Position numbers and translations under genes: made by a program. Below, in pieces: positions 1 to 55,734 of a stretch of 55,734 nt of DNA (positions are counted from its first letter, which is position 1; every line of letters starts with the position of its first letter). The notes below the pieces were generated by a model. The model ran no database searches. It was not told the DNA's origin and saw nothing but the letters and a program-made list of their open reading frames with translations. The stretch is from Myxococcota bacterium (GTDB taxonomy: Bacteria; Myxococcota_A; UBA796; UBA2385): positions 1-55,734 of the forward strand of contig JAKLKF010000032.1 in NCBI GenBank assembly GCA_023150805.1, read 5' to 3'.

Positions 1-3000
1 GGGGCCGACGATGCGGGCGTGGGCGCCCCGGTCCTGCAGGCGCGCCGCCAGGGCGGAGGCCAGGCCGTGGCCGTCGTCGGCCAGCAGGATGTGGCGACCG
101 TCGAGCGCCCGCGGCTCGGGGGCCGGCGGGTCGGCGGGCTCGACGGTGACGACCCAGCGCTGCAGGCGGGGCAGCTCCTCGGTGCGGGCGTCGGGCTCGT
201 CGGCGCCGGGGAGGTCGACGACCGCGGTCTCCTCGTCGGGGGCCAGCTCGTCGGGGGCCAGCTCGTCGGGGGCGAAGGGCACGGGCGACGGCGCGGGGTT
301 CGCGCTGCCCTCCAGGCGCGCCTCCAGCCAGCCGACGATGCCGCGCAGGCTGCGCACGGCGGCGAGCTGCTCGATCACGGCGTCCCGCTCGCCGGGGTCG
401 CTGGTGGTCAGCCCGACCTGGTCGCCCAGCACGCCGAGGATCTCGATGCGCTTGATGGAGTCGATGCTCAGGTCGGCCTCGAGGTCCAGGTCGAGGTCGA
501 GCATCTCGAGCGGGTAGCCGGTGCGCTCGCTGACGATGCCGAGCAGCACGTCCTGGACCGAGGCGCGGGCGGGCGCGGTGGCCGGGGGAGCGGCCGGGGC
601 GGGGGGCGGCGCCAGGGCCGGTGCGGCGGGCACGCTGGTCGAGGGGGCATCGACGACCCGCGGGGCGGGGGTGGCGCCCAGGTAGCCGAGCATCACCTCG
701 CGCTGCGCCTCGACCAGGCGGCGCATCGTCTCGAGGTAGTCGCCCATGACCCGCTCGCGCTCGCCCGCGGCGGTGGCCGGGTCGGCGCCGGGGACCGGGG
801 CCCGCACGACGGGCGCGGTGACCGGCACCATGGCGCCCTCGGGCAGGTCGCCGGTGACGGGGCGGGCGCTGTGGCCGTCGATCCACCAGTCGGTGGGGCG
901 CACGGTCGGGGCGGGAGGGTGCAGCAGGTCGAAGCGGCGGCAGTCGCGGCCCTCGAACAGGCCCTCGGCGTCGACGGGCACGCCGTGCACGGCGAGGGTG
1001 GCCAGGGCCAGCAGCAGCCGGTGCAGGCCGTGGTTCTGCCCGTCGTCGGTGGCGACGGCCAGGTGGGGGCGGTCGGCCAGGACCCGGTCGACCAGGCCCG
1101 TGAGCACCGTGCCGGGGCCGACCTCGACGAAGATGCGGGCGCCGGCGTCGTGCATCGCCAGGAGCTGCTCGGCGAAGCGCACCGGCAGGGCGACGTGCCG
1201 GGCCAGCAGGTCGCGCAGGGCGGCGGGGTCGGGGTCGTGGGGAGTGGCGGTGGTGTTGGACCAGACCTGTGGAGACGGTGCGCGCAGGGCGGGCGCGCGC
1301 AGCGGGGCCTGGGCCAGGTCCTGGCCGAAGGTGCGCGCGGCGTCGGCGACGACCGGGCTGTGGAAGGCGCAGGCCACCGGCAGGGGGCGGGCGCGCAGGC
1401 CGGCGGCGGACAGCCGCGCGACGGCGGCCTGGATCGCCGCGGAGGGACCGGCCAGGACGAGCTGGTCGGGCGCGTTGTGGTTGGCGACCACCACCTCGGG
1501 CAGGTCGGCCAGGTGGACGGCGACCTGCTCGGCGGGAGCCGCGACCGCGGCCATGGCGCCAGGGTCCTCGCCCGCGGCCTCCAGGATGCGGCGGGCGCGG
1601 TCCCGCGACAGGGAGAGCAGGGTGGGCGCGTCCATGGCGCCGGCGACGGCCAGCGCGACCAGCTCGCCGTAGCTGTGCCCGCCCAGGTGGTCGGGCTGCA
1701 CGCCGACCCGGCCCAGCAGGCTGGCCATGGCCAGGCCGGCGATCCCCAGGGCCGGCTGGGCGACCCGGGTGTCGGTCACGGCGGCGCGCTGGGCGGCACG
1801 GGCGCCGTCGTCGAAGGCGTCGGGCGGGAAGATCAGGTCGGCCGCCGGCCCGGCCAGGTCCAGCAGGCGCTGCAGCGGGGGGAAGGCGACGAAGAGGTCG
1901 GCCAGCATCCCCGGCCGCTGGCTGCCCTGGCCGGGGAAGAGGAATGCGACCTGGGCGCCGGCCTCGACGGTGGGGCCGCGCTCGTCGCGCAGGAAGACCC
2001 CGCGCGGGTCGACGCTGCCCTCCAGCGCGCGGTCCAGGCGGGTCCGCAGGCTGGCCAGGTCGCCGGCCACGACGGCCACCTGGACCGGACCCTCGCCGCC
2101 GGTGCTGGTGGAGCGGGCCAGGTCGCGCAGGCGCCAGGGCTCGTCCTGGTCCAGCAGGCGGCGCAGGGCGGCGACCCGAAGCCGGGCGTCGGCGGCGTCC
2201 TGGCCGCGGAACAGGAACAGCTCGGAGGGCCAGCGCTGGCGGGAGACGTCGGGGGGGGCGGCGTCGGCCGGCCGCTCCAGCGCGACGTGGAAGTTGGTGC
2301 CGCCGAAGCCGAAGGCCGACACCCCGGCGGCGCGGGTCTCCGCGGGCCAGGGGCGGGCGTGGCCGGAGAAGGCGAAGGGGCTGTGCCCGGCCTGCCAGAA
2401 GGCGTTGGGGCGGGCCAGGTTGCAGGTCGGCGGGCGCACGCCGTGGTGCACGGCCAGGGCGGCCTTGATCAGGCCGGCCATGCCGGCGGCGCACTTGGTG
2501 TGGCCGATCTGGGACTTCACGGAGCCCAGGGCGATGGTGCCCGGCGGGCGGTCGCGGAAGACCTCGGTCAGGGCCTGCAGCTCGGTCTTGTCGCCCACGA
2601 CGGTGCCCGTGCCGTGGGCCTCGACCAGGCCGACCCGCTGTGCGGGCACGCCGGCCTGGGCCCAGGCCCGCTCGACCGCGCGCACCTGGCCCTCGCGCCG
2701 GGGCGCGGTCAGGCCCAGGGACTTGCCGTCGCTGGCGGCGCCGACGCCCTTGATGACGGCGTAGATCCGGTCGCCGTCCCGCTCGGCGTCGGCCAGGCGC
2801 TTGAGCACCACCGCGGCCACGCCCTCGCCGATGACGGTGCCGTCGGCGTCCTCGTCGAAGACCCGCGGGCGCCCGGCGCGCGAGAGGGCGTGCACGCTGC
2901 TGAACAGGACGTAGTCGTTGATGCCGTTGTGCAGGTCGGCGCCGCCGGCCACGACCAGGTCGGCCGCACCCGTGACCAGCTCCTTGACGGCCGCGTCGAC

Positions 3001-5484
3001 GGCGGCCAGCGAGGAGCCGCAGGCGGCGTCGACCGTGTAGTTGGCGCCGCCCAGGTCCAGGCGGTTGGCGATGCGGCCGGAGATCACGTTGGCCAGCACG
3101 CCGGGGAAGCTGTCCTCGGTGAAGCGCGGCAGGACGGCGTCCAGCTCGGCCGGCAGGGGGCCGACGTACTGGCGGTACAGCGTGCGGAAGCCGTAGGCGC
3201 CCGACAGCTCGGTCCCGGCCTCGGCGCCGAAGATCACGGCGGCGCGGTTGCGGTCGAAGGGCCGGTGCTCGTAGCCGGCGTCGGCCAGCGCCCGGCGGGC
3301 CACCTCCAGTGCCAGGAGCTGCACCGGCTCGATCGAGACCAGGGAGCGCGGCGGGATGCCGTAGAGCAGCGGGTCGAAGCGCAGGGCGGGCAGCCAGCCG
3401 CCGGCCCGGGCGTAGGTCTGGCCGCCGGCCGCGCCGCGGGACTGGGGGTCGAAGAAGATCTCGGCGCTCCAGCGGCTGTCCGGCACGTCGCGGATCGCGT
3501 CGTGGCCGTCGAGCACCTGGGCCCAGAAGGTCTCGGCGTCGGGAGCGTCGGGGAAGACGCAGGCCAGGCCGACGATGGCGACGTCGGCGGGCGGCGGCGG
3601 CGCCGGGGCGGGGGGCGCCGCGGGCAGGGCCCCCTCGACGGCCGCCAGGTGCGCGACGGAGCCCTCGCAGACCTCGCGGTGCAGGGCCTCGATGGTGGTC
3701 ACCTCGCCGCGCAGGCCGGCGACCTGGCCGATCATGTACAGCCCGTCGCGCCGCTGCTCCTCGACGGGCACCGGCACCAGCGCGGGCCCCTCGCGGCGCA
3801 GGCCCTTGGCGGCGATGCGCAGGCGGCCCAGGTTGAGCTGCTCGAGGGCTGCCCAGACCTCCTTGGGCGGGGTGCCCTGGGCCTCGAGGCGGGCGCGCTC
3901 GGCCTGGAAGGCGCCGACGAAGGGCGTGTCCACGCAGCGGGTGGCGTGGCCGGGCGCGGTCTCCAGCACGGCGGTGCGGCGGCAGGCCAGGGCCTGGGCC
4001 TGGAACTCGGGCTGGATGGCGCCGGTCTGCACGGCCTCGCGGGTGAACAGGTAGGCCGTGCCCATCAGCACGCCGACCTGCGCGCCGCGCGCGACCAGGG
4101 GCGCGGCCAGGGCGGCGACCATCGCGGCCGAGGCGCCGTCGTGCACGCCGCCGGCGAAGAGCAGGCGCACCTCGTCCAGGGCGGGGAAGCGCAGCAGGCG
4201 CTCGACCTGGGCCTCCCACAGGGCCAGGCTGCCGCGCGGGCCGACGTGGCCGCCGCTCTCGCGCCCCTCGAAGACGAAGCGGCGGGCGCCCTCCTTGAGG
4301 TACAGGTCGAGCAGGCCAGGGGAGGGCACGTGCAGCCAGGTCTCGATGCCGTGCTCCTCCAGCGCCCGCGCCTGCGAGGGGCGGCCGCCGGCGATCAGCA
4401 CCACAGGGGGCTTGACCTGCAGCAGCAGCTCGACCTGCTCGCGGTACAGCTCGGGCGGGGCGAAGCCCAGGACGCCGACGCCCCAGGCGCGGCCGGAGAG
4501 GCGGCGGGCGGTCTCGACCAGGATGGGGCGGGCGGTGTCCGCGCGCATCAGCGCCAGGGCCACGAAGGGCAGGGCGCCGCCGTCGCTGACGGCCTGGGCG
4601 AAGGCGGGGCCGTCGGAGACGCGGGTCATCGGGCCCTGGGCGATGGGCCAGGGCAGGCCCCAGCCGGCGGCCAGCGGGCTGCCCTGGGCCAGGGCGCGCT
4701 GGTCGCGGGCGAGCACGCGGTGCTCGTCGATGGCGCGGGCGACGGCCTGCACCACGCCGGCCGCGGTCCGGTGCGCCCGGGCGAGGGGGGCGGCCAGCGC
4801 CGCTCCGGCGCCCAGGGGCACCGCCGCGCCGGCGCCCGCCCGGCCGGGGCGGGTCCAGGTGCGGCGTCCGTCGGTCACGGTGGTCTCGCTGCCGTCCATG
4901 GTGGCCAGCGCCTCGCGCAGCGCCGCGGGGGTCCGCGCCTGCCGCACCAGGGCCAGGGCGTCGTCGAGCACCACGCCCCGGGCCCCGCCGGCGACCACCG
5001 CCGCCGCGCCGTGCGGCCCCAGTCCGCCCTGGACCCAGAAGGGCACCGACAGGCCGCGGAGCTGCTGCGTCAGGACGAAGCTGGTCTCCTCGCCCACTTC
5101 GCCACCGGCCTCCCAGCCCTTGGCGACCAGCCCCTCGGCGCCCGCGGCCACGGCCGCCTCGGCCTCGGCCCGGCTGCGCACCTGGACCAGGCAGGTCCGG
5201 CCGGCCCACGGCGCCAGCGGCGCGCCGGCGGGCAGGAGCACCCAGGCGACCGCCTCGGGCAGGTCGGCGGGGCGCAGCGCCTCTCGCAGCGCGGGGGAGA
5301 CCCGGACGCCGAAGGGCGCCACGCGGCCCAGGGCCAGCTCCTCCAGCGCCCGGCGGGCGAGGAGCAGGTCGTCGCCGAGGTCCAGGAACGCGGGCACCCC
5401 GGCGTGGGCCAGCGCGGCGACCAGGCGAGCGTCCGGGCGCTCGAAGGGGGTCAGCGCGAGGGTGCGACTTGCGGGCAGGGGCAT
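1..5484 (-). CDS. PfaA/type I PKS-like megasynthase (NMO-NMO-KS-AT-ACP-KR), 3' end outside window
   Basis: Open frame of 1828 codons from ATG at 5484 to the window edge with no stop, so the C-terminus is missing. Residues about 1-215 look like a degenerate nitronate monooxygenase/PfaD-type TIM barrel, and about 265-505 a fuller one with the GRESGGHVG motif. A ketosynthase spans about 634-1070, with the DAACGSSLA active-site Cys near 818 and GFGGTNFH at its end. An acyltransferase follows (FPGQGSQ near 1180, GHSYGE near 1268). An acyl carrier protein has DLSIDSIKR with its Ser near 1676. The remaining residues look like the start of a ketoreductase. KS-AT-ACP-KR is the PfaA order of polyunsaturated fatty acid synthases; enoyl-reductase-type NMO domains fused in front replace the usual separate PfaD. 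Product is unknown: a fatty acid or polyketide by family. It lies downstream of a methyltransferase gene on the same strand. Confidence 0.9.
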   Translation of the reverse strand, partial: MPLPASRTLALTPFERPDARLVAALAHAGVPAFLDLGDDLLLARRALEELALGRVAPFGVRVSPALREALRPADLPEAVAWVLLPAGAPLAPWAGRTCLVQVRSRAEAEAAVAAGAEGLVAKGWEAGGEVGEETSFVLTQQLRGLSVPFWVQGGLGPHGAAAVVAGGARGVVLDDALALVRQARTPAALREALATMDGSETTVTDGRRTWTRPGRAGAGAAVPLGAGAALAAPLARAHRTAAGVVQAVARAIDEHRVLARDQRALAQGSPLAAGWGLPWPIAQGPMTRVSDGPAFAQAVSDGGALPFVALALMRADTARPILVETARRLSGRAWGVGVLGFAPPELYREQVELLLQVKPPVVLIAGGRPSQARALEEHGIETWLHVPSPGLLDLYLKEGARRFVFEGRESGGHVGPRGSLALWEAQVERLLRFPALDEVRLLFAGGVHDGASAAMVAALAAPLVARGAQVGVLMGTAYLFTREAVQTGAIQPEFQAQALACRRTAVLETAPGHATRCVDTPFVGAFQAERARLEAQGTPPKEVWAALEQLNLGRLRIAAKGLRREGPALVPVPVEEQRRDGLYMIGQVAGLRGEVTTIEALHREVCEGSVAHLAAVEGALPAAPPAPAPPPPADVAIVGLACVFPDAPDAETFWAQVLDGHDAIRDVPDSRWSAEIFFDPQSRGAAGGQTYARAGGWLPALRFDPLLYGIPPRSLVSIEPVQLLALEVARRALADAGYEHRPFDRNRAAVIFGAEAGTELSGAYGFRTLYRQYVGPLPAELDAVLPRFTEDSFPGVLANVISGRIANRLDLGGANYTVDAACGSSLAAVDAAVKELVTGAADLVVAGGADLHNGINDYVLFSSVHALSRAGRPRVFDEDADGTVIGEGVAAVVLKRLADAERDGDRIYAVIKGVGAASDGKSLGLTAPRREGQVRAVERAWAQAGVPAQRVGLVEAHGTGTVVGDKTELQALTEVFRDRPPGTIALGSVKSQIGHTKCAAGMAGLIKAALAVHHGVRPPTCNLARPNAFWQAGHSPFAFSGHARPWPAETRAAGVSAFGFGGTNFHVALERPADAAPPDVSRQRWPSELFLFRGQDAADARLRVAALRRLLDQDEPWRLRDLARSTSTGGEGPVQVAVVAGDLASLRTRLDRALEGSVDPRGVFLRDERGPTVEAGAQVAFLFPGQGSQRPGMLADLFVAFPPLQRLLDLAGPAADLIFPPDAFDDGARAAQRAAVTDTRVAQPALGIAGLAMASLLGRVGVQPDHLGGHSYGELVALAVAGAMDAPTLLSLSRDRARRILEAAGEDPGAMAAVAAPAEQVAVHLADLPEVVVANHNAPDQLVLAGPSAAIQAAVARLSAAGLRARPLPVACAFHSPVVADAARTFGQDLAQAPLRAPALRAPSPQVWSNTTATPHDPDPAALRDLLARHVALPVRFAEQLLAMHDAGARIFVEVGPGTVLTGLVDRVLADRPHLAVATDDGQNHGLHRLLLALATLAVHGVPVDAEGLFEGRDCRRFDLLHPPAPTVRPTDWWIDGHSARPVTGDLPEGAMVPVTAPVVRAPVPGADPATAAGERERVMGDYLETMRRLVEAQREVMLGYLGATPAPRVVDAPSTSVPAAPALAPPPAPAAPPATAPARASVQDVLLGIVSERTGYPLEMLDLDLDLEADLSIDSIKRIEILGVLGDQVGLTTSDPGERDAVIEQLAAVRSLRGIVGWLEARLEGSANPAPSPVPFAPDELAPDELAPDEETAVVDLPGADEPDARTEELPRLQRWVVTVEPADPPAPEPRALDGRHILLADDGHGLASALAARLQDRGAHARIVGP

Positions 5485-5546
5485 CGGCCGGCCGGGGTGC
5501 GAAAGGCCGGTCACGATAGACGGGCACAGGGGCGCCGGGCGGCCTG

Positions 5547-5573
5547 CGACAATCCTTTTACCGATGATTGTCG
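5547..5573. promoter_or_regulatory. Perfect 8-bp inverted repeat between methyltransferase and PKS genes
   Basis: CGACAATC (5547-5554) and GATTGTCG (5566-5573) are perfect inverted arms around an 11-base loop. The repeat is A/T-rich against GC-rich surroundings. It spans the methyltransferase stop codon and ends about 62 bases before the megasynthase start. It could be a repressor operator for the PKS or a short RNA hairpin. There is no U-tract, so a classical terminator is unlikely. Confidence 0.35.
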
Positions 5574-6436
5574 GGATCGGGACGGCCCGGGGCGGGGACC
5601 CGGCAGCACCAGACCAGCTGTCGCGAGGGGCGCCGGGCCAGAGGAAGGCCGAAGGTGGCCGCCACCTGGGCCGTGGGCAGGGCCTGCACCTCGGTGAAGC
5701 CGATGCGCCGCAGCTCCTCCTCGATGTCCAGGCGGGTCCGGGCGTCGCGCACGAAGCCGTGGCCCTGGGTGGCGCGGCGGAAGAGCCGCCCCAGCAGTCG
5801 GCCGACCCACCCTGGCGGCGGCTCCTCGACCGCGGGGAGGAGATCGAAGAGCAGGGTCCCGCCGCGCGGGGCGAGCAGGTCCTGCACCCGGCGCCACAGC
5901 GCGCGCTGGGCCTCCGCGTCGAGGTAGACGAAGAGCCCCTCGATCACGACGTGCAGCGGGCCGTCCGCGGGGGCCAGGCCGGCGAGGTCGGCGGTGGCGG
6001 CGTCCGCGCCGACCATGCGCAGGTTCTCGCGCGCCAGGACGGCGCGGCCCTGCTCCGTGCGGTCGAGCAGCTCGCGCCGCGCGCGGATCACCGCCGGCAG
6101 GTCCACCTCGACCACCTGGGTCGCCGGGTCGGCGCTCAGGGCGATGCCACGGCGGGACAGGCCGCAGGCCAGCTCCAGCACGGCCGTGGCGCGGTCGCGG
6201 GCCACCAGGGCGTCGATCAGCGTGGTGCGGTGCAGGATCGAGGTGGACAGCGGCGGATCCCGCCGGTCGAACAGGCGGGCCAGCGCCATGACCACCGAGG
6301 CGACCCCATACACGACCCGGGCGGGGCCGGCGTCGAAGAGGTGGGCGCCCGGCAGGCCGGCGGCGCGCGCGACCTGGGAGGTGTAGACCGCGGTGAGGCC
6401 CAGCGGCGCCTGCTCGGGGTCGGGGGCGGCGCTCAC
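5558..6436 (-). CDS. Class I SAM methyltransferase, leucine carboxyl methyltransferase (PpmA/COG3315-like) family
   Basis: A 292-residue protein. The family transfers a methyl group from S-adenosylmethionine to carboxyl or hydroxyl groups, and bacterial members often sit beside polyketide genes. Seen here are an N-terminal LTAVYTSQVARAAG segment, SAM motif I LELACGLSRRG near residue 86, the acidic VVEVDLP strand, and EGLFVYLDAEA, all in the order typical of the family. I chose GTG at 6436 because it overlaps the stop of the upstream Cys-cluster gene (GTGA). The frame is open further upstream, but that part is only the shadow of the neighbour. The gene is co-directional with the downstream megasynthase, so methylation of its product is plausible but unproven. 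Confidence 0.8.
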   Translation of the reverse strand: MSAAPDPEQAPLGLTAVYTSQVARAAGLPGAHLFDAGPARVVYGVASVVMALARLFDRRDPPLSTSILHRTTLIDALVARDRATAVLELACGLSRRGIALSADPATQVVEVDLPAVIRARRELLDRTEQGRAVLARENLRMVGADAATADLAGLAPADGPLHVVIEGLFVYLDAEAQRALWRRVQDLLAPRGGTLLFDLLPAVEEPPPGWVGRLLGRLFRRATQGHGFVRDARTRLDIEEELRRIGFTEVQALPTAQVAATFGLPLARRPSRQLVWCCRVPAPGRPDPDNHR

Positions 6437-6783
6437 GCCCAGTCCGCGGGCGAGAGGGGGGGCAGGCCGTGGCGCGCCCGGGCCTGGTCGCAGCGGTCGT
6501 GGGGCTGGCCCTGCTCCCAGGACGCCTCGAAGTCCCGGCAGGGGCTGGGGCGCAGGGGGTGGATGGCGCAGGCGCAGCGCCCGCCGACCTCGCCCTCCAG
6601 CGCCACGCAGCGCACCGGCTCGGCGGTGGTGCCGAGCATGGCCAGCCGGAAGGGGGTGACCGGGGTCGTCAGCTCCTCGGGCACCGCGCCGTCCCCGGGG
6701 ATCGCCTCGCCCCGGTAGAAGCTGACCCGGAAGGTCGCGCAGCAGGCGCCGCATGCCAGGCAGGGGTTGTGCACCGCCGGCAC
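6433..6783 (-). CDS. YkgJ-family cysteine-cluster protein
   Basis: A small protein of 116 residues with the zinc- or iron-binding CLACGACC motif at residues 8-15, followed by a second cysteine group (VRC, GRCACAIH and SPCRDFEASW). This is the order seen in the YkgJ/UPF0153 family, whose biochemical role is not established. The start is GTG at 6783, with another GTG three codons later as an alternative. Its stop overlaps the start of the methyltransferase by four bases, so the two are translationally coupled. Its 5' end faces the sensor-kinase gene across a 75-base divergent spacer. Confidence 0.8.
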   Translation of the reverse strand: MPAVHNPCLACGACCATFRVSFYRGEAIPGDGAVPEELTTPVTPFRLAMLGTTAEPVRCVALEGEVGGRCACAIHPLRPSPCRDFEASWEQGQPHDRCDQARARHGLPPLSPADWA

Positions 6784-6825
6784 CTACCCGGTCGCCCGCC
6801 GCGCCGCCGCGGGGCCCCGGCGGGC

Positions 6826-6831
6826 TACGCT
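6826..6831 (+). promoter_or_regulatory. -10-like hexamer TACGCT upstream of hybrid sensor kinase
   Basis: TACGCT fits the TAnnnT -10 pattern and lies 27 bases before the GTG start at 6859, leaving room for a leader that contains the GGGAG Shine-Dalgarno. No convincing -35 hexamer is visible. Variants of the same element recur before other genes in this window. Confidence 0.35.
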
Positions 6832-6858
6832 CGGAGTCCGCACCTGTCGGGAGCCCGT

Positions 6859-9474
6859 GTGCAGACGGCCGACCCCCCCGCGCCGGGCTCGCCCGGACCC
6901 CGTCCCGCTCCGGCCGAGCCGCCAGCGGCGGAGCTGCTCTCCCAGTTCCACGAGGAGCTGCGGCTGCGCAACCAGGGCGTGCTCACCTGGTCGACCGCGG
7001 TCTTCGGGGCGCTGTACCTGGGCTGGACGGTCTTCGACTGGCTGCTGGCCCCGGAGATGTGGGCGACCTTCCTGGCGATCCGTCTCCCGGTGGCCACCTT
7101 CGGCGTCGGGGTGGCCCTGGCCTGCCGCCGCCCCGGCCTGCAGCGGCTGACCTGGGAGGCCTTCTGGGTCTGGCTCTTCGCCTGCGGGGCGGGCATCGCC
7201 ACCATGCTGCCGCACGTGGGCGACAGCGTGCTGCAGTACATCCTGGGCTACAGCCTGATCCTGTACGGCGCCGGCCTGCTGCCCTTCTGGCGCCCGGTCT
7301 GGGCGGTCAGCAACATCGTCGCCATCGTCGTCGCGGCGCCCCTGGCCTTCCTGGCCTGGCCCTGGACCTCCGACCCGCGGGACCTGGTGTCGGGGCTGTT
7401 CTTCGTGCTGACCGGCGCGGCGGCCAGCGTCGTCATGGCCACCTTCAAGTACTCGCTGTCCCGCCGGGACTTCCTCACGCGCACGGAGCTGGCCACCGCC
7501 ACCGAGCGGCTGGGGCAGGCCCTGGCGCGGCTGGAGGCCAGCGACCGCCTCAAGAACCGCTTCTTCGCCAACGTCTCGCACGAGCTGCGCACGCCGCTGA
7601 CCTTGATCCTGGCGCCGGTGCAGGCGCTGGAGGCCACCGAGGCCGACCGCCGCCGCCAGCGGGACCTGGCCACGGTGGGCCAGAACGCCGAGCGCCTGCT
7701 GCGCCTCATCGACGACCTGCTGGACCTCTCCCGCCTGGACGCCGGCGGCCTGCGCCTGCGCCTGGCCACCGTCGAGCTGCCGGCGCTGGTCCGCTCCAAC
7801 GTCGAGCGCAGCCTGCCCGCCGCCGAGCAGAAGGACCTGCGGCTGGAGGTCCAGGTGGAGGGCGAGCCGCCGCCGGTGCTGGGGGATCCGCACCGGCTGG
7901 AGATCATCGTCACGAACCTGGTCGGCAACGCCCTGAAGTACACGCCGCCCGGCGGGCGGGTCCAGGTGCGGGTGCGGCAGGCGGGGGCGGCGGTGCGCGT
8001 CGAGGTCCAGGACGACGGGCCGGGCATCCCGCCGCACGAGGTGTCCCAGGTCTTCGAGCGCTTCTTCCAGGCCGAGGGCAGCCTGAGCGTCGGCGCGGGC
8101 GGGGTCGGCATCGGCCTCTCCCTGGCGCGGGAGCTGGTGGCGCTGCACGGCGGCACCATGGACCTGGACACGGAGGTGGGCCGCGGCTCGACCTTCTCCT
8201 TCCAGATCCCCCTGGGGCGCGACCACATCCGTCCGGAGGTGATCGAGCGCCGCGGCGGCGTGGCCGAGCGGCGCGTGGGGCAGCGGGAGGGGCAGCGCCC
8301 GGGCCGCCGCGCCACCGACGCGCCGCCGCCGACGCCGGTGGAGGTCGAGGCGGCACCCCCGACCGATCCGGGGCTGCTGCCGGACGAGCGCCCGCCGCGC
8401 CTGGAGAGCGGCCGGCGGGCCCGCATCCTGGTCGCCGAGGACGAGGAGGCGCTGCGCCGCTTCGTCACCGACCTGTTGTCGGTGGACTGCGAGGTGTTGC
8501 AGGCCGCCGACGGCGAGCAGGCCTGGCGGATGGTCCAGGCCGAGCGCCCCGACCTGGTGCTCTCGGACGTGATGATGCCCGGCCGGTCGGGGCTGTCCCT
8601 GTGCCGGGCGATCAAGACCGAGCCCGAGCTGGCCGCGACCCCGGTCATCCTGCTCACCGCGCGCGCGGGCTTCGACGACACGCTGCACGCCTACGCGCAC
8701 GGCGCCGACGACTTCGTCGCCAAGCCCTTCCACCCGCGCATCCTGGTGGCGCGGGTCAACGCCCAGCTCAAGCTGCGGGCGATGTCGGCCCAGCTCGCCC
8801 AGCGCGAGAAGCTGGCGGCCGTCGGCAGCCTGGCGGCGGGGATCCTGCACGAGGTGCGCAACCCCCTCAACGCGCTGCTGTCGGCCACCCGGACGCTGTC
8901 GACCGGCAAGGTGGGCGAGACCGGGCAGCAGCGGCTGCTGGCCGTGATGCAGGACGCGGGCGAGCGGATCCACGCCCTGACCTGGACGCTGGACGCCCAC
9001 ACGCGCCCGGCGGAGCGAGGCGGTCCCGCCCTCTGCGACCTGGCGGAGGGGCTGGACTCGACGCTGCGCCTGATGCAGCACCGGCTCGGCGGCGTCGAGG
9101 TGATCCGCGACCTGCGGGGCGAGACCCGCGCCCGGGTGCAGCCGGCGCCGATCAACCAGGTCTTCGTCAACCTGCTGGACAACGCCATCAAGGCCCAGGC
9201 CCGTCACCTGTGGCTGCGGCTGGACGCCACCGGCCCACGGGTACGCCTGGTGGTCGAGGACGACGGCCGCGGCATCCCCCCCGAGGTCCTCCCGCGCATC
9301 TTCGACCCCTTCTTCACCACGGCCGGTCCCGGCGAGGGCACCGGCCTGGGGCTCTACCTGAGCCGCGACCTGGTCGAGCGCGCTGGCGGCAGCCTGACCG
9401 CCGAGGCCCGGGAGGGGGGAGGCGCTCGCTTCATCCTGGAGCTACCGGGCGAGAGCGCGTCAAGCGGGGCTTGA
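6859..9474 (+). CDS. Membrane hybrid sensor kinase with two histidine-kinase cores flanking a receiver (PhcS-like role inferred)
   Basis: An 871-residue protein starting at GTG, with GGGAG five bases upstream. Residues about 40-200 hold five or six hydrophobic segments. A dimerisation/phosphoacceptor domain follows (HELRTPL, His241) with an ATPase domain (N-box NLVGNALKY, then DDGPGIP and GIGLSLAREL). A Pro-rich linker leads to a receiver domain (LSDVMMPG, Asp570). A second kinase core then appears (HEVRNPL, His664; N-box NLLDNAIKA; DDGRGIPP; GTGLGLYLS). Hybrid kinases normally carry one kinase core, so kinase-receiver-kinase is unusual. The next two genes encode a PhcB-type methyltransferase and a receiver-kinase fusion. 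That suggests this is the membrane sensor of a Phc-like signal circuit, by analogy with PhcS. Confidence 0.85.
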   Translation: MQTADPPAPGSPGPRPAPAEPPAAELLSQFHEELRLRNQGVLTWSTAVFGALYLGWTVFDWLLAPEMWATFLAIRLPVATFGVGVALACRRPGLQRLTWEAFWVWLFACGAGIATMLPHVGDSVLQYILGYSLILYGAGLLPFWRPVWAVSNIVAIVVAAPLAFLAWPWTSDPRDLVSGLFFVLTGAAASVVMATFKYSLSRRDFLTRTELATATERLGQALARLEASDRLKNRFFANVSHELRTPLTLILAPVQALEATEADRRRQRDLATVGQNAERLLRLIDDLLDLSRLDAGGLRLRLATVELPALVRSNVERSLPAAEQKDLRLEVQVEGEPPPVLGDPHRLEIIVTNLVGNALKYTPPGGRVQVRVRQAGAAVRVEVQDDGPGIPPHEVSQVFERFFQAEGSLSVGAGGVGIGLSLARELVALHGGTMDLDTEVGRGSTFSFQIPLGRDHIRPEVIERRGGVAERRVGQREGQRPGRRATDAPPPTPVEVEAAPPTDPGLLPDERPPRLESGRRARILVAEDEEALRRFVTDLLSVDCEVLQAADGEQAWRMVQAERPDLVLSDVMMPGRSGLSLCRAIKTEPELAATPVILLTARAGFDDTLHAYAHGADDFVAKPFHPRILVARVNAQLKLRAMSAQLAQREKLAAVGSLAAGILHEVRNPLNALLSATRTLSTGKVGETGQQRLLAVMQDAGERIHALTWTLDAHTRPAERGGPALCDLAEGLDSTLRLMQHRLGGVEVIRDLRGETRARVQPAPINQVFVNLLDNAIKAQARHLWLRLDATGPRVRLVVEDDGRGIPPEVLPRIFDPFFTTAGPGEGTGLGLYLSRDLVERAGGSLTAEAREGGGARFILELPGESASSGA

Positions 9475-9583
9475 CTCCTCAGGTTGTCGCGGCAGGGTGG
9501 CGGGGAACGTGGCATGATGCCGGCCGCCCGGGCCCCCCGCCGCACCTGTTCGCGGTGGCGCGATCCCTGGCGAGGCCCACGGC

Positions 9584-11071
9584 ATGACGAAGACCTACGA
9601 CGAGCTGATCGGTGCGACGGGACGCTCGGTGTTCTTTCGCCCCGAGCGCGCCCGCGTGCGGGAGTTCCTGTCTCCCGACGCCCAGCCCGTCCTGCGCGTC
9701 GGGTCGGTCGAGCTGGCCGTCTTCGACCTGAGCATGAACGGCCTGTCGGTGCTCGCGCCGCGCGGGGCGCCGCTGCCCCCCGTCGACACCGAGGCCGACG
9801 TGGCGCTGTGGATGCACGGCCGCGCGGTCTTCGAGGGGCGGGCGCGCATCGCGCGGATCGAGGCCAGCAGCGCTGGACAGCGGGTGGGGCTGGCCCTGAC
9901 CCGCGGCTTCATCGACCTGCCCGCCATCGCCCGCGAGGACGAGGAGGCGCAGCTCGCGCGGGCCCTGGCGCAGGGGGGGCGGCCCGGACGGGACGCCGTC
10001 GGCGCGACCTACCACGACGCGCTCAACCAGGTGGTCAGCTTCGTCCAGTTCTACCGGGAGAGCCTGCGGCGGCACGAGGCCCGGTACAAGGCCGAGGGCG
10101 GGCTGCGCGGGCGCCAGGCCATCCACGACCTGGAGCAGCGGGCCCTGGCCGCGCTGCGGGAGCCCTGGCGGGCGCTGCGCATCCAGGCCAGCCAGGCCGC
10201 CGAGCCCCTGATGGCCGACCGCTCCCGCCGCTACGCCGCCAAGCAGCTCACCGAGACCCTGTTGACCCCGCTGCTGCTGGAGGCGCCTTGCGTGCGGCGC
10301 TCCTACGAGAAGCCGCTGGGCTACCCGGGCGACTACCAGGTGATGCTCTACTGCTACAACGACGCGCTCGAGGGCGACACGGTCTTCGGGCGGGTCTTCC
10401 ACAAGCTGTGGATCGAGCACCCGATGCCCGCCGGCGTGCGCACCCGGCGCGACCTGGTGGTGCAGCTGGCGCTGGCCGAGCAGGACGCGCTGCTGGCGCG
10501 GGACGGGGACGCCGCCGAGCTGCGCGTCGGCATCCTGGGCTGCGGCCCGGCGCGCGAGGTGCCCGCCTTCGTCGACCAGCGCCCCCGCTGGGGCGGCAGC
10601 GTCACCTGGACCCTGATCGACCAGGAGGAGGAGGCCCTGAGCGTGGCCTACCGCACCGCCCAGACGGCCCTGGCGCGGGCCGACGGCGGGGGCACGGCCC
10701 GCTGCCTGAACCTCTCGTTCAGCCAGCTCCTGCAGGACCCGCAGATCCTGCCGCTGGCCCGCGGGCAGCACCTGGTCGCCAGCTCGGGCCTCTTCGACTA
10801 CCTGCGCGACACCACGGCCCAGCCGCTCATCCTCGCGCTCTACGACCGCCTGGCCCCCGGCGGCCTGCTGGCCATCGGCAACGCCATCGCCCCGGCCGAG
10901 GACTTCTGGTCGCCGGAGATGGTGCTGGACTGGACGCTCATCTACCGGACCGAGCAGGACATGCGGCGGCTGGGCGCGCTGCTGCCCGAGAGCGCCCAGG
11001 TCGAGGTCCGGCCCGAGGCCGGGGGCGCCTACCACTACCTGCTGGCCCGCAAGCCGGGCGCCTCGCCTTGA
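9584..11071 (+). CDS. PilZ-SAM methyltransferase, PhcB/'EF 3-hydroxypalmitate methyl ester biosynthesis' type
   Basis: A 495-residue protein from ATG at 9584. Residues about 30-115 resemble a PilZ domain (VELAVFDLSMNGLSVLAP, then GQRVGLAL), known in other proteins to bind cyclic di-GMP. The rest is a SAM methyltransferase with a helical lid (SYEKPLGYPGDYQVM), motif I GILGCGPAREVP near residue 315, the acidic TLIDQEEEAL strand, and ASSGLFDYL. This pattern matches the family of Ralstonia PhcB, which makes a 3-hydroxy fatty acid methyl ester signal. PhcB itself has no PilZ domain, so the fusion could couple signal synthesis to c-di-GMP. It sits between a sensor kinase and a receiver-kinase gene and overlaps the latter by four bases. 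The substrate is inferred. Confidence 0.75.
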   Translation: MTKTYDELIGATGRSVFFRPERARVREFLSPDAQPVLRVGSVELAVFDLSMNGLSVLAPRGAPLPPVDTEADVALWMHGRAVFEGRARIARIEASSAGQRVGLALTRGFIDLPAIAREDEEAQLARALAQGGRPGRDAVGATYHDALNQVVSFVQFYRESLRRHEARYKAEGGLRGRQAIHDLEQRALAALREPWRALRIQASQAAEPLMADRSRRYAAKQLTETLLTPLLLEAPCVRRSYEKPLGYPGDYQVMLYCYNDALEGDTVFGRVFHKLWIEHPMPAGVRTRRDLVVQLALAEQDALLARDGDAAELRVGILGCGPAREVPAFVDQRPRWGGSVTWTLIDQEEEALSVAYRTAQTALARADGGGTARCLNLSFSQLLQDPQILPLARGQHLVASSGLFDYLRDTTAQPLILALYDRLAPGGLLAIGNAIAPAEDFWSPEMVLDWTLIYRTEQDMRRLGALLPESAQVEVRPEAGGAYHYLLARKPGASP

Positions 11072-12201
11072 CGCCCGCGGTCCTCTACGTCGACGACGAC
11101 CTGGCCAACCTCACGGTCTTCGAGGTGGCCTTCGGCGACGACTTCCCGGTGCTGACCGCGGCGGGGGGGGCCGAGGCGCTGGAGCTGCTGGGCAAGCACG
11201 AGGTCGGGGTCCTGCTGGTCGACCAGCGCATGCCCGGCATGACCGGCGTCGAGCTGCTGACGCGGGTGCGGGCCGAGCACCCCGAGCCGGTGCGCATCCT
11301 GATGACGGCCTACTCCGACCTGGCCGAGGCCATCGACGCCATCAACCAGGGGCACATCCGGCGCTACCTGCGCAAGCCGTGGAACCACGACGAGCTGCGG
11401 GCGGCCTTGCTGGAGGGGCTGGAGAGCTACGAGCTGCGGGTGCGCCTGGCCGCGATGGAGCACAAGATGCTCGAGAGCGAGCGGGTCTACGCGCTGGGGG
11501 TCGTCGCGGCGGGGGTCGCGCACGAGCTGCGCAACCCGATGATGGTGCTCATGGGGCACCTGGAGCTGGCCCGGGAGCAGGCGCGCCTGCTCGGGCTCGA
11601 CCTCGGGGTGGACCCGCGCCGGGCCCTGGCCCTGGAGGAGCGGCTGGAGGCGATCCGCCGCTCCGTCGTGCGGGTCCGGGAGATCATGGAGGGCATGAGC
11701 CTGGCGCACCGGCGTCGCGACGACGAGGTCGCGGCCGACCTCTCGGAGGTGGTCCGGCTGACCCTGACCAGCCTGCGCGGGTCGCTGCAGCGGCGGGCCC
11801 GGCTGGTCTACGACCTGCCCGCCCTGCCCCAGGTGCGGGGCTCGAGCACCCGGCTGGGCCAGGTGGCGCTCAACCTGCTGGTCAACGCGCTCCAGGCCAT
11901 CCCCGAGGGTGCCGATCCCAGCGCCCACCAGGTCACCGTGACGGTCGGGGCGGAGGAGGGCGCGGCCGTGCTGCGGGTGGCCGACACCGGGCCGGGCATC
12001 CCCGCCGAGCTGCAGGCGCGCATCTTCGAGCCCTTCTTCACGACCAAGCGCGCCGGTGGCACGGGCCTGGGGCTGGCCATCACCCGGCAGATCGTGGCGG
12101 ACCTCGGCGGCAGCATCGAGGTGGACAGCCAGGAGGGGCAGGGCACCGTCTTCACGGTGCGGCTGCCCTGGGCGCCGGTCCCGGCGCTCGACGCGCGCTG
12201 A
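11068..12201 (+). CDS. Receiver-histidine kinase fusion, PhcR-like
   Basis: A 377-residue protein. I chose TTG at 11068 because it overlaps the upstream stop (TTGA) and reads straight into VLYVDDD, the first strand of a receiver domain. The receiver has Asp52 in VDQRMPG, an MTAY switch Thr and the Lys of RKPW. It is followed by a His kinase core (HELRNP, His152; N-box NLLVNALQA; DTGPGIP; GTGLGLAIT). A receiver placed before a kinase output domain is the unusual architecture of PhcR in the Ralstonia Phc circuit. Translational coupling to the PhcB-like gene supports a joint function. It has no membrane segment and is presumably cytoplasmic. Confidence 0.82.
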   Translation: MTPAVLYVDDDLANLTVFEVAFGDDFPVLTAAGGAEALELLGKHEVGVLLVDQRMPGMTGVELLTRVRAEHPEPVRILMTAYSDLAEAIDAINQGHIRRYLRKPWNHDELRAALLEGLESYELRVRLAAMEHKMLESERVYALGVVAAGVAHELRNPMMVLMGHLELAREQARLLGLDLGVDPRRALALEERLEAIRRSVVRVREIMEGMSLAHRRRDDEVAADLSEVVRLTLTSLRGSLQRRARLVYDLPALPQVRGSSTRLGQVALNLLVNALQAIPEGADPSAHQVTVTVGAEEGAAVLRVADTGPGIPAELQARIFEPFFTTKRAGGTGLGLAITRQIVADLGGSIEVDSQEGQGTVFTVRLPWAPVPALDAR

Positions 12202-12232
12202 GGCGCCCCTCGCCCGCGCCGGGCGGCGGTGT

Positions 12233-12238
12233 CATGCT
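12233..12238 (+). promoter_or_regulatory. -10-like CATGCT, predicted leaderless start of the sugar operon
   Basis: CATGCT ends six bases before the GTG start at 12245, with no purine-rich ribosome binding site between. A -10 element at this distance places transcription initiation at or next to the start codon. The first base departs from the TAnnnT consensus. Confidence 0.3.
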
Positions 12239-12244
12239 GGCCCC

Positions 12245-13096
12245 GTGAACGTCCTCCTCCTCGGCGGCAGCGGCTTCATCGGTCGGCACCTCCGGAGCGC
12301 CCTGCCGGCGGCGCGCGCGCCCGCCCGGTCCGACCTCGACCTGGCCGACCCGGCGGCCGTGCGGGCCTCCCTGCGCGCGCTGCGCCCCGACCTGGTCTTC
12401 AACCTGGCCGCCGCGGGGGTCCACCCCTCCGACCGGGCGCCCTCGCGCCTGCGCGCGATCAACGAGGGGCTGCCGCGGCTGCTGGCCGAGGAGCTGGCCG
12501 AGGGTGCGGTCCTGGTGCACGCCGGCTCGGCCGCCGAGCTGGGCGCGGGCGCCGACGCCGACGAGGGGGTCGCCTGCGAGGGGGCCGCCGGCCCCTACGG
12601 CCAGAGCAAGCGCGCCGGCACGCGGGCGGTGCTGGAGGTGGCCGCGGCGCGGGGGCAGCGCGCCGTGGTGGCGCGGCTCTTCTCGGTCTACGGCCCCGGC
12701 GAGGCGCCCCACCGCCTGCTGCCCCAGCTGCAGGCCGCGGCGCGAGAGACCAGCCGGTGGCCGCTGCCGCTCACGGAGGGCCACCAGCGGCGAGACCTGA
12801 CCTACGTCGGCGACGTCGTGCAGGGGCTGCTCGCGCTGGCGCGGGCCGCGCCCGCCGGGGGGACCCTGGTCAACCTGGCCACCGGCCGGAACACCCCGGT
12901 GCGGGAGCTGGTGGAGCGGGCCGCGGCGTTGCTGGGCCTGCCGGCGGGGGCCCTGGCCTTCGGCGCGTTGCCCGAGCGGCCCGACGAGCCCGCGCACGGC
13001 GCGGTGCCGGTCGCGCGCCTGCGCGCCCTGGTGGGGTGGGCGCCCCCGACCGGCCTGGAGGAGGGCCTGCGCCGCACCTTCGAGGCCGCGCCGTGA
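12245..13096 (+). CDS. NAD(P)-dependent epimerase/dehydratase (extended SDR)
   Basis: A 283-residue protein with the N-terminal nucleotide-binding motif GGSGFIG (residues 7-13) and the catalytic pair Tyr118 and Lys122 in YGQSK. Extended SDR enzymes of this size interconvert NDP-sugars, for example as 4-ketoreductases or epimerases. The start is GTG at 12245, directly after the kinase gene. Its stop overlaps the GTG of the glycosyltransferase by four bases, making it the first gene of a three-gene sugar operon. The exact sugar cannot be told from the sequence. Confidence 0.85.
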   Translation: MNVLLLGGSGFIGRHLRSALPAARAPARSDLDLADPAAVRASLRALRPDLVFNLAAAGVHPSDRAPSRLRAINEGLPRLLAEELAEGAVLVHAGSAAELGAGADADEGVACEGAAGPYGQSKRAGTRAVLEVAAARGQRAVVARLFSVYGPGEAPHRLLPQLQAAARETSRWPLPLTEGHQRRDLTYVGDVVQGLLALARAAPAGGTLVNLATGRNTPVRELVERAAALLGLPAGALAFGALPERPDEPAHGAVPVARLRALVGWAPPTGLEEGLRRTFEAAP

Positions 13097-13782
13097 CGGC
13101 CCTGTCCCTGGTCCTGCCCTGCTACGACGAGGAGCAGGCGCTGCCCGGCACCGCGGCCGACCTGCTCCAGGCCTTCGCCGGGGTCGACCTGGAGCTGGTG
13201 CTGGTGGACAACGGCAGCCGCGACGGCACGGGCGCCGTCATCGACGGACTGGTCCGGCGCGGCGCGCCGGTCACGGCGGTGCGGGTGGCGGTCAACCGCG
13301 GCTACGGCCACGGCGTACGCGCCGGCCTGGTCCGGGCCCGCGGGGAGGTGGTGGGCGTCCTGTGCGCGGACGGGCAGGTCGCCGGCGCCGAGGTGCGCGC
13401 CTTGTTCGAGGTGCTGCGGGCGGCCCCGGCTCCCGGCCTGTTCAAGGTCCGCCGGCGCTTCCGCCGCGACGGGGCCGACCGCAAGCTCGCCAGCCTGGGC
13501 TGGAACCTGCTGGCCAATGCCGCCTTCGGCGGCCTGGGGGCCCTCGACGTCAACGGCAACCCCAAGCTGTGGCCCCGGCGGGCGCTGGACCCGGCCGCGC
13601 TGGTCTCCGACGACTGGTTCCTGGACGCCGAGGTGCTGGTCCGCGCCCGGGCCGCCGGCCTGCCCGTGGTCGAGCGCGACGTGCCCGCGCGCCCGCGGCA
13701 GGGCGGTCGCTCCAAGGTGCGCGCCACCACCTGCCTGGAGCTGGCGCGCAGCCTGGCCCGCTGGCGAGGGGAGCACCCGTGA
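13093..13782 (+). CDS. Glycosyltransferase family 2
   Basis: A 229-residue protein with the GT-A fold start SLVLPCYDEEQALP and the VDNGSRDGTG nucleotide-binding motif, then CADGQV at the position of the usual acidic metal-binding triplet. The variant lacks the second Asp. It is close in length to dolichyl-phosphate-mannose-synthase-like enzymes but has no C-terminal membrane anchor, so it is probably cytoplasmic or peripheral. The GTG start overlaps the SDR stop, and its own stop overlaps the next GTG, each by four bases. It likely transfers the sugar made or modified by its two neighbours. Confidence 0.85.
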   Translation: MTALSLVLPCYDEEQALPGTAADLLQAFAGVDLELVLVDNGSRDGTGAVIDGLVRRGAPVTAVRVAVNRGYGHGVRAGLVRARGEVVGVLCADGQVAGAEVRALFEVLRAAPAPGLFKVRRRFRRDGADRKLASLGWNLLANAAFGGLGALDVNGNPKLWPRRALDPAALVSDDWFLDAEVLVRARAAGLPVVERDVPARPRQGGRSKVRATTCLELARSLARWRGEHP

Positions 13783-14969
13783 CCTGGACCCGGCGCGCGG
13801 GCTGCCGCCTGTGCGGGCAGGGCCTGGAGCAGGTCCTGGACTACGGGCCCGTCGCCCTGGCCAACGACCTGCGCCCGCCGGGCCAGGGCGGGCCCCGGGT
13901 GCCGCTCACCTTGTGCCGCTGCCAGGGCTGCGGCCTGGTCCAGGTGCCCGAGGTGGTCGACCCCGCGCTGCTCTTCGGCGACTACCGCTACGCCACCGGC
14001 CACAGCCGGACGATGGTCGCCCACCTGGACGGCCTGGCGCAGGCCCTGGCAAGCGCCCACCCCGGCGGGCGGGTGCTGGAGATCGCCAGCAACGACGGCA
14101 CGCTGCTGGCGGCCCTGGCCGCCGCCGGCCTGCGCCCGCTGGGGGTGGAGCCCGCCCCGTCGCTGGCCGCAGAGGCCAACGCGCGGGGCCTGCCCACCCG
14201 CGCCGCCTTCTTCGACGAGGCGCTGGCCGACCGGCTGCGAGGAGAGGAGGGCAGCTTCCAGGCGGTCGTCGCCACCAACGTCCTGGCCCACGTCGACGAC
14301 CCGGTGGGCCTGCTGCGCGGCGCCGCCCGCCTGCTGGCCCCGGGCGGGCAGGTCGTGGTCGAGGTCCCCTCGCTGGACGCGCTGCTGCGGGCGGGCGCCT
14401 TCGACACCGTGTACCACGAGCACCTCTGCGTCTTCGATCCCGCCAGCCTGCGAGCCGCCTTCGAGCAGGCCGGCCTGGGGCTGGCCCGGGTCGAGGAGAT
14501 CCCCGTGCACGGCGGCAGCCTGCGGGTGACGGCGACGCGGGGGCCGCACGCGCCGGAGGCGCTGGCCGCGGTCGGCGCCCCCCGGGGCCGGATCTCCTCC
14601 GCCCGCCTGGCCGCCCTGGCCGCTGCCGCCCACCGCGTCCGCCAGGAGCTGCCGGCGCGGATCGCCACCCTCCGCGACCGGGGCCTGCGCGTGGCCGCCT
14701 ACGGCGCCGCGGCCAAGGGCGCCGTCCTGCTGCAGTGGTGCGGCGTCGAGGACCTGCCCTGGGTCGCCGACGCCAACCCCCGCAAGCAGGGCCTGTGGCT
14801 GCCCGGCACCCGCACGGTGGTGGTGCCGCCGGAGCGCGTGGCGCAGGAGCGGCCCGACGTGGTCCTGCTGCTGGCCTGGAACCTGCTGGCCGAGGTCCGG
14901 GAGCAGCTCAGGGGGCAGGTGGGTCGGCTGCTGGTGCCGCTGCCGCGGCCTCGCCTGCTGCGGCCGTGA
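13779..14969 (+). CDS. Sugar C-methyltransferase-like protein (zinc-binding N-terminus, SAM domain, C-terminal domain)
   Basis: A 396-residue protein with paired cysteines near the N-terminus (CRLC at 9-12, CRCQGC further on) that fit the putative zinc-binding domain of TylC3-type NDP-hexose C-methyltransferases. The SAM motif is LEIASNDGTLL. The Y-H-E-H segment TVYHEHLCVF holds conserved His residues. The C-terminal third has a second Rossmann-like segment (RVAAYGAAAKGAVLL), as in this family. It is coupled to the glycosyltransferase by a GTGA overlap. Its last 62 bases overlap the 3' end of the convergent membrane-protein gene. It may make a branched methyl sugar; the substrate is unknown. 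Confidence 0.8.
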   Translation: MTWTRRAGCRLCGQGLEQVLDYGPVALANDLRPPGQGGPRVPLTLCRCQGCGLVQVPEVVDPALLFGDYRYATGHSRTMVAHLDGLAQALASAHPGGRVLEIASNDGTLLAALAAAGLRPLGVEPAPSLAAEANARGLPTRAAFFDEALADRLRGEEGSFQAVVATNVLAHVDDPVGLLRGAARLLAPGGQVVVEVPSLDALLRAGAFDTVYHEHLCVFDPASLRAAFEQAGLGLARVEEIPVHGGSLRVTATRGPHAPEALAAVGAPRGRISSARLAALAAAAHRVRQELPARIATLRDRGLRVAAYGAAAKGAVLLQWCGVEDLPWVADANPRKQGLWLPGTRTVVVPPERVAQERPDVVLLLAWNLLAEVREQLRGQVGRLLVPLPRPRLLRP

Positions 14970-15873
14970 CCGGGGCCGTCGGCGCTGGCGACCACGCGCA
15001 GATCCAGCCCTCGGCGCCGCGGCTGGCGGTCCAGCCGGCGGGCAGCGGGCGCCCCTCGACCAGCGCGCGACCCAGCTCCCGCGGGCGGTCCCCGGCGGCG
15101 ATGCGGTCCAGAGCGGCCTGGTTCAGGGCCAGGGCCTCGCCGCGCGCGTCGAGCACCAGCGTCGGGCCGGGCTGGCGCTCCAGCAGGGCCAGCAGGTGCG
15201 GGCGCAGGCCCGTCATCCCGGGCTTCGGGCGGCGGGTCTGGCCGAGCTGCTCCAAGAGCCAGTTCAGGTCGTCGGCGATCCGCACCGTCTCGACCGGGCC
15301 CTCGGTGTGGGTGCAGCGGCGCAGGTGGTCGCCCTGCCGCGCCGCCGCCAGGGTGGCGTGCAGCTCCTGCACGGGCAGGACCATCCGGCGCCGGGTGCGG
15401 TCGTAGACCACCAGGCTGAGCACGAAGCCCGCCATGCCGGCCAGGGCGCTGGTCCAGGCGCCGGCCTGGCCCAGGAAGCGCGCCTCGTCGTCGGCCTGCT
15501 GCATCGAGCGCCGGTTGACCAGGGAGAGCGCCTCCAGGGCCGCGACCGCCTGGCGCCGGGCGGTCGGGTCGCCGGCCAGCGCCGCCGGCCCCAGCCGGTC
15601 CAGGTCCTCGAGCAGCGGCAGCTCCTCGGCCTCGGTCACGTTGGCCCGGGCGGCGCCGAGCGCCGCCTCGAAGCGCGCGCCGGCGTCCTCCTCGGGCAGG
15701 GCCAGGGCGGCCAGCATCTGCTCGGCGGCCTCGACGGAGCGCACGTTGTCGAGCAGGATGCGCTCGACCGCGGGGCTCACCCGGGCCAGCAGCCCGATGG
15801 CGGCGAAGCTGGTGGCGAGCTGGAGCGCCAGCAGGGCGCCGATGCCCAGGCGACTCTCGGTGTGCAGCCGCAT
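14908..15873 (-). CDS. Membrane sensor-like protein with two TM segments and a PAS-like C-terminus
   Basis: A 321-residue protein. A first hydrophobic segment at about 9-31 and a second at about 138-160 flank a helical, probably periplasmic domain, in the manner of a methyl-accepting or HAMP sensor. After the second segment comes a HAMP-like stretch (LPVQELHATLAAARQGD) and a short PAS-like domain (GPTLVLDARGEALALNQAALDRIAAG). No kinase, GGDEF or methyl-accepting output domain follows, and the protein ends in an Ala/Pro-rich tail. It is encoded one base after the TrkA-like gene and is likely cotranscribed with the K+ uptake pair, so a role in sensing related to ion transport is possible. Confidence 0.65.
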   Translation of the reverse strand: MRLHTESRLGIGALLALQLATSFAAIGLLARVSPAVERILLDNVRSVEAAEQMLAALALPEEDAGARFEAALGAARANVTEAEELPLLEDLDRLGPAALAGDPTARRQAVAALEALSLVNRRSMQQADDEARFLGQAGAWTSALAGMAGFVLSLVVYDRTRRRMVLPVQELHATLAAARQGDHLRRCTHTEGPVETVRIADDLNWLLEQLGQTRRPKPGMTGLRPHLLALLERQPGPTLVLDARGEALALNQAALDRIAAGDRPRELGRALVEGRPLPAGWTASRGAEGWICAWSPAPTAPVTAAAGEAAAAAPAADPPAP

Positions 15874-15874
15874 C

Positions 15875-16543
15875 TCAGACGCCTCCGGCCAGGTCGGCGG
15901 CGGCGCCCGGCGGGCCGACCACGACGACCACGTCCCCCGGCTGCAGCTCCAGGTCGGCCGTGGGGGTCAGCACCATGGTGCCGCCGCCGTGGGGGCGGCG
16001 GACGGCCACGATGTTCAGGCGGAAGCGCTGCGGGAGGCGCAGCTCGGCCAGCGGGCGCCCCTGCAGGGCCGGGGGCGCGACCAGCTCCGTCAGGTGCAGC
16101 TCGGCGCCCAGCGCCTGGACGTCGAGCACCCGCTTCTGGGCCAGGCGCACGGCCAGGCGCTCGCCGAAGTGCCGCTCGGGCATGACGACCTCGTGGGCGC
16201 CCACCAGGGTCAGGATGCGCTCGTGCAGCGGGTCGGTCGCCCGCGCCACCACGCGGCGCGCGCCCATCTGGCGCAGTAGGGTGGTGACCACGATGCTCGC
16301 CTCGCGGTCGTCGTCGCCGATGGCGCAGACGCACAGGTCGCGCTCGGCGGGCCGCAGCCGCGCCAGGTCGTCCTCGCTCATGCCGTCCATCTGCAGCGCC
16401 TCGACCGCGAACTCGGCCGCCGCCTCGACCTGGGGCATGCGCCGGTCCACCGCCACGACCTCGACCCCCTGGCGGGCCAGCGCCCGGGCCAGGGCCATGC
16501 CGAACTGGCCGAGGCCGATCACGATCGCCTGCTGCTTCTCCAT
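15875..16543 (-). CDS. TrkA/KtrA-family K+ uptake regulatory subunit
   Basis: A 222-residue, single-RCK protein. The N-terminal Rossmann domain has GLGQFG at 10-15 and the acidic VAVDRR strand end, for NAD(H) or ATP/ADP binding. The C-terminal TrkA_C domain ends in LELQPGDVVVVVG. The size matches KtrA rather than the double-length TrkA. It gates the membrane subunit encoded nine bases upstream in the same operon and acts at the cytoplasmic face of the channel. Confidence 0.92.
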   Translation of the reverse strand: MEKQQAIVIGLGQFGMALARALARQGVEVVAVDRRMPQVEAAAEFAVEALQMDGMSEDDLARLRPAERDLCVCAIGDDDREASIVVTTLLRQMGARRVVARATDPLHERILTLVGAHEVVMPERHFGERLAVRLAQKRVLDVQALGAELHLTELVAPPALQGRPLAELRLPQRFRLNIVAVRRPHGGGTMVLTPTADLELQPGDVVVVVGPPGAAADLAGGV

Positions 16544-16552
16544 GCAACCTCC

Positions 16553-18577
16553 TCAGCCGACGGGCACGGCCTCGATGGGCGGACGGGGACCCAGGTGGTC
16601 CCCCTGGCGCTCCGCCAGGAACACGAACAGGGTCAGGGGCCCGACGCGGCCCGCGAACATGCAGCCCATGATGATGATCTTGCCGACGCTGTCCAGCTCG
16701 GCGGTGGCGCCGACGGTCAGGCCGACGGTCGCCAGGGCGCTCACGACCTCGAACAGGGCCCGGTCCAGCGGGATGGGCTGGGTGATCTGCAGGAGCATCA
16801 GGGCGCCGATCACGGCCAGCAGGCCGGCGCTGGCGATGGCGGCGGCCTCGTAGACCGTGCGGTGCGGCAGGCGGCGACCGAAGGCCAGGGCCTCGGCGCG
16901 CCCCCGGACCGCCGCCACCACGGCCAGGATCAACACGGCCAGGGTGGTCGTCTTCAGGCCGCCCGCCGTCGATCCCGGGCTGCCGCCGATGAACATCGCC
17001 ATGACCATCAGCGACCAGGTCGCCGGCGTCACCTGGGTCAGGTCCACCGAGTTGAAGCCGGCCGTGCGCAGGGTCACCGACTGGAACCAGGCGTTGACCA
17101 GCTTGTCGCCGGTCGACAGGGGCGCCAGGCTGGCCCGCCACTCCAGCCCCGCGTACAGCAGCGCCGGCACGACCAGCAGGAGCGCCGTGGTGACCAGCAC
17201 CAGCTTGCCCTGCAGGCTGCCGCGGCCGCGCAGCAGGGTCGGCAGCGCCACCACCACCGGCGGGCCCAGCCCCCCCAGGACGATGAGCAGGCTGACGACC
17301 AGCACCACGTCGGGCGCGCCGGCGTAGCCCACCAGGCTGTCGCTCTGCAGGGCGAAGCCGGCGTTGCAGAAGGCCGAGATCGAGGTGAACAGCGCCCGCC
17401 ACAGGGCGGTGGGCAGGTCGTCGCCGCGCAGCAGGAAGCTGGGCGTCAGCAGGAGCGCGCCCGCCAGCTCGGTGACCGCGGTCACCAGGAGCACCACGCG
17501 CAGGGATCCTCGCAGGTCGCCGCGGGCCCCGGGGCCCAGCATGTCGGCGGTGGCGCGCTCCTGGGACAGGCTGAGCCGCTGGCCCAGGAAGACGGCCGCC
17601 GCCGAGGCGAAGGTCATGATGCCCAGGCCGCCGACCTGGATGAGCAGCAGGATCAGCAGCTCGCCCGCGAAGGAGAAGGTCCCCGGCGTGTCGACCACGC
17701 CCAGGCCCGTGACACAGGCGGCGCTCACCGCGGTGAAGGCGGCGTCGATCAGCGCCACGCGGCCCTGCTCGGCGGCCAGGGGCAGGGAGAGCAGGACCGC
17801 GCCGACCGTGCACAGCGCGGCGAAGCCCACGACCATGGCCCGCGCCGGCGAGGAGAGGACGTAGTCGCCGATCAGGCGCGCGCCCTCCTCCGGCGCTCTC
17901 ACCGCCGAGGCGACCAGGGCCGCCGGGCCGAGCAGGGCCACCAGGGCGCGGACGGCGCCGTCTCCGCCCAGGCCTGCGACGCCCAGGGCCAGGGCGCCCA
18001 GCAGGGCGGTCAGGGCCGCGGGCGCCCACCTGCTCCTCCCCCTGCGCCAGTCCACCACCGCCGCGCCCACCAGCACCACCGCCGCCGCGCCCGCCGCCCA
18101 GCGCCGGTCCAGGCCGACCCGATCCGCGTCCAGCAGCGCGACGCCGCCCAGCATGACCGCGAGGGCGGCCACGGGCAGCTCTCGCGCCGGCGGGCGCCCG
18201 GCGGCGGCGCCGGGGGCGTCCCCCTCTCCCCACAGGTCGAGCACGCCGGCGACCAGCATCCCGGCCGCCAGCATCAGGACCAGGCCCCTGCCCGGCGCCT
18301 CGGGCCGCTGGGCCAGGGCCAGGACGGTGCCCAGCGTCGCGCCGGTGCCCACCATGGCGCGGGTGCCCGCGCGGTCCCGGCGCAGCTCGGCGACGGCGGC
18401 CAGCAGCAGGGCCGCGCCGGACAGGGCCGCCAGGCCGGCGTGCAGCGGGAACGGCAGCGCCCCCCCGCCCAGCGGCCAGGCCACCGTGGTCGTCACCCCG
18501 GCGGCGGCCAGCAGCGCAGGCACCACACCTCCGCGACGCGGCGTCGGGGGAGGTCCAGCAAGGGGGCTGCCGGTCAT
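16553..18577 (-). CDS. TrkH/KtrB-family K+ transporter with N-terminal membrane extension
   Basis: A 674-residue protein starting at ATG 18577. A TTG 16 codons further upstream is an alternative start. The C-terminal 440 residues fit the KtrB/TrkH fold of four pore repeats, with glycine-containing pore motifs such as TAVSAACVTGLG, SAFCNAGF, SVTLRTAGFN and ALATVGLT. Usual family length is about 440-490 residues; the extra 200 N-terminal residues form several more hydrophobic segments of unknown role. It lies in an operon with the TrkA-like regulator and a sensor-like membrane protein and imports K+ across the inner membrane. Confidence 0.9.
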   Translation of the reverse strand: MTGSPLAGPPPTPRRGGVVPALLAAAGVTTTVAWPLGGGALPFPLHAGLAALSGAALLLAAVAELRRDRAGTRAMVGTGATLGTVLALAQRPEAPGRGLVLMLAAGMLVAGVLDLWGEGDAPGAAAGRPPARELPVAALAVMLGGVALLDADRVGLDRRWAAGAAAVVLVGAAVVDWRRGRSRWAPAALTALLGALALGVAGLGGDGAVRALVALLGPAALVASAVRAPEEGARLIGDYVLSSPARAMVVGFAALCTVGAVLLSLPLAAEQGRVALIDAAFTAVSAACVTGLGVVDTPGTFSFAGELLILLLIQVGGLGIMTFASAAAVFLGQRLSLSQERATADMLGPGARGDLRGSLRVVLLVTAVTELAGALLLTPSFLLRGDDLPTALWRALFTSISAFCNAGFALQSDSLVGYAGAPDVVLVVSLLIVLGGLGPPVVVALPTLLRGRGSLQGKLVLVTTALLLVVPALLYAGLEWRASLAPLSTGDKLVNAWFQSVTLRTAGFNSVDLTQVTPATWSLMVMAMFIGGSPGSTAGGLKTTTLAVLILAVVAAVRGRAEALAFGRRLPHRTVYEAAAIASAGLLAVIGALMLLQITQPIPLDRALFEVVSALATVGLTVGATAELDSVGKIIIMGCMFAGRVGPLTLFVFLAERQGDHLGPRPPIEAVPVG

Positions 18578-18662
18578 GGCGGCTGGGCTAAGCCACGCAG
18601 GCGCGCCGCGTCCACGTTGTGTCAAGATGACTCAATCTGGCGCGAGAGGGCGAGGTTTGGAT

Positions 18663-18679
18663 CGGTCACTTCCGGTCAC
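18663..18679. repeat. Direct repeat CGGTCAC x2 in divergent promoter region
   Basis: CGGTCAC occurs at 18663-18669 and 18673-18679, ten bases apart (one helical turn), in the 227-base divergent spacer (18578-18804) between the K+ transporter and rhodanese genes. That spacing would suit a regulator binding one face of the helix. Apart from this pair and a purine-rich AGAGGT site before the rhodanese start, I see nothing clear in the spacer. Confidence 0.3.
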
Positions 18680-18804
18680 ATGCCGGCGAGCGAATGCGTC
18701 ATCAGGACCTTCGCGCGTTGGCCCGGCTCTTGCCATACAGGTTCACATCCGCTCCCGGGGGCTGTCGCCCCGTCCATCCCCACCGTCCTCCCCCAGAGGT
18801 TCCC

Positions 18805-19530
18805 ATGCCCACCGACGCCAGCGTCCTCGCCTCGGCCATCTCCACCTCCACCGGCGAGCTCGAGGTCAGCGCCGCCTGGACCGCCGCCCACCGCGACGCC
18901 TTCCGCCTGGTCGACATCCGCGAGCCCCACGAGCTGCAGGGCCCGCTCGGCGCCATCGAGGGCGTCGAGAACGTCCCCCTGCTCAGCCTGCTGGCCCAGG
19001 CCGGCCGCCTGGATCCCCAGCAGCCCCTGGTCCTGATCTGCCGCTCCGGACGCCGCTCGGGCCGCGCCGCCGAGGCCCTGCGCCGCGCCGGGGTCCAGAC
19101 CGTCGCCTCGGTCGAGGGCGGCATGATCGCCTGGAACACCGACGTACTGGGCAAGAAGGACATCCTCAGCCACGAGAAGGCCGCCAACACCCACAACCTG
19201 TCGCAGGCCATCTACCGGACCAACGGCCTGCCCGAGGTGAGCGCCCAGTGGGTCGTCCAGAACTTCGGCCGCTTCCGGCTGGTCGACGTGCGCGAGCCCG
19301 CCGAGCTGATGGCCGTCGGCCGGGTCGCCCAGGCCGAGAACATCCCGCTGGGCAGCTTCATGGACACCGCCCAGGGCCTGGACCGCAGCGCCCCCCTGGT
19401 CGTCATGTGCGCCAGCGGCGGCCGCAGCGGCCGGGTCGTGCGGGCCCTGGAGAGCGCCGGCTTCACCAGCGTCGCCTCGCTGGAGGGCGGCATCTACGGC
19501 TGGAAGGCCTCGGGCCTGCCGACGGCCTGA
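18805..19530 (+). CDS. Tandem rhodanese-domain protein
   Basis: A 241-residue protein starting at ATG 18805, with AGAGGT just upstream. It holds two rhodanese domains, each ending in a cysteine active-site loop: Cys79 in CRSGRRSGRA and Cys202 in CASGGRSGRV. Both cysteines are intact. Rhodanese domains carry sulfur as a persulfide and pass it to acceptors such as cyanide or thiols. There is no signal peptide, so it is probably cytoplasmic. Its stop lies seven bases from the stop of the convergent lipoprotein gene. Confidence 0.9.
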   Translation: MPTDASVLASAISTSTGELEVSAAWTAAHRDAFRLVDIREPHELQGPLGAIEGVENVPLLSLLAQAGRLDPQQPLVLICRSGRRSGRAAEALRRAGVQTVASVEGGMIAWNTDVLGKKDILSHEKAANTHNLSQAIYRTNGLPEVSAQWVVQNFGRFRLVDVREPAELMAVGRVAQAENIPLGSFMDTAQGLDRSAPLVVMCASGGRSGRVVRALESAGFTSVASLEGGIYGWKASGLPTA

Positions 19531-19537
19531 TCCCCGC

Positions 19538-20995
19538 TCAGGCCGCCTGGCGCCCGGCGGGCGAGAGCAGCGCCGCCTGGCAGGGGGCCACCACCTCCTG
19601 CCAGGCGGCTTCGTGCGTCCGGGCCCGCGCCGCGGGCGAGAGCAGGCCCAGCGCCGCCAGGTCGTGGCCGCTCCCGGGGGTCCGCGCTGCCAGCCGCCGC
19701 CCCTGCGCGGCGAAGGCCGCCTCGGCCGCCGGGACCAGCTCCGGCCGCGCCTCCAGCAGCCAGGCCAGGCAGCGCCAGCCCAGCGCCGCGTGCCGCGCCT
19801 CGTCGGCCGCGATGCGGCGCAGCACGCCCGCCACCACCGGGTCGGCGCAGCCCTCGGCCGCCGCCTCGGCCTCGGCCGCCGCCAGCGCCTCGTTCACGCA
19901 GGCATCCTCGATCAGCGCGGCCAGCACCGCCTCGGCCCGCCCCTCGGGCGCCACCCCCGCCAGCGACATCGGCCCCGGGCCCACCGGCTGCCCGGCGTAG
20001 GCGCTGGCCAGCCCGAAGGCCAGCTTCGCGTGCTCCACCTCGTCGGCCGCCGCCTGCTGCGCCTCCCGCAGCAGCTCGGGCGGCGCGCCCAGGCCCATCA
20101 GCTCCAGGCTGAAGCGCGCGAAGCTGCCCACCGAGGCGTGCTCCAGCGCCCCCACCTCGCCCCAGGCCGCCGCCAGGGCCCGCCGCGCCTTGCGCGAGGC
20201 CGGCACCGCGGGCGCCAGCGCCGCCGCCCAGCCCTGCACCGCGCCCACCGGCGCCGTGCGCGCCAGCCCGTCCACCTTCAGCGGCCGGCCCGGCGTGCAG
20301 CTCATCTCCTGGCAGGAGAAGAAGTCCTCGCCGTAGCCCAGGCCGCAGGCGATCTCCGGGCAGTCCCCGTCGTCGCGGCACTCGTCGGCGTCGCTGCGGC
20401 AGCTCAGCTCGACCAGGTAGCCGCAGCCGTCGTCCCAGGCCGACAGCCCGCACTCGCCCGAGGGGCAGTCCGCCGACACCTCGCAGCTCGCCGGCACGCA
20501 CTCCGACCACTCCACGATGCCCGGCTTCACGCCCTGGCCGATGCACAGCTCGCCCGCGCCGCAGTCGGCGTCCTTCTCGCAGGAGTAGACGCAGCCGCAG
20601 GCGTCCGCCGCCCCGCCCTTGTAGTTGTAGGCGATGCAGGCCCCATGGGGCTTCGCGGTGCAGTCGGCGTCCACCTCGCAGGCGCGGTCGATCTCCGTGC
20701 CCTCGCAGCGCGGTGCCAGGATGGTCGGGTCCCAGGCCCGCGCCTCGACCCGGTTGATCGCCCCGTCGGCGCAGACCACGTAGCCGGTGGGCGCGCCCGC
20801 CTCGTCGAGGATCATCTCCTCGCCCACGCAGCCGGGGTCGCTGGTGCCCGTGTCGTCCGCGCCGCCGTCGGTGAGGCCCGTGCCGGTGTCGTCCTCCTCG
20901 TCCTTGTCGTCGCAGGCCGGCGTGAGCGCGGCCGCCGGCAGGACCAGCGAGGAGAGGAGCAGGGCGCGGAGACGGGCGAGGGAGGGGTCGGTCAT
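19538..20995 (-). CDS. Lipoprotein with Cys-rich domain and C-terminal ferritin-like di-iron domain
   Basis: A 485-residue protein. Residues 1-27 are a signal peptide ending in a lipobox (TPAC, Cys28), followed by an Asp/Thr/Gly linker. A middle domain carries about 20 cysteines in repeated CxxDxDC-like patterns (for example CEVDADC, CEKDADC, CEVSADC). Residues about 278-440 are all-helical with the ligand pattern of ferritin-like proteins: LEHASVGSF, DEVEHAKLAF, a Glu-rich helix and DEARHAALGW. This predicts a di-iron site on an exported lipoprotein, possibly for oxidation or iron handling at the cell surface. A TATCCT element seven bases before the ATG suggests a leaderless mRNA. Confidence 0.75.
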   Translation of the reverse strand: MTDPSLARLRALLLSSLVLPAAALTPACDDKDEEDDTGTGLTDGGADDTGTSDPGCVGEEMILDEAGAPTGYVVCADGAINRVEARAWDPTILAPRCEGTEIDRACEVDADCTAKPHGACIAYNYKGGAADACGCVYSCEKDADCGAGELCIGQGVKPGIVEWSECVPASCEVSADCPSGECGLSAWDDGCGYLVELSCRSDADECRDDGDCPEIACGLGYGEDFFSCQEMSCTPGRPLKVDGLARTAPVGAVQGWAAALAPAVPASRKARRALAAAWGEVGALEHASVGSFARFSLELMGLGAPPELLREAQQAAADEVEHAKLAFGLASAYAGQPVGPGPMSLAGVAPEGRAEAVLAALIEDACVNEALAAAEAEAAAEGCADPVVAGVLRRIAADEARHAALGWRCLAWLLEARPELVPAAEAAFAAQGRRLAARTPGSGHDLAALGLLSPAARARTHEAAWQEVVAPCQAALLSPAGRQAA

Positions 20996-21002
20996 GTGGC
21001 GG

Positions 21003-21008
21003 AGGATA
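21003..21008 (-). promoter_or_regulatory. -10-like TATCCT, predicted leaderless start of ferritin-like lipoprotein
   Basis: TATCCT on the minus strand is seven bases from the ATG at 20995 with no Shine-Dalgarno between, placing the transcription start at or next to the start codon. Confidence 0.4.
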
Positions 21009-21021
21009 GCGGGGGAGAGGT

Positions 21022-21567
21022 TCAGTCGCTCCAGGCGTTGCCGAAGTGGTTCCGGGCGAACTGCACACGCGAGTTGTCCGGGAGGTGGGTCCGCCGGCGG
21101 AGGAAGGCGTCGTGGATCCAGGTCTGCACCGCCACCGGGTCGTTGGACCAGCGGTGCAGGCTGGCGTAGCCGCACTGCACGTTGTCGAAGAGCCGCGGCG
21201 GGATGGTGTGGGCGTCGTAGGTCGTGCCCCACAGCATCGGGTAGCTCGGAAGAAGGATGCCCAGCAGCCCCGAGCGCGGGCTGGCCTCGGTGTCGCGCAC
21301 GCTGGCGGAGATCTCCCAGTCCACGTGCTTGCGCTGCCAGGTCTGCGCGCCGACCAGCACCACCGTCACGGTCGTGTCCCGCAGGTACCGGTCCCGGATG
21401 ATGCGCCGCGCCGTGTCGGTGGACACGTTCGGATCGATGTCCCCGTCCCAGACCGAGCCATCGACCAGCGCCTCGGTGGAGACGTGGAAGAGCTGGTAGA
21501 ACAGGTCCTTCCACTGTTGGTCGAGCGCGTGGTGGTAGCTCACGAAGACGCGGTGGCGCAGGGACAT
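21022..21567 (-). CDS. ThsB-like TIR protein (MTH538/DUF1863 family)
   Basis: A 181-residue protein made almost entirely of one TIR-like domain: VFVSYHHALDQ at residues 8-17, SVWDGDID, TARRIIRDRYLRDTT, VVLVGAQTWQRKHVDWEI with Glu85 at the catalytic position, then SGLLGILLPSYP. This is the pattern of the Thoeris ThsB subunit, which on phage infection makes an NAD-derived cyclic signal. It is divergent by 43 bases from another TIR gene and starts the conflict island. A cognate receptor of ThsA type is not encoded next to it, though an AAA+/SLOG-like protein lies 9 kb away in the same island. Family assignment is firm; function in defence is inferred. Confidence 0.8.
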   Translation of the reverse strand: MSLRHRVFVSYHHALDQQWKDLFYQLFHVSTEALVDGSVWDGDIDPNVSTDTARRIIRDRYLRDTTVTVVLVGAQTWQRKHVDWEISASVRDTEASPRSGLLGILLPSYPMLWGTTYDAHTIPPRLFDNVQCGYASLHRWSNDPVAVQTWIHDAFLRRRTHLPDNSRVQFARNHFGNAWSD

Positions 21568-21598
21568 GGGCGGGGCTCCTGGCGTGGCGGCTGCCTGA

Positions 21599-21604
21599 TA
21601 TCGT
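21599..21604 (+). promoter_or_regulatory. -10-like TATCGT, predicted leaderless start of TIR gene
   Basis: TATCGT ends six bases before the ATG at 21611. The spacer CGCGCG cannot act as a ribosome binding site. This would start the operon running through the large ParA-TIR-NACHT-FGE gene. Confidence 0.4.
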
Positions 21605-21610
21605 CGCGCG

Positions 21611-22198
21611 ATGCCTTACGAGTACGACATCTTCTTGAGCTACCCGCGAGCGGGCGCCATCGGGGACTGGGTGCGCGACCTGTTCCACCCGGAGCTGGTG
21701 AAGCGATACCCGGATTGCTGCACCCCCCGTTTCGGCCCGGTGTTCTTCGATCAGGAGATGGAGCGCGGCGGCAGCCTGCCCGACCGCCTCGCCCATGGCC
21801 TCCGCAGCTCCGCGGTGATCGTGACGGTGTGGTCGCCCCGGTACTTCGCCAGCGACTGGTGCACGGCGGAGTGGCAGTCGATGCGGGCGCGAGAGCGCCT
21901 CTTCGGTCGCCCCGTGGGCCAGGGGCCGGCCATCGTCTACCCGGTGGTCTACGGCGACGGCGACGACTTCCCCCTGGAGGCACGCGAAACGCTCCAGCAG
22001 CGCTGCTTCAGGCGCTTCGCCCACCTGGCCAAGGACGCGCCCGGCGACGTGGCGCTGACCGAGCTGCGGGGCGAGGTGGTGAAGCTCTGTGAAGACCTGG
22101 CCCGGTGGGTCGCCGCCGCGCCCGACTGGCAGGCGAATCTCCCCGTCGAGCCCCCCTCCACGACCCACCAGCCGTGGCGCAACCCGAGCCGCTTATGA
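21611..22198 (+). CDS. TIR-domain protein
   Basis: A 195-residue protein with a TIR domain from about 3 to 130: YDIFLSYPRAG, VFFDQEMERGGSLPDRLAHGL, then VTVWSPRYFASDWCTAEW with the catalytic-type Glu87. TIR domains hydrolyse or cyclise NAD+. The remaining C-terminal part is helical and unassigned. Its stop overlaps the ATG of the giant downstream gene (ATGA), so the two are translationally coupled and probably work together. It stands alone without a membrane segment or sensor domain, so it is a likely effector or signal producer. Confidence 0.85.
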   Translation: MPYEYDIFLSYPRAGAIGDWVRDLFHPELVKRYPDCCTPRFGPVFFDQEMERGGSLPDRLAHGLRSSAVIVTVWSPRYFASDWCTAEWQSMRARERLFGRPVGQGPAIVYPVVYGDGDDFPLEARETLQQRCFRRFAHLAKDAPGDVALTELRGEVVKLCEDLARWVAAAPDWQANLPVEPPSTTHQPWRNPSRL

Positions 22199-25100
22199 CC
22201 CCTGGCACCGTCATCACCTTCTACAGCTTCAAGGGCGGCGTCGGCCGGACCTTCCTGCTGGCCAACGCCGCGGTGCTGCTGGCCCGGTGGGGCTTCCGCG
22301 TCCTGTGCATCGACTTCGACCTGGAGGCGCCGGGGCTGCGGGACTACTTCCGCCCGCACCTGTCCGGCCCCGCCCCTGCGGGGATGGTCGAGCTGATCCT
22401 TGCCCACGCGCAGGGTCGCCCGATCGCCTGGCCCGAGCTGTTGGAGCCTGTACTCGTCGAGGGCTGCGTGGACCGGCTGCACCTGCTGGGCGCCGGGCAG
22501 TCCGCCTCGGCCACCTACCCGGGCCTGCTGCGGGACCTGGACTGGGATCGCCTGTACTCCGATCATGGCTTCGGACCGGTCCTGGAGCGCTGGCGAAAGG
22601 AGTGGGTCGAGGGCCTGGGCGGGCAGCTCCCAGGCAGCTCGGTTCCGGCCTTCGACTTCGTGCTGGTCGACTCCCGGACGGGCCTCACCGACATCCAGGG
22701 GGTCTGCACTTCCCAGCTCCCCGACGTGCTGGTCGCCATGTTCACGCCCAACCAGCAGAGCCTGGACGGGGTGGTGCGGGTGGTCGACCAGGCCCGCCGC
22801 CAGCGGGATCGCCTGCCCTTGGACCGGCCGCCCTTCCGCGTGCTGCCGGTGCCCTCACGCTGCGACTTCGATGACCACGGGGACCTGGCGAACAAGTGGA
22901 TGGCTACCTTCGCTGCCGAGCTGGGCCGCTTCTACGACGACTGGCGCCATCAGTCGGTGTCATATGACCGCCTGCTCCAGCTCCTGCGGCTGGACTACCG
23001 CTCCCGGTGGAGCTTCGGCGAGGATCTGCCGGTCATGGACGAGCAGATCGACGACCCGGCCACCATCAGCCACCGGGTGGCGACCATCACCGCCCTGCTT
23101 GCTCGGCGCCTGCACGGCAGCGACCTGTTGGCCGAGAACCGGGACGGCTTCGTCCGGACCAGCACGGCGGCCCAGTTCCTGGGGCGACGGGGCGCCTTCG
23201 AGTACGAGCTGTTCCTGAGCTACGAGAAGTCCGACCAGGCCTACGCCGCCGAGCTGCGAGGGCTGCTGGAGGGCCTGGGCGCGCGCGTGTGGATGGACGG
23301 CGGCGGCATCGGCGTGGGCGACCGGCTCTTCCCCGCGATCGAGCAGGCCCTGCAGACCAGCCGCCACATGGTCTACCTGTGCGGCGCGCAGTCCGCTCGC
23401 AGCCGGTGGCAGCAGATCGAGCTGCTGGGCTTCCAGGGCGCCACCGAGACCGACCCCTCGCGTCGCATCCTGCCGGTGCAGCGTGGGGGGGTGCTGCCAG
23501 CGTCCCTGGCGCAGTCGCCGGCCATCCACGCGGTGAACCTGCCTGCCTCCCAGGTCGCCGCTGAGATCCTGGCCGCCCTCGACCAGGCGCCCGGTGCCCG
23601 TCCGACCCCCTTGCAGCCGGCCCGCGACCCGGTCGTGGCCTGGCGAGAGCACTTGCGCAAGGCCCACGCCGAGCTGATCCCCTTCCTGCCCGACGCCGAC
23701 TCCAAGGCCCTGGCCGAGGTCTACGTCGCGCTCGATCTGTCTGTGCAGGACCGGTCCGTGCAGGACCGGTCTGGGCGGGACCTGGCGGACGACACGCAGC
23801 GGCGGATCGAGGTCACGCGAGGCGCCTGCTCGCTGTCGGACCTGCTGGCCAGCCCGGGGGAGGGTGGAGGCAGCGCCCGCTGGGTCCTGGTCGGAGAGCC
23901 CGGCGCAGGCAAGACCACCTCGCTGCGGCACCTGGCCTGGACCCTGGCGGGCGGCGACGACCAGCCGGTCCCGGTCTACTTGTCCCTGGCGCGCCTTGGG
24001 TCCCTGCGCGACCCCTTCCTGCTGGCCGAACAGGAGCTGGCAGACGCGGGTCCGCTGACCGGCTCGCTGTCCCAGGCGTTGCGGCGGCTGTCCGAGCCAC
24101 TCCCGGGCGGGCCCTCTCGCCTGTGGCTGCTGCTGGACGGCCTGGACGAGGTCGCGCCGGCCGAGATGGAAGAGACGGTCGGCTGGATCCGCGGCCTGTC
24201 CCGTTCCCTGCCTGGTGTCGTCATCGTGGTCACCAGTCGGCCCATCGCCTTGGAGCGCAACGGACCGGGCACAGGCTTCGTCCGGGCGTCGCTGCTGCCG
24301 CTGGGCGCAGCCGCGCAGGAGGAGCTGCTCCGCCGGCTGCTGGACCCCGCCGACGCTGACTCGGTCCTGGCCATGCTGGCGGCGCCCGGCAACCGGGCCC
24401 TGGCCGAGCTGGGCCGCAACCCCTTGATGCTGACCCTGATCGCCCTGGTCACCCGCGAGACGGGCGCCCGAGGCGAGGGCCCCCCGCGGCACCGGCTGAG
24501 CCTGTACGACCAGGCCGTGAGCCTGGTGTTGCGGCGAGGGCACGGGGTGCAGAAGCGCGGCGTGCAGGATCCCGCGCTGGCCCGGCGGATCCTGCAGGCC
24601 CTGGCGCTCCAGCTCCAGCGAGAGGGCGGCGAGGCCTGGCCGCGGTCGGCGCTGGACGAGGCCATCTGGACCCTTCGCCGCGCCGACGAGGAGCTGAATT
24701 CCCGCCTGAAGCAGACCTGGCCCCGCGGCAACGACGAGCTGCTGGACGACCTGGGCTTCAACGGCGGGGTGCTGGGCCCCCACGACGGCCCCGGGGCACC
24801 CTGGCGCTTCCTGCACCGCTCCCTGCGGGAATTCCTGGCCGCCGAGGCCCTGGCCCGGCGCGGTGACGCCGCCATCGACGAGTGGGTGCAGGGCTGGCTC
24901 CTGGCCCTTCGGTCGCGCGAGAAGGCGGGACATCGGGGCGCCAAAGGCGCCGAGGGCGCCCGGACCGCTGAGCCCGCCCGGTGGGGCGAAGTCTTCAGCC
25001 TGCTGTGCGGCATGGTGTCCGAGCCGCTGAAGCGGCTGGCGCAGCTCCGACAGGTGGACGGAGGCGGCGCCCTGGCCCTGCGGGCCCTGCCCTCGGTCGA

Positions 25101-25998
25101 TGGGCTGACGGCGCGGCAGGGTGTCGCCTTCCTGGTGGAGACACCCGGCTGGGGGCCCGACGACCTGCTGGCCCTGGCCGACCGGAACGGCATCGCGGAC
25201 TTCGTGGAGGCGCTGTGGGCCCAGGTCCACCCCCAGGCGCCGACGGCCACCCTGGCGGCGGTGCACTACACCCTGGAGGTCCTGGGGCGGCCCGCGGCGC
25301 GGGCGGAGTTCTTCGCCCGCGCAGGCCGGGTCCTGCCGGCGGTCGACCTGGTGCCGACCTGCCGGATCCCGGCGGGCGCCTTCGACATGGGCGGCCCGGA
25401 CGGTGTCGGCGGGTCCGACGAACGACCCCGCCACCGGGTCCGCATCGGGAGACCCTTCCGACTGGGCCGGACCCCGGTGACGGCAGGCCAGTACCGGGCC
25501 TTCGACCCGGCGGTGGGGCCCGGGCCCGATGACCTGCCGGTCGTCGGGGTCGACTGGTATGAAGCCCGGCTGTACTGCGTTTGGCTGGGCGGCCGCCTGC
25601 CCACCGAGGCGGAGTGGGAGTACGCCTGCCGCGCTGGCACCACCACGGCCTGGTGGTCCGGCGATTCGGAGGCCGACCTGGCGCGGGTCGGCTGGTACGA
25701 CCAGAACAGTGGAATGACGCTCCACCCGGTGGGCGGTAAGCCGGCGAACCCCTGGGGCCTGCACGACCTGCACGGCAACGTCTGGGAGTGGTGCGCCGAC
25801 GGGCCGCGACCCTACTCTCCGGAGCCCCAGGTCGACCCTGTGGGGCCGACCCCCGCCGCGGGCGGCAGGCGCGTGGTGCGTGGCGGGTCGGCCTGGGACT
25901 TCGCGTTCAGGTCCCGCTCGGCCTTCCGGAGCGTCGGGCACCCGTGGCTCCGGAACGGCCTCGTCGGCTTCCGCGTCGCCCTCCCCAGCGGGGATTGA
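22195..25998 (+). CDS. ParA-like ATPase-TIR-NACHT-FGE conflict protein with DGR-type variable C-terminus
   Basis: A 1267-residue protein. Residues 1-300 are a ParA/SIMIBI-type ATPase with deviant P-loop KGGVGRT (13-19) and DFDLEAPG. Residues about 332-445 are a second TIR domain (YELFLSYEKSD; SRWQQIEL retains the Glu four residues after Trp). A NACHT/STAND NTPase follows, with Walker A GEPGAGKTT (567-575), Walker B LLLDGLDEV (about 645) and TSRP. After a helical region comes an FGE-sulfatase fold (about 1053-1267: GGRLPTEAEWEYACRAG, DLHGNVWEW, VVRGGSAW, VGFRVALP). FGE folds are C-type-lectin-like and serve as DGR-diversified binding domains. The last 43 codons differ from those of the convergent paralogue only at codon positions 1 and 2. 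Likely a sensor that binds a target through FGE and activates TIR through NACHT. It is coupled to the upstream TIR gene. Confidence 0.88.
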   Translation: MTPGTVITFYSFKGGVGRTFLLANAAVLLARWGFRVLCIDFDLEAPGLRDYFRPHLSGPAPAGMVELILAHAQGRPIAWPELLEPVLVEGCVDRLHLLGAGQSASATYPGLLRDLDWDRLYSDHGFGPVLERWRKEWVEGLGGQLPGSSVPAFDFVLVDSRTGLTDIQGVCTSQLPDVLVAMFTPNQQSLDGVVRVVDQARRQRDRLPLDRPPFRVLPVPSRCDFDDHGDLANKWMATFAAELGRFYDDWRHQSVSYDRLLQLLRLDYRSRWSFGEDLPVMDEQIDDPATISHRVATITALLARRLHGSDLLAENRDGFVRTSTAAQFLGRRGAFEYELFLSYEKSDQAYAAELRGLLEGLGARVWMDGGGIGVGDRLFPAIEQALQTSRHMVYLCGAQSARSRWQQIELLGFQGATETDPSRRILPVQRGGVLPASLAQSPAIHAVNLPASQVAAEILAALDQAPGARPTPLQPARDPVVAWREHLRKAHAELIPFLPDADSKALAEVYVALDLSVQDRSVQDRSGRDLADDTQRRIEVTRGACSLSDLLASPGEGGGSARWVLVGEPGAGKTTSLRHLAWTLAGGDDQPVPVYLSLARLGSLRDPFLLAEQELADAGPLTGSLSQALRRLSEPLPGGPSRLWLLLDGLDEVAPAEMEETVGWIRGLSRSLPGVVIVVTSRPIALERNGPGTGFVRASLLPLGAAAQEELLRRLLDPADADSVLAMLAAPGNRALAELGRNPLMLTLIALVTRETGARGEGPPRHRLSLYDQAVSLVLRRGHGVQKRGVQDPALARRILQALALQLQREGGEAWPRSALDEAIWTLRRADEELNSRLKQTWPRGNDELLDDLGFNGGVLGPHDGPGAPWRFLHRSLREFLAAEALARRGDAAIDEWVQGWLLALRSREKAGHRGAKGAEGARTAEPARWGEVFSLLCGMVSEPLKRLAQLRQVDGGGALALRALPSVDGLTARQGVAFLVETPGWGPDDLLALADRNGIADFVEALWAQVHPQAPTATLAAVHYTLEVLGRPAARAEFFARAGRVLPAVDLVPTCRIPAGAFDMGGPDGVGGSDERPRHRVRIGRPFRLGRTPVTAGQYRAFDPAVGPGPDDLPVVGVDWYEARLYCVWLGGRLPTEAEWEYACRAGTTTAWWSGDSEADLARVGWYDQNSGMTLHPVGGKPANPWGLHDLHGNVWEWCADGPRPYSPEPQVDPVGPTPAAGGRRVVRGGSAWDFAFRSRSAFRSVGHPWLRNGLVGFRVALPSGD
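25867..25995 (+). repeat. Putative DGR variable region A (3' end of ParA-TIR-NACHT-FGE gene)
   Basis: The 43 codons from the AGG at 25867 to the GAT before the stop align without gaps to 27185-27057 on the minus strand. Twenty bases differ, all at codon positions 1 or 2, none at position 3, and they cluster in the surface loops of the FGE fold. The 27 bases at 25963-25989 are identical in both copies. A template with AAC-type codons at the variable sites would explain the pattern through adenine-specific mutagenesis. Confidence 0.75.
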
Positions 25999-26031
25999 TG
26001 CGGGGCCTTTGATCATAGAGTGTGTGGCAAG
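25996..26031 (+). repeat. 36-bp shared tail A after variable region (IMH-like position)
   Basis: From the stop codon onward, 36 bases are identical to the reverse complement of 27021-27056, then identity stops abruptly. Most of it is non-coding, so protein selection does not explain the conservation. It sits where the initiation-of-mutagenic-homing and target-recognition sequences lie in DGRs, and includes the palindrome TGATCA. Confidence 0.8.
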
Positions 26032-26052
26032 GTCCGGTCGGGTGGCCGCTGT

Positions 26053-26068
26053 CGGCCGCAAGCGGCCG
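26053..26068. other. GC-rich hairpin after variable region A
   Basis: CGGCCGC and GCGGCCG are separated by AA, a perfect 7-bp stem 21 bases after the shared tail. GC-rich hairpins or cruciforms just downstream of a variable region assist target recognition in the Bordetella phage DGR. A comparable hairpin lies beyond the other tail. Such stems can also occur by chance in DNA this GC-rich. Confidence 0.4.
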
Positions 26069-26176
26069 CGTGGGGAGGTTCCACCAGGCGGCGTGGAGGC
26101 TCAAGGGCCTGGAGCGGCGGGGTGGTGTGTCGCCCCACCGGCCGTCAGCGGCCGCCAGCGGAAGGCAGCGCGGCCG

Positions 26177-26200
26177 GGCGTGTACCGGAAAGTACCCGCC
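26177..26200 (+). other. Hairpin in leader of the HTH gene
   Basis: GGCGTGTAC and GTACCCGCC can pair over nine positions with one mismatch around the loop CGGAAA. It lies about 80 bases before the HTH gene start, within the 281-base stretch 25999-26279 that has no gene. The rest of that stretch holds the shared tail, the GC hairpin and the GGAGG site before 26280; I see no template repeat in it. Confidence 0.35.
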
Positions 26201-26279
26201 GCGGCCGCGGGGGAATCACAACCGGCCGGGTCCGGCCATCTGTGGGTGTCGACGACCGCTGTCGGCATGGAGGTGCAGG

Positions 26280-26636
26280 ATGGAGCTCACGGTCCGCGAG
26301 GCGGCCACCCTGCTGGGTCGGAGCCCCCGGGCGGTGCGTGCGCAGGCTGCACGGGGAGAGCTGCCCGCCGTGAAGCGAGGGCGGCAGTGGCTCATCGTCT
26401 CGGAGGGGGTGCCCCTGACGCCGACCCAGCGCCGCGCCGTCCAGGCACGCGCCGACTCCGTGCGCGCGGTGGTCGAGGCGGCGCTCCCAGGACGGGACGC
26501 GCGCTCGACCGGGGACCGCTACAGGGGACTGGGCGATCTGGAGGCGTTCGTGTTGGTTCGGGACGCGGCGCGTGGGGCGCGGGCGCTGGGTGCGGCCTTG
26601 CCGGCGGAGCTGGTGCCGGAGCTGGAGGGCGCCTGA
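26280..26636 (+). CDS. Excisionase-type helix-turn-helix protein between the two variable regions
   Basis: A 118-residue protein starting at ATG 26280 behind a strong GGAGG site. Residues 1-42 match an excisionase/MerR-type winged HTH (LTVREAATLLGRSPRAVRAQ, then RGRQWLIV), a DNA-binding fold. The C-terminal 70 residues are helical and unassigned. It lies exactly between two FGE genes with DGR-like 3' ends, so it may be an accessory DNA-binding factor for target recognition or a regulator of the island. It does not clearly resemble Avd, the usual DGR accessory protein. Confidence 0.7.
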   Translation: MELTVREAATLLGRSPRAVRAQAARGELPAVKRGRQWLIVSEGVPLTPTQRRAVQARADSVRAVVEAALPGRDARSTGDRYRGLGDLEAFVLVRDAARGARALGAALPAELVPELEGA

Positions 26637-26653
26637 AGCACCCGCTGGCCAGG

Positions 26654-26905
26654 GTGCTGAGCTGCAGCGGCACCCTGGATGCGTTGGGACACCGCCTGCG
26701 GCGGGACGGCCTCCGTCCCCGGGCCCGCGGTCTGCGACGGATGCAGCGTCGGGTCCACTACGCGGTCGCCGGGGGGCACAGCGGCGCCGAAGTCGGCCGC
26801 AGCCTGCCGTCAACGGTCGGCCTGGCGATGTTCGGTGCCGTCGCTGACCGCGTCGATGCCCAGGCGGAGCGCTGGCGGCCGGATCAGGCGGCCGACGACG
26901 GCTGA
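26654..26905 (+). CDS. Small helical protein of unknown function
   Basis: An 83-residue ORF from GTG 26654. The frame is open further upstream, and a CTG at 26633 would overlap the HTH gene stop as CTGA, so the true start is uncertain. It is Arg-rich in the first half (LRRDGLRPRARGLRRMQRRV) and ends in a predicted helix. Third codon positions are consistently G or C, as in neighbouring real genes. I do not recognise the family. It follows the HTH gene immediately and may be its partner, possibly nucleic-acid binding given its basic charge. Confidence 0.5.
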   Translation: MLSCSGTLDALGHRLRRDGLRPRARGLRRMQRRVHYAVAGGHSGAEVGRSLPSTVGLAMFGAVADRVDAQAERWRPDQAADDG

Positions 26906-26993
26906 ACGCGGCCACCGGAGGGTCGCGGGATGGCGCACGACGAGCGAGACTGCGGCGCCGCAGGGGGTATCGGGCCCGGATGCGGTCGCCGGT

Positions 26994-27009
26994 CGGCCGG
27001 CAACGGCCG
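26994..27009. other. GC-rich hairpin after variable region B
   Basis: CGGCCG, loop GCAA, CGGCCG: a 6-bp stem 11 bases beyond the shared tail of the minus-strand FGE gene, mirroring the hairpin after the other tail. The remaining bases between 26906 and 27020 hold nothing else I can name. Confidence 0.35.
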
Positions 27010-27020
27010 GGCGTCCGCCA

Positions 27021-27056
27021 CTTGCCACACACTCTATGATCAAAGGCCCCGCATCA
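27021..27056 (-). repeat. 36-bp shared tail B after variable region
   Basis: Exact inverted copy of 25996-26031, running from the stop codon of the TIR-NACHT-FGE gene outward. The two tails form inverted repeats about 1 kb apart around the HTH and small helical genes, so homologous recombination could in principle invert that segment. Confidence 0.8.
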
Positions 27057-30000
27057 ACCCTCGCTGGGGAGGGCGACGCGGAAGCCGACGTCGACGTCCC
27101 GGACCCCCGGGCGCCCGCCGTCCCGGCAGGCCGAGCGGGCCCCGCCCGCGACGCCCCAGGCCGACCCGCCACGCACCACGCGCCCGCCGCCCGCGGGGGG
27201 ACCCGATGGGTCGTCGGCCGCGTCCTTGGTGTAGGTCCGATAGGCGCGGCACTCGGTCCACTCCCACACGTTGCCGTGCAGGTCGGACAGTCCCCAAGGG
27301 TTGCTGCGGCCTTGCCTGCCGACGGGCTCAGGGGCCTCTGTCGCTGCGTGCTGGGGCAATTCCCGCGCGTCATCCCCGAACCACCACTGGCCCTGGGTCC
27401 CGGCCCGGCAGGCGACCTCCCACTCCGCCTCGGTGGGCAGGCGGCCCCCGGCCCACGCCGCGAACAGGCGGGCCTCGAACCAGGTCACCCTTGTCACGGG
27501 CATGTCGGCGGGATCGTCCCGTCCGCGCTCCGCATCAAAGGCCGCGTACTGCCCCGCGGTGACCGGCGTGCGGCCCAGCGTGTAGGGCCGAGAGAAGCGC
27601 ACCCGGTGCCGCGGGTGTTCATCTGGATCACCGACGCCTTCCGGGCTGCCCACCCAGCCCTCTGTCGTCGGGACGGGCACCAGGTCGAGCGTCGGCCGCA
27701 CCAGCTCTCCGAGCCCGCTGACCGCCAGGAAGCGAGGCCAGTCGCCGTCCTTGCGTCGCTCCAGCGTGTACCACAGCACGCCCAGGCGGAACCGGCTGCG
27801 CTCCGTTGCCGCGGCCTCCCACAACGACGCGTGGTCGACCTCGGCCAGCGAATCCACCACCGCGTCCAGGCTGTCGTTATCCCAGCCTTCCTCCAACTCG
27901 ACCAGCCGCCGGACCCGCTCCCACCCATCCATCCAGTCGCAGGTCGGCAGCGCGCGCGCCACCAGCTCCGGCGCGCTGCCGCTCAGCCGCTCCAGCCAGG
28001 ACCGCCCCTGCTCCCCCAACAGGGCCGCCATCAGGGCCACCACCTCGCCGGAGCGGGCGGGCCCCGTCTCGCGTCCCGCCTTCCGGCGCTCCTGTTCTTC
28101 GGTCACCAGCTCGTCGACGATCTGCTCCCGCCCGGGGTCGGCGACCAGCGCCTCGGCGGCCAGCAGCTCCCGGAAGCTGCGGTGCAGGTAGCGCCAGCGC
28201 CCGCCCAGGCCGTCCAGCGGCCCGATCAGGCCCGCGTGGTGGTGCAGGTCATCGAGCAGGTCGGCGTCCGAGCGCCAGTAGCCCGGGAAGTACCGCGCCA
28301 GCGCCGGCTGCCCCAGCAGCGAGCGGGCATGTTGCTCTACCTCGGCCCGCTTCCAGGCCTCGCCGCCCGCCCGCTGTAGGGCAAGGCTCAGGGGCGCCAG
28401 CAGCTCCCGCGCCGCCCCGGGCGAGACCACGCCGCCCCCGGTCTCATCACCCTCGCCGGCCCCCCAGCCGCGCCGCAGGCAGTCGTCGATGGCCCGTGAC
28501 AGCAGCTCGGCCCGCGAGCGGATGGGCGCCTGCCCGGCCTCGCCGCGGACCAACAGCACGGCAGCCAGGGTGAGCAGGAAGGGGTTGCGGGCCAGGACGG
28601 CGAAGCCGCTCAAGCGATCGGCCTGCGCCCAGAAGTCCTTGCAGTCCTCGTCCTCGACCAGCACGTGCTTCACCAGCTCCCGCTGGCGACCGGGATCGAG
28701 GTAGTTGATGCGGGCCCGGACGAAGCCCGGCCAGCCTTCCGCGTCCACCGCTACCGGCCGGGCGGTCACCAGCATGGGCACGTGGGCCAGCGCGGGAGTG
28801 GCGGCCCAAGACTGCAGGCGCCGGTAGACGGCCGAGGGTTCGCGCACCTCGTCGTAGCCGTCCAGCAGCAGCAGCAGGCGCCCCTCGGCCGCGGCGGCGC
28901 GCAGGGTGGCGAGCAGGGCTTCGTCTTCACCGGCGGCGGCCTGCAGCGGGTCGCGGGCACCTTCGGCCCCAGCCAGGGCCAGCAACACGGGCAGCCGCGC
29001 GTCCCCGCTGTCGGGCGCGCAGATGCGGTGCACCGCCCAGCGCAGCATCGTGGTCTTGCCGGCGCCGGGCTCGGCGGCGACCAGCCAGCGGGGTGCGCGA
29101 CCATCGGGGCCGGGTCGGCAGCGCGCCGGCGAGAGCAGGTCCAGGATGGACGCCGGGGGGCCGTGCGGGACGGATCGGCCCACGTCCATGCAGTCCGGGT
29201 CGGCGCCTTCGACCATCTCCAGCTCGACGGGGACGAGATCCAGGGGTGCGCCGACGCCGCGGCGCAGCCAGGGGAACCGCGGCCGGTGGTCGAGGTGCTG
29301 GCGCGCCCGGAAGGCGGTCGCGGGGTCGACGGGGGGCGGCGCCAGCCCGGCGGCATCTGCCGCCCATGCGCGGAGCTGGTCGAGCAGCTCATCGCTGCGG
29401 GTCCAGGGCGTGTGGCAAGGCAGGCAGCTCATGCGGAGCGCCCGGTCCTTGCGCAGCAGGGTGACGGGCACTCCCCCCTGGTGCAGGTAGCCGGCGACGA
29501 TGGCCAGCCAGGCGGTCTCGTCGCTGTGGGGGGCGTCGTCCGGTGGCGCGTCCTCGGGGATGACCCAGGCGCAGTGTCCGACATCGGCGAGGTGCTGTGC
29601 CAGGGCGTCGAGGGGGCAGGCGCGGATGTCCAGGACCTGCACGTCGGGCAGGGCCTGCTTGACATCCGCCTGCAGGTCGGTCCACAGATCGTCGCCGGGG
29701 CAGAGCACGACCGCCCGCAGGCCCTTGCGGGCAGGCCCCGGTGAGGGGCGCCACTCCTGGTGCGTCAAGGCCAGCTCGCGCACCCGGTTGGGCGCGAGCC
29801 CGCGCCCGTTTCTCACGCGCTCCTGCAACGGGCCCTCCTGGAGCCAGCGCGGCGCGTCCGACTGGCACAGGCTCAGCGCGACCGGTCGCCCGGCGGCCAG
29901 GGCGACCCCCAGCTCCCACCCGACGAAGGCGTTGGCCCGGTCGACGAAGGCCAGCAGCCCGTCGCAGTCCCGGATCTTGGCACCCAGCAGCTCGGCCAGG

Positions 30001-30137
30001 GCGTCCCCTGCCGGGTCGTCCGAGAGCACGGCGGCGAACTGGATCTGGGACAGCCGCGAATTCGCCCTCAGGTCGCGGATGATGTCCCGGGCGTTGGGGA
30101 TGCGGGCGTCGTAGGAGAGGAAGATGCGCCGGGTCAA
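27054..30137 (-). CDS. TIR-like-NACHT-FGE conflict protein with DGR-type variable C-terminus
   Basis: A 1027-residue protein from TTG 30137, preceded by GGAG at six bases. GTG at 30182, almost abutting the Uma2 stop, is a longer alternative. Residues 1-105 are a TIR-like domain (RRIFLSYDARIP, then FVGWELGVALAAGRPV with the conserved Glu). A linker precedes a NACHT NTPase (Walker A AEPGAGKTT near 356-364, Walker B LLLLDGYDEV near 420, TARP). Helical repeats follow, then an FGE-sulfatase fold from about 815 (GGRLPTEAEWEVACRAG, DLHGNVWEW, VGFRVALP). It shares the NACHT-FGE plan of the convergent giant but lacks the ParA ATPase. Its C-terminal codons bear the same substitution pattern. Likely a diversified sensor; downstream in an operon with a Uma2 nuclease. 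Confidence 0.86.
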   Translation of the reverse strand: MTRRIFLSYDARIPNARDIIRDLRANSRLSQIQFAAVLSDDPAGDALAELLGAKIRDCDGLLAFVDRANAFVGWELGVALAAGRPVALSLCQSDAPRWLQEGPLQERVRNGRGLAPNRVRELALTHQEWRPSPGPARKGLRAVVLCPGDDLWTDLQADVKQALPDVQVLDIRACPLDALAQHLADVGHCAWVIPEDAPPDDAPHSDETAWLAIVAGYLHQGGVPVTLLRKDRALRMSCLPCHTPWTRSDELLDQLRAWAADAAGLAPPPVDPATAFRARQHLDHRPRFPWLRRGVGAPLDLVPVELEMVEGADPDCMDVGRSVPHGPPASILDLLSPARCRPGPDGRAPRWLVAAEPGAGKTTMLRWAVHRICAPDSGDARLPVLLALAGAEGARDPLQAAAGEDEALLATLRAAAAEGRLLLLLDGYDEVREPSAVYRRLQSWAATPALAHVPMLVTARPVAVDAEGWPGFVRARINYLDPGRQRELVKHVLVEDEDCKDFWAQADRLSGFAVLARNPFLLTLAAVLLVRGEAGQAPIRSRAELLSRAIDDCLRRGWGAGEGDETGGGVVSPGAARELLAPLSLALQRAGGEAWKRAEVEQHARSLLGQPALARYFPGYWRSDADLLDDLHHHAGLIGPLDGLGGRWRYLHRSFRELLAAEALVADPGREQIVDELVTEEQERRKAGRETGPARSGEVVALMAALLGEQGRSWLERLSGSAPELVARALPTCDWMDGWERVRRLVELEEGWDNDSLDAVVDSLAEVDHASLWEAAATERSRFRLGVLWYTLERRKDGDWPRFLAVSGLGELVRPTLDLVPVPTTEGWVGSPEGVGDPDEHPRHRVRFSRPYTLGRTPVTAGQYAAFDAERGRDDPADMPVTRVTWFEARLFAAWAGGRLPTEAEWEVACRAGTQGQWWFGDDARELPQHAATEAPEPVGRQGRSNPWGLSDLHGNVWEWTECRAYRTYTKDAADDPSGPPAGGGRVVRGGSAWGVAGGARSACRDGGRPGVRDVDVGFRVALPSEG
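27057..27185 (-). repeat. Putative DGR variable region B (3' end of TIR-NACHT-FGE gene)
   Basis: Gapless counterpart of 25867-25995. Where the copies differ, this one nearly always carries G where the other carries A, T or C. The invariant 27-base block is at 27063-27089. It encodes the C-terminal FGE loops between VVRGGSAW and VGFRVALP. Confidence 0.75.
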
Positions 30138-30185
30138 AGGACGCTCCAAGGGGCCCCAGGCTACCAGGGCGAGGAGCCCCACTGC

Positions 30186-30782
30186 TCAGGTGGTCGGCGC
30201 CCCGGCGTCGGCCAGGAGCGCCTCGTCCAGGCCGGCGAAGACCTCGACCAGCGGCAGCTCGACGCCCAGCTCCGGCAAGAGCAGCACCCCCTCGTCCCGG
30301 GCCTCGGTGAGCACCCACCCGTCCGCGGCGCGGGCGTAGCGCTCGACCCGCCGGTCGGGCGGGCTCACGAAGAGCACGGCGGCGACGGAGGTGCGCCGAC
30401 GGTAGTGGGCGAACTTCACGTCCTTGTCGAAGGCGGCGGTCGAGCCGGACAGCACCTCGATCAGGACCTTGGGGTTGGTCAGCGTGGGTGGCGAGGTGGG
30501 CACCGTCTCGGGGGCGCCGCAGACGATGGTCAGGTCGGGGTAGCAGTACAGCCCGGTCTCGTCGATGAGCACGCGCTGATCCGAGGAGTAGACCCTGCAT
30601 GGGGTGCCCCGCAGGCGTAGGCCCAGGGCGATGCCCACGTTCATCGTGACCAGGTTGTGCGCCAGGGCGCCCCCCGCCATGGACCACACCTCGCCGTTGA
30701 CGTACTCGTGCTTGCCTTCGTGGGCGAGGTCGAAGGCCAGGTACTCCTGGATGGTCATGCGGGTTCGCGGGGCGAGCGTCAT
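30186..30782 (-). CDS. Uma2-family endonuclease-like protein
   Basis: A 198-residue protein of the Uma2/DUF820 family with a PD-(D/E)XK-type core: EYVNGEVWSMAG, YPDLTIVCG for the metal-binding Asp, KVLIEVLSGST for the Glu, and DKDVKFAHYRR. Members are common in multicellular bacteria and are predicted nucleases of unclear role. It lies just before the TIR-NACHT-FGE gene on the same strand, so it may be a nuclease effector or partner. TAGGAT six bases before the ATG predicts a leaderless mRNA. Confidence 0.88.
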   Translation of the reverse strand: MTLAPRTRMTIQEYLAFDLAHEGKHEYVNGEVWSMAGGALAHNLVTMNVGIALGLRLRGTPCRVYSSDQRVLIDETGLYCYPDLTIVCGAPETVPTSPPTLTNPKVLIEVLSGSTAAFDKDVKFAHYRRRTSVAAVLFVSPPDRRVERYARAADGWVLTEARDEGVLLLPELGVELPLVEVFAGLDEALLADAGAPTT

Positions 30783-30788
30783 GCGCCC

Positions 30789-30794
30789 ATCCTA
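30789..30794 (-). promoter_or_regulatory. -10-like TAGGAT, predicted leaderless start of Uma2 gene
   Basis: TAGGAT on the minus strand is separated from the ATG at 30782 by six bases (GGGCGC) with no ribosome binding site. The gene on the other strand of this 83-base divergent spacer uses a strong AGGAGG site instead. Confidence 0.4.
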
Positions 30795-30865
30795 CCGCGG
30801 ACCGGCGCCTCCATCGCCCGACGGCGCTGCTGCACCCGCGATAGGTCAGCGACCAGGAGGTGAGG

Positions 30866-32758
30866 ATGTCGACCGGCTCCGACAAGTACGCCCTCGAACG
30901 CGCGGTGGTCGGCCAGGGCTTCGGTGCGCTCGACGCCCATGTCAAGAAGTGGGATGCCCACACCCCGGACGCAGAGGTGGGACCCTGGACGCTGGGAAGC
31001 ATGCGGGCCTGGACCGGCAAGGAGTACCGCGACCTGGTGGCGTTGCAGGACCTGGTGCGGGACTACCTGCGGCTGGCGCAGCCACCGCGCCCCTTGTGCC
31101 TGGCGGTGTTCGGGCCTCCGGGCAGCGGCAAGAGCTACGCGGTCAAGCAGATCGGGAAGAACCTGGCGAAGGAGCTCACCGACCTGGATCTGCCCCTGGT
31201 CGAGCTGAACCTGACGCAGCTCGCCTCGCCCGAACAGCTCGGAAGCGAGCTGCGGGAGCGGACCCTGGTGGGTGGCTCCACCTCGCGGGCTTCGGTCCCG
31301 CTCGTGTTCTTCGACGAGTTCGACGCGCCGCTCCAAGGGGTGCCGCTCGGCTGGCTGTCCTGGTTCCTGGCCCCGATGCAGGACGGGGTCTTCCGAGACG
31401 GGCACCAGCTTCGCCCCCTGAAGCGCGCCATCTACGTCTTCGCGGGGGGGACGGCCTCGCGCATGGCCGACTTCGGCGCCCGGCAGGGCGAGCGCTTCCG
31501 CCAGGCCAAGGGACCCGACTTCGTCTCGCGGCTGCGCGGCTACCTGGACGTGGAGGGTCCCAACGCGCTGGCCGCCCGCACCCAGCGCCGGGCGGTGCTG
31601 ATCCGCGACGCCTTGGAGAGGGTCGAAGACAGCCGGACGGGCACCCGGAGCGGCGCGCGGGTCGTGCGCGACGACCTGCTCGAGCAGCTCTTGCAGGCCG
31701 GCCGGTTCCGACACGGCGCCCGCTCGCTGCACGCGGTGCTCGAGATGGCGGCGGCCGCGTCTGTTCGGGGTGGGTCGCTCGGCGTCATCGAGGCGAAGGA
31801 CCTCCCCCCGCCCCACCTGCTGGCCGAGCACGTCGACCTGGGCCCGCTCGACCCGGACCTGGTGGGGGGGCCGGTCGCGATGAGCGGTGGGGGGACGCCG
31901 GATCCGTCCAGGTCGTCACCACGCGACCAGGTCTGGCAGGGGCTGGCCCGGGCAGTCTGGGAGGCGGGTGGCGCGGTGAGCTACGGGGGGCACTCGGGGG
32001 CCGGCGGCCTGACAGACTTGCTTGCCCACACCCTGGACCACTTTCCGGCACCGCTGGGCGGCAGGGGGCCTGCCACCCGCTTGCTGTGGTACGACGCGTA
32101 CAAGGCGGACGACGAGCGGCCGGGTCCCCCTCCCGATGGCCTGGTCCGCATGCGCATCCCCGCGGACGGCCACCTCTGGGACGATACCGCCTCGCCCGAC
32201 GAGCTGGCCCGCCCCGCCCAGCTCTTCCGCATGCGGTGGATGGAGAGCCAGGGCGCCATCGCTCGCATCGCCCTCTCCGGCAAAGCCGGGCTCCAACCCG
32301 ACGGCACCGGCGAGCGCTACGAAGGCCGGATGCCCGGCGTGCTGGAGGAGGTGCTGCTCTCCCTCATCCAGGGCCGCCCCGTCTACATCATCGGCGGCCT
32401 GGGCGGCTGCGCCGAGGCGGTCGGCCAGTGGCTGGGCCTGGGCGGCCGGCCGGAGACCCCTGTCCTGACCGGCCCCAGCGAGAAGCTGGCACGCGTCGTG
32501 GTCACGCTGGCCCACCGCTTCCAGCCCGGCGGCCGCACCGACCTGCCGTTGGTGACCCAGGACGCCATCGACCTGCTCAGCGGCTTCGCCGTCGGCGGGT
32601 CCCGCTGGCCGGACAACGGCCTGTCCATCGCCGAGAACCGCGAGCTGTACGAGATCCGCCTGGATGACGGGCCCGCTGACGTGGAGCTGGTGACCCGCGT
32701 CGCCCGCATCGTAGAGCTGGTCTCCACCGGTCTGCATCGGCGCTTCGGCCAGGCCTGA
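30866..32758 (+). CDS. AAA+ ATPase with C-terminal SLOG-like Rossmann domain
   Basis: A 630-residue protein from ATG 30866 with AGGAGG five bases upstream. The N-terminal half is an AAA+ ATPase: Walker A GPPGSGKS at 83-90 and Walker B LVFFDEFDA near 150-156. The C-terminal half starts with AVWEAGGAVSYGGHSGAGG (near 360) and continues to VYIIGGLGGCAEAV (near 505). These Gly-rich phosphate loops fit SLOG-type nucleotide-sensing Rossmann folds, the fold class of the Thoeris ThsA sensor. SLOG domains are known or predicted to bind NAD-derived nucleotides. Encoded in an island with four TIR domains, it may respond to a TIR-made signal. The SLOG assignment is by motif only and less certain than the ATPase. 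Confidence 0.72.
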   Translation: MSTGSDKYALERAVVGQGFGALDAHVKKWDAHTPDAEVGPWTLGSMRAWTGKEYRDLVALQDLVRDYLRLAQPPRPLCLAVFGPPGSGKSYAVKQIGKNLAKELTDLDLPLVELNLTQLASPEQLGSELRERTLVGGSTSRASVPLVFFDEFDAPLQGVPLGWLSWFLAPMQDGVFRDGHQLRPLKRAIYVFAGGTASRMADFGARQGERFRQAKGPDFVSRLRGYLDVEGPNALAARTQRRAVLIRDALERVEDSRTGTRSGARVVRDDLLEQLLQAGRFRHGARSLHAVLEMAAAASVRGGSLGVIEAKDLPPPHLLAEHVDLGPLDPDLVGGPVAMSGGGTPDPSRSSPRDQVWQGLARAVWEAGGAVSYGGHSGAGGLTDLLAHTLDHFPAPLGGRGPATRLLWYDAYKADDERPGPPPDGLVRMRIPADGHLWDDTASPDELARPAQLFRMRWMESQGAIARIALSGKAGLQPDGTGERYEGRMPGVLEEVLLSLIQGRPVYIIGGLGGCAEAVGQWLGLGGRPETPVLTGPSEKLARVVVTLAHRFQPGGRTDLPLVTQDAIDLLSGFAVGGSRWPDNGLSIAENRELYEIRLDDGPADVELVTRVARIVELVSTGLHRRFGQA

Positions 32759-32770
32759 CCCTCCCCCCTC

Positions 32771-33538
32771 ATGCCCCCCCTCTCCCCCTTCGCCCAGGCC
32801 CTGCTGGCCAGCACCCTCGCCGGCCTGGCCGCGGGGATGGGCGGCCTGCCGGTGCTGGCGATGGCCCGCGTCTCCGAGCGGCTGCGCTGCGCGCTCATGG
32901 GCGTGGGCGCGGGCGTGATGCTGGGCGCCGCCTTCTTCTCGCTGCTGTTGCCGGCCCTGCACCTGGCCGGCGCGGGCCTGGTCCCGGGCCTGCGCGTGGT
33001 ACTGGGCCTGTTCGCCGGCGCCCTGCTGGTGGGCCTGGTCGACCGCTTCCTGCCGCACGAGCACTTCGCGATGGGCCGCGAGGGCGGGCGCAGCCGCCTG
33101 GCCCGCGCCTGGCTCTTCGCCCTGGCCATCGCCCTGCACAACGCGCCGGAGGGCATGGCCGTGGGCATCGGCTTCGCGACAGGCCAGGACGCGGTCTCGC
33201 TGCCGCTGGCCATCGGCATCGCGGTCCACAACCTGCCCGAGGGGCTGGTCGTCGCCTCGGCCCTGGTGCAGCAGGGCAGCAGCCGCGGGCGCGCCGTCGG
33301 CGTGGCCCTGCTGACGGGCCTGGTGGAGCCGCTCTTCGCGGTGCCGGGCTTCCTGGCGGTCGCGACGGTCCAGCCGCTGCAAGGACCCGCCCTGGCCGTC
33401 GCCGCAGGCGCCATGATCTACGTCGTCAGCGACGAGATCATCCCCGAGTCCCACGCCACCGGTGAGCCCCTGGCCGCCACCTGGGGCACGCTCTTCGGCT
33501 TCGCGGGGATGATGCTGCTGGACGCCGGGGTCGCCTGA
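32771..33538 (+). CDS. ZIP-family metal transporter (ZupT-like)
   Basis: A 255-residue, multi-spanning inner-membrane protein with the paired metal-site motifs of ZIP carriers: ALHNAPEGMAVG and AVHNLPEGLVVA, then SDEIIPESH. A histidine-bearing cytoplasmic loop (PHEHFAMGREGG) lies in the middle. It is predicted to import zinc, iron or manganese. It begins 12 bases after the AAA+/SLOG-like gene, but function and composition suggest it belongs to the ordinary chromosome at the island's edge. Confidence 0.92.
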   Translation: MPPLSPFAQALLASTLAGLAAGMGGLPVLAMARVSERLRCALMGVGAGVMLGAAFFSLLLPALHLAGAGLVPGLRVVLGLFAGALLVGLVDRFLPHEHFAMGREGGRSRLARAWLFALAIALHNAPEGMAVGIGFATGQDAVSLPLAIGIAVHNLPEGLVVASALVQQGSSRGRAVGVALLTGLVEPLFAVPGFLAVATVQPLQGPALAVAAGAMIYVVSDEIIPESHATGEPLAATWGTLFGFAGMMLLDAGVA

Positions 33539-33586
33539 GCGCCCGGGCGCCGACCCGCGCCCGTCGCTGCCATCCCCGCGCCAGCC

Positions 33587-33601
33587 GGGTAGGCTCTGCC
33601 C
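33587..33601 (+). promoter_or_regulatory. Shared 15-mer with -10 TAGGCT upstream of DAHP synthase
   Basis: GGGTAGGCTCTGCCC includes TAGGCT, 19 bases before the ATG at 33615. The same 15 bases occur before the lipoprotein gene starting at 39579. GGGTAG and CTGCCC also form an imperfect dyad. A GGAGAG ribosome binding site follows. Confidence 0.45.
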
Positions 33602-33614
33602 CCGCGGAGAGACG

Positions 33615-34961
33615 ATGCCCCACACCTGGTCCCCCACCTCCTGGAAGCACAAGCCGGCCAAGCAGCAGGTCGAGTACGACGATCCCGCCGAGCTGGAGGC
33701 CTCGCTGCAGGTCCTGCGGCGCCTGCCGCCCATCGTGACCAGCTGGGAGGTCGAGAAGCTCAAGCGCCAGCTCGCCGAGGTCGAGCGCGGCGAGCGCTTC
33801 CTGCTCCAGGGCGGCGACTGCAGCGAGCGCTTCGCCGACTGCCAGTCCCACCTGATCGACGCCAAGCTCAAGGTGCTCCTGATGATGAGCGCCGTGCTGA
33901 CCTACGGCGGCGGCAAGCGGGTCGCGCGCGTGGGCCGCATTGCCGGCCAGTACGCCAAGCCCCGCTCCTCGCCGGTGGAGACCCGGGACGGCGTCACCCT
34001 GCCCAGCTACCGCGGCGACCTGGTCAACCGGATCGACTTCACGGCCGAGGCGCGGCGCCCCGACCCGGCCCGCCTGGTCGAGGCCTACTCGCGCTCCTCC
34101 ATCACGCTGAACTTCATCCGCAGCCTGCTCTCCGGCGGCTTCGGCGACATCCACCACCCCGAGGTCTGGGACCTGTCCTTCGTCGAGCACGCCCCGAAGA
34201 ACGACGACTACGTCCGGCTGATCGAGGGCATGAAGGCCTCGGTGCGCTTCCTGGACGCCACGGTCGGCCGGCCGATGTCCGAGCTGGCGGCGGTGGACTT
34301 CTTCACCAGCCACGAGGGCCTGCACCTGGAGTACGAGACCGCGGTCAGCGAGCACCCGCCCCTGCGCGACGGCTGGTACGACCTGGGCACCCACTTCCCG
34401 TGGATCGGCGACCGCACCCGGGCCATCGACGGCGCTCACGTCGAGTTCTTCCGCGGCATCAAGAACCCGATCGGCATGAAGGTCGGCCCCTCGATGCAGG
34501 TCGACGAGCTGGTCGACCTGGTGCGCGTGCTCGACCCCGACAACGAGCCCGGGCGGCTGACGCTCATCGTGCGCATGGGCGCGGACAAGGTCGACAAGCA
34601 CCTGCCGCCGCTGATCGAGGCCATCCGCCGCGCCGACCGCCGCGTCATCTGGTGCAGCGACCCGATGCACGGCAACACCTACAGCACCGCCAACGGCACC
34701 AAGACCCGCCACTTCGACGCCATCCTGCGCGAGCTGGAGCAGTCCTTCGAGGTGCACCGCGCCTGCGGCAGCTTCCTGGGCGGCGTGCACTTCGAGATGA
34801 CGGGCCAGGACGTCACCGAGGTCGTCGGCGGCGCCCGCGGGCTCACCGAGGACGACCTCTGCCGGGCCTATGACAGCGACGTCGACCCGCGCCTGAACTA
34901 CGAGCAGGCGCTGGAGATGGCGTTCTTGATCTCGCACCGGCTGCGCGACGTCCGGGGCTGA
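33615..34961 (+). CDS. aroG: 3-deoxy-7-phosphoheptulonate synthase, class II
   Basis: A 448-residue protein of the class II (plant/mycobacterial-type) DAHP synthase family, of full usual length. It condenses phosphoenolpyruvate with erythrose 4-phosphate, the first step of the shikimate pathway. Diagnostic segments are the N-terminal TWSPTSWKHKPAKQ, QGGDCSERF (metal-binding Cys69), VGRIAGQYAKPRSSP, WCSDPMHGNT, KTRHFDAI and GVHFEMTGQDVTE. Cytoplasmic. It appears monocistronic, with its own promoter-like element upstream and a hairpin downstream. Confidence 0.95.
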   Translation: MPHTWSPTSWKHKPAKQQVEYDDPAELEASLQVLRRLPPIVTSWEVEKLKRQLAEVERGERFLLQGGDCSERFADCQSHLIDAKLKVLLMMSAVLTYGGGKRVARVGRIAGQYAKPRSSPVETRDGVTLPSYRGDLVNRIDFTAEARRPDPARLVEAYSRSSITLNFIRSLLSGGFGDIHHPEVWDLSFVEHAPKNDDYVRLIEGMKASVRFLDATVGRPMSELAAVDFFTSHEGLHLEYETAVSEHPPLRDGWYDLGTHFPWIGDRTRAIDGAHVEFFRGIKNPIGMKVGPSMQVDELVDLVRVLDPDNEPGRLTLIVRMGADKVDKHLPPLIEAIRRADRRVIWCSDPMHGNTYSTANGTKTRHFDAILRELEQSFEVHRACGSFLGGVHFEMTGQDVTEVVGGARGLTEDDLCRAYDSDVDPRLNYEQALEMAFLISHRLRDVRG

Positions 34962-34978
34962 GGGCGGCAGAGGTCAGG

Positions 34979-35013
34979 AGGGGCCCGGCGGGGTGACGAA
35001 CCGCCCGGGCCCT
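34979..35013 (+). terminator. GC-rich hairpin after DAHP synthase
   Basis: AGGGGCCCGGCGG pairs with CCGCCCGGGCCCT, with two single-base bulges, around a short loop, beginning 18 bases after the stop. No run of T follows, so it may act as a weak or Rho-assisted terminator or as an RNA-stabilising stem. Confidence 0.45.
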
Positions 35014-35043
35014 GGATTCCGTGCGGGTCGCGAAGGTTTTCAC

Positions 35044-35051
35044 ATTCGAAT
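35044..35051. promoter_or_regulatory. A/T-rich patch with palindrome ATTCGAAT before the small secreted ORF
   Basis: The stretch around TTTTCACATTCGAAT (35037-35051) is strikingly A/T-rich for this genome and includes the 8-bp palindrome ATTCGAAT, 63 bases before the start at 35115. It is a candidate promoter or operator; no standard -35/-10 pair can be assigned. Confidence 0.3.
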
Positions 35052-35114
35052 CGGGGGAGGTGCTTGCACGCATGACGCGGACATGCGAGCATCGTCGAGC
35101 TTGTGGAGGGTCAG

Positions 35115-35276
35115 ATGCTCACTCACTCACTCACTCACTCACTCACTCGCTTTGCGCTGCTGTGCCTGGCGTCACTGACCGCCTCCTGGGGGCTCCCCAA
35201 CCCGGGCGACGAGTGCAACGGTGGCGTTCTCGACACGAATTGCAGCTACTACCTTCCTGACGCGTTCTGCGGCTGA
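35115..35276 (+). CDS. Small secreted Cys-containing protein with (CTCA)7 tract at its start
   Basis: A 53-residue ORF starting at ATG 35115 with GGAGGG just upstream. Immediately after the start codon, seven CTCA units plus CTC encode a repeated T-H-S-L sequence. A hydrophobic signal-peptide-like core (FALLCLASLTASW) and a 28-residue mature part with three cysteines (DEC, TNC, AFC) follow. The stop TGA shares its A with the ATG of the downstream lipoprotein gene, so the pair is translationally coupled. Because four-base units shift the frame, a gain or loss of one copy would abolish the protein and perhaps reduce the coupled one. Function unknown. Confidence 0.6.
   Translation: MLTHSLTHSLTRFALLCLASLTASWGLPNPGDECNGGVLDTNCSYYLPDAFCG
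35118..35148 (+). repeat. Tetranucleotide tract (CTCA)7
   Basis: Seven perfect CTCA units and a partial eighth lie directly after a start codon. Tetranucleotide tracts in this position are a classic substrate for slipped-strand phase variation. Confidence 0.9.
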
Positions 35277-37321
35277 TGCGCCTGCTCCTGCCGACGCTGT
35301 GGCTGGCCTGCGGCGACAAGTCGGGGGACGACCCCGGCGGGACCGGCGGGGTCGACTGTCCGACGCCGTCGTCCTGGTACGTGGACGCAGATGGGGACGG
35401 CTTCGGGGCGGGCGAGTCGACGGGCGCCTCTTGCGAGCGACCGGATGGCCACGTCGCCAACGCCCAGGACTGCGATGACGGCGACGCCACGGCACACCCT
35501 GGCGCGGACGAGGTGTGCGACGGCGTGGACAACGACTGCGACGGATCGGTCGACCCCGAGACCTCGCTCGACATCCGCACCTGCTGGCAGGATGCGGACG
35601 GTGACGGTTTCGGGGACCCCCTGGTGCGGGTCCTGGCCTGCGACTGTACGGGCGGGCTGGTGGACGACGACACGGACTGTGACGATGCGGACCCGGACGT
35701 TTGGCCGGGCGCTTCGGAGGTGCTGTACGACGGCGTGGACCAGGACTGCATGGGCCTGGTCGGGGAGTACGACAGCGACGGCGACGGCTACGACTGGGAG
35801 GGAGGGGCAGGGGTCGAGGGCGAGGACTGTGATGACACGGACCCCGAGATCCACCCGATGGCCTATGAGCTGTGCGGCGACGACATCGACCAGGACTGCG
35901 ACGGGCGCCTGGACGCCTGTGGTCTTGACGAGGTGACGGACCCGGGGGACGCCTGGCTCACGGTGTACCGGGACAACGAGGATACGGCCGACAGCGCGTT
36001 TTTCGGGAACAACCTCGCCTGGGCGGGGGATGGGGACGGCGACGGCCGCCCCGAGGTCCTTGCCGAGGTGGTGGGAATCGTCGGTGAGGACGACTACTCA
36101 CGGTACCACCTGCTCGAGCTGCCCTCCGAGACTGCGGGTGGACAGGTGCTCCTGGAGGATCTGATCACAGCGACCTGGGATGTTCCGCGGGATGGTTCGG
36201 GTGGCGCGACGCACATGACCAACGCGCTGTCGATGGCCGATGTCGACCTGGATGGGGATGGCTATCTCGACTACATCCTGACAGCCGGCATCTACCCGGT
36301 GGCGAGCGATGGCGCGCGCTTGTACTTGACGCTCGGTCCCGTCGCGGGTGATGTGGACCTCGATGCGTTGATGTCGTTGCGCGCGAATGACACGCTGAGC
36401 TTTCCGGGCCCGCCGCGGTTGCTCGTGCCGCCGTCCGACGGGGACTGGACGGTAGCGGTGTACGTCTGGCCAACCGAAGATCACATGGAGTCGCAGCTCC
36501 ACCAGGCGGTGATGCTGGTGGGCCCAGAGCACTTTTCCGGCGCCGAAGACTGGATGGACGCCCCCGCCATCTGGACGGCGAACGGGTGGGAGCTTCGCGA
36601 CTCCAGCTTCACGGTCGAGGACCTCGACGGGGACGGGGTCCGGGACATCGTCTCGGGAACCTTCAACTACAAGGGGCCCGACCCGATCGGGCGGGTGCTC
36701 GTGTTCCAGGGGCCCATCTCGCCGGACATCAGCTTCGACGACGCGGACCAGCGCTTCGAGACGGGCCTGCCCGTCGACCGCCTCAGCTTGACCCTGGCGG
36801 CTGTGGGCGATGGGGACGGGGACGGTCACACCACGGTCATGGTGGGCGACCAGGCGCAGCTCGAGGGGCAGGTGGACACGCTGTGGTTGATCGAGCCGAC
36901 CACGTGGGGAGCCGGCGCCGTCGTCGACAGCGCGGCTGCCTACGCGCGCATCGAGGCGACCGAGGACTCCGGGTTCTCGTGGTACAAGCCGGCGCTGCTG
37001 GGAGATGTGGACGGAGACGGGGTGGACGAGGTGGGCATCCCCGCAGCCGTGGAGGGGGATTCCACCCTGCACCGGGTCCGCATCTACGAGCTGCCCGAGG
37101 CCGGGGTCATGACGATGGACGAGGTGGAGCGGGAGATCGTCACGGATGAGGACATCGACGGCTACGCTGGCTTCGGCTCGTCCATCATCCCGGGCCACGA
37201 CATGGACGGGGACGGCCTGGCCGACCTGCTGGTCGGCGAGTTCTACTGGGACGCAGATCCGACGCAGGACTACCTGCCCTTCGGGCGCTTCCTGATCTTC
37301 CGGGGGGACGGCGGGGGCTGA
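35276..37321 (+). CDS. Lipoprotein with MopE-type metal-binding motifs and FG-GAP-like repeats
   Basis: A 681-residue protein with a very short signal peptide (MRLLLPTLWLAC, lipobox Cys12). Residues about 25-220 carry three MopE-type motifs (DCDD, then HPGADEVCDGVDNDCDG, and two variants ending DQDC and DIDQDCDG), in which Asp and Cys residues are thought to bind calcium or copper. The remainder has Asp-rich loops (GDGDGDGRPEV, DVDLDGDGYLDY, DLDGDGVRD, DMDGDGLADL) that fit FG-GAP/VCBS beta-propeller blades with calcium sites. It is predicted to be surface-exposed. It starts by overlap with the small CTCA-tract ORF. Homologues of such proteins are abundant in Myxococcota; their roles are mostly unknown. 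Confidence 0.82.
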   Translation: MRLLLPTLWLACGDKSGDDPGGTGGVDCPTPSSWYVDADGDGFGAGESTGASCERPDGHVANAQDCDDGDATAHPGADEVCDGVDNDCDGSVDPETSLDIRTCWQDADGDGFGDPLVRVLACDCTGGLVDDDTDCDDADPDVWPGASEVLYDGVDQDCMGLVGEYDSDGDGYDWEGGAGVEGEDCDDTDPEIHPMAYELCGDDIDQDCDGRLDACGLDEVTDPGDAWLTVYRDNEDTADSAFFGNNLAWAGDGDGDGRPEVLAEVVGIVGEDDYSRYHLLELPSETAGGQVLLEDLITATWDVPRDGSGGATHMTNALSMADVDLDGDGYLDYILTAGIYPVASDGARLYLTLGPVAGDVDLDALMSLRANDTLSFPGPPRLLVPPSDGDWTVAVYVWPTEDHMESQLHQAVMLVGPEHFSGAEDWMDAPAIWTANGWELRDSSFTVEDLDGDGVRDIVSGTFNYKGPDPIGRVLVFQGPISPDISFDDADQRFETGLPVDRLSLTLAAVGDGDGDGHTTVMVGDQAQLEGQVDTLWLIEPTTWGAGAVVDSAAAYARIEATEDSGFSWYKPALLGDVDGDGVDEVGIPAAVEGDSTLHRVRIYELPEAGVMTMDEVEREIVTDEDIDGYAGFGSSIIPGHDMDGDGLADLLVGEFYWDADPTQDYLPFGRFLIFRGDGGG

Positions 37322-37513
37322 AGAGCGGGCCGCCTTCACAGTTCCCTGACGCAGCTTCACCAACGGCTTGCAGGCCGCGGGGCACGCTGTGTCCCGGTGC
37401 CACCGGCGACGACGGAACAGGGCCGGCCCGAGCACCTCGCGCGCCCGTCCTCTCGCGTCCCTGCGCTCCCACGCAGCCCTCGGGCACCTGCGTGCGCCCG
37501 CCATCGGTGAACC
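37322..37513. other. Intergenic stretch with no assigned element
   Basis: This 192-base gap between the MopE/FG-GAP lipoprotein and the membrane-anchored unknown protein is the longest without any assigned element. I see no hairpin with a T-run, no repeat and no clear promoter hexamers. Confidence 0.4.
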
Positions 37514-38662
37514 ATGTTCGGCCTGCTCCTGGCCTGCGGCGTCGCCGCGGCCGTCTCCGGCTCCCCTGGGGAGCTGCTCACCCTCGAGTCCGCCGGCGTG
37601 TCCGGCCAGGCGCCGGTCGGCTGGAAGCCCGACGAGGGCGCGTCCTCCGCCGAGGCCGCCGTGCGCGGGGACGACGGGCGGCTGTGGATCTCGACCACGC
37701 CCTACCAGCTCCCCGTCGCCGAGACCGTCGCCGCCGCCTCCGGCAAGCTGGCCAGCCAGCGGCTGTACCGGCTGGGCACCGAGGAGGTCTCGGTCACCCG
37801 CACCGCGGTCGAAGAGGTGGCCGGGCGGTCCACCAACACGGTCGAGGCCCGCGGCCTGCTCAAGGGCAAGGAGGTGGTGCTGGTGCAGCGCTCGGTGCCC
37901 GTCGCCGCCGCGATGGTGCACGTCAGCGCGCTGGCCGCCAACCGCGACCGCGCCGCCGCCGCCGTCGACGCCTGGCTGGCCTCGATGTCGGCCGAGCGCC
38001 CGCCGCAGGACCTGTCGGCCCTGCCGCACGAGGTCAGCAGCCCCGAGGGGGTCGCCATCACCCTGCCCGAGGGCTGGCGCCCGCCGCTGGACGGGGAGAA
38101 GGCGGCGGCCGAGAAGCTCCTGGCCGTGCCCGACCCGACGCGCTGCTGGCTGGCGATCCAGCCCACGGGCGACGGCGGCACGGGCCTGCTCCAGGGCTGC
38201 CCGGCCGCGGTCGACTTCGGCGTGGTGGACGAACACTCGCTGGCCGCGGTCGACGCCCGCGTGCGCCAGGCCGTCTTCGGCGGGCCGGCCGCGGAGTTCG
38301 CCGCACCCACCCTGGACACGGCCACCGGGCGGCCGGTGCTGACCTACACCCTGCCCAGCCAGGGCAAGAACGCCGTCATGGTCGCCGTCAGCCCCACGGG
38401 CGCCGCGGCCTTCGCCACCTGGGCGGTGGGCCCCAAGGTCGAGCAGCCCGCCCTGGCCACGACGCTGTCCGCCGCCGTTGCCGGCGCGCGCTACCCCGAC
38501 GCGACCTGGGCCCCCACGGCCGCCCACCAGGTCGACTACGTGCTCCAGCACCGCCTGGACCTGCTGGCCATGGTGCTCACGCCCTTCGCCCTGGGCGCGG
38601 CCCTGCTCTTCCGCAAGCTGCGCCCCAAGAAGTCCTGGGAGCTGGACGACCACCACGCCTGA
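37514..38662 (+). CDS. Secreted or inner-membrane-anchored protein of unknown function
   Basis: A 382-residue protein I do not recognise. It has an N-terminal hydrophobic signal (FGLLLACGVAAAV) and one C-terminal transmembrane segment (LDLLAMVLTPFALGAALLF) followed by a basic, then acidic tail (RKLRPKKSWELDDHHA), so most of it should lie outside the inner membrane. The mature part contains two similar beta-rich units, each opening with a PVGWKPD- or PEGWRPP-like segment, suggesting an internal duplication. The 192-base gap before it (37322-37513) shows no clear promoter or RNA. Confidence 0.65.
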   Translation: MFGLLLACGVAAAVSGSPGELLTLESAGVSGQAPVGWKPDEGASSAEAAVRGDDGRLWISTTPYQLPVAETVAAASGKLASQRLYRLGTEEVSVTRTAVEEVAGRSTNTVEARGLLKGKEVVLVQRSVPVAAAMVHVSALAANRDRAAAAVDAWLASMSAERPPQDLSALPHEVSSPEGVAITLPEGWRPPLDGEKAAAEKLLAVPDPTRCWLAIQPTGDGGTGLLQGCPAAVDFGVVDEHSLAAVDARVRQAVFGGPAAEFAAPTLDTATGRPVLTYTLPSQGKNAVMVAVSPTGAAAFATWAVGPKVEQPALATTLSAAVAGARYPDATWAPTAAHQVDYVLQHRLDLLAMVLTPFALGAALLFRKLRPKKSWELDDHHA

Positions 38663-38691
38663 GCGGTCACGACCGGGGGCCGGAGGCGCCA

Positions 38692-39579
38692 TCAGCCTCC
38701 GGCCTGCGCGTCCAGGTACTCCTCGGCGGCCTCGAAGTTCTTGTCGATGCCCGTCTCGGTGGTGCCGGCGATGGTCTCCTCGCTGATGTCCAGGCCGCCC
38801 AGCTCGGTCTCCGACCACAGGCTCAGCATGCGCAGGGTGCCGCCGTCCTGCTCGCGGGGGATCCACATCTCGACGGTGTAGGACTGGTGGATCGTGTTCG
38901 TCCCGTCCTCACCGACCGCCGCCTCGGTGGTCCAGGCGCGCGCGGCGATGGCCCAGCGCGGCGCGCCGGGGTTGACCGCCTCCTCGCCCTCGGGCACCTC
39001 CGCCGGGTCGGGCAGGCCCAGGTCCACCCAGCGCAGGTCCTTGTACAGGGTGTAGGTGATGTCCATCAGGAAGTTCTTCTTCTGCAGCAGGTTCTCGGTC
39101 CGCAGGAACTCGCACTCGCCGTCCAGCCAGCAGTCCTGTCCCTCCAGGAAGGTGCGCTGGTACAGCTTCGGCGAGTAGGGCTCGACCGGCGTCTGGTCGG
39201 CCATCATCTGCAAGCCGGCGTGCGCGTCGACGTCGTGGGCGCTGGCGGCGGCCACCGCGACCCCGATGCACAGGGCCGGGTCGCGGTCGGGGCCGTCGAC
39301 GTCGGCCACGTCCTCCCAGGTCAGGTCGGCGGGCGAGAGCGCCCGGTCCTTGGTGCTGTTGGCCTCGACGTCCAGCGAGCCGTAGACCTGCTCCTCGAGG
39401 GCGCGCAGCGCGAAGGCCAGGTCGGCGGGCTCGCCCTCGAAGCTGCGGAAGGTGTAGGCCAGCGCGTCGCTGAACTCGGGGTTGGCCGGGGGCGGCGCGC
39501 CCTTGCAGGCCAGGAGCGAGGAGCAGGCCCAGAGGGTCGGGAGGGCGGCGAGGGCGGCGAGGGGAAGGCGGCGGCGCAT
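38692..39579 (-). CDS. Lipoprotein of unknown function
   Basis: A 295-residue protein starting at ATG 39579 with GGAG upstream. The signal peptide (RRRLPLAALAALPTLWAC) offers two possible lipobox cysteines, LWAC at 19 and LLAC shortly after. The mature domain has no motif I can name. It is rich in acidic residues and has single conserved-looking segments such as GQDCWLDGECEF, which could form a disulfide. It is convergent with the membrane-anchored unknown protein upstream and preceded by the GGGTAGGCT promoter-like element. Confidence 0.65.
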   Translation of the reverse strand: MRRRLPLAALAALPTLWACSSLLACKGAPPPANPEFSDALAYTFRSFEGEPADLAFALRALEEQVYGSLDVEANSTKDRALSPADLTWEDVADVDGPDRDPALCIGVAVAAASAHDVDAHAGLQMMADQTPVEPYSPKLYQRTFLEGQDCWLDGECEFLRTENLLQKKNFLMDITYTLYKDLRWVDLGLPDPAEVPEGEEAVNPGAPRWAIAARAWTTEAAVGEDGTNTIHQSYTVEMWIPREQDGGTLRMLSLWSETELGGLDISEETIAGTTETGIDKNFEAAEEYLDAQAGG

Positions 39580-39596
39580 GCGGGCTCCGGCGAGGA

Positions 39597-39611
39597 GGGC
39601 AGAGCCTACCC
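39597..39611 (-). promoter_or_regulatory. Shared 15-mer with -10 TAGGCT upstream of lipoprotein gene
   Basis: On the minus strand this reads GGGTAGGCTCTGCCC, identical to the 15 bases before the DAHP synthase gene. TAGGCT (39608-39603) is 23 bases from the ATG at 39579, leaving a short leader with a ribosome binding site. Confidence 0.45.
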
Positions 39612-39739
39612 GCACCGCGACCGCGATGTCGCATTTCCGCGCGCCCGGCCGCCGCGTCCCGGCGAGGAGCCCGTCGCCGTCGGCGTCGGCGCGCCGGCAC
39701 GGCCCTTGCTGCGATGATGGCCGCGCCCCGGAGGCCCCC

Positions 39740-40858
39740 GTGCTGCCCCTGCTCCTCGCCACCTCGCTCGCCCTGGCGTCCGATCCCCCCCCGTCGGTCG
39801 CGCCCGCCCCCTCCGCCGACGCGGCCAGCACCCTGGTCGACGCCGCCGCCGCCCTGGCCGCCCAGGGCCAGCCCGAGGCCGCCCGCGCCGCCCTGGACCT
39901 GGCCCTGCGCGACGGCCTGCCGCCCGCGCAGCGGGCCCGCGCCGAGGAGCTGCGCCGCGCGCTGCCGATGTCCCGCGGCCAGCTCGACGCCATGACCCAG
40001 CTCGCCGTCGGCCAGGCGATCCTGGGCAGCTACCTGGCGGGCCCGCACCTGGCGCGCATCTCCTACGACCCGGCCCGCTCGGCCACGCCCTACTACCTGG
40101 GCGCCCTGGGCGGCGCGGCGCTGGGCGCGGGCGGCGGCATCCTGCTGGGCAGCCGGCCCGGCTTCGACCTGGGCGAGTCGCGCACGATGCTGACGGCCGA
40201 GGTGCTGGGCGGCCTGACCGGCGCCACCGTGGGCCTGGTGGTCGACGAGTACGACCAGAAGGGCCCGGCCTGGGGCACGCTGGCCGGCGTGGGCGCCGGC
40301 GTCGGCGTCGGGCTGTGGGCGGCGAGCACCGATCCCTCGCCCACCGCGGCCTTCGCGGCGCAGTCGGGCGCCCTGTGGGGCACGGGCCTGGCCACGGCCG
40401 GCATCGTCTTCGTCGAGGGCGGGCAGGAGCCGGAGGGGGTCCTGGTCCCGCTGACCGTGGGCGCCGACGTGGGTGCCTTGCTGGGCGCCCTGGCGGCGGG
40501 GCCGCTGGGCCTGACCACCCGACAGCTCGCCTTCGCCGATCTGGGCCTGGGCCTGGGCGTGGGCGCCGGCCTGCTGGTGGTGGGCATCGCCTCGGCCGAG
40601 GACGACGTCAGCCCGAAGGCCGGCGCGACGCTGTGCACCCTGACCGGCGTCACCGGCGGCGTGCTCGCGGCCTGGCTCACCGACCCCGACCGGGGCGGCG
40701 GCGCCGGCCAGGCGCGGCGGATCGAGGCGACGCCGGTCGCCCACGCCGCCCTGACCGGCCAGCCCGGGGCCCTGCGCCTGGCCCTGCCCCTGCCGGCCGT
40801 CACCCCCTCGCCCGCCGGCACCGACGTCGACGTGCACGTCGTCGACCTGCGGTTCTGA
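39740..40858 (+). CDS. Glycine-rich membrane protein, paralogue 1
   Basis: A 372-residue protein starting at GTG 39740 with GGAGG six bases upstream. A signal peptide (LPLLLATSLALAS) precedes a helical segment (about 30-85) resembling a TPR-like hairpin (AQGQPEAARAALDLALRDG). The rest consists of Gly/Ala-rich hydrophobic stretches such as GALGGAALGAGGGILLG and GVGAGVGVGLWAA, spaced like membrane strands or glycine-zipper helices. Its body resembles that of the next gene, with shared SGA-WG-GL and ADLGA-LG patterns, so the pair arose by tandem duplication. The function is unknown; an outer-membrane location is possible. Confidence 0.65.
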   Translation: MLPLLLATSLALASDPPPSVAPAPSADAASTLVDAAAALAAQGQPEAARAALDLALRDGLPPAQRARAEELRRALPMSRGQLDAMTQLAVGQAILGSYLAGPHLARISYDPARSATPYYLGALGGAALGAGGGILLGSRPGFDLGESRTMLTAEVLGGLTGATVGLVVDEYDQKGPAWGTLAGVGAGVGVGLWAASTDPSPTAAFAAQSGALWGTGLATAGIVFVEGGQEPEGVLVPLTVGADVGALLGALAAGPLGLTTRQLAFADLGLGLGVGAGLLVVGIASAEDDVSPKAGATLCTLTGVTGGVLAAWLTDPDRGGGAGQARRIEATPVAHAALTGQPGALRLALPLPAVTPSPAGTDVDVHVVDLRF

Positions 40859-40873
40859 GCCTCGGAGGCCCCC

Positions 40874-42082
40874 ATGCTGCACCTGCTGCTCTCGCTGGCC
40901 CTGCTGCCCTCCCTGGCGCTCGCGCAGGACGAAGCCCACGCTCCTCCTCCCGAGGAGGCGCCGCCTGCGCCCGCGGAGGCGCCGCCTGCTGCCGCGGAGG
41001 AGGCGCCCCCCGCCACCGCGACGGTGGCCCCCGCCCCGCCCGCCCCCGCCCCGCCCGCGTCCCACGACTACGCCCTGGCGCTGGACGTCGCGCAGGAGCT
41101 GCGGCGCGAGGGGGACCGCCCCGCCGCCCACGCCCTTTCCACCTGGATCGCCGCCCAGCCCGACGCTGAGGCCTTCTCCGCCCCCGCCACCGACCTGGCC
41201 ACGCGCAGCGCCCCCCGCGCGGTCGACACCTGGCCCAAGGTCCGGCTGATCGGCTTCCAGGCCGCCGCCGGCGCCACCGTCCTCGGTGCGGGTCCCGCCC
41301 TGCTGGAGCTCTTCGATGACGCCGGCGGCCTGTACTTCGCGACCGCCCTGGTCGGCGGCGCGGCGGGCACGGTGGGCGGCATCGCCCTGGCGCGCCACGA
41401 CGACTTCCACACCGGCCGGGTGCACGCCCTGGTCGCCACCCAGGAGCTGGTCACCTTCAACCTGGTCGCCGCGGGCGCCCTGGCCGAGGACGAGCACGTG
41501 ACCGGCGCGGCCCTGCTGGGCGGCGCGGCCCTGGGCACGGGCCTGGGCGCGGCCTGGGCGCTGTCCGATCCCGACCCGGTGCGCACCCTGGGCCTGCACT
41601 CCGGCGCCTTCTGGGGCTTCGGCCTGACCACCTGCGCGATGGCCTACACCTACAGCTTCGACCGCCTGGAGGACCGCGTGCCCCTGGTGATGGCCGGCGG
41701 CGCCGACCTGGGCGCGGGCCTGGGCTACGCGCTGACCAGCGTCCTGCCAGTCTCCGCGCAGCAGGTGCGCGGCGTGAACGCCGGCGGCGCCATCGGGGCC
41801 GGCGCGGCCTACGGCTTCGCCGCGATGACCAGCCGGCTCATCTGGTACACGCCGCACTCGGTCGCCGCCATCGTCGGCGGGGCGGGGCTGGCCGGCGGCG
41901 TCGTCGGCGGGGTGCTGGCGACCCGCTTCGACGGGGCCGGCGGGCTGCCCGTCTCCACCGCCCTGCTGTCCACCCAGGGCCGCCGGGTGCACCTGTCGGT
42001 GCCCGTGCCCCGCAGCTTCCCGGTCCCCGGCGAGCCCGACGCGGTCGCCTGGGGCCTCGACCTCGTGAACCAACCCCTCTGA
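40874..42082 (+). CDS. Glycine-rich membrane protein, paralogue 2
   Basis: A 402-residue protein with a clear signal peptide (LHLLLSLALLPSLALAQ) followed by a Pro/Ala/Glu-rich linker (residues about 20-65) and a helical segment (LDVAQELRREGDRPAAHALSTW). The C-terminal 300 residues are Gly/Ala-rich hydrophobic units like those of the preceding paralogue. It starts 15 bases after that gene and 14 bases before the beta-propeller gene, so all three are probably cotranscribed. Function unknown. Confidence 0.65.
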   Translation: MLHLLLSLALLPSLALAQDEAHAPPPEEAPPAPAEAPPAAAEEAPPATATVAPAPPAPAPPASHDYALALDVAQELRREGDRPAAHALSTWIAAQPDAEAFSAPATDLATRSAPRAVDTWPKVRLIGFQAAAGATVLGAGPALLELFDDAGGLYFATALVGGAAGTVGGIALARHDDFHTGRVHALVATQELVTFNLVAAGALAEDEHVTGAALLGGAALGTGLGAAWALSDPDPVRTLGLHSGAFWGFGLTTCAMAYTYSFDRLEDRVPLVMAGGADLGAGLGYALTSVLPVSAQQVRGVNAGGAIGAGAAYGFAAMTSRLIWYTPHSVAAIVGGAGLAGGVVGGVLATRFDGAGGLPVSTALLSTQGRRVHLSVPVPRSFPVPGEPDAVAWGLDLVNQPL

Positions 42083-42096
42083 GCCTGGAGCGCGCC

Positions 42097-43974
42097 ATGA
42101 CCCCTCTCCCCCTGCTCGCCCTGCTCGCCGTCGGCTGCGCCCCCGTCGACCCCGACGTCGCGCTGACCCCCTTCTCCTCCTGCGAGGACCTGACCGACTA
42201 CATGCGCCGCATGGCGCGGCAGGAGGTGCTCTACCGCTACCGCTGGGAGCCCGGCGACTACGCGATCATCCCCGGCGCCTCCAAGGACTACGCGCTCAGC
42301 GAGGACGCCGGCGGCACCCAGGGCGCCACCAGCTACAGCACCACCAACATCCAGGAGGCCGGCGTCGACGAGGCCGACCTGGTCAAGACCGACGGCACCT
42401 GGCTGTACAGCCTGTCGGGCACCCACCTGGTCATCAGCCGGGCCTGGCCCGTCGACGAGCTCGCCATGGCCGCCACCGTCAAGCTGGACGGCGCGCCACG
42501 CGGCATCTACCTGTACGGAGACCTGGTGGTCGCCGAGAGCCAGGTCTGGGGCCCCGGCGAGCCCCGGGACGGCCAGCGCCCGGCCCGCCGCACCGACGAG
42601 TGGGTGCCGCGCACCCTGGTCACCCTGGTCGACGTGTCCGATCCGCAGGCCCCGCGCGTCATCCGCGAGGTCTACGCCGAGGGCGAGCTGGTCGAGAGCC
42701 GGCGGATCGGCCAGCGACTGTTCGTGGTCACCTACCAGGACATCGGCGTCGACGTCTACGCCGAGAACGCGCGGCAGGCGCGCCAGATGGTGGACGCCGC
42801 CGTCTCCGACGACTGGCTGCCCTGGGTCCAGGACCACCGCTTCGACGGGGCGGCCTGGGTGAGCGACGAGCGGCCCTCCTGCGACTGCACGGACGTGTGG
42901 GGCAGCGAGCGCGAGGGCGGGACATTCTTCACCTCGGCCTTGTCCATCGACCTGGACGATCCCAGCTCCGACTTCGACGGCGCCGCCGTCGTCGGCGAGG
43001 CAGAGACCGTCTACGCCAGCACGGGCTCGCTCTACGTCGCCGCCAACGAGTACGAGGAGGGGCCCTTCCCCAGCATCGACGGCAGCATCCAGACCATCCT
43101 GCACAAGTTCGACATCTCGGCCGACCAGCCCCACCCCAGCTACGCCGCCAGCGCCAAGGTGATGGGCACCCTGGAGGACCGCTTCGGCCTGTCCGAGCAC
43201 GAGGGCGTGCTGCGGGTGGCCACGACCGAGTGGGGCGACACCTCATGGGCGACCGTCACCACCCTGCAGGAGGAGGGAGGCGTCTTCTCCCAGCTCGACA
43301 GCCTGGATCGCCTGGGCGAGGGCGAGGAGATCTACGCCACGCGCTTCACGGGCGACGTCGGCTATGTCGTCACCTACGAGCAGATCGATCCTCTGTTCAC
43401 CATCGACCTGTCCGATCCTGGCGACATCCGCCTGGCCGGCGCGCTCGAGATGGACGGCTGGAGCGACTACCTCCACCCGATGGACTCCACGCACCTGCTG
43501 GCCGTCGGCCAGGACGCGGACTGGAACCTGCAGGTCTCGCTGTTCGACGTGGGGGACCTGGAGCACCCCCGCCTGGTCGACCGCGTGAGCCTGGACGCCT
43601 ACGGCTCGGAAGCCCAGTACGAGCCGCACGCCTTCAACTACTTCGCCGACCAGGACGCCCTGGCCATCCCGGCCTGGACGACCTCCGAGGAGCCGGCGCT
43701 GGAGATCCTGGAGGCGACGCCCGAAGGCCTGTCCTACACCGGCCGCCTTCGCCAGGAGGAGGTGCTGGCCCGGATCTACGAGCCCTGGTGCGCGCCCGTG
43801 CGCCGCAGCGTCATCTTCGAAGACCAGGCGATGGCCGTCAGCAACGCCGGCCTGACCGTGGCGCCCCTGTCCGATCCCGGGACCGTCGCCAACGCCCTGC
43901 CCTTCGAGGGCCTGGACCCGTGTGACGCCTACGAGTACGACTACAGCTACGACTACGGCTACTACTACGACTGA
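42097..43974 (+). CDS. Beta-propeller-domain lipoprotein (COG4880-like)
   Basis: A 625-residue protein with a lipoprotein signal (LLALLAVGC, Cys14). The mature sequence fits the secreted C-terminal beta-propeller family: TTNIQEAGVDEADLVKTDG is the diagnostic opening, followed by YSLSGTHLVISRAW and repeated blades such as YATRFTGDVGYVVTYEQIDPLFTIDLSDPGDI, here split by aspartate-rich loops. It ends in a Tyr/Asp-rich tail (YEYDYSYDYGYYYD). Likely anchored at the outer membrane; the ligand is unknown. Its stop directly abuts the stop of the convergent carbonic anhydrase gene. Confidence 0.85.
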   Translation: MTPLPLLALLAVGCAPVDPDVALTPFSSCEDLTDYMRRMARQEVLYRYRWEPGDYAIIPGASKDYALSEDAGGTQGATSYSTTNIQEAGVDEADLVKTDGTWLYSLSGTHLVISRAWPVDELAMAATVKLDGAPRGIYLYGDLVVAESQVWGPGEPRDGQRPARRTDEWVPRTLVTLVDVSDPQAPRVIREVYAEGELVESRRIGQRLFVVTYQDIGVDVYAENARQARQMVDAAVSDDWLPWVQDHRFDGAAWVSDERPSCDCTDVWGSEREGGTFFTSALSIDLDDPSSDFDGAAVVGEAETVYASTGSLYVAANEYEEGPFPSIDGSIQTILHKFDISADQPHPSYAASAKVMGTLEDRFGLSEHEGVLRVATTEWGDTSWATVTTLQEEGGVFSQLDSLDRLGEGEEIYATRFTGDVGYVVTYEQIDPLFTIDLSDPGDIRLAGALEMDGWSDYLHPMDSTHLLAVGQDADWNLQVSLFDVGDLEHPRLVDRVSLDAYGSEAQYEPHAFNYFADQDALAIPAWTTSEEPALEILEATPEGLSYTGRLRQEEVLARIYEPWCAPVRRSVIFEDQAMAVSNAGLTVAPLSDPGTVANALPFEGLDPCDAYEYDYSYDYGYYYD

Positions 43975-44592
43975 TCAGCCCAGCCGGTGGTTGTGGGCCA
44001 GCCGGGTGTACTTGGCGGCCAGCGCCCGGTGGAAGTCCTCGGCCGCCGGGTCCAGGGTCTTGACCACCTGGCCCGGCGCGCCCAGCACCAGGCTGTGGGG
44101 TGGGATCTGGCGCGCGGCGGGCACCAGCGCGCTGGCGCCGACCACGCTGCCGCGTCCGACGCGGGCCCCGTCGAGCACGGTGGCCTGGATGCCGATCAGG
44201 CAGGCATCCTCGACCATGCAGCCGTGCAGCACGGCGCGGTGTCCGATGACCACGTCGGCACCGACCAGGGTCGGGTCATGGTCCCCCAGATGGATGACCG
44301 TGCCGTCCTGCACGTTGCTGCGGGCGCCGATCTCGATGCGGGCCAGGTCGGCGCGCAGGACGCAGCCCGGCCAGACGCTGGCCTGGGGTCCCAGGCGCAC
44401 GTCGCCCACCAGGACGGCGCCCGGCGCCACGAAGCCGTCGTCGGCCACGGTGGGCACGGTGTCGCGGTAGCGCAGGAAGGTGGCGCCGGGGAAGCGCGCC
44501 CGCAGCGCCTGGAGCGCCGCCTCCAGGGCGGGCAGGTCGGCGGGCGGGCCGGCGGCGAGGTCGACGGTGTCGGTGACGGTGCGGATGGCCAT
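43975..44592 (-). CDS. Gamma-carbonic anhydrase family protein
   Basis: A 205-residue protein built of hexapeptide repeats forming a left-handed beta-helix (GAVLVGDVRLGPQASVWPG, then ADVVIGHRAVLHGC). Zinc-ligand histidines are in place at 101, 118 and 123. An N-terminal extension of about 50 residues precedes the first repeat. The family hydrates CO2 to bicarbonate, though many bacterial members are inactive or act on other substrates. Cytoplasmic. It follows the GNAT-like gene on the same strand by 18 bases. Confidence 0.88.
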   Translation of the reverse strand: MAIRTVTDTVDLAAGPPADLPALEAALQALRARFPGATFLRYRDTVPTVADDGFVAPGAVLVGDVRLGPQASVWPGCVLRADLARIEIGARSNVQDGTVIHLGDHDPTLVGADVVIGHRAVLHGCMVEDACLIGIQATVLDGARVGRGSVVGASALVPAARQIPPHSLVLGAPGQVVKTLDPAAEDFHRALAAKYTRLAHNHRLG

Positions 44593-44610
44593 CGGGGCCT
44601 CGGAGGGGGG

Positions 44611-46506
44611 TCAGGCGGGGAGCAGCCACTCGTCGCGCCAGAGCAGGGCGCAGCCCCGCTGGCATCTGCCGCCGGTGTGCAGCGCCGCGCCCGGGCAGGA
44701 CACTCCCTCGAGCACGACGGCCCCCGTCACGGCGAAGTGCCGCCGCAGGCGCTCGTCATAGGCCCAGGCCATGCGCCGGGCGACCACCGCCTCGGTCCCG
44801 AAATGGGCCGCCATGAGCGCGGGCACGTAGCGGATCCCCTGGTCGCCCGCAGGATCCGCGGCGCAGGTGGCCAGGATGTGCTCCCGTGACGCGATGCGCA
44901 CCCGGTCGCCAGCCTGCCAGCGCCCCGGCGCCTTGCGGTCGGGTCGCGGCGGGGGTGCGGGGGGTACGCCCACCGCGTCCACCCGCTCCAGCCAGCCGTC
45001 GTGCCAGAAGACGGGGCAGCCGCGGTCGCAGCCTCCGGGCGCGAGGAGCTGGGACCCGTCGCAGGTCGCGCCTTTCAAGGTCACCGAGCGCCGCGGCCGG
45101 ACCACGCGCCGGGAGGCTTCGTCGTAGAACTGGTCCACCGCGTCCTGTACGACGAAGGTCTGGCCCGCGTACGAGTCCATCACCTGGGGGATGTAGTACA
45201 GACCCTGCAGCTTGCCGTCCTGCAGGGTGCGTCCGATCCCGGCCCGGTCCTTGACCCGGACGGTGTCTCCGGCCTTCAGGTTCAACGGCTCGGGCGGCTC
45301 GATGGGCTCTGGATGCGAGGCCCGCCGCCGCTCGATGCGCCGGGGCAGTCCGATCCGCAGCCGCTGCACTTCGTGGCGGAGCCGGTCGACGACGACGCGG
45401 AGGGGAGCGGTGTCCGCCTTGGCGTGGTCCAGCAACGAGATGAGCTGACAGTCGGCGGGGTCGGCCAGGCGGGCGCCCGGCCAGACGCGGCTGTTCGCAT
45501 GAAGGGTGGGGATCCAGTCGGGTTCGGGCCCGGGGAGGGGGGTGATCCGCTCCCGCTGCAGCCGGTCCTGGAGCGTCCGCATGGTCAGCGTGCGCGCGCG
45601 GTGGGCGATCCTGGCGCCCGGATCGGCGCCCCACCGATGCAGCGCGGCACGGCCCTGGCGCCCCAGCCAGTCCTGCAGCCCCGTGCGACCGACCGCGCCC
45701 ACCAGGCGCTCATGGGTGGCATAGTGGTACTTGTAGTCCTCATCGCCGATCAGGAAGTCGAAGACCCGGTGGCCGGCGTCCCAGCTCGCCTTCATCAGGT
45801 GCTCGAAGAGCAGCACCCCTGGGCTGTAGATGGCGAAGGCAGGATCGTAGGCCGTGACCCAGCAGCTCATGCGGTCTGGCGCGTGGTGGATGAGCACGGC
45901 CGACAGGGGTTGACCACCCGCAGCGAGCACGGCCAGCCGGAGGTGCCCCTGGGCCAACAGCAGGTGCAGGAGCTGGCGATTGCGGGCCGACCCGAAGCGG
46001 TCCAGGCGCCCGGTCCGGCGGAGCTGGCGCGACTTCCAGGCCAGGCAGCGCTCGAGCAGGTCGTGGTCCGGCGTGTCCAGCGAGAAGCGCACCTTTCCGA
46101 CCTCGCGCCCGATCTTGCGGATCTTGCGGTCGGATTGCCGGAAGGCCCGCCACTGCCGGTCGCTGGTCACCTGGACGAAGGACTCCCAGGTGGAGAAGGC
46201 CGTCCAGTCGATCCACGGGGCGGCGCGGTGCTGCTCGGACCGCGCGGCGGGCTCGCCGTCCACGGTCCGGCTGCTCAGGCTGACCGCCGGCAGACCTGCG
46301 ACCCGGTGGATCGGACCATCGGCCGGGCCCACGCGCTCCTCGTAGAAGTCCACCAGGGGCAGGTGGGGCACGCCCCCGCGGGCCCGGATCAGCAGGTCGT
46401 ACCTGCCTCCCGCCACCTCGACAGTGCCCGGACGCACCTCTTCCCCGGGCAGCAGCACCTGCGCGGCTGCCTGGCTGAACCAGGGGGCGGAGAAGAAGTT
46501 GCTCAT
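44611..46506 (-). CDS. GNAT/FemAB-like acyltransferase with two C-terminal Cys modules
   Basis: A 631-residue protein from ATG 46506. Residues about 1-330 resemble BioF2/CelD-type GNAT proteins, with KSRQLRRTGRLDRF, VLIHHAPDRMSCWVTAYDP, SPGVLLFEHLMKASWDAGHRVFDFLIGDEDYKYHYA broken into those successive motifs. The family adds acyl groups in polysaccharide or lipid pathways. Two related modules follow, at about 408-508 and 527-631. Each opens with AGDxVRV and closes with a Cys-containing GC-RGC-W-WL segment (CDRGCPVFWHDGWLERV; CQRGCALLWRDEWLLPA), suggesting metal binding or disulfides. The module duplication and its fusion to GNAT are unusual. The longer open frame upstream overlaps the ASST-like gene and is unlikely to be translated. 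Confidence 0.7.
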   Translation of the reverse strand: MSNFFSAPWFSQAAAQVLLPGEEVRPGTVEVAGGRYDLLIRARGGVPHLPLVDFYEERVGPADGPIHRVAGLPAVSLSSRTVDGEPAARSEQHRAAPWIDWTAFSTWESFVQVTSDRQWRAFRQSDRKIRKIGREVGKVRFSLDTPDHDLLERCLAWKSRQLRRTGRLDRFGSARNRQLLHLLLAQGHLRLAVLAAGGQPLSAVLIHHAPDRMSCWVTAYDPAFAIYSPGVLLFEHLMKASWDAGHRVFDFLIGDEDYKYHYATHERLVGAVGRTGLQDWLGRQGRAALHRWGADPGARIAHRARTLTMRTLQDRLQRERITPLPGPEPDWIPTLHANSRVWPGARLADPADCQLISLLDHAKADTAPLRVVVDRLRHEVQRLRIGLPRRIERRRASHPEPIEPPEPLNLKAGDTVRVKDRAGIGRTLQDGKLQGLYYIPQVMDSYAGQTFVVQDAVDQFYDEASRRVVRPRRSVTLKGATCDGSQLLAPGGCDRGCPVFWHDGWLERVDAVGVPPAPPPRPDRKAPGRWQAGDRVRIASREHILATCAADPAGDQGIRYVPALMAAHFGTEAVVARRMAWAYDERLRRHFAVTGAVVLEGVSCPGAALHTGGRCQRGCALLWRDEWLLPA

Positions 46507-46528
46507 TGCCCTGGGAGCTAACTTCACT

Positions 46529-46544
46529 GGGGCCGTGCGGCCCC
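46529..46544. other. Perfect GC hairpin between ASST-like and GNAT-like genes
   Basis: GGGGCC, loop GTGC, GGCCCC. The stem lies in the 43-base gap between two co-directional minus-strand genes. It may attenuate or process the transcript; no T-run follows. Confidence 0.4.
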
Positions 46545-46549
46545 GTCCT

Positions 46550-47953
46550 TCACGGCGCAAGGCGGTACAGATCCTCGACCCAGGTGGTGCGGCCGATCAG
46601 GCGATATCCGCGGAACTCCAGGTCCCAGGCCACGACCCCGTCGGGCGTGATCTCCCGCACCCGCGGGGTGGTGCCCGTGTTGTGCAGGGTGTTGCCCCCC
46701 GGTAACCGGTGCGCCTCGCCGGCATAGCGGGCTTCGATGCCGTCTCCCTCGCCGAAGCTCCACAGCTCCCGCAGGACCTGCTCGCCCTCGTCCAGCTCGT
46801 ACTCGCGGACCACGCCCTCGATGTCCACCGGGCTGCGCTGGGAGGAGACCAGCAGGGTGCCCGCGTCGGTCCAGGTGGCGCCGTGCTGGTACTCGAAGGC
46901 CGAGGCGGGCGGGTCGAAGCCCCAGGCGTCGGGGATGTGGCCGAACCAGCGCAGCTCTTCGCCCGTCTCGTAGTCGACCTCGGCGACGAAGGTGCGGTCG
47001 GTGGGGAAGGACAGCAGCAGCGTGTCCCGCTCTTCACTGTAGAAGATGCTGTTGGTGTGGCACCAGTCGGTCAGGCCCAGCTCGGCGTAGAAGGGGCGGC
47101 AGTCCCAGACCGTGTCCTCGCTGCCGTCGGGGTTGCGGCGCTGCAACACCTCGCTGTTGCTGGTGGCCGCGCCCCACAGGATCGAGCGGTCGGGCAGCTC
47201 GATGAAGCAGTGGTGCATGCCCGGTGCGTCGATGGTCTGTGTGATCACGCCGTCCAGCTTCATGCGGTGGATCTGTGAGCCCGCGCCGCCGTCGAAGTCC
47301 GACCAGTAGGTGCTCACATCCCACAGGATGTCGCCGTCCAGCGACTGCCGCAGGTAGATGGTGAAGTGCTCGTCGATCCCGGGCATCGCCCAGACCAGGC
47401 GGCCCTGCCGGTCGATCACCCACATCCAGTAGTGCCCCTCGTCCCAACCACCCGCGTCACCGTTGATGCTGCCGAGCAGGAAGTGGCCGGTGGGCTCCCA
47501 GATGTCGGGCTCGCTGGCCAGCAGGCTCCAGCCGGGAAAGCCCACGGGCAGCACGCCGGTAGTGGCAGACTGTGACTCGCTCTCGTGGCCGTGCTCGTCG
47601 ACGACCCGCAGGTTCACCGTGTGGTCGTAGGGCACGCCGACGACGATCTGGGTGGCTCCGCCGGGCTCGCGCAGCAGCGCGGGCGAGGGGCTCCAGACCC
47701 CCGGGTCGACCTCGACCTCGACCCAGCTCGTCGTCGCTTCGGCTTGTGTCCAGGAGACGGTCAACAGGGAGCGGATCTCGGGGTGCAGCGCGACCTCGAC
47801 CTCCGAGAAGGGCACATCGGCGCCGCCGTCGCCGGTGCCGCCGCCGTCGCCAGTGCCGCCGCCGTCGCTGGTGCCGCCATCGGAGGAGCCCGTGTCGTCG
47901 GGGGGAGGCGACTTGGCGTCGCAGGCCAGCAGGAGGGTGAGGAGCAGGATCAT
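46550..47953 (-). CDS. Arylsulfotransferase (ASST)-like lipoprotein
   Basis: A 467-residue protein with a short lipoprotein signal (ILLLTLLLAC, Cys11) and a Gly/Asp/Thr linker with GGGTGD repeats. A fibronectin-like strand region precedes a propeller of the ASST type. Characteristic segments are YWMWVIDRQGRLVWAMPG, MHHCFIELPDRSILWG, DWCHTNSIFY, EYQHGATWTDAGTLLVS, and the closing pattern VAWDLEFRGYRLIGRTTW. The His residues in HHC and WCH match positions used for phenol sulfate transfer in the family, but bacterial homologues with lipid anchors may have other roles. TAGGCT six bases before the ATG predicts a leaderless mRNA. Confidence 0.8.
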   Translation of the reverse strand: MILLLTLLLACDAKSPPPDDTGSSDGGTSDGGGTGDGGGTGDGGADVPFSEVEVALHPEIRSLLTVSWTQAEATTSWVEVEVDPGVWSPSPALLREPGGATQIVVGVPYDHTVNLRVVDEHGHESESQSATTGVLPVGFPGWSLLASEPDIWEPTGHFLLGSINGDAGGWDEGHYWMWVIDRQGRLVWAMPGIDEHFTIYLRQSLDGDILWDVSTYWSDFDGGAGSQIHRMKLDGVITQTIDAPGMHHCFIELPDRSILWGAATSNSEVLQRRNPDGSEDTVWDCRPFYAELGLTDWCHTNSIFYSEERDTLLLSFPTDRTFVAEVDYETGEELRWFGHIPDAWGFDPPASAFEYQHGATWTDAGTLLVSSQRSPVDIEGVVREYELDEGEQVLRELWSFGEGDGIEARYAGEAHRLPGGNTLHNTGTTPRVREITPDGVVAWDLEFRGYRLIGRTTWVEDLYRLAP

Positions 47954-47959
47954 GCTGGC

Positions 47960-47968
47960 AGCCTACCC
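47960..47968 (-). promoter_or_regulatory. GGGTAGGCT, predicted leaderless start of ASST-like gene
   Basis: The minus strand reads GGGTAGGCT, six bases (GCCAGC) from the ATG at 47953. It is the same 9-mer as in the promoter regions at 33587 and 39603, but here too close for a leader. Confidence 0.45.
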
Positions 47969-47990
47969 GCCCGCGTGCCAGAGTGCGCCC

Positions 47991-48347
47991 ATGTCGCCCT
48001 GCCACCCACTCCGCCTGTTCCAGCTCCTGCCCCCTCTGCTCGTCGCCTGCGGCGGCGGCGGCGTGCCCTGCCGGGACCCGCTGATCACGGTCTCGCCGAT
48101 GGGAGGGGGCGCCACCTCCTGCACGGTCATCTGGGAGCGGTGCGAGGACGATCACAGCTATATCACGACCTGTGACGACTCGACCTATGACGGGGCGTAC
48201 TCCTGCCTGTGCACCTCGACGAACACGGGCTTCGCCCGGCTCGACTACACCTTCGAGTCCAGCGCCTACTGCGAGCTGGACGAAGCCGCCATGACCGAGG
48301 CGGCGGCCGACGGCTGCGGGTGGGACATCCGCCTCGACGCGGAGTGA
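47991..48347 (+). CDS. Small Cys-rich lipoprotein of unknown function
   Basis: A 118-residue protein with a lipoprotein signal (LFQLLPPLLVAC, Cys20), a Gly spacer, and a mature domain of about 95 residues holding eight further cysteines (VPC, TSC, ERC, TTC, SCLC, YC, GC) that probably form disulfides outside the cytoplasm. There is no recognisable family. It is divergent from the ASST-like gene by 37 bases. CAGAGT six bases before the ATG would fit a leaderless start, though it departs from consensus. Confidence 0.65.
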   Translation: MSPCHPLRLFQLLPPLLVACGGGGVPCRDPLITVSPMGGGATSCTVIWERCEDDHSYITTCDDSTYDGAYSCLCTSTNTGFARLDYTFESSAYCELDEAAMTEAAADGCGWDIRLDAE

Positions 48348-48362
48348 TCGGCCCCAGAGGGA

Positions 48363-50171
48363 TCAGTCCTTGAGCTTGTAGTCGAAGCCCACCTCCAGCG
48401 CCTCGCCCATCACCAGCAGCTTCTCGAAGTACCAGGGCGTGCCGTCCAGCGGCAGGGCGACCTTGACCGGCTGCACGCCGGCGCCCATCGCGTCGCTGTC
48501 GTACAGGGCCTGGGCCTGCTGCTGGACCTGGGCCACCGCCTCGGCCGAGGACACGCCGCCCAGGTCGATGGGGGTGAACCACTCGACCTGGCGCAGGCTG
48601 CCCTCGATGGACGACTCCTTGACCTTGGCCTGCTCGGGCACGTAGACCGTCCAGGCCACCGCGGTCGCCGGCACGTCGGCCCGTGGCAGGGTGGCCTGGA
48701 AGCGGCCGGAGCCCGCCGCGCCGTCCTCGACGTAGACGATCTCGACCGCGAAGCGCGCCAGGTCGCCGCCGCTGCTCTGGCTGCGGGCCAGGGGCACCAG
48801 GAAGCTGCCGTCCTCGGCCCGGGCGGGCTTGACGGCGCGGCCGCCGACGAAGGTCGACCAGGGGGTCGCGCCGGTCGGCAGGTCCAGCTCCAGGAACTGG
48901 GCGCGGTTGTTGCGCATGGCGTAGGTGACCTGCGTCATGCGACGCCCGTCGGGGGTGAGCACGGTCGTCGCGGCCGCCTGGTCGATGATGGTGACCAGCA
49001 TGTCGACGTCGTCGTGCTGGCGCACCTCCAGGGGGATCTGCCAGCCCTCCTTGCCGTAGCGGTATCCCAGCAGGACCGGCCAGTCGGTCTGGCCCAGGAT
49101 GGCGGCGGGCAGCTCGCGCACGTCGACGGGGCGGGCGACCGCGGCCTGGCCGGCGCGGACCTCCAGGTTGCTGCGGGCGTCGACGCCGACGAAGCCCTTG
49201 ACCCGCTCGGCGCCCCGCACCTGCAGGTCGGGCAGGGTCACCGTGCCGCCGCCCTCGGGCATGGGCTTCTCGTAGTCCAGGGTCAGGGCGTAGCTGCCCT
49301 GGGCCTCGAAGTTGAGCGAGGCGGTCACGACCTTGCGGTCGCCCTGGTCGGTGACGGCCCAGTCGCCCAGGCCCTGGCCGGTGACGTCGAGCACGGTGAC
49401 GTCGGCGGGCAGGTCCACGGTGAAGGTGTCGGTGCCGGCGAACAGGATGCTGTAGTTCACGGTGCTGCGGCCCGAGAGCAGCCCCTCGCCGACGCCGATC
49501 AGCGCCTGGTGCTCGGCGTAGACCCGGGCGGTGCCGGCGGCGACGGCCTCCTCGGTCGCGCGCTGCCAGGCGACCGACAGGTTGCCGGTGGCCGGCAGCA
49601 GGGCCTGCATGATCCGCCGCTCGCCCTGGAGGCGGTCGCTGACCTGCTGGGCGCCGGCCACGGTGAAGTCCAGCTCCTCCCGGGCCGGCACGGTCAGCTC
49701 GACCTCGGTGCCGCCGGAGGGCGCCAGGGGGAAGGCGAAGCCCGACCGCCCACCCTCGTCGAAGGTGGTGACGGCGAACTCCAGGTCCAGGGTGACCGGG
49801 CCGGCGTCGTCGGTGATGAAGGTGTACCAGCCACCGTCCAGGTAGATGGGCGCCTCCTTGCCGGCGATGCGCGCCGAGCGCAGGGCGACGCTGGTCGGCA
49901 GCAGGGGCACGGTGGTCCAGCCCTGGTCGTTGAGCACCTCGACCTTCAGCGTGGCGCGGAACAGGGTGGCCTCACCGTCCACGGTGCCGGCGTAGCGGGC
50001 GCTGCTGATGGCCCAGGCCCGGGGCGAGGGCTGGGGCTTTTCCTTGGGGGCGTGGCCCTGCTCCCACAGGGTCTTGAAGTCCTGCCAGGGCAGCACGACG
50101 CGGGCGGCGGGGATGTCCTGGGCGCGGGCCTGGACGGTCAGGGCGATGAGCAGGGCGGGCAGCAGCGTCAT
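48363..50171 (-). CDS. Large secreted beta-rich protein, paralogue of upstream neighbour
   Basis: A 602-residue protein with a signal peptide (LLPALLIALTVQARAQ). The body is predominantly predicted beta strands with repeated PLLPTSVALRSARI- and VTLDLEF-like sandwiches. A central RMTQVTYAMRNNRAQFLELDLPTGA segment closely resembles LLRCRYQVRNDRNQYLALTLPDGA in the upstream protein. Both end in a similar strand pair (EALEVGFDYKLKD; DALAVTLTYRLRD). The two genes are separated by 18 bases and form an operon. It is probably periplasmic or surface-located; I do not recognise a catalytic motif. Confidence 0.65.
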   Translation of the reverse strand: MTLLPALLIALTVQARAQDIPAARVVLPWQDFKTLWEQGHAPKEKPQPSPRAWAISSARYAGTVDGEATLFRATLKVEVLNDQGWTTVPLLPTSVALRSARIAGKEAPIYLDGGWYTFITDDAGPVTLDLEFAVTTFDEGGRSGFAFPLAPSGGTEVELTVPAREELDFTVAGAQQVSDRLQGERRIMQALLPATGNLSVAWQRATEEAVAAGTARVYAEHQALIGVGEGLLSGRSTVNYSILFAGTDTFTVDLPADVTVLDVTGQGLGDWAVTDQGDRKVVTASLNFEAQGSYALTLDYEKPMPEGGGTVTLPDLQVRGAERVKGFVGVDARSNLEVRAGQAAVARPVDVRELPAAILGQTDWPVLLGYRYGKEGWQIPLEVRQHDDVDMLVTIIDQAAATTVLTPDGRRMTQVTYAMRNNRAQFLELDLPTGATPWSTFVGGRAVKPARAEDGSFLVPLARSQSSGGDLARFAVEIVYVEDGAAGSGRFQATLPRADVPATAVAWTVYVPEQAKVKESSIEGSLRQVEWFTPIDLGGVSSAEAVAQVQQQAQALYDSDAMGAGVQPVKVALPLDGTPWYFEKLLVMGEALEVGFDYKLKD

Positions 50172-50189
50172 GGCGGGCTCCGGGTGGGT

Positions 50190-52934
50190 TCAGTCGCGCA
50201 GGCGGTAGGTCAGGGTGACGGCCAGGGCGTCGCCGGGGGCCAGCAGCTTCTGCTCGAGCAGCAGGCGCTGGCCGGCGCGGGGCGGGCGCACGGAGAGGGG
50301 GGCGGCGGTGACGGCGGGGTCCATGGCCAGGGCGGTGGGGACGGTGGATCCGGCGGGGGCCGAGGTCGAGACCGGGGGGGTGGGCGGCGGGGCAGGAGGC
50401 GGAGGCGGGGCCTCGGCCGGCTTCGGGGAGGCCGGGGCCCGGCGGGACTCGGCGCTGGTGGCCTGGGCCCTGCCCCCGCCCCCCAGGCCCGCACCACGGC
50501 TTCCCAGGCCCGCCCCCCGGCCGCCCCCGCGGACGGCCACGGCCGTGTCGGGCGAGGGCTCGGCCTGGGGCGTCGGCGCGGCGGCGGCTCCGTGCAGGCC
50601 GGCCAGCAGGCCCGCGATGCCCTGCTCGGCCGCGGCGCGCTCCGGGGGCAGGATCCCGTCCACCACGATGACCAGCTCGCCCTGCTCGATGGGCAGCTCG
50701 CTCTGCTCGATGACCAGCTCGCTCTGCTCGATGACCAGCTCGCTCTGCTCGATGGGCAGGTCCGCCGCCTCCTCCCACGCCTGGACCGGCGCAGGCTCGG
50801 GGGGCCACTCCACCACCTCCTCGGCCTGCACCACCTCCACCGCCTGGACCTCGCTCCGGCTCTCCTTGTCCTGGGCGTCCTTCTTGCGCTTCAGCGCGAC
50901 CGTGACCTCGTCCAGCTTCTTGCGGGTCTCCTCCAGCATCACCTTCTGGTCGACGGACTCGGTGTCCTCGACGACGGCCAGGTCGCGGGTGAGCTGCTCC
51001 AGCTCGGCCAGCACCTCCTGGGCCACCTCGTAGTCCCCGGCGCGCAGGGCCTCCTCGGCCTCCTGCTTCTTCTCGCTCTGTTCACTCTCCATGCCGCTGG
51101 TCTTGGCGCGGGCCATCGCGCGCACGCGGCGGGCCTGGTCGTCGTCCTGGGCGCGGTCCTCGCCGGTCAGGACGTCGACGTTCTGCAGCAGGTCGCGGGC
51201 CGCCTGGTTGTCGCCGTCCCAGGCCAGCGACTGCTCCAGCATCCCGCGGGCGACGTCGAAGCGGTTGTCCTGGTAGGCGCGGTAGGCCAGGTTCCACGTC
51301 TCCTGGCTCTGTTCGCGCCGGGCCTCGGCGGCGTCCTCCAGCGCCAGGGTGCCGTCGCCCACCGCGGCGACCCGGTCGATGACCAGCACCTCGCCGCCCT
51401 CGGTCCAGGCCTGCACCACGGTGGGCCGACCGTCCACGTGGCGCTGGCGGGCGCCGGGGGGCAGGACCACCTCCCAGCGGGCGTGGGCGACGGGCGCGTC
51501 GACGGCGGGGGCGGTGAGCGTGCGCTGGCCGCGGGCCTCCCAGGGGCGCTCCGGCGCCAGCAGCGCCACCTCGACCGGGAAGGCGACCAGGCCGGACAGG
51601 GTCTCGACGGACTTCTCCAGCGGGATGAACAGGCGGTCGCCGTCGCGCACGGGCTGGACCACGCGGCCGGCGACGCGCACGCCCAGCGGCCGGGCGCCGT
51701 CGGGCAGGGTGAGCGCCAGGTACTGGTTGCGGTCGTTGCGCACCTGGTAGCGGCAGCGCAGCAGGGCGCGGCCGTGGGCGGCGTAGGCGACCTCGATCCG
51801 GGCCTCGTCCACGAAGGTGGGCGGCGCGTCGACGGGCGAGAGGTCGAGCACGCGCAGGGAGAGCGCCGGGCTGTTGCCGGTCAGGGCCAGGGTCGAGACG
51901 ACGGCGCCGTCGACCAGGCCTCGCCCCCACGCCGGCAGGTCGCGGCCGGCGACGGGCTGGAGTCCCCGGTCGGGGCGGGGCACGACGGTGCCCTGGTCGC
52001 CCAGGTGGACGGTGACGAAGCCCTGCTCGAGCTGGCCGGAGGTGGTGACGGGCAGGGGCAGTGCGGCGGGCGCCCCGTCCGAGGAGGGGGCGGGCGCCCG
52101 CCACGCCAGGGACAGCTCGACCGTGCCCAGCAGGGGGCGGGAGAGGCGCACCCGGACCAGGTCGCCGCTGCGCTCCCAGCCAGCGACGGCGGCGCCCTCG
52201 ACCTGCAGGTCCTCCACGGCGGGCAGGCGCAGGTCCAGGTGGGAGACGGGCTGGTGGGCGGCGGTGGCCCGGACGCGGGCGCGGCCCTGGATCCCGCTGC
52301 CGTCGACGCGCAGGGCGGCGGCCAGGCGGGCCTGGACCACGCCGGGGCGAGGGGCGGGCGGGGTCGGCGGCCGCCAGGACAGCTCGACCGCGCCGGTGGG
52401 CGGCAGGCTGAAGTGGCCCGCGCCGGTCGCCAGGCCCTGGGCCACGTGGGCCTGCCAGGGACCCCGGACCTGCACGGTCGCGCGGGGCGCGGGCAGCAGG
52501 GGCAGCGTCAGCTCCGGGCGCGGGGTGGCGACGGTGCCGGCCAGGCGCAGGCGGTGGCGACCGGCGGGCAGGACGGCGGCCAGGGCGCGCCAGCCGCTGG
52601 GGTCCGGCGGCAGGGCGACGGGGCGGCCGTCCAGGGTGGCGCTCGACAGGGCCAGATCGGCGCCGATGACCGGCAGGTGGACCGGCCCGGCGGCGAGCAC
52701 GTCCAGGTCCAGGACCAGCTCCAGGGCGGTCTCGTCGCCGGGGGTGACCGTCAGGTCCAGGGACGCGGGCAGCAGGCCGGTCGGCGGGGCGGGCGGTGGC
52801 GGGGCTGGCGGACGAAGTGTCTCCAGGTCCACCGTGACGACCAGCGGCGCCGGGTCGTCGCCGAGCGGGTCCGGCGCTGGCAGCGCTGCGGCCAGGGCGG
52901 CGGGAGGCAGGAGCAGGGCGAGCAGGGAGGGCAC
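50190..52934 (-). CDS. Large secreted beta-rich protein with heptad EQSELVI repeats
   Basis: A 914-residue protein from GTG 52934 with a signal peptide (VPSLLALLLPPAALAAA). Residues about 60-500 are beta-rich, as in the downstream paralogue. They lead to a helical stretch that includes a TPR-like unit (WNLAYRAYQDNRFDVARGML) and a long charged coiled coil (EQSEKKQEAEEALRAGDYEV, LEETRKKLDEVTVALKRKKD). Four 7-residue repeats of the E-Q-S-E-L-V-I type follow, then Gly/Arg-rich and Pro-rich linkers and the shared C-terminal strand motif. Such a layout suits an envelope scaffold or adhesion-related protein. Function unknown. Confidence 0.65.
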   Translation of the reverse strand: MPSLLALLLPPAALAAALPAPDPLGDDPAPLVVTVDLETLRPPAPPPPAPPTGLLPASLDLTVTPGDETALELVLDLDVLAAGPVHLPVIGADLALSSATLDGRPVALPPDPSGWRALAAVLPAGRHRLRLAGTVATPRPELTLPLLPAPRATVQVRGPWQAHVAQGLATGAGHFSLPPTGAVELSWRPPTPPAPRPGVVQARLAAALRVDGSGIQGRARVRATAAHQPVSHLDLRLPAVEDLQVEGAAVAGWERSGDLVRVRLSRPLLGTVELSLAWRAPAPSSDGAPAALPLPVTTSGQLEQGFVTVHLGDQGTVVPRPDRGLQPVAGRDLPAWGRGLVDGAVVSTLALTGNSPALSLRVLDLSPVDAPPTFVDEARIEVAYAAHGRALLRCRYQVRNDRNQYLALTLPDGARPLGVRVAGRVVQPVRDGDRLFIPLEKSVETLSGLVAFPVEVALLAPERPWEARGQRTLTAPAVDAPVAHARWEVVLPPGARQRHVDGRPTVVQAWTEGGEVLVIDRVAAVGDGTLALEDAAEARREQSQETWNLAYRAYQDNRFDVARGMLEQSLAWDGDNQAARDLLQNVDVLTGEDRAQDDDQARRVRAMARAKTSGMESEQSEKKQEAEEALRAGDYEVAQEVLAELEQLTRDLAVVEDTESVDQKVMLEETRKKLDEVTVALKRKKDAQDKESRSEVQAVEVVQAEEVVEWPPEPAPVQAWEEAADLPIEQSELVIEQSELVIEQSELPIEQGELVIVVDGILPPERAAAEQGIAGLLAGLHGAAAAPTPQAEPSPDTAVAVRGGGRGAGLGSRGAGLGGGGRAQATSAESRRAPASPKPAEAPPPPPAPPPTPPVSTSAPAGSTVPTALAMDPAVTAAPLSVRPPRAGQRLLLEQKLLAPGDALAVTLTYRLRD
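50671..50754 (-). repeat. Four 21-bp tandem repeats encoding EQSELVI-type heptads
   Basis: Four 21-base units at 50671, 50692, 50713 and 50734 differ by only a few bases. The unit length keeps frame, so copy-number change would alter linker length without breaking the gene. Confidence 0.85.
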
Positions 52935-53020
52935 GGTCCGCCGGGGGTCGGTCTGCCCGACAACGGGGTTCGGCCCCGGTTCCTTACACCGTTGCGCTTC
53001 CCGGTGGCGCGGCCCTCGGC

Positions 53021-53026
53021 TACCCT
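53021..53026 (+). promoter_or_regulatory. -10-like TACCCT upstream of vWA lipoprotein
   Basis: TACCCT lies 30 bases before the ATG at 53057, in the 122-base divergent spacer between the vWA gene and the large secreted protein. No clear -35 element is visible. Confidence 0.35.
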
Positions 53027-53056
53027 GCGGCCGCCCTCCACACCCGGACACCGGTC

Positions 53057-54538
53057 ATGCCCCTGGTCCACGCCCTGCTCCTGCCCACCCTGGCACTCTC
53101 GCTCCTCGGCTGCTTCGGCAAGGACACGAGCGACGACGACGACGACGACGACGGCGGTGGCGGCGGCGGCTGGGACCTGGGCACCAGCGACGACACCGGT
53201 GTCCACGGGGACGGCGGCGGCGGGGACGGCGGCGGCGGGGACGGCGGCGGCGGGGACGGCGGCGGCGGGGACGGCGGCGGCGGGCCCGACGACGAGGACG
53301 GCGACGGCTTTACGGTGGCCGACGGCGACTGCGACGACCGGGACGAGGACGTGCACCCGGGCGCCTACGACCGGCCGAACGACGGGGTCGACCAGGACTG
53401 CGAGGACGGAGATCGCAGCTTCGACGGCCTGGTCCTGGACCCGGGCCAGCGCACCATGGTGGAGTTCACCGTGACCCTGCCCGAGGCGGCGGCGCTGGAC
53501 GTGGGCCTGGTCGTCGACACCACCGGGTCGATGTCCGGGCTGCTGGAAGAGCTGGACGCGACGGTGCTGGGCTCCCTGCTCGAGGCCGAGGGCATGGACA
53601 CGCAGATCGCGCTCGCGACCTACGCCGACTACAGCTACTCGACCTATGGCGAGTCCACCGACCTGCCCTTCCGGTTCCAGTCGGGCAGCACCTGGGACAT
53701 CGCCTCGGTGCAGGACCTGGTCGAGGACCTGGGCGCCGACGGGGGCGGCGACGGGCCGGAGTCGGGCATGGAGGCGCTCTACCAGGCCCTGACCGGGGTC
53801 GGCTACGACCAGGACTGCGACGGTCGCCTGGACACGACCGACGACGTGCCGCCCTTCCTGGCCAGCGCCAGCGACCCCTTCGGCGGCAGCGCGGCCGAGT
53901 CCTACGACCCGGGCACGGTGGGCATCGGCACCCGCGGCGGGCTGGGCTTCCGCGACGGCGCGGTGCCGGTCCTGGTCTACATCACCGACAACTACCTGCG
54001 CGACGACGACGTCTCCAGCTACGGCACGCCCGGCGGCTGTCCGGGTGACGCCGGGGCCTCCGAGGTCCTCGACGCCGCCGCGGACCTGGACGCCTGGCTG
54101 ATCGGGGTCAGCGTGAACGGCACCTTGCCCCGCGCCCAGATGAACGACCTCGCCGAGGCTGCCGGGTCCATGGTGGACGACGACGGCGACGGCAGCGTGG
54201 ACGACGAGGCGGTGATCGTCTGGTCGGGCACCACGGACCTCAGCGAGGACGTGGCCGAGATGATCGGCTTCATCGCCGAGACCGGGGCCTTCGCCAGCCG
54301 CTTCGACCTGGTGCGGGCCCGGGCGACCACCGACAGCTTCGGCCTGGTCACCGGCATCGCGCCGGCGACCTACACCGCGGTGGACGCCAGCGACACGCCG
54401 ACGCTGGACTTCACGGTCACGCTGACGGCGCCGTCGTCGAGCAGCTCCAAGCGCCAGACCACCGTCGAGGTCGAGGTCCAGGGCGACGGCGAGGTCCTGT
54501 ACACCCACGAGATCCTGGTCGAGCTGGCGCCGGGCTGA
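53057..54538 (+). CDS. von Willebrand factor A-domain lipoprotein with MopE-type motif
   Basis: A 493-residue protein with a lipoprotein signal (LPTLALSLLGC, Cys19), a run of seven Asp, then five GDGGG repeats. A single MopE-type motif follows (DCDDRDEDVHPGAY, DGVDQDCEDGD), then a vWA domain from about 150 with the metal-ion-dependent adhesion site VVDTTGSMSG. An insertion with more Asp-rich loops (DQDCDGRLDTTDD) lies inside it. The C-terminus is beta-rich (TLDFTVTLTAPSSSSSKRQ). Surface-exposed adhesion or ligand binding through a divalent metal is likely by family. Convergent with the beta-glucosidase gene. Confidence 0.82.
   Translation: MPLVHALLLPTLALSLLGCFGKDTSDDDDDDDGGGGGGWDLGTSDDTGVHGDGGGGDGGGGDGGGGDGGGGDGGGGPDDEDGDGFTVADGDCDDRDEDVHPGAYDRPNDGVDQDCEDGDRSFDGLVLDPGQRTMVEFTVTLPEAAALDVGLVVDTTGSMSGLLEELDATVLGSLLEAEGMDTQIALATYADYSYSTYGESTDLPFRFQSGSTWDIASVQDLVEDLGADGGGDGPESGMEALYQALTGVGYDQDCDGRLDTTDDVPPFLASASDPFGGSAAESYDPGTVGIGTRGGLGFRDGAVPVLVYITDNYLRDDDVSSYGTPGGCPGDAGASEVLDAAADLDAWLIGVSVNGTLPRAQMNDLAEAAGSMVDDDGDGSVDDEAVIVWSGTTDLSEDVAEMIGFIAETGAFASRFDLVRARATTDSFGLVTGIAPATYTAVDASDTPTLDFTVTLTAPSSSSSKRQTTVEVEVQGDGEVLYTHEILVELAPG
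53207..53281 (+). repeat. Five perfect 15-bp tandem repeats (GDGGG linker)
   Basis: Five identical units of GGGGACGGCGGCGGC encode a flexible Gly/Asp linker after the lipobox. In-frame copy-number change would change how far the vWA domain stands from the membrane. Confidence 0.9.
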
Positions 54539-54540
54539 GG

Positions 54541-55734
54541 CTACTGCGGCAGGCCGTTGTCCCGGGCGATGGCGGCGTAGTCCTGGCCCATCGGGCGCAG
54601 GGTCCGGGCCTTGGTCTGCTCGTCGACGTCGTACAGGCCGAACTCCATGGCTGTGCCGTGGTTCCACTCGTAGTTGTCGAGGAGCGACCAGTAGAAGTAG
54701 CCCCGCACGTCGGCGCCGTCGTCGATGGCGTCGGCCAGGGCCGACAGGTGGGGCTGCAGGAAGTCGGCGGTGGGGTCGCCCTGCCACTCGCTGGTGCCGT
54801 TCTCGGTGATGTAGATGGGCAGGCCGTACTCGGCCGCCAGCATCGTCACCTCGTACAGACCCTGGGGGTAGCTCTCCCAGAAGCCGCCGACGGGCAGGAA
54901 GTCGAACAGCGGGGTCTGCTCGAAGAGCTGGAAGCCCAGGCCGTCGACCGTGATGCGGGTGTAGTAGTTCAGCCCGACGAAGTCGCTGCGGCCGACCAGG
55001 TCGGCGCGGACCTCGTCGACCACGCCGTCCAGGTCGGGGTCCCACTCGCCGCGGACGGTGCCGTTGAGGAAGACCCGGTTGTAGAGGTAGTCGAAGTGCT
55101 CGACCCCCAGCTCGTCGTCGGGATCTCCCTCGACCGAGGGCGCCACCGCGGCCAGGTTGGGCGCCGCGCCGACCATGGCCGTCGCATCCTCGGCGTGCAC
55201 GGCGTCGTACATGACGGCGTGGGCCTCGACCTGGGCCAGCATCACGGCGAAGGCGGCGTCGGGGTTGATCACGCCCGGCGGGTTGGTGCGATCCTCCGAC
55301 GGCATCAGGTAGCCGGACAGCACCACGGCCAGCGGCTCGTTGAGCGTCAGCCACAGGTCGACCTCGGCGCCGAACTCCCGCGCGCAGAAGCCGGCGTACA
55401 GCGCCAGGTGCTTCAACATCCGGTCGCGGTCCACCCAGCCCTTGTCCTCGCACGTGGACAGATCCTCGTGGCAGCCCTTGGCGTCGTGCAGCCAGGTCGG
55501 CAGGGTGTAGTGGTTCAGCGTCATCATGGGCGTGAGCCCATGCGCGGTCATGCTGGCGAGCTGGGCGTGGTAGGCGGCCACCGCGGTGGCGTCGGCCAGG
55601 GCGACGAGATCGTCGACGGTGGCCGCGTCCTTCAGCGCCTCGGAGGCCTTGCCCGTCAGCCCGACGCTTGCCGTCTCCTTGAGGAGCTTCTCGCGCTCCG
55701 CGCCCTTCTTCGCGAGCAGCGTCTCGAGCCCGAC
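54541..55734 (-). CDS. Glycoside hydrolase family 1 (beta-glucosidase-like), 5' end outside window
   Basis: The C-terminal 397 codons are present, open to the window edge. Family 1 landmarks are clear: LNHYTLPTWLHD, then LWLTLNEPL with the acid/base Glu, FVGLNYYTR, PIYITENGTSEW with the nucleophile Glu, and RGYFYWSLLDNYEW. It hydrolyses beta-linked glucosides or galactosides with retention. The N-terminus, including any signal peptide, is missing. The most upstream 35 or so residues in the window are unusually Lys-rich for this genome and do not look like the expected first barrel strand with its W-S-R motif. Confidence 0.85.
   Translation of the reverse strand, partial: VGLETLLAKKGAEREKLLKETASVGLTGKASEALKDAATVDDLVALADATAVAAYHAQLASMTAHGLTPMMTLNHYTLPTWLHDAKGCHEDLSTCEDKGWVDRDRMLKHLALYAGFCAREFGAEVDLWLTLNEPLAVVLSGYLMPSEDRTNPPGVINPDAAFAVMLAQVEAHAVMYDAVHAEDATAMVGAAPNLAAVAPSVEGDPDDELGVEHFDYLYNRVFLNGTVRGEWDPDLDGVVDEVRADLVGRSDFVGLNYYTRITVDGLGFQLFEQTPLFDFLPVGGFWESYPQGLYEVTMLAAEYGLPIYITENGTSEWQGDPTADFLQPHLSALADAIDDGADVRGYFYWSLLDNYEWNHGTAMEFGLYDVDEQTKARTLRPMGQDYAAIARDNGLPQ

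Follow-up and report, generated by a model that had tools for sequence, protein, structure and literature searches.

Gene content of the locus

The window, the whole stretch of 55,734 nt analysed here, belongs to the genome of a Myxococcota bacterium and harbours two opposing genes, A and B, separated by a spacer of 1 kb (Table 1). Gene A encodes a NACHT ATPase with a TIR effector before it and an FGE sensor behind it, which is the layout of NACHT (STAND) receptors. Pfam identified CbiA (8e-8), TIR_2 (1.5e-13), NACHT (1.5e-12) and FGE-sulfatase (1.7e-47) in this protein. In gene B, NACHT (6e-7) and FGE-sulfatase (1.5e-37) were found; its N-terminal domain received no Pfam assignment, and thus no effector is named by Pfam. 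Both genes remain open reading frames. Based on the domain content and on published relatives, the FGE loops are predicted to sense invaders, and the NACHT and TIR parts to respond. An alternative start of gene A is possible at 22195.

The spacer possesses the front of a gene encoding a helix-turn-helix (HTH) protein and the last ~80-90 residues of a reverse transcriptase (RT), in the same order and orientation as in the genome G020, which shares the taxonomic order of the window's genome and belongs to another family. The truncated HTH gene shows 73% identity to residues 1-90 of the 195-aa HTH protein of G020 (at 26280-26549) and matches HTH_17 in Pfam (4e-10), and its profile alignment reaches residue 103, at 26588. 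The RT remnant is 63% identical to residues 262-347 of protein P0204 (E 3e-21), and its identity to the C-terminal 76-79 residues of the RT of G020 is 59-61%. These two fragments are the only matches to the HTH protein or RT of G020 in the window's genome. From the start of the HTH gene to the residue matching the end of the RT, the distance is 572 nt in the window and 2251 nt in G020. By this comparison with a distant relative rather than a sister strain, ~1.7 kb containing the template repeat (TR), the Avd-like half of the HTH gene and the catalytic core of the RT were probably deleted in the lineage of the window, and of an Avd or accessory protein the window holds only the front of the HTH-Avd-like gene. 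Similarity within the stretch containing the junction is ambiguous. A frameshift in the RT remnant, with RT similarity from 26550 in another frame, was considered and dropped (p ~0.02 with single sequences, p 0.22 with the family profile).

Table 1. Positions of the receptor genes, variable repeats (VRs) and cassette remnants in the window
Feature	Position	Strand	Remarks
Gene A (MinD/ParA-like NTPase - TIR - NACHT - FGE)	22105..25998	+	1297 aa from first GTG
VR-A core (RVVRGG...VGFRVA)	25870..25980	+	Mismatches with VR-B confined to codon positions 1 and 2; TR and VRs of G020 are homologous
Post-VR element behind gene A, GATCWTAGAGNGNGTG	26011..26026	+	12 nt past the stop; pattern search and comparison
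Truncated HTH accessory gene	26280..26636	+	Frame of 118 aa whose front is a homologue of the G020 HTH protein (195 aa)
Stretch containing the probable deletion junction	26550..26620	+	Junction placed to within this stretch; secure HTH similarity stops at 26549, RT similarity begins at 26621-26633
RT C-terminal remnant	26621..26905	+	Similarity up to 26869, frame open up to 26905
Post-VR element behind gene B	27026..27041	-	12 nt past the stop; pattern search and comparison
VR-B core	27072..27182	-	As VR-A: mismatches confined to positions 1 and 2; adenine match to TRs of relatives
Gene B (NACHT - FGE), opposing gene A	27054..30182	-	1042 aa

Probable variable repeats at the ends of genes A and B

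Genes A and B were aligned without gaps, counting back from their stop codons. The last 44 codons, stop included, contain 20 base differences, ten at codon position 1, ten at position 2 and none at position 3, which confirms the 20 differences, none of them at position 3, that a sequence-only reading of this DNA had counted. That reading also described silent third-position differences just upstream, which were found in number: 208 aligned codons of the upstream FGE part contain 75, 70 and 96 differences at positions 1, 2 and 3, and 41 of these codons differ silently. Of the 41-codon windows over 779 aligned codons, those clear of the end had 15 or more differences at the third position (median 21), and the count went down to 0 at the very end. 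Fifteen other FGE genes of the window's genome served as control. Of their 105 pairs, 101 aligned well enough and 4 were dropped, and the last 41 codons had a median of 20 third-position differences. The minimum was 4, in a pair that also looks like a VR pair.

The similarity had been placed in the last 43 codons. This part is real, but the near-identical block is larger, comprising 180 nt (25852-26031 against 27200-27021) that extend 33 nt beyond the stops and then end. As a whole, the ends of both genes form a 207-nt inverted repeat. The position at the 3' end of the target genes and the confinement of changes to codon positions 1 and 2 are those of VRs, in agreement with the controls by 41-codon windows and by paralogues, and the ends of A and B look like VRs of a diversity-generating retroelement (DGR). 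The first and last two of the 20 differences fall outside the core RVVRGG...VGFRVA.

Template repeats and cassettes in related genomes

RT matches in relatives led to seven regions that were fetched, five of which yielded a TR/VR pair; no TR/VR pair was detected in the regions L127 and L130. Two other contigs, G007:C566 and G053:C1, showed partial VR similarity only, and no cassette. The TR of G020 possesses adenine at 12 of the 18 variable sites and at 9 of the 99 other sites. When only codon positions 1 and 2 are counted, the values are 12/18 and 9/60 (p 5e-5). The other four TRs carry adenine at 11, 14, 12 and 14 of the 18 variable sites, and across the five TRs the range is 11-14 of 18 at variable sites against 9-18 of 99 elsewhere. 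In the TR of G020, six of the 18 sites lack adenine, five of these in the upstream half; the remaining TRs lack it at 4 to 7 sites. Since G020 belongs to another family, its TR is not the own TR of the window's cassette. The proposal that variable positions correspond to template adenines is thus borne out in five TRs of relatives, the own TR not having been found.

An intact cassette is present on contig C300 of G020, in the order NACHT-FGE target, HTH gene, TR, DGR RT and the flank of a second, facing VR, within which the contig ends. The RT contains the motifs GLPIGACTSQ and YVDD. In NCBIfam, PHROGs and PADLOC, the RT and the HTH protein had generic RT and excisionase/HTH matches. Another contig of G020, C191, carries a VR that differs from the TR of C300 at 16 positions, all of them TR adenines (16/16), and has no RT or HTH match. 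Judged from this pattern, rewriting in trans of the C191 VR from the C300 TR looks real. On contig C244 of genome G013 there is another broken cassette, which shares the layout of that in the window, and its VR pair differs at 12, 11 and 0 sites by codon position.

Search for a template repeat and reverse transcriptase in the window's genome

The assembly of the window's genome consists of 398 contigs with 7.77 Mb, at 90.7% completeness and 4.6% contamination, which leaves room for a TR and an RT elsewhere. The search for both that the sequence-only reading had called for detected, in this assembly, no TR at all and no DGR RT (GxxxSQ and YxDD) beyond the C-terminal remnant. Half of what that reading had named as refuting it is therefore the case, and the correspondence with adenines holds in relatives. 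Its claim of DGR-type variable regions on NACHT-FGE genes stands as far as the ends behave as VRs; a template or RT to go with them was not found in the genome. A second VR pair, likewise without TR or RT, is present on contig C354.

Some candidates were rejected. The other RT of the window's genome, on contig C222 (G000:C222), possesses the motif LPQGAPLSP in place of GxxxSQ, and the gene next to it on the upstream side has a match to Cas_APE2256. A TR within the window was also rejected: the matches of VR-B elsewhere in the window are weak and partial, the best with 70 nt and 76% identity at 50524-50590, the others with 14-58 nt (E 5e-5 to 0.1). None spans half of the VR, and they are read as GC-rich chance or distant similarity. 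From the contig scan, 80 distant FGE relatives of many phyla were kept and used in batch tblastn, 13 of them in one alignment.

Probable origin and present state of the variable repeats

The explanation that we favour, and regard as fairly probable, is that the facing NACHT-FGE gene ends are VRs written by a DGR that once lay between them, and that this DGR is reduced in the assembly to the front of the HTH gene and the back of the RT gene. In the intact form, as in G020, the known DGR mechanism would have the RT and the Avd-like helper copy the TR transcript with errors at adenines, and the error-bearing product would take the place of the 3' end in each target gene. After the deletion, both receptors would keep the FGE-loop specificity of the last rewriting. 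Because the TR and RT core are missing from the spacer, and none was found elsewhere in the assembly, the cis cassette is regarded as gutted; its VRs are probably frozen, provided that no unassembled DGR acts on them in trans. The database holds a single sequence of the gene B protein, on three contigs, and therefore no VR variant of gene B was seen, which lends slight support to a frozen VR. The idea of an adaptive-recognition layer is not supported in its active form for this assembly, in which no TR or RT was found and the cassette is broken. The probable loss of the mutator was apparently recent, since paralogues widely diverged at silent sites share VRs without a silent difference.

It is rather unlikely, though the best of the alternatives, that the cis cassette is broken and a complete DGR in the unassembled part of the genome goes on rewriting both VRs in trans. 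Such activity in trans has been reported at degenerate loci (PMC10907252) and is consistent with the C191 VR of G020, with the VR pair on C354 and with the zero silent differences accumulated between VR-A and VR-B. Against it stand the 7.77 Mb in which neither a TR-like copy nor a DGR RT beyond the remnant was found, and the single gene B sequence on three contigs.

The deletion may also be an artefact of the assembly or of a strain mixture, the real organism carrying an intact cassette between the genes, which we consider improbable. The ends of the cassette are joined within a 62-kb contig, away from the VR repeats, no repeat beyond a few bases was seen at the joint in G020, and a similar break occurred independently in G013. 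In favour of an artefact are the long inverted repeats at the locus, the tendency of short-read assemblies to break at VRs (C300 of G020 ends inside one) and the possible coexistence of intact and degraded variants in a population, as described in PMC10907252. That no DGR was involved, the paralogue ends being shared by gene conversion, which is possible between inverted repeats of 207 nt, with amino-acid changes favoured by selection, is very improbable, because ordinary selection is not expected to place 20/20 differences at positions 1 and 2 or to match them to TR adenines in other genomes, and because remnants of an RT of DGR type and of the HTH gene that accompanies it sit between the genes, the RT remnant speaking strongly against it.

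Under the favoured reading of a DGR reduced in cis, the locus exemplifies paired bacterial receptors that seem to have lost their mutator, and this makes it testable whether bacteria lock in useful receptor specificities by getting rid of the DGR.

Post-VR element, helper protein and comparison with known systems

The post-VR element is a conserved 16-nt sequence, seen only together with the HTH-Avd-like fusion. Hairpins behind the VRs did not stand out against shuffled sequence (z -1.29 for VR-A, -0.03 for VR-B). In the BPP-1 DGR, as described by Guo et al. 2011 (PMC3240598), a GC-rich hairpin of 7-10 bp with a 4-nt loop lies within 4-34 bp behind the VR. Both systems have a short non-TR element after the VR, that of BPP-1 being needed for homing; that of the window is a conserved sequence of 16 nt.

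The helper encoded by the HTH gene is predicted to be Avd-like from its predicted fold and context, and no Avd model of Pfam or NCBIfam matched it. Unlike the Avd of BPP-1 (PDB 4dwl) and S23/PF05635 proteins (2gsc, 2rld), it carries a fused HTH at its N terminus. The open-access literature covered yielded no description of a DGR with an HTH-Avd fusion. We tentatively propose, as a possibility, a DGR subtype whose Avd helper, fused to a DNA-binding HTH, would read the post-VR element through that HTH and so direct a single template to both facing NACHT-FGE receptors as well as to remote ones. Repeated loss of the TR/RT core would then lock these receptors, so that a repertoire under mutation would become a set of fixed immune genes. 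With this protein and the element behind the VRs, the question of how one DGR reaches several targets, in cis as well as in trans, can be put as a concrete hypothesis.

DGR-diversified NACHT/nSTAND CLec targets have been described from multicellular bacteria, with a central NACHT and a C-terminal CLec/FGE domain carrying the VR (Dore et al. 2024, PMC10907252). These loci often have two targets each, with TIR in some, and degenerate loci without RT or TR are published, as are structural variants within populations. The window shares with them the NACHT and C-terminal FGE with VR, the two targets, the TIR in one of them and the degenerate locus. It differs from them, as they are described, in the facing arrangement of the targets on either side of the cassette, in a probable deletion that leaves HTH and RT fragments adjoining, and in the HTH-Avd-like gene and post-VR element that accompany cassettes of this type. 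NACHT receptors diversified by DGRs have been published, as have degenerate DGR loci, and the variant here consists of the facing layout, the HTH-Avd-like fusion and the post-VR element. In VMAP ternary conflict systems, Kaur et al. 2020 (PMC7159879) describe DGR-linked effectors with FGS domains, including vWA-FGS fusions with a MoxR ATPase. Both cases tie an FGE/FGS-type variable domain to a DGR in a conflict system, the fusions of the window being NACHT-FGE.

The CLec/FGE fold of DGR targets was recognised in the window by Pfam (FGE-sulfatase) and by Foldseek matches to FGE and to Treponema TvpA, a DGR variable protein (PDB 2y3c). For the fold predicted for the FGE domain of gene A, the match to TvpA has E 4e-14 and TMq 0.77. 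Catalytic FGEs match this model, whose VR part is of low confidence, slightly better than TvpA (best E 1.7e-16).

Facing FGE genes and their shared 3′ ends

Genes A and B of the window face each other with a spacing of 1055 bp. Counting the stop, 20 bases differ across their final 44 codons, ten at codon position 1, ten at position 2 and none at position 3, against 75/70/96 differences at positions 1/2/3, with 41 silent codon differences, in 208 aligned codons of the upstream FGE part. Third-position differences were always at least 15 in 41-codon windows clear of the end, and among 101 pairs from 15 other FGE genes of the same genome assembly (G000) the median was 20 and the lowest count 4. 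The observation that the two ends differ at positions 1 and 2 only therefore holds, well outside both controls. The block common to both ends comprises 180 nt (25852-26031 versus 27200-27021) and extends 33 nt beyond the stops. In the tests that could be applied, genes A and B qualify as a pair of diversity-generating retroelement (DGR) targets. A gene for a putative endonuclease of the Uma2 family (30186-30782, minus strand; PF05685, 4.9e-27) immediately precedes gene B in the same orientation.

Features of the window and of the cassette in the same-order genome G020
Feature	Location	Coordinates	Strand	Length	Content
Gene A	window	22105-25998	+		MinD/ParA-like NTPase, TIR, NACHT, FGE (Pfam)
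Gene B	window	27054-30182	-		NACHT-FGE; N-terminus without Pfam name
HTH gene	G020:C300	4823-5407		195 aa	
Template repeat (TR)	G020:C300	5788-5916			
Reverse transcriptase (RT)	G020:C300	6021-7073			motifs GLPIGACTSQ and YVDD

Template adenines in relatives

Seven regions around RT matches in relatives were fetched, and five gave recognisable pairs of TR and variable repeat (VR): G002:C313 (genome:contig; same genus), G008:C161 and G008:C113 (same family), and G016:C188 and G020:C300 (same order). In a 39-codon frame, TR adenines account for 19 of the 24 TR/VR mismatches in G002:C313, 14 of 15 in G008:C161, all nine in G008:C113, and 15 of 16 in both G016:C188 and G020:C300. This frame holds 18 variable sites of the window and 99 other sites, at which A is found in 12/18 versus 9/99 (G020 TR), 11/18 versus 10/99 (G008:C113), 14/18 versus 17/99 (G016), 12/18 versus 18/99 (G008:C161) and 14/18 versus 15/99 (G002). 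The sequence-only reading, which assigned the variable sites to template adenines, is thus borne out with five TRs of relatives (11-14/18 versus 9-18/99). With codon positions 1 and 2 only, the G020 TR has A at 12/18 variable versus 9/60 other sites (p 5.4e-5), and in its downstream part at 10/11 versus 5/29; the fit is poorer in the upstream half, which holds five of the six variable sites that miss A in this TR. Similarity to DGR RTs in G002:C313 (locus L125) comes in two parts, 1287-1460 and 4147-4623, separated by about 2.7 kb within a single short contig; either the RT is interrupted or the assembly has a joint here.

Cassette remnants in the window

The G020:C300 cassette consists of a NACHT-FGE target, the HTH gene, the TR and the RT (SQ at residue 210, YVDD at 243), followed at the contig end by the flank of another VR in reverse orientation. 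Window positions 26280-26549 share 73% identity with residues 1-90 of the G020 HTH protein, and by profile search the match reaches 26588. Likewise, 26633-26851 share 59% identity with G020 RT residues 276-351, and the profile match begins at 26624. Protein P0204, the best-matching RT to this remnant among the 120 listed, aligns with its residues 262-347 of 358 to 26621-26869 (63% identity, E 3e-21), its sole match in G000. The span between the start of the HTH gene and the residue matching the RT end is 572 nt in the window versus 2251 nt in G020, so about 1.7 kb is gone from the window. This lost part would run from the rear of the HTH gene through the TR to about residue 272 of the RT, with the SQ motif and YVDD; the junction lies within 26550-26620. 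In the G000 assembly the locus does not amount to a complete DGR, since the TR, the RT core and the Avd half are all absent.

Search for a template elsewhere and rewriting in trans

A template and a DGR RT elsewhere in the genome had been predicted as well, and neither was recovered from G000 (7.77 Mb, 398 contigs, completeness 90.7%, contamination 4.6%): VR queries returned VR-A and VR-B, the ends of the two genes, and searches with the RT Pfam family and three DGR RT queries detected no second DGR RT. A longer query including FGE-coding sequence gave 11 matches; apart from the two VRs these are weaker (C362, for example, at 71%), and we take them as other FGE genes. At locus L032 of G000 (contig C222, 8635-10756), a non-DGR reverse transcriptase adjoins a Cas_APE2256 (CRISPR-associated) gene.

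Rewriting in trans is possible within the order. The VR of an FGE gene on G020:C191 has 16 differences from the C300 TR, all 16 at TR adenines, and neither the RT nor the HTH queries matched its contig piece. The window VRs could thus in principle be served from elsewhere; that a distant DGR still does so we consider rather unlikely. Gene B is represented in the protein database by a single sequence on three contigs, with no variant among them.

Distribution of the apparent HTH-RT pair

The HTH protein is present in three of the 60 genomes searched in the order (G000, G013 and G020). The protein database contains 82 homologues of it, 74 of them with at least 180 aa; that of the window has 118 aa. 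Of the 36 homologues whose contigs measure 2300 bp or more, half (18, with 17 distinct lengths, G020's own counted) are on contigs exactly as long as that of one of 120 listed G020-type RTs, an indirect test of linkage in which jittered lengths gave at most three. The motif GxxxSQ occurs in 120/120 listed RTs (of 324 found), and [YF]xDD of the tested form in 109 of these 120. From homologue lengths, size-matched contigs and RT motifs, the HTH gene and the G020-type RT seem to occur widely as a pair, and the copy in the window seems to be a broken one.

Comparison with known systems and related loci

Dore et al. 2024 (PMC10907252) report NACHT and nSTAND CLec targets that are diversified by DGRs, some carrying TIR, with two targets per locus common in one clade, as well as degenerate loci with lost RT or TR and coexisting structural variants. 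Kaur et al. 2020 (PMC7159879) linked FGS-domain effectors to DGRs in conflict systems, so this kind of system is already known. What sets the present locus apart as a variant is the facing layout of the targets, an HTH-Avd-like fusion together with its post-VR element, and a deletion leaving HTH and RT fragments. No report of an HTH-Avd-like fusion in a DGR was found in the open-access literature searched.

G013:C244, from another family of the same order, has the facing layout of the window: VR and tail, HTH gene, RT, and facing VR. Its VR pair shows 12/11/0 differences by codon position over 42 codons. No TR was recognised in G013:C244, where the RT is recognisable from residue 104 onwards and the expected place of the TR and the RT front is taken by about 1 kb of other DNA that contains an unrelated frame. 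In this cassette (L130, about 9360-12620), each of the two matches, HTH and RT, contains one stop.

Two FGE genes of G000 itself (L278, contig C354) show 9/9/4 differences by codon position over 42 codons, all four third-position differences falling in the last five codons. Their ends (15576-15720 and 17946-18062) are likely a second VR pair of G000. The G008:C161 TR has A at 16/18 of the variable sites, and no TR for the pair was found in the first 40 kb of C354 or elsewhere in G000.

The same-genus genome G001 possesses two facing NACHT-FGE genes (L252, contig C81, 6-2582 and 2741-5959) whose stops lie about 160 bp apart. Their FGE ends are unlike, with no cassette or post-VR element at this locus, and they may represent a wholly lost cassette or an unrelated pair. 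Three database proteins, a gene-A-like ParA-TIR-NACHT-FGE protein (P0081), a short HTH protein (P0098, 143 aa) and a short RT (P0276, 268 aa), come from contigs all 49252 long, and possibly belong to a third decayed cassette.
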